Assembly: GCF_963675165.1 (NCBI RefSeq) | Contig: NC_087379.1 | Coordinates: 7,966,339 to 8,030,338 of the forward strand | Source of the DNA: Halichondria panicea | Lineage: Eukaryota > Porifera > Demospongiae > Suberitida > Halichondriidae | Reading direction: 5' to 3' | Length of the DNA stretch: 64,000 nucleotides | Made by a program: the position numbers and the translations under genes | The notes under the pieces: generated by a model | What the model was told of the DNA's origin: nothing | The model's input: only the letters and a program-made list of their open reading frames with translations | Database searches by the model: none | Shown here: positions 1-64,000 of the stretch, one piece after another | Position numbering within the stretch: the stretch's first letter is position 1 | How the letters are laid out: every line of letters starts with the position of its first letter

Positions 1-123
1 TGGTGAGAATAATGTTAGAGCTTGTATGCAGATTATAATGTGTGTAATGTGTACATGTATAATACATTGTTACGTGTGTACTGTACATGTATAATCATCT
101 ATTTACAATTTCAATTGTTACAG

Positions 124-1616
124 AGAACACCTCCAGCTCTGAAACTGATCAGCTGTTTGCAGATGTGAAGGAAGTGATCAAAGAGATACGCTCTGACTGG
201 TACAGCCTGGCTATAGAACTGGACATTGACTATGCAACTAGGAAGGTGAGACCTTAAGAATGTGTCCCTCCACCACCTTGAGTGTATTCTCCCAGTGTAG
301 TCCTAATTATGTGTGTGCACTATTTAATTGACTGCTGCGGTTATTTAATGGTTGAATAGTGAGCATTACATTTTTAGAATGAGGTGTCTATAGCAATGCT
401 GACTCTGCATATTTGGTGGCGTCTTGTATGAAGTACCAACGTATTTAACAAGTTACTATAGCAACGTAATGTTGAGCTCTTACTAAGTATTTAATACTGT
501 GTTTCACTGTGTGTACTGATACAGAGTCTTGAGAAGGACTATCGCTGGGTTGAGCCGTGCTTTGAGGCCATGCTGACACACTGGGTGAAGCGCTCCTCTC
601 CTCCCCCCTCCTGGTCTGCCCTTGTTAGAGCACTAGAGTCTCCCGCCATTGCTCGTGGGGACATTGCAACAACCATTAAGGTTGGCAACTATCAACTATA
701 TCACAATTGAAAGCTTTATTTTGTATAAATTGTTGCAGTACATGTTCTATATGCTCTATGTTACAAATGCAAGTAGCTAATAATTATTTGATTTCTCTTT
801 ACAGACAAAAGCTACCAGCGACATCTCTCCTGATGTTTGTCATCTCACTCACGGTGGTAAGCATAATCAGTCTTGATTTGATTAACAGCAGTGACTTAAG
901 TGCATTATACGTAACTGTAGCTGATCTTATCAGTACAATACAGAGTTCCCTTCAGTAATGTGTGTTTCAGTTAGTAGGCATTGCTTAGGAATAATGATAG
1001 TGTTCTGTTGTTGTCATGATTGTGTGTTCCTTCCAGAGGGACTGAGTGTGGATCATCATTTGAGGGTAGTGAGGACAGCTGCCTGGGAGGTGAGGGGGAC
1101 ATGGCGTCCTCTGGGAGTGCAGTTGGGTGTCAATGAGGGGACACTAGATGTGAGTGCTCTGCTGTGTGTGTACTGAACACTGTATAGCAGTAGATGACTG
1201 TGTACTAATAGCCCTGTGCTCATACAGTCGTGCATCATCAGTTAAGGAATGTGCCAGATGGTCTGATTGGTCATAATTAACAATGTTGCGCACTATTAAG
1301 ATAATTATGTTCCTCTTTCCCTGTGTTAATTGCAACTGATTCCCTTCAACAACTTAACATAGTTTCAGCCGATATACCGTAGAGAACTAGATAGTACAGA
1401 ATGATGTCATTATAATAATAATGTCCAATGCAGGTAATTGCTGAGGAGAATGCCAGAAGACCCAACAGTGTCACTAAGTGTTTCACAGACATGCTTGTGG
1501 AGTGGTTGCAAGACGGTCCACAACTGGAGGACTTGTTGACAGCTCTAGAGTCTCCCGTTATCCATAGAGCTGACATTGCTGAAGACCTCAAGGGAACATT
1601 GCTAGTAAAGAACTAG
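124..1616 (+). CDS. Tandem death-domain protein, 3' part (copy 1)
   Basis: Five exons join in phase: 124-245, 525-680, 805-856, 1037-1149 and 1434-1616, ending in TAG. The gene starts left of the window. Exons 1-2 form one death-domain-like half (DWYSLAIELDIDYATRK, then a helix-rich segment ending LESPAIARGDIATTIK). Exons 4-5 form a second (RPLGVQLGVNEGTLD, then LTALESPVIHRADIAEDL). The W-x-x-L-A/G-x-x-L-x-I/V pattern and the closing ALESP-x-I-x-R-x-D-I-A are typical of death domains, which mediate homotypic assembly in apoptotic and innate-immune signalling. The exon 2 donor (AAG|gttggc) is weak but shared with the second copy. AATAAA at 1813-1818 is a plausible polyadenylation signal. The upstream domains are unknown. 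Confidence 0.75.
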
Positions 1617-3156
1617 CCTAACAACGTTCTCCTCTAGCCATTATAAAGTATGACTGCTGACATTGTATTATTTTGTTAGTACCTATTATAAATGTTTTTG
1701 TGATCACTATAGCTACTACCACTACATACACTCATAATTGTAATGCTTTGTTGAGTCAATGTCTGTCCACACAATTGTCACATGTCAGAGGGAATATTAT
1801 TATGTTGTCAATAATAAATGTATTGCACTGTGCAGCATAATAAGAGCTCAACTTATTTATGGGATGCATGATAATACACACAGATTGGTGAAGAATAGGT
1901 GTGGTTAAGGGTGTGGCTAGAAGATCTGGTTCATATCCCTCACGGGGACTTTAGGTTTATAATTTTGGTATAAATATTACACACAACTCTTAGTGGATTG
2001 CTTAGTTAATGATCTTTAGTAATTTGCCACTTTTATTGTTAATGATTATTATGTCATAATTATAGCGGTAAAAAAATGCAACAGTAATGACGTATACTGC
2101 ATACTAGGCTAAACATTGTCAAAGTTTCCATGATGATCAATGTTGTCATGTTTCCTTGGTAACGGGCTTGCTTGTCTTGACAATTATAATGTCTTCAACT
2201 TGTCCCATCAGAGTGTCCATGATTATATAGATTAGAAACAGCGTGCCTATAGAGTTGTAGTGGATGGAGGAAAGTGACATGGTCGTATTTATAATCATGG
2301 TACACGACAATTTCACAGCATCATATTTATTGTACAGTTACACCCACACCCACACTCACACACACACATACACACACACACCCACACACACACCCACACC
2401 CACACACACTAAATGACCCAGATTGTGGGGGATGGTGGGAGTGAGTGATGAAAGAAGATCTTTACTGCAACACAATAATTATACGGGCTCAAAGAAACCA
2501 AATTTGCTAACAATTTTATTGAACTTTACAATGCATAGATCTCAATGCAGGAAGATGACTGTTTAATTTCCAGTTCATAGAATACAACACATATGCATAT
2601 CGATCATTCTATTTGTTAAATGTAGCGCAGTCCAACAAAAATTGGTTTAAATTTTGTCTTATGCTGTGTCCAAGCTAATTAAGAAGAAATAAATATTCGT
2701 ATTATTGCTAGAGCAGTAGTTATAGTTAAACACATTGGAATAGCAACCGGGGGTAGCTAAACGTCCGACCTTGAGAATCGGAAACGGTGGGTTAAAGATC
2801 TTTGGAGGCGCGCCAACTGTATAATTTGTATATAATTATGCGCAGTACCAGCAACGTAACGTATTTGTCAATGATGATGGTTCTATTATCTCCAGGTCAT
2901 AATTATTAAACGGTTAATTCATAATGCCAAGACACAATAATGTCATCAGCTAGCTACTAAACACATACAGCTCTCAAAATGACAACTGAACGATCTACTA
3001 GTAGCTACACGATAACAATAATAAACTAGATAGCTGGCTAGATAATCACTCGCTAAAATGCTGATACTAGAGCTAATAGCAGACAACTCAATTGTGAAGT
3101 TGAAATCGTTATCCAAAATTCATAGTCCAAATCGTTGCAGTAGGTGAGAGGGGGCT
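1617..3156. other. Convergent intergenic region between death-domain gene and TMEM131 copy 1
   Basis: No coding exon seen. It holds the presumed 3' UTR of the death-domain gene, a (CA)n tract at about 2340-2408, and from about 2900 a block (ending at the TMEM131 stop) that recurs at 15020, 42720 and 54370. This block is the 3' flank of the TMEM131-like gene and marks the duplicated segment. Confidence 0.6.
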
Positions 3157-3806
3157 TTACTCAGTCTTGCTTGGTGGGGGTTCAGATTTCTGTTGGGCCC
3201 AGGAAAGAAGTGTTGAACTATCAGCGTTGCTCAGGCTCCAGATACTTTGGTTCTCAAAGAGGTCATAGGTGGTGGTTGAGAGTGTGGTGTCCTCGGAGGG
3301 TGAGGTTGGGTCGGTGGTGCTACTGCTGATAGGTAGGGGGCTCATATCGGAGGTGATGTCATTACTGTAGAATGGAGCAGTGTCTGTTGACCACGTTCTT
3401 GGACAGCACATCCATAGACTTTGACAACTTCTTCAAATCGAATACTTCTCCAGAGCCTTTCGTTGCTTTCGCCTCACTTTTATAGGACACAGAACTACTG
3501 CTCCTCATTCCGAACTTGGTCTGCACGAATACTGTAGCTACAAGGCAGAGTATCACAAGCAGCCAAAACGGTACAGACAACCAGGCCAGTGTTTTCTCCC
3601 ATTCGGGCCGAGGCTGTAAGGCAATACACGCCGCTAATAGTTGATGGGGGAGGATGGCTAGTAGAGGGTAGAGGAACTCGTTGCCAGTGGAGGTTTGTAA
3701 TCGTAGAGTGGTGGAGACTTGGGTCAGTGTGTAATCTGGAGTGAACCTGCACGTATGGATGATGAGATTTGTAATACACTGTTGCAAGATACGTACGGCA
3801 CATCAG

Positions 3807-4020
3807 TATACTGTATAGCGGGTAATTTTCTTTGGTGAAAATTTGCGTATGAATTCTACCAATTTAAATAGTTTGTATTTTAAATATTCGTACAGCTCAG
3901 GATAGTGATGTTGAACCTATTGCGAGAGAATTTCGTAGTTTTAATTTTCGTATCATACTCTTCAATACGAAATATCCGAAAATTTGAACCATACGAAAAT
4001 AACCCGCTATACGGTATATA
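3807..4020. mobile_element. MITE-like element in TMEM131 intron (copy 1)
   Basis: The ends are inverted repeats: actgtatagcgggtaatttt on the left and its near reverse complement, closing with aacccgctatacggtata, on the right. There is no coding capacity. The same element sits in the same intron at 19510-19724 and 58865-59079, so it was there before the duplications. Confidence 0.65.
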
Positions 4021-4486
4021 CATGTAATTATACTGTGATACACACTGTACATATACACACACTGATAGAGCTCGCTGAAGGGATTTTGACTTACGTTATT
4101 TCAATTTTCTTCGATCGGTTTGGTTTAATGGTGATGTCCTTGTTACAGTTAGAGATAACAAAGCCTCTCCCCTCACAACTGCCACCCTCCAGTCCGATGA
4201 TACGCAAGGTGATGGAGGTGGAGCCAGAGTTATGCATTCTAAAGGTCTTGGTGAGCTTGAGGGGGTCTGCTAGCGGGTCCACAACAGTACCAGCTGTGTG
4301 TGTGTGTGGGGGGGGGGGGGTTAGGAGTGTGTACAGGCACGCTATGGCAGTAAATGTAGTTACAGCATCTGTCTGTATGTAACACACAACACATGACTTA
4401 TTGAGAGGCATGGAAATAATACGTACATTTTAAAATGAATACAATAATTACGGAAAATGTTAAGTCTCTAATGGTGCCTAATAGCT

Positions 4487-4527
<41 letters not shown>
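4487..4527. repeat. (GT)n microsatellite
   Basis: Pure GT run just 3' of the donor side of the 4542-4974 TMEM131 exon. The homologous tracts differ in length: short at 20192-20214, long at 59532-59585. Confidence 0.95.
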
Positions 4528-4528
<1 letters not shown>

Positions 4529-7520
4529 ATGCTTGACCTACCTAGACAGTTCTCCATGACAGAGTTGGGGAACTCAAACATGAGAGGTTCAGTGCCGGGC
4601 TGGACACTGTCAATAGCAACCGAACCCTGAACCCCGCTCCCCTGCACAATGACGTAATCAAACACAGTCAAGTTGTTTCTCAACAAAAGCAGCGTATTCA
4701 ACTCCTGGTCTACTTTAGGACTGAAAGCAACCGCCATTTCAAACAGTTTGCTGTGTGGAGGCAGTAACGTTGTGGCCAGGGCTGTCTCAGGTGATGCACT
4801 AGACACAAAACTGAAGGAATTTGACAAATGAGAAAAGTTGAGATTTCGTAGTCGTGGGTCGAATCGGTCCAATAGAGAGTCGATGATGGTTTGCGGGTGA
4901 GTGTAGTGACTGAGGAAAACTGGTTGAACCAGTAGGGGCACGTCTGATGGGTTCGTTATGCGGAGACGATGAATCTGTAGCAAAAGAACGAGTGTGGTAG
5001 GTAACTAAAGAGTGTGGTAGGGAACTAAAGAGTGTGGTACATGTAGGTAACTAAAGAGTGTGGTAGGGAACTAAAGAGTGTGGTAGGGAACTAAAGAGTG
5101 TGGTAGTAAACCAATGAGTGTGGTAGGCAACTAATCACTACATACTGTATATAATGTACAGTGGTGTACGGAGTGTACTAGCCTTGGGTGAGATGACATG
5201 CTATCAAATACTGTGAGAGTGAACACTAACTTCTGCTGCCTAAGACATGACAGCTCTAGACTAATAATAAAGGGAGTAAGTGGAGGAAAAGAGGAGAGAT
5301 TGGGGGAGGTTACTGTGAGTGAAGGACATGTTAGACTAGGTACCCTGACTTACTGATGTGTTTCCCACTGTGGTTGGCTCCAGTGTGACCAGCTTCTCCT
5401 TGACCAGGTTAGGCCAGGTCAGACTCACATCTACAGGCACTCGTACCTCTCCACCTCCAACAGAGCTCACTACAATACTGGCATTGAAACTGCAAGAGAG
5501 AGAGAGAGAGAGGTTGAACCATTTGCTTATGGCATCCCCAACAAGTACATGTACAGAAATAATTATAGGCTGGCTATGAGCAATTGTAACAATCAGTGCC
5601 ACCTGACTTACATTGTACCTACGTACAGTATCCATATAGAAATTGATTTAAAGCAGCTAAAACCAGTGCTCTAAAATGCTAAACCGAAAAATATACTGGG
5701 GCTGTATATGCATGATTGTAGGCACACACACACATTGAACTGTAAGTCAGGTGAGGCTTACACTGTGCGTCCATCGTCCACCAGGCCCCTCCAGGAGGCC
5801 CACAGAGTGGTGAGCAGTTGTAGCTCTCGAGACGGGTCCTGGGGGGCTGAGTTAGAGGACCACAACCCCAGGGAGCTGGCCGGCTTTTTCAGATATACAG
5901 TGTCCCCCAGTAGGGGGTCAATCACAACAGAGCCAATCTGTGTGTGTGTGTGTGTGTGGGGGGGGGGGAGGTGGTATGGTGAGTGTGTGAGTGTGTGGGG
6001 GGAGGGGGGTATGGTGAGTGTGTGAGTGTGTGGGGGGAGGGGGTATGGTGAGTGTGTGTGTGTTAAGTGTGTACACAGCATGCACACGGGTCCCCAATGA
6101 ACGGTTTGTGTACAAAGCAACCCCTCGACAAAGGCCACCTCGGTTTACTGACCAAAAACATGCTCCCCAAAAGTGTCTGTTATAAAAAGAGGTTCCGTAA
6201 TAGTACGTTCACAGTAACAATACGGTTCCGATTTATAATTACCTCAATTTTTTCCGTTGGTCTCAGTCGTGGCAAACCATCCACACCCTCTTCAAAGTAT
6301 ACCCGGGGGTCATCAAGGTCAGAGTTCACAGAGGTCACGTCGACAGCTTTATGAAACAAATTCCATGCACTCAATCCGACCCTTGCCCTCAGGTAGGGGA
6401 AAATCCCCTTGAAACTAATTGCCCCAGGGCTCACTTTCAATCTACTCTCGGCCGTCTTGAAATAAACAGGAACGTGTAGAACTTTATCGAACGATGTGCT
6501 GACGATAACTTCCCCGCTGTAGGTACTGATGGTGTTTGGATTAGACACAGTCACGGTGAATTGGGCGCTGTGTTCAGGTTCGAGGGTGTGAGGGGGGTGG
6601 AGTGGGCGGGAGGGTGGGGGGTGCCATTAGTGGTGGGGTGTACGGAGGACAGTTGGACACTCGTAAACGGGAGATTGGCACTCACAGAGTAGGAAATGAT
6701 GGATATCTGCAGAGACAAACTAACGTATCAGCAGGCCATAATTATGAATTTGTACGAACACTGTACAAAATGTACGTGTAACAGAAACACTATTAAGAGT
6801 CGTTGTAAGGATTATAACGTGGTTCCATGTACATCATAAATAGTCAGTTCGAGCAGCTGTGGATATGTGCAAACAACTTGTACATACGTATCAAGTATAA
6901 TTAAGGCAGATGACAGTAGCATTACATTGAGAGGACTATTGCAACAAGGAGCACTTACTTGCACAGGGTTGATGTTGTGCAGTGTGAAGGTCTTGGAGAC
7001 AGTGCCCGGCTGAGAGAGCACTCCAAATTGCAAACTCCAGAGAATCCTCATCACTGTTCTCCAACGAGTATACTGCAACCAATTAACCAACTATCAATGA
7101 TGTTGTATATACATTGTAGATGTACATCTTTCAACAGCCATTAACTTAAGTATCGTTGATCCAATGTCAACAATTTTATGATTTTCTGAAAGAGACCTTT
7201 CAAATGATGTATTTCATAATTCAATCCAAAATTTGGTTGAGGTCAGTGTACATACAGGAAATGACCTCATAATATTATTATGGTCTGTCTCTTTCTTTGC
7301 AACCTCCCCTGGCAGAGTCTGCAGGAGGGCTGGACAGTGACGACATTGGACTGCATCTCAAGATCCTGATCCTGTCCCTCCTCGAGCTAGAACCCGGCCG
7401 TCGCCGTCATCGTGCTGCAGCCGGAGATGCCAACACTCTCAGAGCAAACATCCCACAGAGGTGAGAATCTAGGACACAGTGTTATGTACTCTCTCTCCCT
7501 ATCTTTCAATTTTGGGGACT

Positions 7521-8156
7521 CTTTCAGCTGCCATAACTTGAATTCCGTGGATCCAATTTTCAATGATTTTTTTGATTTTCCGAAAAGCTTAGAAAGTCAA
7601 ATGTTTCATAATAATTATTCCAGCAATAAAACTATATGTCAATTTGGTTATACGTGGATAATAAATAGCCCATGGTCCAAGGCGGAAAAATGACAAATTA
7701 GGGTCCCAACAAAATGTTGGATTGAAACACACCATTTGAAAGGTATCTTTGTAAGCTTTCATGAAATTTTTGAAATTGGATCATCGGAACAAAAGTTATA
7801 GCTGCTGAAAGATCTTCAGCTACACCACCACCAACCCCGTTTAAATTGTTTGGGAGACTCTTTCAGCTGCCATAACTTGTATTCCGTGGATCCAATTGCA
7901 ATAATTTTTTGATTTTCTGAAAGCTTACAAAGAGACCTTTCAAATGGTGTAATCAAAGTTCATATTCCAGCAATAAAACTATTTGTCAATTTGGCCATAC
8001 CATGAATTATGGTCCAAGGCCGAAAAATGACAAATTAGGGCCCCAACGAAATTTCGGATTGAAACACACCATTTGAAAGGTCTCTTTCTAAGCTTTTAGA
8101 AAATCATACAATTTTTGACATTGGATCAACGGTATTAAAATTACGGCCGTCGAAAA
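7521..8156. mobile_element. Two tandem foldback (MITE-like) elements in MIB intron 1
   Basis: Units at 7521-7811 and 7860-8156 each begin with ctttcagctgccataactt and end with its near reverse complement. Inner arms around tctgaaagcttagaaagaga also pair with a matching inverted segment, so each ~290 bp unit is one long imperfect palindrome. There is no coding capacity. A partial arm lies at 7139-7215. Confidence 0.75.
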
Positions 8157-10127
8157 ATCAGGTCTGTTTTTAGAGCTGTCTTTCAGAAGTCGTAACTTGT
8201 GTTGGGAGCATCCTATATCCAGTAGCTGTTTGGTAGTATGTGGGTGGATGTCACAATGTTTAAGTTATTCAAAAACTAATACCTTATGATGTGATTTGTG
8301 TTGCCCAGGTGAACACCAAGGCAGCTGGCAAGGCGGCCATCCACTGTGCCTGTGCAGCTGGCAATGTGGACGTGCTCAAGGTCATCATGGAGTTCGCCCC
8401 CAATGTGGAAGTGGGGGTATGTGCATCATTCTAGCCTCTGCTGTATACACTACATGTGTGTGTGTGGATGGTGTTATATTGTGCTGGTCTGTATTTCTAA
8501 ATAGTGTGTGTTTCATTGCATAGGATGAAGACGGTGACAGACCACTGCATCTCTGTGCTTACAGGTGAACTGTAGCTCTACCATTATCAGGAATGCCATT
8601 ACCTAAATTAATGGCTGGCCCAGTTTTATCTTGTACGCCATTAATTGATATTATTTGTCCGTATAGTGATGAAGATGAAGCCACGACCATTCTTATCGAT
8701 GCTGGAGCTGATGTCAACTCTAAGAATTCTAAGGGGGCGTCCCCTCTCATCATAGCAGCTGTCAAGGGCCACTACAGTGTGCTGAGGAAGCCAGCTAACC
8801 ATCCCAACATCAAGCTCCATGAGCAGGTGAGGCAGAGCATGCAGTAAGATATGATATGTGGGAGAAGACTGGGCAGTCTAAATCATGGCAGCTGATTATC
8901 TACTACCCTCCTAATATCACCTCCCCACCCACACGCCCACACCACACACACACACCACACGCCCACACACACACACCACACACACACACCACGCCCACAC
9001 ACATTGGATTCCGATGGAGACACTGCACTTCACTGCGCCGTCCTCGCTCAGAAGAATGAGAGTGTGACGATCCTATTGGACGCTGGAGCAGACCCCACCC
9101 TCCTCAACTTCAGACTATTCACACCAATCCACGAGTCTGCTCGTATTGGGTTCTTACCGTGAGTACTTGATCATGTGACATGGCAGGTCCCGTCAATTGT
9201 GTATATATAACATGAAGTACGAAAATAAAAGTTGTGTTTTGTAGCTGGCTTTAATATAATTATGTCTATAGATATGACTGTGTACGTTTTTGTTTTAACA
9301 GGAGTGCATTCCTTGTTTTAAGATTAGACGTTTCTAACTCAAATTATGGTCTCTCAAAGTTAGCTCCGAAAACAGTAAAATGATCATATCAAGGCCCTAG
9401 TATACACTGCATGTATAATCCATACTCTTATCCCCCCTGCAGAGCTGTGGAGCACTTCAACCGTCGGTTTGTGGAGCACATCAACCTGCTCAAGGACGAC
9501 GGGTACACTCCCCTCCACCTGGCAGCACTCAATGATCACCTGGACGTTGTCACTGCCTTTGCTGAAGTGGTGAGTGGCTGGCTGTAGATATGGTCTTACA
9601 TGTAGTAGAGCACTACACAATTTTTAAGAATTTTCAAGAATGGAAAGTACAATCCAAGTCAAAACTTAGTGGAAAGCCTTTATATTGCACAGATAATTAT
9701 GTGACACTTTTAAGTTATTATACAGTGGCCTTTGTTGAGGAGTTGTTAAAATCTACACTAATTTGGGACCTTGTTGCCTGGCTTTTATTGCAGTTTAACT
9801 TTCTTCAGGGGTGGCCATTATAATCTGACCTCTCTCCCCCACAGGTGCAGTGTGACATCAATGCTAAGACCAACCAAGGTCAGACAGCACTTCATCTTGC
9901 TGTCCACCAAGGTCACGCTCGTATCATCGAGAGACTGGTGGGGTTCGGGGTAGACATGAATATTCTAGACAGTGATGGAGACACAGCTCTTCACATGGCC
10001 GTGGTCAAGGAGACAGTGGACAACCTCACACAAGAGACTCCTCAACTCAAGAAGGTAGGCTAGTAGGAATGCTAAAAGTTGTGGCTGTTCAAAGATGCTC
10101 TAGTTAACGCAGGGCCTTAGAGTCCTA

Positions 10128-10427
10128 GAGTTAGCTCTGTAACTAGAGTTCTGATGATCCAAATTCAACGATTTTATGATTTTCTGAAAGCTTAGAAATA
10201 GCTCTTTCAGATGGTATGCTCAAATCCCAAATTGGGAACTGGCCATAATTTTCTGTTTTCGGGAAGATACCGCGTGGGCTATAGCCCATGGTATTTTGTC
10301 AAAATCAAGCCCAAAATTAGACCTTTGATTTTAACACATCATCTGAAAAACACCTCTCTCTAAGCTTTAAACAAATCGTAAAATTAATGTGATCGGACCA
10401 TCGGAACTAAAGTTATAGCCCTTCAAA
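10128..10427. mobile_element. Diverged foldback element in MIB intron 7
   Basis: Same palindromic layout as the intron 1 family (gattttctgaaagctt on the left, ctctctaagctttaaa on the right), more diverged. The matching copy in unit 2 is at 26038-26338. Confidence 0.65.
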
Positions 10428-12155
10428 CATATTCAAATTGAACGCTGTGTCGCATTATTACATGTACTTACCCATCATGTGTACACTGTGCTTAGATTGC
10501 ACTGTGAACATACACGTATGCCCCTCCCCCTCTACCAGGTGAAAGACAGGTTGCCTGGTCAGCAGCTGAAGGCGGTTATTCCGTGCTTCCTAGTACAAGA
10601 AGGTTCAGAGATGTTCAAGACTAACAAGAAAGGCCGGAATCCATTGGAGGTTTGCTCACCTGACGTAGCAACCATCGTCATGGGCTTCGACAAGGACGGG
10701 TGAGCTGGGGACACAACTATATATAGCCACTTCATTGTAATTTCACTGAATTTATTCAATCCATTTTAAGACCTAAAATGCACTGTTGTTGGTAGCAAAA
10801 GCTTGTTATAATTGCTAAATTTAACAGCAGTCCAAGGAAGTAGATAGCACAGCTGCAGCTAGTTGTGTACTAGGGTATGTACTAGCATACCTGTATAATG
10901 TTGTTGCTACTGTATAGATTTTGATTTTTAGTTATGTGTACTGAACTACCTCCTTGCAGTGGAGGTGTGAAGTTCCATGGTAGTCTGAAATCACCTGCTC
11001 CCCCAGTGGTGGTTCAGGGCACACAGAGAGGACCTTTGGTGAGCCAGATACTGTTGCCTCTTTGATATACTAGCTTTATAAACAGTACATGCTGTTAACT
11101 GTACCCACTCTGAATTAGTCTTGCCCTTGCATCCATCAGGTGTACCCTACTCCCCTGCGTACTGGCAGTGCCACCCACCACCCACCCACAGCCTCTCTGC
11201 CAGTTGGAGTTATGGACACTGCTGGAGCCACTGGAGGTGGTAAGACCTTGTATTTTTGTGCTGTACCCTCCCCCATTGTCTTAAAACTTTCTTTGTTAGG
11301 TCACCTTTGTTAGGGTGACCTTTCCAACTATGTGTTCAGATACAAGTTCTGTAAGTCTGTATTTAAAGTGGTCTTTACATGACTGTACTTTATATGGTTG
11401 TGCGTATTGCACAGAACCAACTCTGAGCAATAGTCTGTTCTGTTCTTGTCTAATTATTCATATCCCCCTCCAGGTAGTGTGGGTGTGGCCATTGAGCCGT
11501 GCTTCCTGTGTGAGGCTCCAGTGGACGTCAAGTTTGAGCCATGTGGTCACGTTGTCATGTGTGCAGAATGTGCACAGAGAGCCAAGAAATGCCCCATTTG
11601 CAAAGTGAGTACATAGCAATTTGAAAGCTTCTACTTTATCATAAGTAACTTCCCAGTTAGTACATGTATAGTTTTTTTTTGTACTTATCAAGTAATGTTA
11701 TGATTCTCCTACACAGGCTGCAGTCAAGACTATCTCCAAGCTGTCCAAGGTTTGTGTGATGTGTAATGAAGAGGAGGCCACAGCCACTGTCAAGCCATGT
11801 GATCACACCTTCTGTCCAGGTACTGGTACTTAATGATAGGTATATGTATCACTCAGAAACAGCCTCTTTGTGTATTATATAAGCCCCCACTATCCTCCAC
11901 AGTCTCACCTTTCTTTCATATGTACTAGCTTTCATTTACTGTCTTCTCCCTCTCTCACTGTATAGAATGTGCCCGGAGGATGAAGACATGCTTCGAGTGT
12001 CGAGTGCTTATTACTGCAAAAGAGGGACTACGTACGTAAACTGCATTACAAGTTTACACAAGTTGTGTTGCTTAATTAGATAACCTCTATAACTGTATAG
12101 TACATGTACTTAGCAATAATGTGATTTTATGTCCCCACACACACACACACATACA

Positions 12156-12515
12156 TCTGAGATCACCTGCCCCACTGCCACAGCTATAGGCACACAGAGA
12201 GGTGGTGAGCCAGTCTGAGATCACCTGCCCCCCTACTGCCACAGCTATATAGGGCACACAGAGAGGTGGTGAGCCAGTCTGAGATCACCTGCCCCCCCAC
12301 TGCCACAGCTATAGGGCACACAGAGAGGTGGTGAGCCAGTCTGAGATCACCTGCCCCACTGCCACAGCTATAGGGCACACAGAGAGGTGGTGAACCAGTC
12401 TGAGATCACCTGCCCCCTACTGCCACAGGGCACACTAGAGAGGTGGTGAGCCAGTCTAAGATCACCTGCCCCCTACTGCCACAGGGCACACTAGAGAGGT
12501 GGTGAGCCAGATACT
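12156..12515. repeat. Minisatellite derived from MIB exon 9 and its donor
   Basis: About six ~58-63 bp units, each reading like a worn version of MIB exon 9 (10960-11038): ctgagatcacctgccc, a variable centre, gggcacacagagagg, then tggtgagccag, which is the exon-9 donor. It replaces the last RING exon in this copy. Confidence 0.8.
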
Positions 12516-12890
12516 GTTGAACATTGCCTCTTTTATAAACATGAACAGTGTATGCTATTAATAAGTACCCACTCTGAATTAGTCCTGCCCTTGCATCCAT
12601 CAGGTGTACCCTACTCCCCTGCGTACTGGCAGTGCCACCCACCACCCTCCCACAGCCTCTCTGCCAGTTGGAGTTATGGATATTGCTGGAGCCACTGGCG
12701 TGGTAAGACCTGTCTCTGTGCTGTACCTTAATTTGTCTTAAAACTTTCTTTGTTAGGGTGACCTTTCCAGTTATGTGTTTAAATACAAGTTCTGATAAAT
12801 CTCATATTTTAAGTGGTCTTTACATGACTGTACTTTATATGGTTGTGCATATTGCACAGAACCAACTCTGAGCAATAGTCTTATCTACTC
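12516..12890 (+). pseudogene. Partial re-duplication of MIB intron 9 to intron 10
   Basis: Sequence after the minisatellite repeats 11050-11435, including exon 10 (12604-12702, one base shorter than the 100-nt original). It stops near 12890, where homology switches abruptly to the death-domain gene intron (equivalent to position 319). This is the junction of units 1 and 2. Confidence 0.75.
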
Positions 12891-13098
12891 TACTATTTAA
12901 TTGACTGCTGCCGTTATTTAATGGTTGAATAGTGAGCATTCATTTTTAGAATGAAGTATCTATAGCAATGCTGACTCTGCATATTTGGTGGCGTCTTGTA
13001 TGAAGTACCAACCTATTTAACAGATTACTATAGCAACGTAATGTTGAGGCCTTACTATAAGTATTTAATACTGTGTTTCACTGTGTGTACTGATACAG

Positions 13099-14013
13099 AG
13101 TCTTGAGAAGGACTATCGCTGGGTTGAGCCGTGCTTTGAGGCCATGCTGACACACTGGGTGAAGCGCTCCTCTCCTCCCCCCTCCTGGTCTGCCCTTGTT
13201 AGAGCACTAGAGTCTCCCGCCATTGCTCGTGGGGACATTGCAACAACCATTAAGGTTGGCAACTATCAACTATATTACAATTGAAAGCTTTATTTTGTAT
13301 AAATTGTTGCAGTACATGTTCTATCCTCTACGTTATAAACACAAGTAGCTAATATTTGATTTCTGTTTACAGACAAAAGCTACCAGCGACATCTCTCCTG
13401 ATATTTGTCATCTCACTCACAGTGGTAAGCATAATTATATACATTAGTCTTTATTTGATTAACAGCAGTAAAGTCCATTATAACTGTAGCTGATCTTATC
13501 AGTACAATACAGAGTTCCCTTCAGTAATGTGTGTTTCAGTTAGTAGGCATTGCTTAGGAATAATGATAGTGTTCTGTTGTTGTCATGATTGTGTGTTCCT
13601 TCCAGAGGGACTGAGTGTGGATCATCATTTGAGGGTATTGAGGACAGCTGCCTGGGAGGTGAGGGGGACATGGCGTCCTCTGGGAGAGCAGTTGGGTGTC
13701 AATGAGGGGACACTAGATGTGAGTGCTCTGCTGTGTGTGTACTGAACACTGTATAGCAGTAGATGACTGTGTACTAATAGCCCTGTGCTCATACAGTCGT
13801 GCATCATCAGTTAAGGAATGTGCCAGCAGTACTGATTGGTCATAATTAGCCTGCATGTGCAAACCCTTATTAGCCTATAGCAATATTATCCTCATTCCTA
13901 TCCTCTGTGTGCCTGTGGTGTCAGTGACTCTATAGCTGTAGTAGTGAAATCAGTAGTTCACATGTACACCCACCACACACACACACACCCACACACACGC
14001 ACGCACACACACA

Positions 14014-14063
<50 letters not shown>

Positions 14064-14203
14064 CTTGTGTTCAGGCCATCAAGAGAGACTATCCGAACGA
14101 GTCTGATATGTGTTTCACTAAACTACTGGAGCAATGGTTGACAAGATCCACCCCCGCCCCCACACTAGGAGCACTCATCCAAGCACTCGAGTCCTGTCAT
14201 TAG
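13099..14203 (+). pseudogene. Tandem death-domain gene, copy 2 (5'-truncated, frameshifted)
   Basis: Exons 13099-13254, 13373-13424 and 13606-13718 match copy 1 almost base for base, with a few substitutions (e.g. GVQLG to GEQLG). The first in-window exon of copy 1 has no counterpart. The last exon, 14075-14203, is not a copy of 1434-1616: it encodes a different death-domain tail (RDYPNESDMCFTKLLEQWL). Its frame breaks at ESC where the family has ESP, so the stop TAG at 14201-14203 comes early; sequence beyond it still reads SRGDFAQQMESKLT in another frame. A 2-bp deletion near 14193 explains this. AATAAA follows at 14269-14274. Confidence 0.7.
13969..14065. repeat. (CA)n tract before death-domain exon
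   Basis: Nearly pure CA repeat ending about 10 bases before the acceptor of exon 14075-14203, so it occupies the place of the polypyrimidine tract. Confidence 0.9.
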
Positions 14204-15301
14204 TCGTGGAGACTTTGCCCAACAAATGGAATCTAAACTAACCTAGCTTACAGTAACAGCTCCACTGTAATAAATTTATTGTACTGTGTAGCATAATAAA
14301 AGAGCTCATCAACACTTTAAGGTTTATATTTGGTATAAATATTACACACAACTCTTAGTAGATTGCTTAGTTAATGATCTTTAGTAATTTGCCACTTTTA
14401 TTGTTAATGATTATTGTGTCATAATTATAGCAGTAGAAAAATGCAACATTTATGACGTATACTGCATACTAGGCTAAACATTGTCAAAGTTTCCATGATG
14501 ATCAATGTTGTCATGTTTCCTTGGTAACGGGCTTGACAATTAACGTCTTCAACTTGTCCCATCAGAGTGTCCATGATTATATAGATTAGAAACAGCGTGC
14601 CTATAGAGTTGTGGTGGATGGGGGAAAGTGACATGGTCGTATTTATAATCATGGTACACGACAATATCACATGCAGCATGGGAATGCATGGGGATAATAG
14701 AACCATCATCATTATGACAAATACGTTACGTTGCTGGTACTGCATGCGTATAAATTATATACAAATTATTCAGCCAATTATGATGGTTCTAGTATCCCCC
14801 TACTGTCCTGCATGGAGTTTTGGCTGTGTAATAGCATTTTTAATTACCTTATAATAATTAATCACCCTCATGCAGTAGTCTGTAGTCTCGCGCAGCCAGC
14901 CCCGGATGTTTTCTATTTAAACGCTAGGTCGATACCAATTTTAATCAGGGGTGCGAGACTACATGTATAATAATAATACTCTGTCTACATTCCTTATACT
15001 TGCATGTATGTGAGTATACATTACCCTGCAGGTCACAAATTGTTAATTGTTAATTCATAATGCCAAGACACAATAATGTCATCAGCTAGCTACTAAACAC
15101 ATACAGCTCTCAAAATGACAACTGAACGATCTACTAGTAGCTACACGATAACAATAATAAACTAGATAGCTGGCTAGATAATCACTCGCTAAAATGCTGA
15201 TACTAGAGCTAATAGCAGACAACTCAATTGAAATGAGGTTAAGTTGAAATCGTTATCCAAAATTCATAGTCCAAATCGTTGCAGTAGGTCAGAGGGGGGC
15301 T
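14204..15301. other. Convergent intergenic region, unit 2
   Basis: Counterpart of 1617-3156. No exon seen. It carries the presumed 3' UTR of the death-domain copy and, from about 15020, the shared TMEM131 3' flank. Confidence 0.5.
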
Positions 15302-18300
15302 TTACTCAGTCTTGCTTTGTGAGGGTTCAGATTTCTGTTGGGCCCAGGAAAGAAGTGTTGAACTATCAGCGTTGCTCAGGCTCCAGATACTTTGGTTCTC
15401 AAAGAGGTCATAGGTGGTGGTTGAGAGTGTGGTGTCCTCGGAGGGTGAGGTTGGGTCGGTGGTGCCACTGCTGATAGGTAGGGGGCTCATATCGGAGGTG
15501 ATGTCATTACTGTAGAATGGAGCAGTGTCTGTTGACCACGTGTTGGGGCTGTCCCAGTTAGGACTGGTGCTCTGCAGAGGAGAGAGAGGGAGTATCATGA
15601 TCAGAATAATATACACAGTGTATACTGTACGTCTGCTAAAACATACACACACACATATATATACCACAAGGAATGTACAGTCATAAAATATGTAAAACAA
15701 TGTACAAAAAAAACAAAATAATCTCTCACCTTTCCCTCCCCAGCAGGCCAGCCAGCACTCCTAGACCTTCCTGGTGCCAGACTCTTGCTGGAGATAGAGC
15801 CCTTCTCCCCGCGAGACGAGAACTGTTGACCCGGAGCACCCACGGCCGAGACAGCAGGGAAATCAGTCACAAACTCTCCTCCTAGATCACTCTCCATGCT
15901 GTAAGTACGGCTCCTTCTTGGTCTCTCTGGCAATAGATTACTTTGACGATAGGGAATCAAGTCAGGGTCTTCCGGGGACTGCTCGCTGAAGTCTGGATTG
16001 TCCTATCCTCTCGATCCAATAGAGGAGGGGCTAACATCTGGTCCAAACTTGGCAGGGGAGGGGGCATCAATAGGATGTCTAGGTTGATCTCTTTCCATAG
16101 CAGCAATAGCTCTTTCCCGTTCAATAAGTTTCATGATGTATTGTCTCTTTCTCAAATACTGCTGGTCATATATGCCCCCCTCCTCCATGGGTGGCACCTG
16201 GAGCCTGTGTGAGTGATGGTGGTGGTCCCAAGGTCCTTGTGGACGATAGCTGTACTCTCGTGCTCTCTGCATGTACAGATGATGCATATACGCTTCCATA
16301 TTCGGATGCATGTGTTGTCTGCCATGTCCGCTCTTTGGTGCCATCATTGGTGAGCGACCACGATAGTGCTCTCGACTATGACGCCCCATAGGCATCGGTG
16401 GGAAGTCCTCAGGCCCACTGTACGGTTCGTCCATTGCCATTGGATTGTGATGTTCAAGTGAGGGATAGTCACTGTACGGCATATGCGATCCCTCGGGGAA
16501 ATACGGTAAAGGTGGTGAGGGGGTCATCGATTTGCCTCCTCGTAACGGATGTGGTCTCTTAAAGTACGACCCCTCAGGGTAGGGACGCATGTGGGCATCA
16601 TCAGGAGTTGGTGATAAACCAGGGGGTGGTCCTCTGGGCTGGGAGCTGTGGTCGGGACCAAATTTCCTCGGATCTGCTCGTAGACTTGGGCCAGATTTCG
16701 GTGCAAAAGTTGGAGATGGATAAAATGGTTCTGCGTTCAGGGAGAGTGTAGATAGAGGCGGCTTGAACTCATTGTCGCTTGAATTATGAGAAGATTCATC
16801 TTTCTGTGGACTCAGTGGTGCTTCAATTGGTTTCGTCATTTCAGTTTCACTTTGCTCGTCTTGTTCCGGGAGTTGGTAGTCATCATCTTCCTGTCCATCG
16901 TCAGGTTTGTCACGATCGCTCTTCTGCTTCCTACGCATAATGGCCGAGTTATTGGATAGTAAAGAAGCAGCCAGCTCTCGTGAGGAGAAGTGGGCAGACT
17001 CTGAGAACCGCCTTTACCAGAGTCCACACTGAGTAGAGTATGTGTCACACCATCCGTTTCAACCAAGCTATCAGAGTCAATTGGAATTACGATAACAGGT
17101 TCTTCAATCAACTCGCTCCTTATGATAGGTACAACATGCAGAGTTTGTGGCCGCTGTCTAACGTTTTCATCTGATTTCAGCTGGTGTTCGAGAAGATTGT
17201 CCTAACTAGTTGTGTGATCTTCTCAACAACGGGTGATTTAATTTTCTCGGAAGGTTTTTTGCCAGTACTGATTTTCTTAGTACCGTAAGTGGCGGCTTGA
17301 TCTGGTGTTCTTGAAAACGAGTCAGTGAACGTCTCTTTAGTTTCTTGTTTTGTGGTCTTAGTTGTACAACCAGTCTTGATGGCAGTACTGGGAACAGCTG
17401 GGGACACGAGTACCGGTATTTCATTGCCCTCGTTTGGGGATACGTCGATAATAGTTGTCTCTGATAGTTTATTGAGTTCATTCTCAGTAGTTTTGTCACA
17501 TTGCACGTTGGTTTCAGTTTTAGTTTGTACCGTATCTTCAAGAGGAGGTGTGCTGTCGTTGTCAAGTTGCTCAGTGGAATTAGACGAAGAGGAATCTTCA
17601 AATGAACCAACTAGTTGCTTAGCGTCTGTTTTGTCCGTATCCTTTTCTTTCTCTCGTTCTTTGTCTCTCCCTCTCTCCTTTTTACGAGCTTTTTCCTCTT
17701 TCTTGATCTGTTGTCGAGGTTTCCTCTTTCCTTTCATCCGAACGGTACTAATCGGTGGTTCTTTCTTGTCGACCAGTTCTGTTCTTGGTGACATGACCTC
17801 TGTACTCTCGGGCGTGTCGGGAGGATGGATGGTCTGGCCAGTGTTGGGCTCCTTGGTGACAGGTGGTGGAGGCTTCTTCACTTCAGCTACCACAGTAACC
17901 ACCTACACAGAGAGATAACCGTAAATCAAGTATTATGTGGGGAATGGTGTATTTACATGCATGTACATGTCACTTAAAAAACAAGTACAGACCTGACAAG
18001 CATTTGTGTATATCCGATTATTATACAGGAATATTAACGGCTTACGCATGTACATGTACATGTACAGTACACAGAATATACAAATTACAATGACAATTAA
18101 GTGTTCAAACATAATACGTATACAATGGCTTACACATACAGTGTGTGCAATATTAATTAAGAGACTGACCTGGCTAGGTGTTTCCACTTCCTCCGACTTG
18201 TCGGTACCCGTAGATGCCGAATCACTGTTGCTAGAAACAATGCTACTCTCCGAGACCTTCCTCTCCAGCTCCTTCCGTCCGGACGGGGGGAGGGGTGAAC

Positions 18301-21300
18301 TATCAGGCGTTATCTTTAGAGGCTTCAATTTTCGTACGATTTTTGATTTTCTCCCATTCGCTGGTGGAGAGCTCGGATTAGTTTCCGTGGGTGTTTTTGA
18401 AATGATCTCGCCTTTGGACACGGTTTTTTCGGGGATGGTTTTCTCGCTGCTACGCTTCAGTTTGGTAGGGGATGAGCAGAGTTGCGCTGGTGCACCGGTG
18501 GTTGGAGTACAAGGCTGGGTCTGCTCTCTAGCTCCAGTGTGATTGTCCGTGCCTGTTCTAGGTGGGGAGATGACACTCGGCTCAGTAACAGGAGCAATGG
18601 GGATCTTGAAGGACATTCCCTTCGGCGTGGAAGTAACAGCCGTGTGTGATCTAGATGGAACAGGTTGCAATGAGGTGATAGTTTCCTGTGATGATGGTTT
18701 TCTCTCGATCTTGCTTTGTACCACACGATGTCTGAGAGTGGGTATTTCTTGAGCAGTAGTGGGGGTTACTAGCGGCTCAGGCTTAGGTTTAGATACGGGA
18801 GTGTTCTTATCGGTAGAGGGTTTAGGAGGCTCTCGAGTTACTTCAATTTTCATAGATTGACCAGTGGACTCAGACTTCTGGTTAGAACTGCACGAAAGAG
18901 AAAAACACAGAATAAAAAAAGAACAACCATATACAATTAAATGTAGGTAGCAAATAAACTTTACTTCATACAAAATAGATGCATACTTCATTGAGTAAAA
19001 ACAGAGAAAAACAAGCAACTAATCGTAAGTATAAATATGGATGTACACACACAAACTCTGCACTCTGCACTAACCTTTTCTCTCCTAATTCCTGGACCTT
19101 CTTGGACAGCACATCCATAGACTTTGACAACTTCTTCAAATCGAATACTTCTCCAGAGCCTTTCGTTGCTTTCGCCTCACTTTTATAGGACACAAAACTA
19201 CTGCTTCTCATTCCGAACTTGGTCTGCACGAATACTGTAGCTACAAGGCAGAGTATGACAAGCAGCCAAAACGGTACAGACAACCAGGCCAGTGTTTTCT
19301 CCCATTCGGGCCGAGGCTGTAAGGCAATACACGCCGCTAATAGTTGGTGGGGGAGGATGGCTAGTAGAGGGTAGAGGAACTCGTTGCCAGTGGAGGTTTG
19401 TAATCGTAGAGTGGTGGAGACTTGGGTCAGTGTGTAATCTGGAGTGAACCTGCACGTATGGATGATGAGATGTGTAATACACTGTTGCAAGACACGTACG
19501 GCACATCAGTATACTGTATAGCGGGTAATTTTCGTTGGTGAAAATTTGCGTATGAATTCTACCAATTTAAATAGTTTGTATTTTAAATATTCGTACAGCT
19601 CAGGATAGTGATGTTGAACCTATTGCGATAGAATTTCGTAGTTTTAATTTTCGTATCATACTCTTCAATACGAAATATCCGAAAATTTGAACCATACGAA
19701 AATAACCCGCTATACGGTATATACATGTAATTATACTGTGATACACACTGTACATATACACACACTGATAGAACTCGCTGAAGGGATTCTGACTTACGTT
19801 ATTTCAATTTTCTTTGATCGGTTTGGTTTAATGGTGATGTCCTTGTTACAGTTAGAGATAACGAAGCCTCTCCCGTCACAACTGCCACCCTCCAGTCCGA
19901 TAATACGCAAGGTGATGGAGGTGGAGCCAGAGTTATGCATTCTAAAGGTCTTGGTGAGCTTGAGGGGGTCTGCTAGCGGGTCCACAACAGTACCAGCTGT
20001 GTGTGTGTGTGGGGGGGGGGGGGTTAGGAGTGTGTACAGGCACGCTATGGCAGTAAATGTAGTTACAGCATCTGTCTGTATGTAACACACAACACATAAC
20101 TTATTGAGAGGCATGGAAATAATACGTACATTTTAAAATGAACAATAATTACGGAAAATGTTAAGTCTCTAATGGTGCCTAATAGCTGGGGGTGTGTGTG
20201 TGTGTGTGTGTGTGTCCATGCTTGACCTACCTAGACAGTTCTCCATGACAGAGTTGGGGAACTCAAACATGAGAGGTTCAGTGCCGGGCTGGACACTGTC
20301 GATAGCAACCGAACCCTGAACCCCGCTCCCCTGCACAATGACGTAATCAAACACAGTCAAGTTGTTTCTCAACAAAAGCAGCGTATTCAACTCCTGGTCT
20401 ACTTTAGGACTGAAAGCAACCGCCATTTCAAATTAACAGTTTGCTGTGTGGAGGCAGTAACGTTGTGGCCAGGGCTGTCTCAGGTGATGCACTAGATACA
20501 AAACTGAAGGAATTTGACAAATGAGAAAAGTTGAGATTTCGTAGTCGTGGGTCAAATCGGTCCAATAGAGAGTCGATGATGGTTTGCGGGTGAGTGTAGT
20601 GACTGAGGAAAACTGGTTGAACCAGTAGGGGCACGTCTGACGGGTTCGTTATGCGGAGACGGTGAATCTATAGCAAAAGAACGAGTGTAGTAGGTAACTA
20701 AAGAGTGCGGTAGGGAACTAATGAGTGCGGTAGGGAACTAATGAGTGTGGTAGGGAACTAAAGAGTGTGGTAGGGAACTAAAGAGTGTGGTAGTAAACCA
20801 ATGAGTGTGGTAAGCAACTAATCACTACATACTGTATATAATGTACAGTGGTGTACGGAGTGTACTAGCCTTGGGTGAGATTACATGCTATCAAATACTG
20901 TGACAGTGCCCATGCACTCACTTCTGCTGCCTAAGACATGACAGCTCTAGACTAATAATAAAGGGAGTAAGTGGAGGAAAAGAGGAGATATTGGAGGAGG
21001 TTACTGTGAGTGAAGTAACAAGACCAGGCAGCGTGTGTATACATGTTAGACTAGGTACCCTGACTCACTGATGTGTTTCCCACTGTGGTTGGCTCCAGTG
21101 TGACCAGCTTCTCCTTGACCAGGTTAGGCCAGGTCAGACTCACATCTACAGGCACTCGTACCTCTCCACCTCCAACAGAGCTCACTACAATACTGGCATT
21201 GAAACTGCAAGAGAGAGAGAGAGAAAGGTTGAACCATTTGCTTATGGCATCCCCAACAAGTACATTTATAAAAATAATTATAGGCTGGCTATGAGCAATT

Positions 21301-22760
21301 GTAACAATCAGTGCCACCTGACTTACATTGTACCTACGTACAGTATCCATATAGAAATTGATTTAAAGCAGCTAAAACCAGTGCTCTAAAATGCTAAACC
21401 GAAAAATATACTGGGGCTGTACATTTGTATATGCATGATTGTAGCTCTTCTGGGCACACACACATTGAACTGTAAGTCAGGAGAGGCTTACACTGTGCGT
21501 CCATCGTCCACCAGGCCCCTCCAAGAGGCCCACAGAGTGGTGAGTAGCTGTAGCTCTCGAGACGGGTCCTGGGGGGCTGAGTTAGAGGACCACAACCCCA
21601 GGGAGCTGGCCGGCTTTTTCAGATATACAGTGTCCCCCAGTAGGGGGTCAATCACAACAGAGCCAATCTGTGTGTGTGTGTGTGTGGGGGGGGTATGGTG
21701 AGTGTGTGAGTGTGTGGGGGGAGGGGGGTATGGTGAGTGTGTGTGTTAAGTGTGTACACGGCATGCACACAGGTCCCAATGAACGGTTTGTGTACAAAGC
21801 AACCCCTCGACAAAGGCCACCTCGGTTTACTGACCAAAAACATGCTCCCCAAAAGTGTCTGTTATAAAAAGAGGTTCCGTAATAGTACGTTCACAGTAAC
21901 AATACGGTTCCGATTTATTACCTCAACTTTTTCCGTTGGTCTCAGTCGTGGCAAACCATCCACACTCTCTTCAAAGTATACCCGGGGGTCATCAAGGTCA
22001 GAGTTCACAGAGGTCACGTCGACAGCTTTATGAAACAAATTCCGTGCACTCAATCCGACCCTTGCCCTCAGGTAGGGGAAAATCCCCTTGAAACTAATTG
22101 CCCTAGGGCTCACTTTCAATCTACTCTCGGCCGTCTTGAAATAAACAGGAATGTGTAGAACTTTATCGAACGATGTGCTGACGATGACTTCCCCGCTGTA
22201 GGTACTGATGGTGTTTGGATTAGACACAGTCACGGTGAATTGGGCGCTGTGTTCAGGTTCGAGGGTGTGAGGGGGTGTGGAGTGGGCGGGAGGGTGGGGA
22301 GTGCCATTAGTGGTGGGGTGTACGTAGGACAGTTGGACACTCGTAAACGGGAGATTGGCACTCACAGAGTAGGAAATGATGGATATCTGCAGAGACAAAC
22401 TAACGTATCAGCAGGCCATAATTATGAATTTGTACGAACACTGTACAAAATGTACGTGTAACAGAAACACTACTAAGAGTCGTTGTAAGGATTATGACGT
22501 GGCTCATGTACATCATAAATACATGTAGTCAGTTCGAGCAGCTGTGGATATGTGCAAACAACTTGTACATACCGGTATAAGTACAAGTGTACATAATTAA
22601 GGCAGATGACAGTAGCATTACATTGAGAGGACTTATTGTAACAAGGAGCACTTACTTGCACAGGGTTGATGTTGTGCAGTGTGAAGGTCTTGGAGACAGT
22701 GTCCGACTGAGAGAGCACTCCAAACTCCAGAGAATCCTCGTCACTGTTCTCCAACAAGTA
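15302..22760 (-). pseudogene. TMEM131: TMEM131-like, copy 2
   Basis: Exons, 5' to 3' on the minus strand: 22760-22656, 22386-21922, 21667-21492, 21204-21069, a small exon near 20951-20922, 20667-20231, 19996-19798, 19449-19075, 18887-18170, 17902-15730 and 15571-15302. They encode luminal PapD-like beta-rich segments (FTVTVSNPNTISTYSGEVIV), one transmembrane helix in 19449-19075, then a long Lys/Ser/Pro/His-rich cytoplasmic tail. Frame lesions: insertion of ttaa at 20433-20436, a 1-bp deletion near 17204, a 2-bp insertion near 16979, and TAG at 16003-16005 where copy 3 has a Trp codon. The signal peptide and first PapD domain are not present. Likely inactive. Confidence 0.8.
19510..19724. mobile_element. 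MITE-like element in TMEM131 intron (copy 2)
   Basis: Same element and position as 3807-4020, with inverted ends around tatagcgggt and acccgctata. Confidence 0.65.
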
Positions 22761-22959
22761 CTGCAACCAATTAACCAACTATCAATGATGTTGTATATAC
22801 ATTGTAGATGTACATCTTTCAACAGCCATTAACTTAAGTATTGTTGATCCAATGTCAATGTCAACAATTTTATGATTTTCTGAAAGCTTAGAAAGAGACC
22901 TTTCAAATGAAAATTTCGTTGAGGTATGTCAGGTTAGTAGCATACATACAGGAAATGAC

Positions 22960-23391
22960 TAGTCTTCAACGTCCTACGTCATGGACCGGCACAATGATTT
23001 GATTTTGGGACTCATGATCCTTACCGACTTCCATGTGGATTCAAGCTGAAATCAAACAAAAAAGATGAATCGCGAGAGCTAAAGTTATCATAAGCACACC
23101 AGGTGGAAACTATCTTACATTGGACGTATTTGGCCAAAATGTAGCAGCAATTGCTGAAATAGATGAAGCCGAAGTCACTGCTGACAACCTAATCTCTGCA
23201 CAGCCCTTCTCATGTTCTTATAATGGTACTGTCATGAACTCAGTTACGCGACCTTGATAACTACCAGTGCGAATGTAAAATGCTTCTACTACATATACTA
23301 AATTAATAACCTTGAATTTAAATACAACATATTTCTTTTAATTCGTAAAACAAGCATGTTTTCTTACGCTCGCCCCACAATGTTCAACATT
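22960..23391 (+). other. Block absent from unit 1, with a 63-codon open frame
   Basis: Units 2 and 3 share this ~430 bp block between the TMEM131 and MIB exons. In unit 1 the flanks meet directly near 7265. An open frame without an ATG runs 23069-23257 (begins IARAKVIISTPGGNYLTLDV, ends NGTVMNSVTRP, stop TGA) and looks protein-like in composition. I do not recognise it; a remnant of an inserted element is my best guess. Unit 3 carries it at 62400-62588. Confidence 0.45.
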
Positions 23392-23441
23392 CTCCTAGTA
23401 TTATTATTGTCTGTCTCTTTCTTTGCAACCTCCCCTGGCAG

Positions 23442-26400
23442 AGTCTGCAGGAGGGCTGACAGTGACGACATTGGACTGCATCTCAAGATCCTGTCCCTCC
23501 TCGAGAACCCGGCCGTCATCGTGGCAGCTGCATGCTGCAGCCGGAGATGCCAACACTCTCAGAGAGTTCCTACGCAAACATCCCACAGAGGTGAGGACAC
23601 GGTGTTATGTACTCTCTCTCCCTTCTTTCAAATTTGAGGACTCTTTCAGCTGCCATAACTTGAATTCCGTAGATCCAATTTCAATGATTTTTTGATTTTC
23701 CGAAAGCTTAGAAAGAGACCTTTCAAATGTTTTATATTCCAGCAATAAAACTATTTGTCAATTTGGTTATACGTGGATAATAAATAGCCCATGGTCCAAG
23801 GCGGAAAAATGACAAATTAGGGTCCCAACAAAAATAATGTTGGATTGAAACACACCATTTAAAAGGTATCTTTGTAAGCTTTCAGAAAATCATGAAATTT
23901 TTGAAATTGGATCATCAGAATAAAAGTTATAGCTGCTGAAAGATCTTCAACTACACCACCACCAACCCCGTTTAATTATTGCTTGGGAGACTCTTTCAGC
24001 TGCCATAACTTGAATTCTGTGGATCCAATTGCAATAATTTTTTTGATTTTCTGAAAGCTTAGAAAGAGACCTTTCAAATGGTGTCATCAAAGTTCATATT
24101 GCAGCAATAAAACTATTTGTCAATTTGGCCATACCGTGGATAATATAAATATAGCCCATGGTCCAAGGCCGAAAAATGAGAAATTATGGCCCCAACGAAA
24201 TTTCGGATTGAAACACCATTTGAATGGTCTCTTTCTAAGCTTTTAGAAAATCATAAAATGTTTGAGATTGGATCAACGGTATTAAAATTATGGCTGTTGA
24301 AAGATGTTCCCTCTCCCCCTTCAGTTTAATCTTTAATCTCAGAATAGTACGATCTTTGGTTTAATCAATGGTTTGGGGATTCTTTCAGCTGCCATAACTT
24401 GAAGTCTGTGGATCCAATTTTAACTATTTTCTGATTTTCTGAAAGCATAGAAAGAGACCTTTCAAATGACATCACCAAAGTTCGTATTTGAGCAATAAAA
24501 CTATTTACCACACCATGTATAATAAATAGCCCATGGTCCAAGGCCGAAAAATGACAAATTATGGCCCCGATGAAATTTTGGATTGAAACACATCATTTGA
24601 AAGCTCTCTTTCTAAGCTTTCAGAAAATCATAAAATTTTTGAGATTGGATCAACGGTATTAAAATTATGGCCGTCGAAAAATCAGGTCTGTTTTTAGAGC
24701 TGTTTTTCAGAAGTCGTAACTTGTGTGGGGAGCATCCAGTAGCTGTTTGGTAGTATGTGGGTGGATGTCACAATGTTTAAGTTATTCAAAAACTAATACC
24801 TTATGATGTGATTTGTGTTGCCCAGGTGAACACCAAGGCAGCTGGCAAGGCAGCCATCCACTGTGCCTGTGCAGCTGGCAATGTGGACGTGCTCAAGGTC
24901 ATCATGGAGTTCGCCCCCAATGTGGAAGTGGGGGTATGTGCATCATTCTAGCCTCTGCTGTATACACTACATGTGTGTCTGTGGATGGTGTTATATTGTG
25001 CTGGTCTGCATTTCTAAATAGTGTGTGTTTCATTGCAGGCTGCTCGTATTGGGTTCCTACCGTGAGTACTTGATCATGTGACATGGCAGGTCCTGTCAAT
25101 TGTGTATATATAACATGGAGTACGAAAATAAAAGTTGTGTTTTGTAGCTGGCTTTAATATAATTATGTCTATAGATATGACTGTATGTTTTTGTTTTAAC
25201 AGGAGTGCATTCCTGGTTTTAAGATTAGACGTTTCTAACTCAAATTATGGTCTCTCAAAGTTAGCTCCGAAAACAGTAAAATGATCATATCAAGGCCCTA
25301 GTATACACTGCATGTATAATCCATACTCTTATCCCCCCTGCAGAGCTGTGGAGCACTTCAACCGTCGGTTTGTGGAGCACATCAACCTGCTCAAGGACGA
25401 CGGGTACACTCCCCTCCACCTGGCAGCACTCAATGATCACCTGGACGTTATCACTGCCTTCGCTAAAGTGGTGAGTGGCTGGCTGTAGATATGGTCTTAC
25501 ATGTACATGTAGTACTATAGTATTGTCACAATTGTTAGAAAATGGAAAGTACAACCCAAGAGTCAAAACTTAGTGGAAAGCTTTATATTGCACAGATAAT
25601 TATGTGACAATTTTAAGTTATTATACAGTGGCCTTTGTTGAGGAGTTGTTAAAATCTACATTATATAATTATTAATTTGGGACCTTGTGCCTGGCTTTTA
25701 TTGCAGTTTAACTTTCTTCAGGTGTGGCCATTATAATCTGACCTCTCCCCCAACAGGTGCAGTGTGACCTCAATGCTAAGACCAACCAAGGTCAGACAGC
25801 ACTTCATCTTGCTGTCCACCAAGGTCACGCTCGTATCATCGAGAGACTGGTGGGGTTCGGGGTAGACATGAATATTCTAGACAGTGATGGAGACACAGCT
25901 CTTCACATGGCCGTGGTCAAGGAGACAGTGGACAACCTCACACAAGAGACTCCTCAACTCAAGAAGGTAGGCTAGTAGGAATGCTAAAAGTTGTGGCTGT
26001 TCAAAGATGCTCTAGTTAACGCAGGGCCTTAGAGTCCTAGAGTTAGCTCTGTAACTAGAGTTCTGATGATCCAAATTCAACGATTTTATGATTTTCTGAA
26101 AGCTTAGAAATAGCTCTTTCAGATGGTATGCTCAAATCCCAAATTGGGAACTGGCCATAATTTTCTGTTTTCGGGAAGATACCGTGGGGAAGATACCGTA
26201 GCCCATGGTATTTTGTCAAAATCAAGCCCAAATTAGACCTTTGATTTTAACACATCATCTGAAACGCCTCTCTCTAAGCTTTAAAAAAATCGTAAAATTA
26301 ATGGGATCGGACCATCGGAACTAAAGTTATAGCCGTTCAAACATATTCAAATTGAACGCTGTGTCGCATTATTACATGTATTTACCATTGTGTACACTGT

Positions 26401-28028
26401 GCTTAGATTGCACTGTGAACATACACGTATGCCCCTCCCCCTCTACCAGGTGAAAGACAGGTTGCCTGGTCAGCAGCTGAAGGCGGTTATTCCGTGCTTC
26501 CTAGTACAAGAAGGTTCAGAGATGTTCAAGACTAACAAGAAAGGCCGGAATCCATTGGAGGTTTGCTCACCTGACGTAGCAACCATCGTCATGGGCTTCG
26601 ACAAGGACGGGTGAGCTGGGGACACAATTATATATAGCCACTTCATTGTAATTTCACTGAATTTATTCAATCCATTTTAAGACCTAAAATGCACTGTTGT
26701 TGGTAGCAAAAGCTCGATATAATTGCTAAATTTAACAGCAGTCCAAGGAAGTAGATAGCACAGCTGCAGCTAGTTGTGTACTAGGGTATGTACTAGCATA
26801 CCTGTATAATGTTGTTGCTACTGTATAGATTTTGATTTTTAGTTATGTGTACTGAACTGCCTCCTTGCAGTGGAGGTGTGAAGTTCCATGGTAGTCTGAA
26901 ATCACCTGCTCCCCCAGTGGTGGTTCAGGGCACACAGAGAGGACCTTTGGTGAGCCAGATACTGTTGCTTCTTTGATATACTAGCTTATAAACAGTACAT
27001 GTTGTTAACTGTATCCACTCTGAATTAGTCTTGCCCTTGCATCCATCAGGTGTACCCTACTCCCTTGCGTACTGGCAGTGCCACCCACCACCCACCCACA
27101 GCCTCTCTACCAGTTGGAGTTATGATCCCTGCTGGAGCCACTGGAGGTGGTAAGAACAGTCTCTGTGCTGTACCTTAATTTGTCTCTTTGTTAGGGTGAC
27201 CTTTCCAGTTATGTGTTTAGATACAAGTTTTGATAAATCTCATATTTTAAGTGGTCTTTACATGACTGTACTTTATATGGTTGTGCATATTGCACAGAAC
27301 CAACTCTGAGCAATTGAATTGTATATCCATACCACCCCCCTCCAGGTAGTGTGGGTGTGGCCATTGAGCCGTGCTTCCTGTGTGAGGCTCCAGTGGACGT
27401 CAAGTTTGAGCCATGTGGTCACGCTGTCATGTGTGCAGAATGTGCACAGAGAGCCAAGAAATGCCCCACTTGCAAAGTGAGTACTACATAGCTACAATAT
27501 AAAAGTTTCTACTTTATCCCAGTAACTTCCCAGATACAGTTTTTTTGACCTTCTCAAGTTGCATATGTTGAATTTTATGATTCTTCCTTACACAGGCTGC
27601 AGTCAAGACTATCTCCAAGCTGTCCAAGGTTTGTGTGATGTGTAATGAAGAGGAGGCCACAGCCACTGTCAAGCCATGTGATCACACCTTCTGTCCAGGT
27701 ACTGGTACTTAATGATAGGTACATGTATCACTCAGAAACAGCCTCTCTGTGTATTATATAAGCCCCCACTATCCTCCACAGTCTCACCTTTCTTTCATAT
27801 GTACTAGCTTTCATTTACTGTCTTCTCCCTCTCTCACTGTATAGAATGTGCCCGGAGGATGAAGACATGCTTCGAGTGTCGAGTGCTTATTACTGCAAAA
27901 GAGGGACTACGTACGTAAACTGCATTACAAGTTTTACACAAGCTGTGTTGCTTAATTAGATAACCTCTATAACTGTATAGTACATGCATGTACTTAGCAA
28001 TATTGTGATTTTGTGTCAAATAATACCT

Positions 28029-28065
<37 letters not shown>

Positions 28066-28259
28066 CCCCCGTCTCGGCCACCAGTGTCCATCCGCTGGCC
28101 AACCCTGACTCTGAATCTAATTGTCCTATTTGTCTGACAGAGCCTAAGAACACGGCCTTCCTCTGTGGACACCAGACATGCTGGGACTGTGCACAGAAGG
28201 TCGACCATTGCCCAGTGTGCAGGAAGTTTGTGACTCACAGAATTCAGTTGTTCCAGTGA
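23442..28259 (+). CDS. MIB: Mind bomb-like ankyrin/triple-RING E3 ligase, copy 2
   Basis: Exons 23442-23590, 24826-24933, 25039-25061, 25344-25470, 25757-25966, 26450-26610, 26871-26949, 27050-27149, 27346-27476, 27596-27698, 27845-27910 and 28066-28259 (stop TGA). From exon 2 the phases agree and give about 433 residues. Ankyrin repeats are followed by three C3HC4 RINGs: CFLCEAPVD, CVMCNEEEA and CPICLTEPKNTAFLCGHQTC. This is the Mind bomb C-terminal layout, in which the last RING is normally the catalytic one. Compared with copy 1, ~600 bp with two to three ankyrin exons is deleted, but the join at 25039 keeps the frame. Exon 1 (NTLREFLRKHPTE) has an extra tgctgca relative to the expected frame, so the true start is unclear. 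Family members also carry N-terminal MIB/HERC2 and ZZ domains, not seen here. Confidence 0.75.
23643..24678. mobile_element. Three tandem foldback elements in MIB intron 1 (copy 2)
   Basis: Units at 23643-23941, 23993-24303 and 24382-24678 share the ctttcagctgccataactt start and its inverted end. All point the same way and are separated by 50-80 bp. Unit 1 has two in the same intron. Confidence 0.75.
26038..26338. mobile_element. Diverged foldback element in later MIB intron (copy 2)
   Basis: Counterpart of 10128-10427, with a small local duplication around 26180. Confidence 0.6.
28031..28064. repeat. (CA)n tract forming the acceptor of the RING3 exon
   Basis: The CA run continues straight into cacag|CCCCC, so the intron's 3' end is made entirely of microsatellite. 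Confidence 0.9.
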
Positions 28260-29959
28260 CAATTTAGTATTTATTTCGTTTCTTTCTTTTCTGACTTTGT
28301 ATATCTTATGCAGACTGTTTTGATTTTATGGGCTCCGTTTTAATTGGTTTGTACACGTGCAGTGAACATTAGACAACTTTTGTGTGTAGTGTTAATTGTT
28401 GTTTCGTTATTTATGTCAATTATTAGTTACCATGTTTAATTGTATACTCTTTTGATAACGTTTGATAACGTAATTACATGAACAAAATTAAGTTAAACAT
28501 TCTATATTGCATTATCTAGCTAGCCATAATTAATCCATATCCAGTAGACACATGCTCACATCCACAGATAGTCAGACAGAGGGGCACTTCCCGAACCAAT
28601 CCATCATGTGACCATGCAGCACGCTCACAATGCATGACCATATCATGATCACATGATAGACAGCAGTTAGAGTTCCCTGTACGTAAAGAATGCATGCCAG
28701 GGAGACAATCATTAATTAGGGAATTAGAGATGGCTATAATTATAAGTATCCATTATGCACACCTCTACACTAATATTACACTGCCACCAATTATCCATAG
28801 AATCAGCTATACCATAAAGCCTGAGGCAGAAGAAGACATAAGAACCATGAATGAGTGTGCTTCACCTCTATAAATTTGTAATTTGGAGCTGTAGAGGTGC
28901 TTATGTTGACAGAGACACTTGTATTATAGGGCTGTGCCAAAGACATACTTCCTGGCGTGTAAATCAGCCACCATCCATATGGTTGTTAGTGAGAAGATTA
29001 TGAATAATAGACACAGTGAATTGTGCCCCTCGTCAGGAGTGCACTCTTGCCCTCATGCATTTACATTATTAAGACAAGGAGTCAAAGACATTTTAAGTAT
29101 TATAGTAATTAATTAAATTCCTTAAAACGTGCTGGTCTAGACCTAACAAGTCTTGTACTATTTACATGAACACCAGTGCAGTGCAGTAGCCAGGTGTGAC
29201 CTCTAGATCTAGCTATATAGAGCTTGTAGGAAATTCCTTGCATTTGCAAAGCACCATACACCATAATTATCATGACTGTCTGCATGACTGTACAGATCTA
29301 AAGAAGTACAGGGTCCACTGACATTTATCATACATACCATATTGCTAGACTTCCATGACTGGAACTTTCTGGTAGCTATCATCCTCAATGCAGTAATGCT
29401 TGTTGTCTGGCATGGCCACATTGAGATATATTCAACAGAGGAGACCTCAAAACTGAGCTGCACTGTCCAAGTAGTCAGTCTATACTTGCACATCTGCAGG
29501 GAATCAAACCAACTCATAAGTTAGTATGTATATTGTATATCTTGATACAGCAAAGAATAGATTGGAATTTGAATTTGAATTTGAATGAGAACACAAACAA
29601 AAACACAGAATAACTTAGCATGGCAGTGCATGCTTACACAGTACAGTAAGGCATACTATTATGTGATGGATGGAGCACAAGTGAGGATAATTAGAAGTCA
29701 AAAGGCACCTGATTAAGAGTTACAGAGCAGTAGTCTGAGTAGACCAGCAGCTTTCCAGATTGCAAGGATTGTAATCTATTGCAGGATGTAAAATTAACAT
29801 CCGGTCATTGCGTGGGCGAAAGGGGTCTATGCGGCGCTGCAGCACTTGGTTCTTCAGTCTAACGGCTTGGAGGTTAGGAGTGAAGAAATTTGACAAGGGA
29901 GTTCATCAAACTATCAGCTATCATCAACTATCATCAGTTATCAACAACTATCAAGCTCA
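28260..29959. other. Intergenic region after MIB copy 2
   Basis: Presumed MIB 3' UTR at the left. A short gaattt repeat at about 29571-29586 and a tatca-rich stretch at 29908-29955 just before the next ATG are the only structures I see. No convincing exon. Confidence 0.5.
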
Positions 29960-32285
29960 ATGGCCTCTGCACCTCTGGTTACGCCGCCGGCAGCACCACC
30001 ACCAAGACTGCCGAAGACCCAGCTGCACTACTGGTCCACCAACAATCCAGTGAGTTTTGCATGATAGATCTATATATAGATGTTCTGTTCTAGCTAGAGC
30101 TATGCAGTAAGGATGCATGCATGTTCTAGCTATGCTCTAGCTATGCCAGCACAATCAATAAATTAATTATGGTTTTGTGCAGCCGATAACAAAGAAGCAC
30201 ATAGTGAGCGTTCTCCGGTTTGGGAAGAGGAGTTGGGCCACAGACAAGTTCTTGTGCCCACAATGCTATCTGCAGCCGAGTGGTCCGGTCACCGTAAGTC
30301 TAAATGCAGTATTACTCTATAGCTGCAGCCTAAGTCGATTTAATATGCTCCTGAAATTATCATGGCTACACAATTATTTTTTTAAAGCTTGCAATTCATT
30401 TCCACCCCACAGACTGAGTTCTGGTGGAAGGGTGAAGCTCATCTTGGTGTCGGGGACCACTCTATGCGCGAGGCTACACGCTACATCAAACATCTGCAGT
30501 TTGATCATCGTAAGTAAAATTATGCAACTTTACATTGTCGTAGTATTTAGTTCCCATGCTTACAGATTGATTTTAATGATATTAATGGGTTTTCCCGGGT
30601 AAATTTTCCGATTTTACTTTGCGAAATTTTATCGCCTATAATTAAATATAATATGTAGCTTGGACAGCATAATTCATTAATTAGCTCATTAAGTACTTTA
30701 TAACAATAATTTTATATTGCTCCATTTCTTATTTTACAGACACCGGCGTTTCCAGTCCAACAGTGCTATTTCTTGACCACCAACTGAGAGATTTGGCCTA
30801 TGCCCAGTGGCAAAGGGCTGTAAGGTTTCCCCCCATTGTTGCACGGGGGCCACCAGGGCCACCAGGTGTTGATGGTTTGGATGGGATTGATGGCGTGGAT
30901 GGTGTGGATGGTAGGGCAGGGGTAGACGGGGTGAATGGTGTGGACGGGGTGAACGGTGTGGATGGTAGGCCAGGTGTGGATGGTAGGCCAGGGGTAGACG
31001 GGGTGAATGGTGTGGACGGTGTGGATGGTAGGCCAGGGGTGGACGGTGTGGATGGTGTAGATGGACAACGTGGAGAGAGAGGAGAGAGGGGAGAGAGAGG
31101 ACAAGGATTGGACACCAGAATGATAGAATCATTAATGGCACAAAATGTAAGTTGAATACATGCATGCATGCATGTGTATGTCCTGAAAGTTCCTTACAAT
31201 GAGGAAAAATTCCTTACAAATAAATTAATTTTATTGTGTATTACAATCATTGATTATTTTTTCACCGTGTCCTTTTCTTGCAGAGAGCGTTAACAAAAGT
31301 AGTACATCTACTCGCGGGACTACTCCCTCAACCTTTACCACCCACGGTTGAGGAGGCTTTAAGAGGGCTGACGACGGCTAGTGCTATGGAGGGGGCCGAA
31401 AATCCTAGATCAACTGTCGTCACCACCCCTCGTGGCCCTGTCGTCACCACCCCTCGTGGCCCTGTCGTCACCACCCCTCGCGGCCCTGTCGTCACCACCC
31501 CTCGTTGCCCTGTCGTCACCACCCCTCGTGGCCCTGTCGTCACCACCCCTCGTGGCCCTGTCGTCACCACCCCAAGTGGCCCTGTCGTCACCACCCCTCG
31601 TGGCCCTGTCGTCACCACCCCTCGCAGCCCTGTCGTCACCACCCCTCGCGGCCCTGTCGTCGTCACCACCCCTCACGGCCCTGTCGTCACCACCCCTCGC
31701 GGCCCTGTCGTCACCACCCCTCGTGGCCCTGTCGTCACCACCCCAAGTGGCCCTGTCGTCACCACCCCTCGTGGCCCTGTCGTCACCACCCCTCGCGGCC
31801 CTGTCGTCGTCACCACCCCTCACGGCCCTGTCGTCACCACCCCTCGCGGCCCTGTCGTCACCACCCCTCGTGGCCCTGTCGTCACCACCCCAAGTGGCCC
31901 TGTCGTCACCACCCCTCGTGGCCCTGTCGTCACCACCCCTCGCGGCCCTGTCGTCGTCACCACCCCTCGCGGCCCTGTCGTCACCACCCCTCGCGACCCT
32001 GTCGTCACCACCCCGAGTGGCTCAGGGTCCAACGCTGGACCGTCTGCTAGTTCATCACGTAAACGAAAGAGATCACCCGCAACGATGAATTTACATTACG
32101 ACTATAAAAAAAGGTAAGCGATTTCATGTGAAGAGTACTACAACAAATTTCTAAAAGGCCATGCATGCACTTCATATTTTGTGCATCTTATATACTTGTG
32201 TAAATTTCATCTCTTTCCCTTTCATACTTGCAGGAAAAATTTCGATGCTGCGCATGAACTTGAAGACAGGGGGAGGGGGGAATAA
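29960..32285 (+). CDS. Collagen-like Gly-X-Y protein with VVTTPRGP repeats and basic tail
   Basis: Six exons join in phase: 29960-30049, 30183-30293, 30413-30509, 30740-31146, 31284-32113 and 32234-32285, giving about 528 residues. Residues 1-135 are an unrecognised region with a Cys-x2-Cys (FLCPQCYLQ), several Trp/His residues and a conserved-looking core ([18 protein letters not shown]). Residues 136-222 are 29 uninterrupted Gly-X-Y triplets, mostly GVD, GVN and GRP, then GER. A helical segment ([18 protein letters not shown]) follows, then about 25 VVTTPRGP repeats (about 280-481) and a Ser-rich, basic RKRKRS motif near the end. There is no signal peptide or membrane segment, and proline in the Y position is rare, so this is not a typical secreted collagen. 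The ATG opens the first in-phase exon after a tatca-rich leader. Function unknown. Confidence 0.75.
31416..32020 (+). repeat. 24-bp coding minisatellite (VVTTPRGP)
   Basis: About 25 units of 24 bp. Three of them carry an extra GTC (at about 31656, 31803 and 31950), spaced exactly 147 bp, showing a six-unit higher-order repeat. All frames on both strands stay open through much of the array because of its base composition. Confidence 0.9.
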
Positions 32286-34600
32286 TTGTATAGTGAGTTG
32301 CTTGAGGGCAGGCGGGGGCCATATATGGGTGTTTCAATAATTCATACTTATATAGGAGGGACCTTTTCTTTTAAATATACAAACTAGATTTTCGATGTTG
32401 TTTGGCTGGCATATGGATTGTTCTGTATCTTGGGAATTCTTGCCTATAATTTGTAGTTACGTTGTTATGCGGTATAAAGGTTCTTCTTGTGTATAATATA
32501 GTGTTAGTGGGATGGTGCTTGGATTATGGATTGGCTTACTTCTATGGTGACTCTAGTTACTGCTGTATGTTATGTATAACGGCTTCTTCTTGACTATAAT
32601 TATGGAGTATTTCATTTGGTTTTCTCTCGCTGATTACGTATGTCGTAAAAAAAAAAAAAAAATTGGCAGACCATGTGCTACCCTTTTTAGTTTGAATTAT
32701 TAATGCTTGTGCACATTCTACAACATTGTGTGCATCAATTACTGTCATGCATGGAGTCATCTGCAGTCTATCATTTGCTGATATTCATATCTCTCTCTAC
32801 AAAACCTTTTGTAACCAAGCTTTGTAGCCTCTACAAGTCTGTGCATATCATAATTACTCTCATAACCGAACAATTGTCTTCCTATAAAAACATAATTACA
32901 TCTTGTATCAATTTTTTCTCTCATAACCGAACAATTGTCTTCCAAACATAGTATTACCTCTTTCTCTCATAACCGAACAATTGTCTTCCCATAATTATTA
33001 TTTCTCTCTCTCTCTCTCTCAACTCCGAACAATTCTCTTCCGAACATAATATTACTTCTCTTTCTCTCATAACCGAACAATTGTCTTCCCATAATTATAA
33101 CATAATTATTTCTTATTCTCTCTCTCTCAACTCCGAACAATTCTCTTCCGAACATAATATTACTTCTTTTTCTCTATAAATTACGAACAATTCTCTTCCT
33201 ATAATTCTTGTGCTAAGATGCCATGTCATGTCATACTCCATCTTCCATCCATGTATGTATGTATGTCAATTCTCAATTGTTTTTGTGCATCCTAAGCTAT
33301 CTATCTACAACTGCACATCTTTCGGTGACGACCAGCTGGGACTAATGGAACATCTCGAAGACCCTGGATCAATATGCAGTGCAGTGCAATGAACTCTCAA
33401 ACAACTCTAATATAAGCACTTCTATCTGAACACTATACGCAGCACTGCGTGGGACGTGTCTACTGTGGTAACCCCCTGATGATGCAGAAGACTCCTGGTT
33501 ATATACCGTATACTGAAGAACTCTTCAATCTATGACTATTCTACCTGGTGTACTCTCCATCATTGTCGTGGGCAACATACATTTCCAATGGCAGCCCCTC
33601 AACTCGAATTTGTGGCCACCAATATTCTCAACACTACTGGTTAAATTTTGATGCTGGAAAAACTTTTAACACTCGTCACCTCCCCTGATGATCGAAACAA
33701 AGGACTCTAAAAATCGTGGATGATCAAGTATGGTAACACAACACTCATATTATCATGCATGCAAGCCATGCACTGTCTCTCTACTCTCATAATTATAACT
33801 GTATCATGGAAGCGCACTGACTCTCTACTCTCATAATTATAACTGTATCATGGAAGCGCACTGACTCTCTACTCTCATAATTATAACTCTATATATCATA
33901 TCATGCACACTGACTATATCTATCTATGGGGTCACTACTCATAATTTAAATTTATATATAATTTGTAGTAATGTGGTCTGCCATTAATAAAATAAACGAT
34001 TTGCTAATAATTATATTGCCTTGCTTTAAGCTCCTTCTGGACTACAGCTAGCTGTGGACGTTGTGTTGTGTCTCTGTGGAGCTTGATGTTCTAGGAATTG
34101 TACTTGTGTCGATGATGTGTCTCCGTGGCTTGCTGTTCTGGTGACTGTACTTGTGTCGGTGGACGTTGTCTGTGTTGATTGTCGGGCTCGTTGTTCTGAT
34201 AGTGGGCTGTACTTGTGTCGGTTGATGTTGTTGGCTTAAGTTTGTTCTGCTCGGGACTGTGTCTACTGTAGAGCTTTGGTTGTTTGGTACGTTACACTGA
34301 CTTGTGTATCTCCTTAAGCTTTTTGATGTATCTCTTTTTTTTCATACGGTCCTAAAAGCCTAGGTAAAAAAAGCAATTGAGAAAAAATATCCCAACTTTT
34401 TTGTAGGATTTATGCCTGCCCCTTGACCTGCCTGCCCTCTAAAACTGCAAACTGCATGGGGGAGAATAATTATAATGCATGCATTGTATTAATTACTGGA
34501 AGCATTTATCTAGTATAGATAGCTAGTTAACTTTTAATTTCCGAGGCATTGCAACCGCGTTGAGCAGCTGAAATACAGTCAGTTTGATTGCTCTATGTTC
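32286..34600. other. Non-coding region with several minisatellites
   Basis: No convincing exon. Contents: presumed 3' UTR, a poly-A run at 32647-32661, a minisatellite built on accgaacaattgtcttcc at about 32862-33200 (alternating aaccgaacaattgtc and ctccgaacaattctc forms), three copies of a ~44 bp unit (ctctctactctcataattat) at about 33777-33890, and degenerate repeats around ctgtacttgtgtcggt at about 34090-34230. Confidence 0.6.
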
Positions 34601-37114
34601 GGCTATATACGCCTCGAGGCATAATCTGTTGCAAGATGGTGGGCGCTGCAAGTTTGCTGCTCGGAACTAATCCTGTCTCCGTCAACTTCTCCGTCGACAT
34701 CTCTCTTACAAGTCCCTCTCATCAAGTCTCTCACTCTCATTAAGTCTCTCTCATCAATGACCAACCAAGAGGGTATTGGTGTCTTAATTAATTGTGCAGG
34801 GGTATGTTTTCCTAATTGGTCTGTAAGGGGGTTGTGCATTCTTCTGTAAGGGGTTAGTTCTCAAAGGGGTTGTATATGCCTCTCTCTATATTAAAGGGGG
34901 CTTGGTTGTACTGATGCCTCCTAGCTCTAAGGAGACTTGGTTGTAGATCTACTGATGCCTCCTAGCTCTAAGGGGACTTGTTGTACTGATGCCTCTCTAT
35001 ATAAGGAGGTTTGGTTGTACTGATGCCTCTCTAAGGAAGTTTGTTGGTTGTGCACTGATTCCTCTGTAAGGGGGCTTGGTAGTGTATGCCTCTCTCTAAG
35101 AGGGTTGTGATTCCTCTGCAAGGGGGTTTGCCTCTAAGGCGGTTTGGCTGTGTAATTCCTCTGTATGGGGATTTGGTTTGTGTTTGTTGTCTCCATTGGT
35201 GGTTGGAACGGTCATGGAATAGCACTGGTGGGCTGGATGCTTCGGACTGCAGGTAGCTTGTAGCCCCTCGTGTAGAGTGGTCTATTCGACTGCAGATAGC
35301 ATTGTCTGGCCAGCTCAACTCCTTCGTCTGTAACCGTCGAGACCTCCTACCGCTCTTCACGACCCTGCAGCTGAGGTACCATCATACTATCTATATCTGC
35401 ATGCCCCCCTCCAAAGCCATTGCATTGCCTCGCCTGTGTTAATTAGGTTAGGCCAATTTTTTTGTGTTTCTACACTTGTAGTTTGATTTGTTAGGTATAT
35501 TATTATAGATAGCTTTTTTTTTCTTTTCACATAATCTTGCACCAGCCAGATTATCAGATCCATGAGCATTAGTATAGATCTAATACCCTCAAAGTGAGGG
35601 TAATGATTCATATATACTATACTCTTTTTGTGTAATCACTGTGTTTGTTTTTTTTGTTCGTTATCAGACCAAATTCTCCAATTTAGGCCAATTAGTAGTT
35701 GTAGTTCTGCACAGCCACTGTGTGGTTGTGCAGTTTAATTTTTCTTTGTGTACTTACATTTATATAAATATCCCTACATACTCGTTATAGAAGTTATAAG
35801 AATCAGGCTTTATCACAATTAAATGCATGCAAGATTATCAGAACCACCTTAATATAACCAAAAAAAAAAACCGGGTAACACCACCAAAAAAACCTTTTTT
35901 TATTTTAGAGTAAGAGCTTTCATTCGTGCGTACTTTACTTACTTTGTGTTCAATCTTGTTCGTGCTTTTTTAGGATAGTTTAGTTTTTTTGTTTCTGTTC
36001 TATGTTTGTCTTGTCGGCGAGGCTTGTATGCAATTGGTGGCGGGTGGTGGTGGCCTCTGCAATGATCACGCACACATCACATGACTAGTCACCACACAGG
36101 GGATACTAATCCCGGGGTCAATGCTAGGCTCTACACTCACTCTTACCAATGGCTGCAAAGCCAACTGAACTCAGGCAGTCCAGCTCAGAGCGAGCTCTTG
36201 TACTAACCAATGGCTGCAAAGCCAACTGTCCTGCTCAGAGCGAGCTTATCTAACCAATGGCAGGAGCACAAATGAAGTGCCTATTGCCCAATTCAAAGCC
36301 TCTTACTGAATGTTGGCTAATAGATCAGACTACTCCCAACAAAGGAGAATGTCACTTAACCAATGACAATGACAATGGCACAATATGCCTGAAAGCCTTA
36401 ATCAAGAGTTGCTGCATTGACCCCAGGGGTGTACTTATCATGCAATATATCATGTGTCATGCAGTGTGTATCACCATTATGATGCAACATGTGAGTATAT
36501 TGTAGTCAGTAACTGCCTGCATGATTGAGTTACCTATATCATCACTGATCATCGTAACGGTGACTCAGATTTGAACCCCTCCTAACCAGCACTCTCAGTG
36601 TTGCTCAGAGCGAGCTTAGGCTATTAACAGCACAAATCAAGTGCCTGTTATAATTTTAACTGACTAAGTGTGTTGCCACTTTAAGCTCTATGGAACTATG
36701 CTCTCTATAATCATATAGATCTAGCAGCATTGCAGCAGTGGGTCAAAGCACCAACTGTCGGCTGTGGTTGCTACCATGGCAACACTCTGTGTCATACATA
36801 TAATTATAATTGTACTTATCCACTCTCTGTATATCTTTTACAAGAACAGATGATCACATGAGCAACAGAGCTGCTTCGTTGGGAAAACACTGCATGCTGT
36901 CAGTGACAGGAAGAAGAGCACGGCACCTGTCTTGGCCTGTGTCAAGATCAATATGCCCCAGGGCACTGTACTGTGTCTTGTCTGTTGCTTGCTTGTATGC
37001 AGCCCATGCTGGCTAACCAGTGTCATGTACATGGTTGTGTGCATGTGCAATACTTTTTCCACAGGTTGCCATGTTAACAAATAGTTAGCCTGATCTGTAT
37101 TGATTTGCTTTCAG
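34601..37114. other. Unassigned region with short tandem repeats
   Basis: A degenerate minisatellite at about 34845-35180 repeats tgatgcctcc/tctctaaggggg-type units. At 36145-36265 the phrase accaatggctgcaaagccaa recurs, with ctcagagcgagct. There is no gene I can support, although the AT and dinucleotide composition varies. Confidence 0.45.
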
Positions 37115-37315
37115 CTTCATACGCCTCTGAAGGTTCAGTTCATGAGCCTGTCTCTCCAGTATACATAGTGATGGTGGCCGCTGTGACCCGTCAATTGCAA
37201 ACCAGTTCATCCACTATTAAGTTCCAATTGTGTACTTTGTATTATCGTGTTTCTTTACGCTTACCTGTGAATGGTCATGTGTGTACTTCTAGTACAAGCC
37301 CCCCAAGAACCAACA
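37115..37315 (+). other. Putative exon heading the microexon array
   Basis: The segment lies between an acceptor (tttcag) and the first ACA|gtaagc donor of the array and is open throughout (begins SYASEGSVHEPV, ends CTSSTSPPRTN). Its right end resembles the last unit of the array (MSSISPPRN at 42133-42170). It contains a worn array unit, so it may be where the array began. No upstream exon was found, so coding status is uncertain. Confidence 0.4.
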
Positions 37316-39340
37316 GTAAGCTCCATTGTGTACTTTGTAACCTCTTGATTTCAGCCCCGTGTGTGTGCGTACCTCAAGAACCAACAGTAAGCTCCATTGT
37401 GTACTTTAATTTGTAACCTCTTGATTTCAGACCTGTGTGTGTGCGTACCTCAAGAACCAACAGTAAGCTCCATTGTGTACTTTGTAACCTCTTGATTTCA
37501 GCCCTGTGTGTGTGCGTACCTCAAGAACCAACAGTAAGCTCCATTGTGTACTTTGTAACCTCTTGATTTCAGACCTGTGTGTGTGCGTACCTCAAGAACC
37601 AACAGTAAGCTCCATTGTGTACTTTGTAACCTCTTGATTTCAGCCCCGTGTGTGTGCGTACCTCAAGAACCAACAGTAAGCTCCATTGTGTACTTTGTAA
37701 CCTCTTGATTTCAGCCCTGTGTGTGTGCGTACCTCAAGAACCAACAGTAAGCTCCATTGTGTACTTTGTAACCTCTTGATTTCAGACCTGTGTGTGTGCG
37801 TACCTCAAGAACCAACAGTAAGCTCCATTGTGTACTTTGTAACCTCTTGATTTCAGACCTGTGTGTGTGCGTACCTCAAGAACCAACAGTAAGCTCCATT
37901 GTGTACTTTGTAACCTCTTGATTTCAGACCTGTGTGTGTGCGTACCTCAAGAACCAACAGTAAGCTCCATTGTGTACTTTGTAACCTCTTGATTTCAGAC
38001 CTGTGTGTGTTTGTGTACCTCAAGAACCAACAGTAAGCTCCATTGTGTACTGTGTAACCTCTTGATTTCAGACCTGTGTGTGTGCGTACCTCAAGAACCA
38101 ACAGTAAGCTCCTTTGTGTACTTTGTAACCTCTTGATTTCAGACCTGTGTGTGTGCGTACCTCAAGAACCAATAGTAAGCTCCATTGTGTACTTTGTAAC
38201 CTCTTGATTTCAGCTCTGTGTGTGTGCATACCTCAAGAACCAACAGTAAGCTCCATTGTGTACTTTGTAACCTCTTGATTTCAGACCTGTGTGTGTGCGT
38301 ACCTCAAGAACCAATAGTAAGCTCCATTGTGTACTTTGTAACCTCTTGATTTCAGACCTGTGTGTGTGTGCGTACCTCAAGAACCAACAGTAAGCTCCAT
38401 TGTGTACTTTGTAACCTCTTGATTTCAGACCTGTGTGTGTGCGTACCTCAAGAACCAACAGTAAGCTACATTGTGTACTTTGTAACCTCTTGATTTCAGA
38501 CCTGTGTGTGTGCGTACCTCAAGAACCATCAGTAAGCTCTATTGTGTACTTTGTAACCTCTTGATTTCACACCTGTGTGTGTGTGTACCTCAAGAACCAA
38601 CAGTAAGCTCCATTGTGTACTTTGTAACCTCTTGATTTCAGCCCTGTGTGTGTGCGTACCTCAAGAACCAACAGTAAGCTACATTGTGTACTTTGTAACC
38701 TCTTGATTTCAGACCTGTGTGTGTGTGTACCTCAAGAACCAACAGTAAGCTACATTGTGTACTGTGTAACCTCTTGATTTCAGCCCTGTGTGTGCGTACC
38801 TCAAGAACCAACAGTAAGCTCCATTGTGTACTTTGTAACCTCTTGATTTCAGACGAGTGTGTGTGTACCTCAAGAACCAACAGTAAGCTCCATTGTGTAC
38901 TTTGTAACCTCTTGATTTCAGCCCTGTGTGTGCGTACCTCAAGAACCAACAGTAAGCTCCATTGTGTACTTTGTAACCTCTTGATTTCAGACCTGTGTGT
39001 GTGCGTACCTCAAGAACCAACAGTAAGCTCCATTGTGTACTTTGTAACCTCTTGATTTCACACCTGTGTGTGTGTGCGTACCTCAAGAACCAACAGTAAG
39101 CTCCATTGTGTACTTTGTAACCTCTTGATTTCAGACCTGTGTGTGTGTGTAACTCAAGAACCAATAGTAAGCTCCATTGTGTACTTTGTAACCTCTTAAT
39201 TTCAGTCGTGTGTGTGCGTACCTCAAGAACTAACAGTAAGCTCCATTGTGTACTTTGTAACCTCTTGATTTCAGACCAGTGTGTGTGCGTACCTCAAGAA
39301 CCAACAGTAAGCTCCATTAATAGTTCTACATGTGCTGTGG
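37316..39340 (+). repeat. Microexon-like tandem array, 71-bp family
   Basis: About 28 units of ~71 bp. Each has a good acceptor (cctcttgatttcag), a 32-nt block (e.g. 37355-37386, reading CCTCAAGAACCAACA at its end) and a good donor (ACA|gtaagc). A few units have changed the acceptor to ttcac (e.g. near 38570 and 39060). The 32-nt block has no stop in any forward frame, while the spacer does. Confidence 0.85.
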
Positions 39341-42170
39341 AATATTCTGTCTCTTTTTGATTTCAGAACAGTGTGTATGCGTACCTCAAGAACCAACAGT
39401 AAGCTACATTAATAGTTCTACATGTGCTGTGGAATACTTTGTTTCTTTGATTTCAGACCAGTGTGTGTGCGTACCTCAAGAACCAACAGTAAGCTACATT
39501 AATAGTTCTACATGTGCTGTGGAATATTCTGTCTCTTTGATTTCAGACCTGTGTGTGTGTGCGTACCTCAAGAACCAACAGTAAGCTACATTAATAGTTC
39601 TGCATGTGCTGTGGAATATTCTGTCTCTTTGATTTCAGACCAGTGTGTGTGCGTACCAACAGTAAGCTACATTAATAGTTCTGCATGTGCTGTGGAATAT
39701 TCTGTCTCTTTGATTTCAGACCAGTGTGTGTGCGTACCTCAAGAACTAACAGTAAGCTCCATTAATAGTTCTTCATGTGCTGTGAAATATTTTGTCTCTT
39801 TGATTTCAGATCAGTGTATGTGCGTACCTCAAGAACCAACTACTAGTAAGCTCCATTAATAGTTCTACATGTGCTATGGAATATTCTGTCTCTTTGATTT
39901 CAGACCAGTGTGTGTGCGTACCTCAAGAACCTACAGTAAGCTACATTAATAGTTTTACATGTGCTGTGGAATATTCTGTCTCTTTGATTTCAGACCAGTG
40001 TGTGTGCGTACCTCAAGAACCAACAGTAAGCTACATTAATAGTTCTGCATGTGCGGTGGAATATTCTGTCTCTTTGATTTTAGACCAGTGTGTGTGCGTA
40101 CCTCAAGAACCAACAGTAAGCTCCATTAATAGTTCTGCATGTGCTGTGGAATATTCTGTCTCTTTGATTTCAGACCAGTGTGTGTGCGTACCTCAAGAAC
40201 CAACAGTAAGCTCCATTAATAGTTCTACATGCGCTGTGGAATACTCTGTCTCCTTGATTTCAGACCTGTGTGTGTGTGTACCTCAAGAACCAACAGTAAG
40301 CTCCGTTAATAGTTCTTCATGTGCTGTGAAATATTCTGTCTCTTTGATTTCAGACCAGTGTGTGTGCGTACCTAGAACCAACAGTAAGCTCCATTAATAG
40401 TTCTACATGTGCTGTGGAATATTCTGTCTCTTTGATTTCAGACCAGTGTGTGTGCGAACCAACAGTAAGCTACATTAATAGTTCTGCATGTGCGGTGGAA
40501 TATTCTGTCTCTTTGATTTGAGACCAGTGTGTGTGCGTACCTCAAGAACCAACAGTAAGCTCCATTAATAGTTCTGCATGTGCTGTGGAATATTCTGTCT
40601 CTTTGATTTCAGACCAGTGTGTGTGCGTACCTCAAGAACCAACAGTAAGCTCCATTAATAGTTCTACATGCGCTGTGGAATACTCTGTCTCTTAGATTTC
40701 AGACCTGTGTGTGTGCGTACCTCAAGAACCAACAGTAAGCTCCATTAATAGTTCTACATGTGCTGTGGAATATTCTGTCTCTTTGATTTCAGACCAGTGT
40801 GTGTGCGTACCTCAAGAACCTACAGTAAGCTACATTAATAGTTTTACATGTGCTGTGGAATATTCTGTCTCTTTGATTTCAGACCAGTGTGTGTGCGTAC
40901 CTCAAGAACCAACAGTAAGCTACATTAATAGTTCTGCATGTGCGGTGGAATATTCTGTCTCTTTGATTTTAGACCAGTGTGTGTGCGTACCTCAAGAACC
41001 AACAGTAAGATCCATTAATAGTTCTGCATGTGCTGTGGAATATTCTGTCTCTTTGATTTCAGACCAGTGTGTGTGCGTACCTCAAGAACCAACAGTAAGC
41101 TCCAATAATAGTTCTACATGCGCTGTGGAATACTCTGTCTCCTTGATTTCAGACCTGTGTGTGTGTGTACCTCAAGAACCAACAGTAAGCTCCGTTAATA
41201 GTTCTTCATGTGCTGTGAAATATTCTGTCTCTTTGATTTCAGACCAGTGTGTGTGCGTACCTAGAACCAACAGTAAGCTCCATTAATAGTTCTACATGTG
41301 CTGTGGAATATTCTGTCTCTTTGATTTCAGACCAGTGTGTGTGCGAACCAACAGTAAGCTACATTAATAGTTCTGCATGTGCGGTGGAATATTCTGTCTC
41401 TTTGATTTGAGACCAGTGTGTGTGCGTACCTCAAGAACCAACAGTAAGCTCCATTAATAGTTCTGCATGTGCTGTGGAATATTCTGTCTCTTTGATTTCA
41501 GACCAGTGTGTGTGCGTACCTCAAGAACCAACAGTAAGCTCCATTAATAGTTCTACATGCGCTGTGGAATACTCTGTCTCTTTGATTTCAGACCTGTGTG
41601 TGTGCGTACCTCAAGAACCAACAGTAAGCTCCATTAATAGTTCTACATGTGCTGTGGAATATTCTGTCTCTTTGATTTCAGACCAGTGTGTGTGCGTACC
41701 TCAAGAACCTACAGTAAGCTACATTAATAGTTCTACATGTGCTGTGGAATATTCTGTCTCTTTGATTTCAGACCAGTGTGTGTGCGTACCTCAAGAACCA
41801 ACAGTAAGCTACATTAATAGTTCTGCATGTGCTGTGCAATATTCTGTCTCTTTGATTTCAGACCAGTGTGTGTGCGTACCTCAAGAACCAACAGTAAGCT
41901 CCATTAATAGTTCTGCATGTGCTGTGGAATATTCTGTCTCTTGATTTCAGACCAGTGTGTGTGCGTACCTCAAGAACCAACAGTAAGCTCCATTAATAGT
42001 TCTACATGCGCTGTGGAATACTCTATCTCTTTGATTTCAGACCAGTGTGTGTGTGCGTACCTCAAGAACCAACAGTAAGCTACATTAATAGTTCTGCATG
42101 TTCTGTGGAATATTCTGTCTCTTTGATTTCAGACCAGTGTGTATGTCTAGTATAAGCCCTCCTAGAAACA
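39341..42170 (+). repeat. Microexon-like tandem array, 90-bp family
   Basis: About 31 units. The splice-flanked 32-nt block is the same as on the left, but the spacer is different (ttaatagttctacatgtgctg and onward), giving ~89-90 bp. Since 90 is divisible by three, unspliced runs stay open as a 30-residue repeat containing CVCVPQEPTVS. A higher-order repeat is visible: the variant tgtgcgaaccaacag occurs at 40441 and 41330, 889 bp apart, with matching neighbours. The array ends with a 38-nt block at 42133-42170 followed by gtgagt. Confidence 0.85.
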
Positions 42171-43003
42171 GTGAGTTCCCTGGTGATAGCAAGCTAGGGT
42201 GTGTAATCCGCTCGCCTTAAAGTACTCCAAAATATGAGAAGAGACGAAATTGCTAGTAAAGTGTTTAAACATTGCCTAGAGAAGGAACAATGAACTGTAC
42301 ACTTGATTATAATTATTGTTATTTTAGCATTATTTGTTTTGTGCCTGTTATTTATGAATCGGTTTGCTTGTATTATAATTTGTGAATGTCTTGATACATA
42401 ATTTGTATATAATTATGTGCAGTATCAGTAACGTATTTAATTATTATGATGGTTATAATTATATATCCCCATGCCATGCACGGATTGTTGGCTGTGTATA
42501 TTGTTTATACCTTATATCACCTCATGTATTAATATTCTGTCTACATTCCTTGTATGTACCGTTATCATTCTATTATAGCACCAGCCTCGGTTAGGACGCC
42601 CTCTTTTATAACGCCTATAATTATACTACCATATAAAATCACGTACATTGTTTTTAGAAAAATAATTATTTTTTACTGGTTCTATAATTAGAACGATTAC
42701 GGTATGCATGTATAAGTATACATTACCCGGCAGGTCATAATTGTTAATGGTTAATTCATATAATGCCAAGACACAATAATGTCATCAGCTAGCTACTAAA
42801 CACATACAGCTCTCAAAATGACAACTGAACGATCTACTAGTAGCTACACGATAACAATAATAAACTAGATAGCTGGCTAGATAATCACTCGCTAAAATGC
42901 TGATACTAGAGCTAATAGCAGACAACTCAATTGAAATGAGGTTAAGTTGAAATCGTTATCCAAAATTCATAGTCCAAATCGTTGCAGAGGTCAGAGGGGG
43001 GCT
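42171..43003. other. Intergenic region after the array
   Basis: No exon seen. From about 42715 it is the shared TMEM131 3' flank (also at 2900, 15020 and 54370). Confidence 0.5.
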
Positions 43004-43274
43004 TTACTCAGTCTTGCTTAGTGGGGGTTCAGATATCTGTTGGGCCCAGGAAAGAAGTGTTGAACTATCAGCGTTGCTCAAGCTCCAGATACTTTTGGTT
43101 CTCAAAGAGGTCATAGGTGGTGGCTGAGAGTGTGGTGTCCTCGGAGGGTGAGGTTGGGTCGGTGGTGCCACTGCTGATAGGTAGGGGGCTCATATTGGAG
43201 GTGATGTCATTACTGTAGAATGGAGCAGTGTCTGTTGACCACATGTTGGGGCTGTCCCAGTTAGGGCTAGTGCT
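43004..43274 (-). pseudogene. TMEM131: TMEM131-like last exon only (fourth copy)
   Basis: Matches the 270-nt last coding exon of copies 2 and 3 with one extra base (ttttgg for tttgg near 43095), which breaks the frame. Homology goes on into the intron to about 43340 and then stops; no other TMEM131 exon follows. It lies immediately downstream of the selenoprotein K coding exons on the same strand. Confidence 0.8.
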
Positions 43275-43517
43275 CTGCAGAGAGATCATGATCAGATAAC
43301 ACACACAGTTGTACAATGTAGGTCTGCTGAAACATACAGTACTTGCATGCAGTACAGTACAAGTTTGTGTGCGGTCAATGTACACTATAAAAAAGGATAT
43401 CGTATTAAACACGTGTATCAACTTCCTATCATAAAACACACCACCCACCCACCACACACACCCACACAATACCTTCCTCATCCACCGCCCACACACACAC
43501 ACACACCACCCACACAC

Positions 43518-43891
43518 CTTCCTCATCCACCGCCCATGGGGGGAGGTCCAGCACCACCACCAGCACCCTTACCAACACGACCAATACGTCTCCCTTGATC
43601 AGCACTGCACACACAAAGGTAGGAATAATAAATACTAAAATTGGACACAATACAAAACAAAACAGTATAAGAGACACTAGAGAGCAGGGGAGGGTTGAAA
43701 CACACTGGCATGATCAGGGTGTGTGTAACTTACAACAAGACAAAGAAGTTAATGACAGCCCAGAACAAGTCAACGATACCGTCCACACTCAGCCATGACC
43801 TGTTCTCAAGGACTTTACCTGCACACAGTAGAGTATGGAGTGTGTGTCAGCTAATATCACACTCACACTTACCTCCTGATAAATACACCAT
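43518..43891 (-). CDS. SELENOK: Selenoprotein K, UGA-containing
   Basis: Three minus-strand exons: 43891-43873 (MVYLSG), 43818-43734 (GKVLENRSWLSVDGIVDLF, then WAVINFFVL) and 43604-43518. The last reads GRRIGRVGKGAGGGAGPPPM, then GGG, an in-frame TGA at 43525-43523, then GGA AG and a GT. This matches the selenoprotein K plan: short N-terminus, one transmembrane helix, glycine/arginine-rich cytosolic part and a terminal PPPM-x-GG-Sec-GR. SELENOK is an ER membrane protein linked to ER-associated degradation and to DHHC6 palmitoylation. The linker after the helix is shorter than in vertebrates. The final exon completing the Arg codon and stop, and the SECIS element, were not found. A copy of the TGA-bearing 20-mer also lies at 43471-43491. 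Confidence 0.75.
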
Positions 43892-44067
43892 AGCTTCCTT
43901 GAATCTTCTTGTATGGAACTACTATAGTACTAGCCAATCAGTCTACAATCAGCTCTTCTATATTGTATGGAGACTACACCCATTCTACTGTGGGCAGTAG
44001 AAAGGCGTGGTCTCGATCTTGTGAGGGCAAACAAACAACAAAGGGGCGTATCTGCTACCTGATAATA

Positions 44068-47000
44068 ATGGCCGACGTACACAGTGCTGTCTGGGCTGGT
44101 GACTTGAGAGCTTTGCGAGATGCCATCAGGAGGGGAGAGGATGTCAACAGTGTGAATAATTGGGTAAGCTGGTTTGTGGGTATGTAGAGCTGAAGCTGTG
44201 AAAGTTTATTTTTGCTGTCGTGCTATAAATTTAATACCTACCCAATCCGACAAACTCAACCAATGATGTATTCAATACATAATGCATACTTAAATAAATG
44301 TACGGCATTTACATTGAACTTCCTGGTCTTGGCCGTTCAACTGTACCCTAGTACAGCGCCAACTCAGCTACGACTCAGACTGAACGTAATTTTAGGTCCT
44401 AAATTAACGCCAGCAGTTGCTGTAATAATTTTTATGGCTTATAAAAGGCATAACAAGGCAAGTCACCTTTACTTGGCCTATACCATTGTTATGTACCATT
44501 GTTATGTGCATGCTTTTGATCAGCACTCCTGACTATCGGGAAGCAGCTTCCTACAGAGAATAAAAATCACACAGTAGATCCACCTATAAGCTAGAAAGGT
44601 TAGAGTTAGTGTTATGTACTTTCATACGTGCACTGGTGGATGACGTTAAATGCAACCACTCTATTAAATAATTCCAATCCCCTCTATCACACAGATGTGT
44701 TGTCAATAATATTATACTCTCGCTCTTGTAGCTAGGTTACATACACATATATAGACATTACCGGCATTTTCAATTCGAACCCTTATTATCAGTGTTTTGT
44801 CTATAATTTTACGCTTATCTTGCTTATTTATATCTAAGTTGATGCTGCATAAATTAATGTTCTTGTTAATTATATTGTACAGTCACTATAAAATATGATT
44901 GTTTTGGGTGCTTAAATTTCTAAATGGAGGCTGAAAATTAATGAAGTTGATAACATAGCACATCATTGGATAGTTGCATTTTTGCTCTTTGCAAATCCCT
45001 TTCCTTTACTTTATTTATGGTCTATCGCACAGATGTGTTCTCAAAAGTTACTGTATGCTCTCACTCTTGTAGAATGGGTGGACTCCACTCATGATGGCAG
45101 CCAAGTATAGTCACACTGACTGTATTAGACAGCTGCTCTCCTCAGGAGCTGTGGTGGACCTCGCTGACAAGGTGAGTATCTGATACTAAACTGATGTGTT
45201 TATAGGAGTCATTATTAATCATTTAGGAATTATAATTATACATGGACATTGCCTTAAACTCACTTCTATGCTGATCGAATAACTGTTGACAAGAATTCCA
45301 TCGAATTGAATTGGGTGGGACTATTACTTTGGTTTGTGTGTGGATTTAATCTGCCATCGCTCAACTACGAGCTAGCTTGCTGAAAGGTTAGAGTTAGTGT
45401 TTGTACTTTCGTGCGTGGGTGGATGATGTCAGATGCGACCTATTAATAGCCAATCCTCTATATTTACTTTATTTGTAATTACAGCATCAACTCTGACTGA
45501 ATTCCATTACTTAAGTCCTCCAAGGTTGCTGTAATTAGAAAACGTGATTATTTGTGATGTCAGGCTCAAGGCAGTCGGCTTTTCTTTTATTATGCACATG
45601 CATTTGATTTGTAGAGCTGCTGTAAAATACAGAGACGAAAAATCTAACTGTACAGTTGGTCCAATGCATACTGAAAGATTGCACTCAACACTAGAATAGC
45701 TGTGCGCTTAGCGCCACCATAATATTTTTGAGGTTATAAAAGTTGATTTGGGCGCTGTAAACTACGCTCACTGCACACTCAGTTTAGAGCAAATGGTAAA
45801 TTCAAAAAATAAGTGTAACTATGATCTATCACACAGATGTGTTGTTAAAAGTTATTATTATGCTCTCACTCTTGTAGCGTGGGTGGACTCCACTCATAAT
45901 GGCAGCCAGTGAAGGTCACACAGACAGTGTTAGACAGCTGCTCTCCTCAGGAGCCGTGGTGGACCTGGCTGACGAGGTGAGTATCTGATAGTGTTTATAG
46001 GCAGCATGTTTGTGACCATTAATTTTCATCATTTGGTAAATGAAATACTTGCGCATGTACTTACAATTATGCACATTGCCAGTATTTTAATTGTTACGTT
46101 TTGCTTATAATTTTTACGCTTATCTTGCTTAATTATTTGTGTCTAAGTTGACGAACTGGGCTACATAATTTTACGCTTATCTTACTTATTTGTGGGCTAC
46201 ATACGTTTTCTTGGGTATGTTGTACACAAATGAATAATTATGATACGTACGTAGCACTTAAAAAGGTTGTACAGTTTAATAACATAGCACATCATTGGAT
46301 AGTTGCATTTTTGCTCTTTGCCAATCCCTTTCCTTTACTTTATTTATGGTCTATCGCACAGATGTGTTCTCAAAAGTTACCGTATGCTCTCACTCTTGTA
46401 GGATAGGTGCACTCCACTCTATTGGGCAGCCTGTAAAGGGCACACTGATTGTGTTAGACAGCTGCTCTCCTCAGGAGCCGCGGTGGACCTGGCTAACAAT
46501 GTGAGTATCTGATACTATGTCTATAGGCAACATGCTGGACATTACCCGAGGCCGTGCCGCGGCTAGCGGGTATAGTAGTCGTCTGGTCTGTTTGTTTGTG
46601 TTTTGTGTGTGACACAGTCTACTCCCCTGGATTCCATAGCACTGTGTTTACAGCATGGATAGCCTTCACACAAGTTATTAGTTTTCAGATTTTGATGTTA
46701 AAGCTTCGTAAGCTTGGACTTACACGGCTAGCTAGCTACACCTGGCCTTTATTTCGAGGTACGTATTTACAGCTAAAGTGATCCCGTACCAGGAACAATG
46801 GAACAGGGTCACTAATTTAAAAGTACATGTAGAAAGCCTAGATATGATTTTGGTTGTTGTACGAGCTAGCTTGCTGAAAGGCTAGAGTTAGTGTTTGTAC
46901 TTTCGTGCGTGGGTGGATGATGTCAGATGCAACCACTCTATTATAGTAAATAATGCCAATCCTCTTTATTTACTTTATTTGTAATTACAGCACCAACTCT

Positions 47001-49122
47001 GACTGAATTCCATTATTTAAGTCCTCCAACGGTTGCTGTAATTAAAAGACGTAATTATTTGTGATGTCAGGCTCAAAGCAGTCGGCTTTTCTTTTATTAT
47101 GCACATGCATTTGATTTGTAGAGCTGCTGTTAAATACAGAGACGAAAAATCAAACCGTACAGTTGGTCCACTGCATACTGAAAGATTGCACTCAACACTA
47201 GAATAGCTGTGCGCTTAAGCGCCACCATAATGTTTTGGGGGTTATAAAAGTTGATTTAGGCGCTGTAAACTACGCTCACTGCACACTCAGTTTGGGGCAA
47301 ATGGTAAATTCCAAAAATAAGTGTAACTATGATCTATCACACAGATGTATTGTCAGAAGTTATTATTATGCTCTCACTCTTGTAGGATGGGCGGACTCCA
47401 CTTATGAAGGCAGCTAGGGAAGGTCACACTGACAGTGTTAGACAGCTGCTCTCCTCAGGAGCCGTGGTGGACCTGGCTGACAAGGTGAGTATCTGATTGT
47501 GTTTATAGGCAGCATGTTTGTGACCATTAATTTTCATCATTATTTTGGTAAATGAAATATTTGCGCATGTACTTACAATTATGCACATTGCCAGTATTTT
47601 AATTGTTACGTTTTGCTTATAATTTTTACGCTTATCTTGCTTAATTATTTGTGTCTAAGTTGACGAACTGGGCTACATAATTTTACGCTTATCTTACTTA
47701 TTTGTGGGCTACATACGTTTTCTTGGGTATGTTGTACACAAATGAATAATTATGATACGTACGTAGCACTTAAAAAGGTTGTACAGTTTAATAACATAGC
47801 ACATCATTGGATAGTTGCATTTTTGCTCTTTGCCAATCCCTTTCCTTACTTTATTTATGGTCTATCGCACAGATGTGTTCTCAAAAGTTACCGTATGCTC
47901 TCACTCTTGTAGAATGGGTGGACTCCACTCTATTGGGCAGCCAGTAAAGGGCACACTGACTGTGTTAAAGAGCTGCTCTCCTCAGGAGCCGTGGTGGACC
48001 TGGCTAACAAGGTGAGTATCTGATACTATGTCTATAGGCAACATGCTGGACATTACCCGAGGCCGTGCCGTGGCTAGCGGGTATAGTAGTCGTCTGGTCT
48101 GTTTGTTTGTGTGTGACACAGTCTACTCCCCTGGATTCCATAGCACTGTGTTTACAGCATGGATAGCCTTCACACAAGTTATTAGTTTTCAGATTTTGAT
48201 GTTAAAGCTTCGTAAGCTTGGACTTACACGGCTAGCTAGCTACACCTGGCCTTTATTTCGAGGTACGTATTTACAGCTAAAGTGATCCCGTACCAGGAAC
48301 AATGGAACAGGGTCACTAATTTAAAAGTACATGTAGAAAGCCTAGATATGATTGTGGTTGTTGCTTCTTTGCTTATCCTAGCCCCAGAACATACTTCTAA
48401 CACTCCAGTCTTCTTTGCTGACATTGCTGTGATCCTAGTCCATATACACTACTCAAACTCTAGGCTAGCTCCTGTTACTTGCTGCTTAGGAAACAGGAAA
48501 ATAATTTAGTATACTTAACAAACAGCTTTACATGTACCTATACTTCTTACAGTAGTTAATGACTGAACAGAGCTGTCATTTGTACCTAAACAGATAACTC
48601 TTAATGTGCTATTACCATGCCAGTATCGCTCTGTCAGCAAAGTACATGTCATACGCATTAGACCACTTTACCTCTTACAATGTACGTCTCATCCCTTCAT
48701 ATGATCATCATCACAGAATGGAAAGACTGCTCTGATGAAGGCCAAGAGATCACCTCACTCTAACCCTTCAGTAATAAAGCTGTTGGAGGAAGCTACTGAA
48801 TCACATGTGAGTCCATACCTCAATAATGCACACACTGATCACAGAGGAGGTACAATTAGCCTCCTCTGCATTGATCATAAGTGTTTTAGTTTAAGAGTTT
48901 GTTGTTCCTGAATTACAAATACTGTAACATTCATCAAAAACACAAAAACAATGTGTTTTCCTTTCACCATATAAGATATAGTTTCACTAATCAGCTCTTA
49001 TGTTTCTATTTAATTAGTGGACTAAACCCCTGCATGTATGGAGTGCAAACTACAGTTTCTAATTTAACACACCCAAACAAGCATACTTACCATTACATGT
49101 GCCCCCCCCACACACACACACA

Positions 49123-49181
<59 letters not shown>

Positions 49182-52100
49182 CTATCTATTTATTTTAACT
49201 AATGCCTTGTGCTAATTTCTAAGAACCAAAATTAGAGGTTAATGATTGTTTTATGCTTACCTATAGAAAAACCACATAGACCCATCCCCATTATATAATC
49301 AGATACTACCACCACAAAACCTGGCCCAGACAATACAGGCCTGTTCCTAGGCCTTATAAATTAAGCCTCCCTCAAGGTCAGATTTAGTTGACACAATTAA
49401 GCTAAGTTGAAGTATTACAGCAGCCAATATCAAGTCTAAGATAAGTTCTATACTTTATGTCAGCATTACCTCAAATGTGAATATAGCTTACAATCAGCAT
49501 GGCCCCAAGTGAATAGCTTACAATCATTATTTAGTTCTGAATGCAATTGCAACAGATGAATGGGGAGGGTTGGTGCACCGTTAAAGACTCTTTAACCCAT
49601 CATTCTCGGCTCTCAAGGCCGAGCATCTGTTTGCTTTTTCTATATCTGTATGGTTTTGTGCTGTCTAATTTTTTTTGTTTTTTTTTTGTTTGTTTCTGGT
49701 AAATCCTTGTCGTAAATAGACTTAATTAGCATCAGATGTTAAAAGTAAATTAAGTGAGCATCCCGTTTGAGCTAGTAATATGAGCAGTGGACACAATTCC
49801 ACCCAAAAGTTATTATTTATTATTTTCTTATAATTTTATTTTGAGGCCTCAAACACACACACACACACACACACTCAGTCATGCTCGCAGCATGTTCCAG
49901 TCCTCCCTAAGAACTGGACCGTTGCCACTGACACAGAAACGTGAGTGACCATTGCACAGTTGAGTCACTAGCTTTATGAATGTGAGTCAACTTTAGGAAG
50001 AAGCCAGTCTACCAGAACAAGGCAGCAGGGGAAACCCTCTCCACGCCACCTGGATGTAAGTGTGTGCTTTTGCTGTATCCAGCACATGGTTCTGTGTGTT
50101 TTACCTCCTGTGTAGATCCCCTGCACCAAACCTCCGCACACCCTGATGTCACTTTTTATGGTGAACCTCAAGAGAAGGAGTTCACCTCCAGTGGTGGCCA
50201 CGCTGACTTTGATAATGGAGTTGAAGTGACTGTTCCAGCTAATGCTGTCCCAGCAGGGACCTCTGTGGGCATTAAAGTCCAACCCAGCCTTGCCCCTAGG
50301 GATGTGTTTATGATGCCTGAGGGCATTCAATCTGCCAGTCCGTCCTACTTGATCTCTGGTGAAGGTCTAAACGGAGAGGTGACCCTGAGCATGGAGCATC
50401 ATGTACGAGTGTCCACCCAACAAGAAGCTGATGACCTCCTCTTTCTCCAAGCTGACTCGTCTCCCAAGAGATCTGGTTCTCATAGTGTCTATGAGTACCA
50501 GGTATCAGAGGGAAGGTCAAAGTTCACTCCTGGAGGGAACACTGGGAGACTGACGCTGGGCACACGACTGAAGAACTTCTTTAAAATTGGTCAGAGAAGA
50601 ATAAAAGGTGAGTATTTGGAAGTGTGAATGACTTCCATTTCAACAACAACATGTACAGGCAAAGCTGACAGTAACCTCTACACTGTCAGAGTCTACCGGT
50701 CTCCTCCACACACAACTGGGGACAGAATGGCTCTTGTCATTGTCAGCTACTTTAACCGTTTGTTTCTCGATGTACGTACATTGCAGAGTAAAGTTTTGTG
50801 ATTCGTTGAGCACAATACGTAAATTACTCTTTCCCCATCACAGTTCTTGCGGAGGTTTGAGGTTGACGTCATTCCCCGAGAGTATCCACACTTGTCAAGT
50901 AGCCCTGCTGATATGACAATCAAACAACCTCTTTGTTTTGTCAAAGTCGATGCAGTACTGGAGCTAGTCTGTGACCCAGCCTGGAGGAGTGTGCCTGACC
51001 AGAGAACGGTGAGTGTTTTCAATAATTATAGCCACAGGCAAAACCTTGTATTGTAAGTGAATTTTCACATTTTTCTCGTTAAAAAGCGATCCCCTTTTTT
51101 CTCCCCACGTTTTCAGATTTCCCAAGAAGAAGTGGACCTGCCAGTGATTGGTCAGTTCTTGCCAGAGGAGCTTCAGTACTATCCACCCAGGATAGTGTGT
51201 CGGTTCTTCCCCGAGCAAGGAGCTGCCTCCTGCACCACATGCACTCTCTCACTGTGCGGCTTTGACAAGCCAGTCAGTGTGGACATGGCACTGCTCACTC
51301 CTCAGAGATCAGTGGACACTAAACAACTCAAGGTGTCTCACTCAACCTCTATAGTAAAGCCAATATATGAATTTTAGATAGTCCATCAACCCAATGTTCT
51401 GTATACTGTATGTGTGTATTATGGCTCTGTACAGTATGTTGCATACTTGATACCCAAGACCTACGTCCTTACTGTGCTTACGTGTGTGTACAATCTACAA
51501 TGCATGCATGTGATTGTAGGAAGCCACTGAAGTACTGAGGAGAACAGTTGGTGAGATGACCACCTCACAGCTTGGCTCTACTGTGGATACTGTACTGTCA
51601 CTAATGGAGAAAATGACAGCTGCACTTCAGTGAGATGTCTACTATTTTAATGGTAGTGCTGTATTCACAATATGTCCCACCTCAGGTCATCTTCTCTGAG
51701 TGAGCTGACAGCCCACACTGACTCCATACGGACAGAGATAAAGGCTGTCCTTGTAGTGACCAGGAGGGTTGTCCAGGAGTGCACAGTACAGAGCATCAGT
51801 GAGAACATGGGAGCCAGTCTCTCTAAGATGGAGATTTTATCTCACCAGCTTTGTCATGTGGCCAGGGTCAAACTCAGATACTGTCTAGGTGAGAACGTGT
51901 GTTTATGATATTAAGTGTTAGCTCTCATTCTCAATGGTACAGACCAGTCAGAGGAGACAGCTGCTCTTATTGACCTGGTGGAGAATGGAGCTAATCTGTT
52001 GAGAGCTGTGGACCGTCTACTCAGGGACATGCACACACTCAGTGGAGTCAGCGGTGAGTGTACATTGTCAGAGTCTGTGTATCGGTATCTATACCTACCG

Positions 52101-53104
52101 TATAGCGGGTATATATTTCGAGGGTATACATTTTTGCGGAAATGCCTTTAGAAATTATGGTTTTCGTGGATTTGATTTTCGTGGAATAGCAGCCTATTTG
52201 CAGCATGCATGCATACGATTAAATTCGCAGTACATGCTTAATCCATGACAACCACGAACATGTATACCCTCTATACGGTATTATGTTTTGATTTTAGATC
52301 AATGATTCTGCTGCTCAACAGGAACCCCCCTCCCTCCGTTTCTTTCAGCTTCCATAACATGGCAGTTACAGTAGGATACCGTGTTTGAATTTTAAATTCA
52401 AAGAGGGGGCAAACCAAAAGGAGGGTGGCAAAAGCCTCCCTAATATCCCCTGAGATTAAAATAAGCTAATATTCACGTATTGTCGAATTTGCTGTTTTTT
52501 TTCCTCCCAAAACTTATAGCCAATATATGTAGAGCTACAAAATGCATCTTTTAGTTTTGATGTAGTTAAGTTATGACCTCCTGAAAGAAGCTAGCGCAAT
52601 AGCTAGGTGCCATATTCCTTTCGAGTTATGCACTCGCCGAATTTCTTGTTTCTTCGCTTTTTCGCGCTTTTCTTTTCCTGGCAATCCTAGCAACGTTCAC
52701 ATTGCAAATGTTTTTTAGTTTTGATTGTACATATGGTTCACATCATGTACTTAGGTCTCCAGTGTGTGGGCGTATCATGCTCTAACCATTTCCTCTCTCT
52801 TGCAGGTAACGCTGGCTACAGTGTGCTGGTGAGCTGCAGTGAGAAGATAGTCCAGTCACTCTCTGAGGACCCGAAGGCCTTGGCCCTCCACCTCCTGTCA
52901 GCTGGGCTCATCACTTTATCTATTCTTGAGAAAACCAACGAGTTGAATGAGACCAAGAGAGAGAAGGCCACCAGACTGTACACTGCCCTGCTGGGTGTGG
53001 TCAAACACCACCCCCACAAGTACCACGAGTTTGTCTCCACTCTCAGACTCAACCCACTACACACTGACTTGGTCACACAATTAGATAGTTTGTCAAAGAC
53101 ATGA
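44068..53104 (+). CDS. Ankyrin-ZU5-CARD-like adaptor
   Basis: Seventeen in-phase exons: 44068-44163, 45073-45171, 45878-45976, 46402-46500, 47386-47484, 47913-48011, 48717-48806, 49891-49940, 49997-50055, 50116-50607, 50659-50771, 50844-51008, 51117-51332, 51520-51629, 51686-51888, 51943-52053 and 52806-53104; about 832 residues. Exons 2-6 are each 99 nt and encode one 33-residue ankyrin repeat (TPLMMAA..VRQLLSSGAVVDLAD). Exon 10 carries a ZU5-like domain (EFTSSGGHADFDNGVEVTVP). Exons 11-13 (VIGQFLPEELQYYPPR) may be UPA-like. Exons 14-16 are helical. Exon 17 looks like a CARD (ALALHLLSAGLITLSILEKT, then KYHEFVSTLR). An in-frame ATG lies upstream at 43909, but MADVHSAVWAGD is the natural start. 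The layout resembles a shortened ankyrin (ANK-ZU5-UPA-death fold) and suggests a cytosolic signalling adaptor. Confidence 0.8.
45367..48360. repeat. ~1.5 kb tandem duplication carrying two ankyrin exons
   Basis: 45367-46860 and 46861-48360 match along almost their whole length, introns included (both begin gctagcttgctgaaagg). Each carries two 99-nt ankyrin exons: exons 3-4 and exons 5-6. A diverged related segment at about 44590-44690 suggests an older round. Confidence 0.85.
49108..49182. repeat. (CA)n microsatellite in ankyrin-gene intron
   Basis: Long CA tract in intron 7. A second, shorter one at 49854-49874 lies just before the acceptor of exon 8. Confidence 0.95.
52095..52285. mobile_element. 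MITE-like element in ankyrin-gene intron 16
   Basis: Left end accgtatagcgggtata and right end taccctctatacggta are near inverted repeats; no coding capacity. The terminal motif is shared with the TMEM131-intron elements, while the interior differs. Confidence 0.6.
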
Positions 53105-53614
53105 TTATGCATGAGATTGTGTTGTGCATGCTTTTGCTTTAGTTTTACTTCTTTTACTATTTTTACAATCTTTACTCAACAAACTTTAGCTTTTTTGTGC
53201 TTTGAATTTACATCGTTAATTAATAACAAAATTTTGGTTGGAGTCTATTCATCTGCATGGGTCCAAAATTACAGCTGTATACTATATATGTACCGCCTCA
53301 TTGCAATTATAAGCTATATCATCCCCGATATGTATACCGCAATCCAATTGTAAGCTTATACCCCCTGAAGCAATTTTTAAGCTAGTAGTATAATTAGAGA
53401 AAAGTCAGCTGAACTAAAACAAGCTGTTTTGATATGGAACTGCACATGTATAACGTACATGTAATTTACGTGTTTCTAGAAGTATCATTCATAACAAGAT
53501 ATACTAAAAAAAAAAGGAGCAAACAAACAAACTATAACTAGCTAGCTACCTTACTCTCAATGCAGCTTCACTATAAACTGTTCACACACACACACAAACA
53601 TACACCTCAATCAA
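53105..53614. other. Intergenic, 3' of the ankyrin gene
   Basis: Presumed 3' UTR and AT-rich sequence with a short (CA)n near 53583. No exon seen. Confidence 0.5.
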
Positions 53615-54277
53615 TCAATGCAACTCGACTTCATAGATCTGGAACACCAGCGTGTCTTCATGCAGGTATGGTTCCAGTTCTGTGTGAGGAATGAATGTAA
53701 TGTAACCCCACTCTCCTTTCCCCACTTCCCCATCTCTCACTCTCGTGCATACACTCTCAACCACGTTATCGTCATACATCACTGAACCCCATTTCTGTGG
53801 TTCTGTCCGTGCTGATCTAGCAGTCGCAATGAAATAATCCCACGAAATGGCCATTTTTTAGATAATCGTCAAACTCTCCTCTCATGAAGTGTAAAAACAC
53901 AGACACGTGAGTTCCTTTTCCAAAACCGTTGCCGTTAGCAATCACCTCAAGCATATCTTGTAGCCCTGGTGATTGGGTTGGATGTCCATCGATCGCTGTC
54001 TCTCTTGTGATCACTGAATCGTGTCATATTAAATGTTGGGGGATCCACATCGAACACAGCTTTGTACTGAATGGCTGCACAATTACTTGATGTCTTCGAG
54101 GTGGATCAGAGTGTCCTTGATTTCGTTAACAAAGTTTATCTGCCATTCTTCTTGCTCTTTAATCAAGGTGGACTTGAAACTAGAATATAGTGTCCTACTT
54201 GCTTCACTGTTCAGTGGGTGAGTTCCAGTCTCTGGTTCTGCTCTCTGGAAACAATCTTCCTCATGATCAACGTCCAT
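53615..54277 (-). pseudogene. TRAF-type coiled-coil/MATH fragment
   Basis: Minus-strand fragments in three frames read like one TRAF C-terminus: a helical stretch (KEQEEWQINFVNEIKDTLIH), then MATH-like NGNGFGKGTHVSVFLHFMRG, GEFDDYL, KWGSVMYDDNV and finally YLHEDTLVFQIYEVEL before the stop. At least two frame breaks (after FDDYL at a run of A, and around HGQN/KWGS) plus another before NGNGFG stop it reading through. TRAF proteins link receptors to NF-kB and MAPK signalling through MATH-domain trimers. No RING or zinc-finger exons are nearby. The fragment abuts the left edge of duplication unit 3. Confidence 0.7.
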
Positions 54278-57200
54278 GGCTATTCTCTAATGTGGTTTGC
54301 TCGGGTTTGTTTACATTCTTTCATCACAACCACATACTCTCTTAGAGTGTCTGCATTCTCATTGCATGCATGTGAGTATACATTACCCAGCAGGTCACAA
54401 GTTGTTAATGGTTAATTCATAATGCCAAGACACAATAATGTCATCAGCTAGCTACTAAACACATACAGCTCTCAAAATGACAACTGAACGATCTACTAGT
54501 AGCTATACACGATAACAATAATAAACTAGATAGCTGGCTAGATAATCACTCGCTAAAATGCTGATACTAGAGCTAATAGCAGACAACTCAATTGAAATGA
54601 GGTTAAGTTGAAATCGTTATCCAAAATTCATAGTCCAAATCGTTGCAGTAGGTCAGAGGGGGCTTTACTCAGTCTTGCTTAGTGGGGGTTCAGATTTCTG
54701 TTGGGCCCAGGAAAGAAGTGTTGAACTATCAGCGTTGCTCAGGCTCCAGATACTTTGGTTCTCAAAGAGGTCATAGGTGGTGGTTGAGAGTGTGGTGTCC
54801 TCGGAGGGTGAGGTTGGGTCGGTGGTGCCACTGTTGATAGGTAGGGGGCTCATATCGGAGGTGATGTCATTACTGTAGAATGGAGCAGTGTCTGTTGACC
54901 ACATGTTGGGGCTGTCCCAGTTAGGACTGGTGCTCTGCAGAGGAGAGAGAGGGAGTATCATGATCAGAATAATATACACAGTGTATACTGTACGTCTGCT
55001 AAAACATACACACACACATATATATACCACAAGGAATGTACAGTCATAAAACAATCTACAAAAAAAAAAAAAATAATGTCTCACCTTTCCCTCCCCAGCA
55101 GGCCAGCCAGCACTCCTAGACCTTCCTGGTGCCAGACTCTTGCTGGAGACAGAGCCCTTCTCCCCGCGAGACGAGAACTGTTGACCCGGAGCACCCACGG
55201 CCGAGACAGCAGGGAAATCAGTCACAAACTCTCCTCCTAGATCACTCTCCATGCTGTAAGTACGGCTCCTTCTTGGTCTCTCTGGCAATAGATTACTTTG
55301 ACGATAGGGAATCAAGTCAGGGTCTTCCGGGGACTGCTCGCTGAAGTCTGGATTGTCCCATCCTCTCGATCCAATAGAGGAGGGGCTAACATCTGGTCCA
55401 AACTTGGCAGGGGACTAGGTTGATCTCTTTCCATAGCAGCAATAGCTCTTTCCCGTTCAATAAGTTTCATAATGTATTGTCTCTTTCTCAAATACTGCTG
55501 GTCATATACTCCCCCCTCCTCCATGGGTGGCACTTGGAGCCTGTGTGAGTGATGGTGGTGGTCCCACGGTCCTTGTGGACGATAGCTGTACTCTCGTGCT
55601 CTCTGCATGCACAGGTGATGCATATACGCTTCCATATTCGGATGCATGTGTTGTCTGCCATGTCCGCTCTTTGGTGCCATCATTGGTGAGCGACCACGAT
55701 AGTGCTCTCGACTATGACGCCCCATAGGCATCGGTGGGAAGTCCTCAGGCCCACTGTACGGTTCGTCCATTGCCATTGGATTGTGGTGTTCAAGTGAGGG
55801 ATAGTCACTGTACGGCATATGCGATCCCTCGGGGAAATACGGTAAAGGTGGTGAGGGGGTCATCGATTTGCCTCCTCGTAACGGATGTGGTCTCTTAAAG
55901 TACGACCCCTCAGGGTAGGGACGCATGTGGGCATCATCAGGAGTTGGTGGTAAACCAGGGGGTGGTCCTCTGGGCTGGGAGTTGTGGTCGGGACCAAATT
56001 TCCTCGGATCTGCTCGTAGACTTGGGCCAGATTTCGGTGCAAAAGTTGGAGATGGATAAAATGGTTCTGCGTTCAGGGAGAGTGTAGATAGAGGCGGCTT
56101 GAACTCATTGTCGCTTGAATTATGAGAAGATTCATCTTTCTGTGGACTCAGTGGTGCTTCAATTGGTTTCGTCATTTCAGTTTCACTTTGCTCGTCTTGT
56201 TCCGGGAGTTGGTAGTCATCATCTTCCTGTCCATCGTCAGGTTTGTCACGATCGCTCTTCTGCTTCCTACGCATAATGGCCGAGTTATTGGAGAGTAAAG
56301 AAGCAGCCAGCTCGTGAGGAGAAGTGGGCAGACTCTGAGAACTGCCTTTACCAGAGTCCACACTGAGTAGAGTATGTGTCACACCATCCGTTTCAACCAA
56401 GCTATCAGAGTCCATTGGAATTACGATAACAGGTTCTTCAATCAACTCGCTCCTTATGATAGGTACAACATGCAGAGTTTGTGGCCGCTGTCTAACGTTC
56501 TCATCTGATTTCAGCTGGTGTTCGAGAAGATTGTCCTCAACTAGTTGTGTGATCTTCTCAACAACGGGTGATTTAATTTTCTCGGAAGGTTTTTTGCCAG
56601 TACTGATATTCTTAGTACCGTAAGTGGCGGCTTGATCTGGTGTTCTTGAAAACGAGTCAGTGAACGTCTCTTTAGTTTCTTGTTTTGTGGTCTTAGTTGT
56701 ACGACCAGTCTTGATGGCAGTACTGGGAACAGCTGGGGACACGAGTACCGGTATTTCATTGCCCTTGTTTGGGGATACGTCGATAATAGTCGTCTCTAAT
56801 AGTTTATTGAGTTCATTCTCAGTAGTTTTGACACATTGCACGTTGGTTTCAGTTTCAGTTTGTACCGTATCTTCAAGAGGAGGTGTGCTGTCGTTGTCAA
56901 GTTGCTCAGTGGAATTAGACGAAGAGGAATCTTTAAATGAACCAACTAGTTGCTTAGCGTCTGTTTTGTCCGTATTCTTTTCTTTCTCTCGTTCTTTGTC
57001 TCTCCCTCTCTCCTTTTTACGAGCTTTCTCCTCTTTTTTGATCTGTTGTCGAGGTTTCCTCTTTCCTTTCATTCGAACGGTACTAATTGGCGGTTCTTTT
57101 TTGTCGATCAGTTCTGTTCTTGGTGACATGACCTTTGTACTCTCGGGCGTGTCGGGAGGATGGATGGTTTGGCCAGTGTTGGGCTCCTTGGTGACAGGTG

Positions 57201-58864
57201 GTGGAGGCTTCTTCACTTCAGCTACCACAGTTACCACCTACACAGAGAGATAGAAGTATAAACTGTAAATCAAGTATTATGTGGGGAATGGTGTATTTAC
57301 ATGCATGTACATGTCACTTAAAAAACAAGTACAGACCTGACAAGCGTTTGTGTATTATTTCCGATTATTATAGGAATATTAACGGCTTACGCATGTACAT
57401 GTACATGTACAGTACACAGAATATACAAATTACAATGACAATTATTAGTGTTCAAACATAATACGTATATATAATGGCTTACACATACAGTGTGTGCAAT
57501 ATTAATTTATCTAATTAAGAGACTGACCTGGCTAGGTGTTTTCACTTCCTCCGACTTGTCGGTACCCGTAGATGCCGAATCACTGTTGCTAGAAACAATG
57601 CTACTCTCCGAGACCTTCCTCTCCAGCTCCTTCCGTCCGGACGGGGGGAGGGGTGAACTATCAGGCGTTATCTTTAGAGGCTTCAATTTTCGTACGATTT
57701 TTGATTTTCTCACATTCGCTGGTAGAGAGCTCGGATTAGTTTCCGTGGGTGTTTTTGAAATGATCTCGCCTTTGGACGCGCTTTTTTCGGGGATGGTTTT
57801 CTCGCTGCTACGCTTCAGTTTGGTAGGGGATGAGCAGAGTTGCGCTGGTGCACCGGTAGTTGGAGTACAAGGTTGGGTCTGCTCTCTAGCTCCAGTGTGA
57901 TTGTCCGTGCCTGTTCTAGGTGGGGAGATGACACTCGGCTCAATAACAGGAGCAATGGGGATCTTGAGGGACATTCCCTTCGGCGTGGAAGTAACAGCCG
58001 TGTGTGATCTAGACGGAACAGGTTGCAATGAGGTGATAGTTTCCTGTGATGATGGTTTTCTCTCGATCTTGTTTTGTACCACACGATGTCTGAGAGTGGG
58101 TATTTCTTGAGCAGTAGTGGGGGTTACTAGCGGCTCAGGCTTAGGTTTAGATACGGGAGTGTTCTTATCGGTAGAGGGTTTAGGAGGCTCTCGAGTTACT
58201 TCAATTTTCATAGATTGACCAGTGGACTCAGACTTCTGGTTAGAACTGCACGAAAGAGAAAAACACAGATAAAAAAGAACAACCATATACAATTAAATGT
58301 AGGTAGCAAATAAACTTTACTTCATACAAAATAGATGCATACTTCATTGAGTAAAAAACAGAGAAAAACAAGCAACTAATCGTAAGTATAAATATGGATG
58401 TACACAACGAACTCTGCACTCTGCACTGACCTTTTCTCTCCTAATTCCTGGACCTTCTTGGACAGCACATCCATAGACTTTGACAACTTCTTCAAATCGA
58501 ATACTTCTCCGGAGCCTTTCGTTGCTTTCGCCTCAGTTTTATAGGACACAGAACTACTGCTCCTCATTCCGAACTTGGTCTGCACGAATACTGTAGCTAC
58601 AAGGCAGAGTATCACAAGCAGCCAAAACGGTACAGACAACCAGGCCAGTGTTTTCTCCCATTCGGGCCGAGGCTGTAAGGCAATACACGCCGCTAATAGT
58701 TGGTGGGGGAGGATGGCTAGTAGAGGGTAGAGGAACTCGTTGCCAGTGGAGGTTTGTAATCGTAGAGTGGTGGAGACTTGGGTCAGTGTGTAATCTGGAG
58801 TGAACCTGCACGTATGGATGATGAGATTTGTAATACACTGTTGCAAGATACGTACTGTACATCA

Positions 58865-59079
58865 GTATACTGTATAGCAGGTAATTTTCGTTGGTGAAAA
58901 TTTACGTATGAATTCTACCCATTTAAATAGTTTGTATTTTAAATATTCGTACAGCTCAGGATAGTGATGTTGAACCTATTGCGATAGAATTTCATAGTTT
59001 TAATTTTCGTATCATACTCTTCAATACGAAATATCCGAAAATTTCAACCATACGAAAATAACCCGCTATACGGTATATA
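58865..59079. mobile_element. MITE-like element in TMEM131 intron (copy 3)
   Basis: Third copy of the element at 3807-4020, at the same intron position. Confidence 0.65.
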
Positions 59080-59529
59080 CATGTAATTATACTGTGATAC
59101 ACACACTGATAGAATTCGCTGAAGGGATTCTGACTTACGTTATTTCAATTTTCTTTGATCGGTTTGGTTTAATGGTGATGTCCTTGTTACAGTTAGAGAT
59201 AACGAAGCCTCTCCCCTCACAACTGCCACCCTCCAGTCCAATGATACGCAATGTGATGGAGGTGGAGCCAGAGTTATGCATTCTAAAGGTCTTGGTGAGC
59301 TTGAGGGGGTCTGTTAGCGGGTCCACAACAGTACCAGCTGTGTGTGTGTGTGGGGGGGGGGTCAGGAGTGTGTGTACAGGCACGCTATAGCAGTAAATGT
59401 AGTTACAGCATCTGTCTGTATGTAACACACAACACATAACTTATTGAGAGGCATGGAAATAATACGTACATTTTAAAATGAACAATAATTACGGAAAATG
59501 TTAAGTCTCTAATGGTGCCTAATAGCTGG

Positions 59530-59531
<2 letters not shown>

Positions 59532-59585
<54 letters not shown>
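59532..59585. repeat. (GT)n microsatellite
   Basis: Expanded counterpart of 4487-4527. A further GT run at 60994-61060 abuts the acceptor of exon 60993-60818. Confidence 0.95.
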
Positions 59586-59587
<2 letters not shown>

Positions 59588-60992
59588 ATGCTTGACCTAC
59601 CTAGACAGTTCTCCATGACAGAGTTGGGGAACTCAAACATGAGAGGTTCAGTGCCGGGATGGACACTGTCGATAGCAAATGAACCCTGAACCCCACTCCC
59701 CTGCACAATGACGTAATCAAACACAGTCAAGTTGTTCCTCAACAAAAGCAGCGTATTCAACTCCTGGTCTACTTTAGGGCTGAAAGCAACCGCCATTTCA
59801 AACAGTTTGCTGTGTGGAGGCAGTAACGTTGTAGCCAGGGCTGTCTCAGGTGATGCACTAGATACAAAACTGAAGGAATTTGACAAATGAGAAAAGTTGA
59901 GATTTCGTAGTCGTGGGTCGAATCGGTCCAATAGAGAGTCGATGATGGTTTGCGGGTGAGTATAGTAACTGAGGAAAACTGGCTGAACCAGTAGGGGCAC
60001 GTCTGACGGGTTCGTTATGCGGAGACGGTGAATCTATAGCAAAAGAACGAGTGTGGTAGGTAACTAAAGAGTGTGATAGGTAACTAAAGAGTGTGGTAGG
60101 GAACTAATGAGTGTGGTAGTAAACCAATGAGTGTGGTAGGCAACTAATCACTACATACTGTATATAATGTACAGTGGTGTACGGAGTGTACTAGCCTTGG
60201 GTGAGATTACATGCTATCAAATACTGTGACAGTGCCCATGCACTCACTTCTGCTGCCTAAGACATGACAGCTCTAGACTAATAATAAAGGGAGTAAGTGG
60301 AGGAAAAGAGGAGATATTGGAGGAGGTTACTGTGAGTGAAGTAACAAGACCAGGCAGCGTGTGTATACATGTTAGACTAGGTACCCTGACTCACTGATGT
60401 GTTTCCCACTGTGGTTGGCTCCAGTGTGACCAGCTTCTCCTTGACCAGGTTAGGCCAGGTCAGACTCACATCTACAGGCACTCGTACCTCTCCACCTCCA
60501 ACAGAGCTCACTACAATACTGGCATTGAAACTGCAAGAGAGAGAGAGAGAAAGGTTGAACCATTTGCTTATGGCATCCCCAACAAGTACATTTATAAAAA
60601 TAATTATAGGCTGGCTATGAGCAATTGTAACAATCAGTGCCACCTGACTTACATTGTACCTACGTACAGTATCCATATAGAAATTGATTTAAAGCAGCTA
60701 AAACCAGTGCTCTAAAATGCTAAACCGAAAAATATACTGGGGCTGTACATTTGTATATGCATGATTGTAGCTCTTCTGGACACACACACATTGAACTGTA
60801 AGTCAGGAGAGGCTTACACTGTGCGTCCATCGTCCACCAGGCCCCTCCAAGAGGCCCACAGAGTGGTGAGTAGCTGTAGCTCTCGAGATGGGTCCTGGGG
60901 GGCTGAGTTAGAGGACCACAACCCGAGGGAGCTGGCCGACTTTTTCAGATATACAGTGTCCCCCAGTAGGGGGTCAATCACAACAGAGCCAA

Positions 60993-61053
<61 letters not shown>

Positions 61054-62289
61054 GTGTGTGGTGAGTGTGTGTGTTAAGTGTGTACACAGCATGCACACGG
61101 GTCCCCAATGAACGGTTTGTATACAAAGCAACCCCCTCAATAAAAGGCCAGCTCCGTTAACTGACCAAAAACATGCTCCCCAAAGGTGTCTGTTATAAAA
61201 AGAGGTTCCGTAACAGTACGTTCACAGTAACAATACGGTTCCGATTTATAATCACCTCAACTTTTTCCGTTGGTCTCAGTCGTGGCAAACCATCCACACC
61301 CTCTTCAAAGTATACCCGGGGGTCATCAAGGTCAGAGTTCACAGAGGTCACGTCGACAGCTTTATGAAACAAATTCCGTGCACTCAATCCGACCCTTGCC
61401 CTCAGGTAGGGGAAAATCCCCTTGAAACTAATTGCCCTAGGGCTCACTTTCAATCTACTCTCGGCCGTCTTGAAATAAACAGGAATGTGTAGAACTTTAT
61501 CGAACGATGTGCTGACGATGACTTCCCCGCTGTAGGTACTGATGGTGTTTGGATTAGACACAGTCACGGTGAATTGGGCGCTGTGTTCAGGTTCGAGGGT
61601 GTGAGGGGGTGTGGAGTGGGCGGGAGGGTGGGGAGTGCCATTAGTGGTGGGGTGTACGTAGGACAGTTGGACACTCGTAAACGGGAGATTGGCACTCACA
61701 GAGTAGGAAATGATGGATATCTGCAGAGACAAACTAACGTATCAGCAGGCCATAATTATGAATTTGTACGAACACTGTACAAAATGTACGTGTAACAGAA
61801 ACACTACTAAGAGTCGTTGTAAGGATTATGACGTGGCTCATGTACATCATAAATACATGTAGTCAGTTCGAGCAGCTGTGGATATGTGCAAACAACTTGT
61901 ACATACCGGTATAAGTACAAGTGTACATAATTAAGGCAGATGACAGTAGCATTACATTGAGAGGACTTATTGTAACAAGGAGCACTTACTTGCACAGGGT
62001 TGATGTTGTGCAGTGTGAAGGTCTTGGAGACAGTGTCCGACTGAGAGAGCACTCCAAACTCCAGAGAATCCTCGTCACTGTTCTCCAACAAGTACTGCAA
62101 CCAATTAACCAACTATCAATGATGTTGTATATACATTGTAGATGTACATCTTTCAACAGCCATTAACTTAAGTATTGTTGATCCAATGTCAACAATTTTA
62201 TGATTTTCTGAAAGCTTAGAAAGAGACCTTTCAAATGAAAATTTCGTTGAGGTACGTACGTCAGGTTAGTAGCATACATACAGGAAATG

Positions 62290-62722
62290 ACTAGTCTTCA
62301 ACGTCCTACGTCATGGACCGGCACAATGATTTGATTTTGGGACTCATGATCCTTACCGACTTCCATGTGGATTCAACTGAAATCAAACAAAAAAGATGAA
62401 TCGCGAGAGCTAAAGTTATCATAAGCACACCAGGTGGAAACTATCTTACATTGGACGTATTTGGCCAAAATGTAGCAGCAATTGCTGAAATAGATGAAGC
62501 CGAAGTCACTGCTGACAACCTAATCTCTGCACAGCCCTTCTCATGTTCTTATAATGGTACTGTCATGAACTCAGTTACGCGACCTTGATAACTACCAGTG
62601 CGAATGTAAAATGCTTCTACTACATATACTAAATTAATAACCTTGAATTTAAATACAACATATTTCTTTTAATTCGTAAAACAAGCATGTTTTCTTACGC
62701 TCGCCCCACAATGTTCAACATT
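62290..62722 (+). other. Second copy of the unit-2/3-specific block
   Basis: Near-identical to 22960-23391, with the same 63-codon open frame at 62400-62588. Confidence 0.45.
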
Positions 62723-62772
62723 CTCCTAGTATTATTATTGTCTGTCTCTTTCTTTGCAACCTCCCCTGGCAG

Positions 62773-62921
62773 AGTCTGCAGGAGGGCTGACAGTGACGAC
62801 ATTGGACTGCATCTCAAGATCCTGTCCCTCCTCGAGAACCCGGCCGTCATCGTGGCAGCTGCATGCTGCAGCCGGAGATGCCAACACTCTCAGAGAGTTC
62901 CTACGCAAACATCCCACAGAG
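62773..62921 (+). CDS. MIB: Mind bomb-like gene, copy 3, first recognisable exon
   Basis: Identical in layout to 23442-23590, including the extra tgctgca that separates the frame of ENPAVIVAAA from that of GDANTLREFLRKHPTE. The donor is GAG|gtgagg. The next exon would lie past the window end, so the state of this copy cannot be judged. Confidence 0.6.
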
Positions 62922-62973
62922 GTGAGGACACGGTGTTATGCACTCTCTCTCCCTTCTTTCAAATTTGAGGACT

Positions 62974-64000
62974 CTTTCAGCTGCCATAACTTGAATTCCG
63001 TAGATCCAATTTCAATGATTTTTTGATTTTCCGAAAGCTTAGAAAGAGACCTTTCAAATGGTGTAATCAAATTTTATATTCCAGCAATAAAACTATTTGT
63101 CAATTTGGTTATACCGTGGATAATAAATAGCCCATGGTCCAAGGCGGAAAAATGACAAATTAGGGTCCCAACAAAAATAATGTTGGATTGAAACACACCA
63201 TTTAAAAGGTATCTTTGTAAGCTTTCAGAAAATCATGAAATTTTTGAAATTGGATCATCAGAATAAAAGTTATAGCTGCTGAAAGATCTTCAACTACACC
63301 ACCACCAACCCCGTTTAATTATTGCTTGGGAGACTCTTTCAGCTGCCATAACTTGAATTCTGTGGATCCAATTGCAATAATTTTTTTGATTTTCTGAAAG
63401 CTTAGAAAGAGACCTTTCAAATGGTGTCATCAAAGTTCATATTGCAGCAATAAAACTATTTGTCAATTTGGCCATACCGTGGATAATATAAATATAGCCC
63501 ATGGTCCAAGGCCGAAAAATGAGAAATTATGGCCCCAACGAAATTTCGGATTGAAACACCATTTGAATGGTCTCTTTCTAAGCTTTTAGAAAATCATAAA
63601 ATGTTTGAGATTGGATCAACGGTATTAAAATTATGGCTGTTGAAAGATGTTCCCTCTCCCCCTTCAGTTTAATCTTTAATCTCAGAATAGTACGATCTTT
63701 GGTTTAATCAATGGTTTGGGGATTCTTTCAGCTGCCATAACTTGAAGTCTGTGGATCCAATTTTAACTATTTTCTGATTTTCTGAAAGCATAGAAAGAGA
63801 CCTTTCAAATGACATCACCAAAGTTCGTATTTGAGCAATAAAACTATTTACCACACCATGTATAATAAATAGCCCATGGTCCAAGGCCGAAAAATGGCCC
63901 CGATGAAATTTTGGATTGAAACACATCATTTGAAAGCTCTCTTTCTAAGCTTTCAGAAAATCATAAAATTTTTGAGATTGGATCAACGGTATTAAAATTA
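62974..64000. mobile_element. Three tandem foldback elements in MIB intron 1 (copy 3)
   Basis: Units at 62974-63285, 63336-63646 and 63725 to the window end, matching 23643-24678. Confidence 0.75.

Follow-up and report, generated by a model that had tools for sequence, protein, structure and literature searches.

The window, a stretch of 64,000 nucleotides of the Halichondria panicea genome (C3:7966339-8030338; 131 Mb in 39 contigs), harbors a long tandem array on its + strand, preceded by a collagen-like gene (29960-32285; introns of 119-230 nt, read by eye) that ends 5 kb before it and followed by the truncated tail of a Death-domain gene. The features of this region are the following:

34966..37290, + strand: 5' flank co-duplicated with the array, which looks non-coding from its gap lengths (paralog alignment).
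37293..37315, + strand: first block of the array, at its 5' edge, partial (23 nt) and preceded by TTCTAG (sequence; aligned in seven loci and a C16 fragment).
37316-42170, + strand: minisatellite-like array of head-to-tail tandem units.
37316..39318, + strand: 71-nt unit family, 28 units, each with a 39-nt spacer and a 32-nt block (TRF, segmentation).
39265..42142, + strand: ~90-nt unit family, 31 full units, each with a 58-nt spacer and a 32-nt block (TRF limits, overlapping the 71-nt family).
39882..41688, + strand: 10-unit block and its second copy, offset by 889 bp, which differ at 3 of 918 aligned bases.
42133..42170, + strand: last, divergent block of 38 nt, followed by GTGAGT; it carries a CTAGTA-AAGCC segment that is present at the 5' edge too.
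42216..42293, + strand: last 25 codons and stop of the truncated Death-domain gene (comparison with diverged loci).

The units of this and all other loci were called by a cyclic two-consensus segmentation. Each unit consists of a spacer running from GTAAG to TTTCAG (39 or 58 nt) and a 32-nt block, and in the window 28 units of 71 nt precede 31 units of ~90 nt, giving 59 full units between two partial end blocks. The earlier note had described about 60 units in two spacer families (71 and ~90 nt) at 37316-42170, and the position of the array is confirmed. The TRF scores of the array are 3623 and 4868, and the tandem array as such is far beyond chance. Head-to-tail units of tens of bases (71 and 90 nt) in many copies (59 full) are also what characterizes a minisatellite (VNTR).

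It had further been claimed that each unit keeps an acceptor, a stop-free 32-nt block and a donor. This design holds in outline but is not universal, as GT, AG, a stop-free block and a block length of 32 nt are found together in only 41 of the 59 window units (253/339 units over the seven loci described below). Taken singly, GT is kept in 59/59 window units, in every case as GTAAG, AG in 57/59, and the two together in 57/59 (325/339 over the seven loci); 54/59 blocks are stop-free in three frames (305/339), and 44/59 are exactly 32 nt long (276/339), a length that is not a multiple of three, unlike most exons of micro-exon genes.

A genome search with the 90-nt unit returned 343 matches; those listed all fall on C3, within seven loci (one of them the window) from 7.485 to 8.049 Mb. 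There are thus six paralogous arrays besides that of the window, on the same contig and within 0.6 Mb. The number of scored units is 25 in locus A, 41 in B, 52 in C, 65 in D, 32 in E, 59 in W (the window) and 65 in F, giving a total of 339; seven six-base stubs at array ends were left out, and up to two of the units counted in locus F are false ones from within an inserted element. Unit number thus varies 2.6-fold between paralogs (25 to 65), as is typical of a VNTR. The order of the families is constant in all seven loci, with the 71-nt units first and the 90-nt units last, and the two families are somewhat interleaved at their boundary in loci B, C, and F. The inserted element of locus F (~500 bp, with long inverted repeats) lies inside a spacer of the array (L020 about 3880-4480; C3:8043.9-8044.5 kb). 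An exact 22-nt pattern of the unit had 0 matches in genome_contigs and viral_contigs, collections that may lack entries from this genome or one very close to it.

Comparison of the individual units revealed how the arrays have grown. Of 166 distinct unit strings, 36 recur in two or more loci, a count that includes the six-base end stub. In addition to the 10 units present twice in the window, with 3 mismatches in 918 bp, 6 units are present twice in locus E and 2 units three times in locus F, which is the homogenization by block duplication known from minisatellites. The repeated 6- and 10-unit blocks show recent amplification, and slippage or unequal exchange, acting in addition to segmental duplication, would be expected to leave such a pattern of repeated blocks. 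Moreover, a CTAGTA-AAGCC-like segment is found at both ends of the array and is lacking in the inner units, which suggests that all units derive from one ancestral unit that underwent an internal loss before the expansion.

The flanks of the arrays were duplicated together with them. A genome-wide comparison places the 5' flank at 8 sites only, namely the seven arrays and a diverged fragment on C16 (84-87% in two pieces). This fragment contains the first block, a shortened spacer, one 37-nt block and part of the next spacer, after which unrelated DNA follows; no gene was recognized around it or around the other 5' flank copies (8 genome matches). When the paralogs are aligned, only 12 of the 77 gap runs in the 5' flank are divisible by three, as compared to 8/8 and 9/9 (17/17) in two ORFs of the upstream collagen-like gene used as control, and the flank accordingly looks non-coding. 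The collagen-like gene itself contains a repeat of 12 protein letters whose length differs in frame between paralogs.

On the 3' side, six diverged loci (H, I, J, K, M, and N) match the window only from 42210 or 42217 onward and are preceded there by a sequence that they share among themselves, not by the array. In locus H, the only copy tested, the frame of the shared sequence is open and matches Pfam Death (E 1.4e-6). Since the diverged loci carry Death-domain sequence at the position of the array, the array abuts the tail of a truncated gene. Upstream in the window, the frame of this tail meets three stops, one of them inside the last block, and no coding continuation was found 3' of the array beyond the 25-codon tail behind these stops. 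The seven paralogs hardly differ in the tail (pairwise diversity of 0.3-0.6% in 42170-42370), which is no clear sign of selection because part of the DNA after it is equally invariant. Other elements were observed in the surroundings, including a dispersed short element with a short inverted end repeat at about 42557-42705, to which numerous contigs show partial matches, often several; next to an ankyrin/ZU5 gene, a long tandem repeat whose period is close to 786 bp, found in the window (45016-48045) and in loci A-F, H, I, and N with differing copy number; and copies of a TMEM131-like gene region at 3160-8000, 15300-22800 and 54700-62100 (repeated ORFs), which form part of a larger segmental duplication and have a weak match to the Pfam TMEM131L domain (E 0.0052).

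We then considered how often a splice-like design would arise by chance. A donor and acceptor pair on either strand was present in 82/4000 (GTAAG) or 156/4000 (GTRAG) dinucleotide-shuffled units of 71 nt and in 120/4000 or 358/4000, respectively, of those of 90 nt, while the 32-nt block of the shuffled unit was stop-free in 367/4000 (71 nt) and 394/4000 (90 nt). Overall, the chance is 2-9% for the pair and 9-10% for the stop-free block. Of 135 TRF rows with a unit length of 40 nt or more, taken from the window and L009-L035, 39 pass a looser test for the pair; 38 of these belong to the array described here and one to another array, a 56-nt repeat of 6 copies at 12156-12510 of the window. The design is unusual for a repeat, yet it is a single draw that was amplified and not 60 observations. 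The presence of the same block and signals in both spacer families was also considered as a sign of constraint and rejected, since a single replacement of inner spacer sequence in an ancestral unit would suffice to explain it.

These signals could be those of a real exon that was tandemly duplicated along with its flanking introns, the gene being lost afterwards. Growth of the minisatellite from a real exon is possible, although we regard it as somewhat less probable than a start from non-exonic sequence, and it would be a special case of the minisatellite explanation favored below and not its opponent. TTCTAG before the first block and GTGAGT after the last are in line with such a relic, as is the low frequency of the donor and acceptor pair in shuffled units; against it, the few genome matches of the 5' flank reveal no gene around them, and the signals may also be of chance origin.

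If the blocks were spliced as exons, they would be expected to change less than the spacers, a check that the earlier note had proposed. This comparison, made on 338 units (one junk unit of locus F was dropped from the 339 of the unit counts), showed no consistent protection of the block, although all counts of this kind are rough because the units share ancestry and are not independent. Among distinct units, substitutions per site were 0.047 in the block vs. 0.023 in the spacer of the 71-nt family and 0.020 vs. 0.040 in the 90-nt family, where the block thus has half the value of the spacer; the two families differ in opposite directions. In a circular-shift test, in which the block or the splice core was slid around the unit (units with >15 mismatches left out), block substitutions were ordinary in both families (45/71 and 27/90 placements as low or lower in the 71- and 90-nt family, respectively), so the block is not more conserved than the spacer in the way that a micro-exon gene would require. 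Block indels were high (68/71 and 84/90 placements as low or lower), and only 3/17 and 5/18 distinct block indels are divisible by three; length changes of 2 suggest that many of them are steps in a GT run.

The splice core (GTAAG and TTTCAG) gave a mixed result in the same test. Its substitutions lie above most placements in the 71-nt family (67/71 as low or lower) and are few in the 90-nt family (4/90, uncorrected), and its indels are few in both (2/71 and 9/90). GTAAG is unchanged in 116/116 scored units of 90 nt. For substitutions, the core thus shows no protection in the 71-nt family and marginal protection in the 90-nt family. The few core substitutions and invariant GTAAG of the 90-nt family, together with the few core indels of both families, are the only trace that favors splicing.

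These results bear on the reading of the array as a set of working microexons, in which + strand transcripts would splice variable numbers of 32-nt blocks into a protein or RNA of variable length. Besides the marginal protection of the 90-nt core, this reading can draw on the retention of GT and AG in most of the 339 units, on the largely stop-free blocks and on the length of the spacers. From 52/76 matches to the TCP1 family, taking neighboring pairs with a small profile gap or overlap, we roughly estimated 34 introns of about 55 to 1189 nt in this genome. The 58-nt spacer is close to the shortest of them (about 55-56 nt), while the 39-nt spacer is below all 34, which come from one gene family. 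The latter is not decisive against splicing, as an intron of 37 bp has been reported in a ribosomal protein gene of a sponge (PMC3412847). Nevertheless, the microexon reading appears improbable: protection of the block is not consistent, most of its indels are not divisible by three, the core of the 71-nt family shows no protection against substitution, the gaps of the 5' flank mark it as non-coding, and no coding sequence was found to continue 3' of the array past the 25-codon tail behind stops. Furthermore, the summed block length modulo 3 is not constant across loci (0 in B, D, E, and W; 1 in A, C, and F). A version in which the seven loci would yield paralogous RNAs or proteins, with array size and exon choice determining their length and frame and the weak protection of the 90-nt core being a trace of this use, seems slightly less probable again.

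It has also been suggested that the array is a splice-site sponge or another non-coding RNA, whose transcript would bind splicing factors or back-splice into circles, with the number of units acting as dose. The high density of recurring donor- and acceptor-like sites on a single strand would suit such a role, which we nonetheless consider very unlikely, given that in the 71-nt family the signals are kept no better than the rest of the unit and that unit number differs 2.6-fold between paralogs. A comparison of 33000-45000 with Rfam gave no match, and neither consensus folds unusually on either strand (z 0.96 to 1.86, weaker than shuffles); an RNA structure or known RNA family was rejected on these grounds.

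The least probable reading is that of an unspliced coding repeat, either as a 30-residue repeat on the + strand of the 90-nt part or as a repeat frame on the - strand. Stop-to-stop frames reach 197 residues on the + and 194 on the - strand, and two Pfam models exceed their cut-offs, MtrF with 25.2 bits against 22 (none of its stretches passes singly) and NOT2_3_5_C with 37.8 bits against 27 (in 2 stretches). The frames are broken by units of 69, 73, 81, 84, and 88 nt, and the Pfam scores, which sum over identical repeats and point to unrelated families, are probably artifacts of repetitive input. Coding on either strand was rejected for these reasons.

Of the three readings offered by the earlier note, the minisatellite with homogenized signals fits best, while neither the microexon array nor the splice-site sponge is supported. 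Because change is about as frequent in the exon-like blocks as in the spacers, we consider it most likely, with a probability of roughly 80% judged from the DNA, that the array is a non-coding minisatellite that was spread by segmental duplication and whose splice-like signals were kept by homogenization. Acceptor, block and donor would then look conserved because the whole unit was homogenized and not because splicing was selected. In the order of events that we infer, a stretch somewhat longer than the present unit and carrying splice-like signals would have been duplicated in tandem; an internal segment, still carried by both array ends, would have been lost, with expansion following; and the middle of the spacer may then have been replaced in one unit, the founder of the 90-nt family. 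Slippage or unequal exchange would have added units one at a time or in blocks of as many as 10, and the array, presumably without function, would have been carried inside a segmental duplication to seven loci, beside the cut-off tail of the Death-domain gene.

Among the literature titles and abstract beginnings listed, none describes such an array. The closest parallels include human minisatellites of recent segmental duplications, whose copy number also differs between paralogs and which alter gene structure, some of them by activating cryptic splice sites (PMC2812944). The human units average 30 bp x 4 and alter known genes, in contrast to the 71- and 90-nt units in tens of copies found here. 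The many very short exon-like blocks in a row resemble schistosome micro-exon genes, described as having 10-20 exons of 6-81 bp, mostly multiples of three, introns of ~100 bp to 5 kb and verified proteins (PMC10526429); the near-identical 32-nt blocks and 39- or 58-nt spacers of H. panicea differ from these. Dscam likewise has tandem exon arrays, although of diverged, mutually exclusive coding exons in a known gene (PMC1397879), whereas the blocks here are homogenized and without a reading frame. CeRep25B of C. elegans is, similarly, a minisatellite with a suggested link to splicing, but its unit is 24 bases long and nearly palindromic, lies in introns in 75% of cases and has no exon-like blocks (PMC4039745).

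Sixty regular acceptor-block-donor units resemble strong evidence for microexons, yet they represent one unit amplified, which calls for caution when such arrays are read. If the units were spliced, they would form a very large array of near-identical microexons and would offer a way to study how splice signals spread in tandem repeats.
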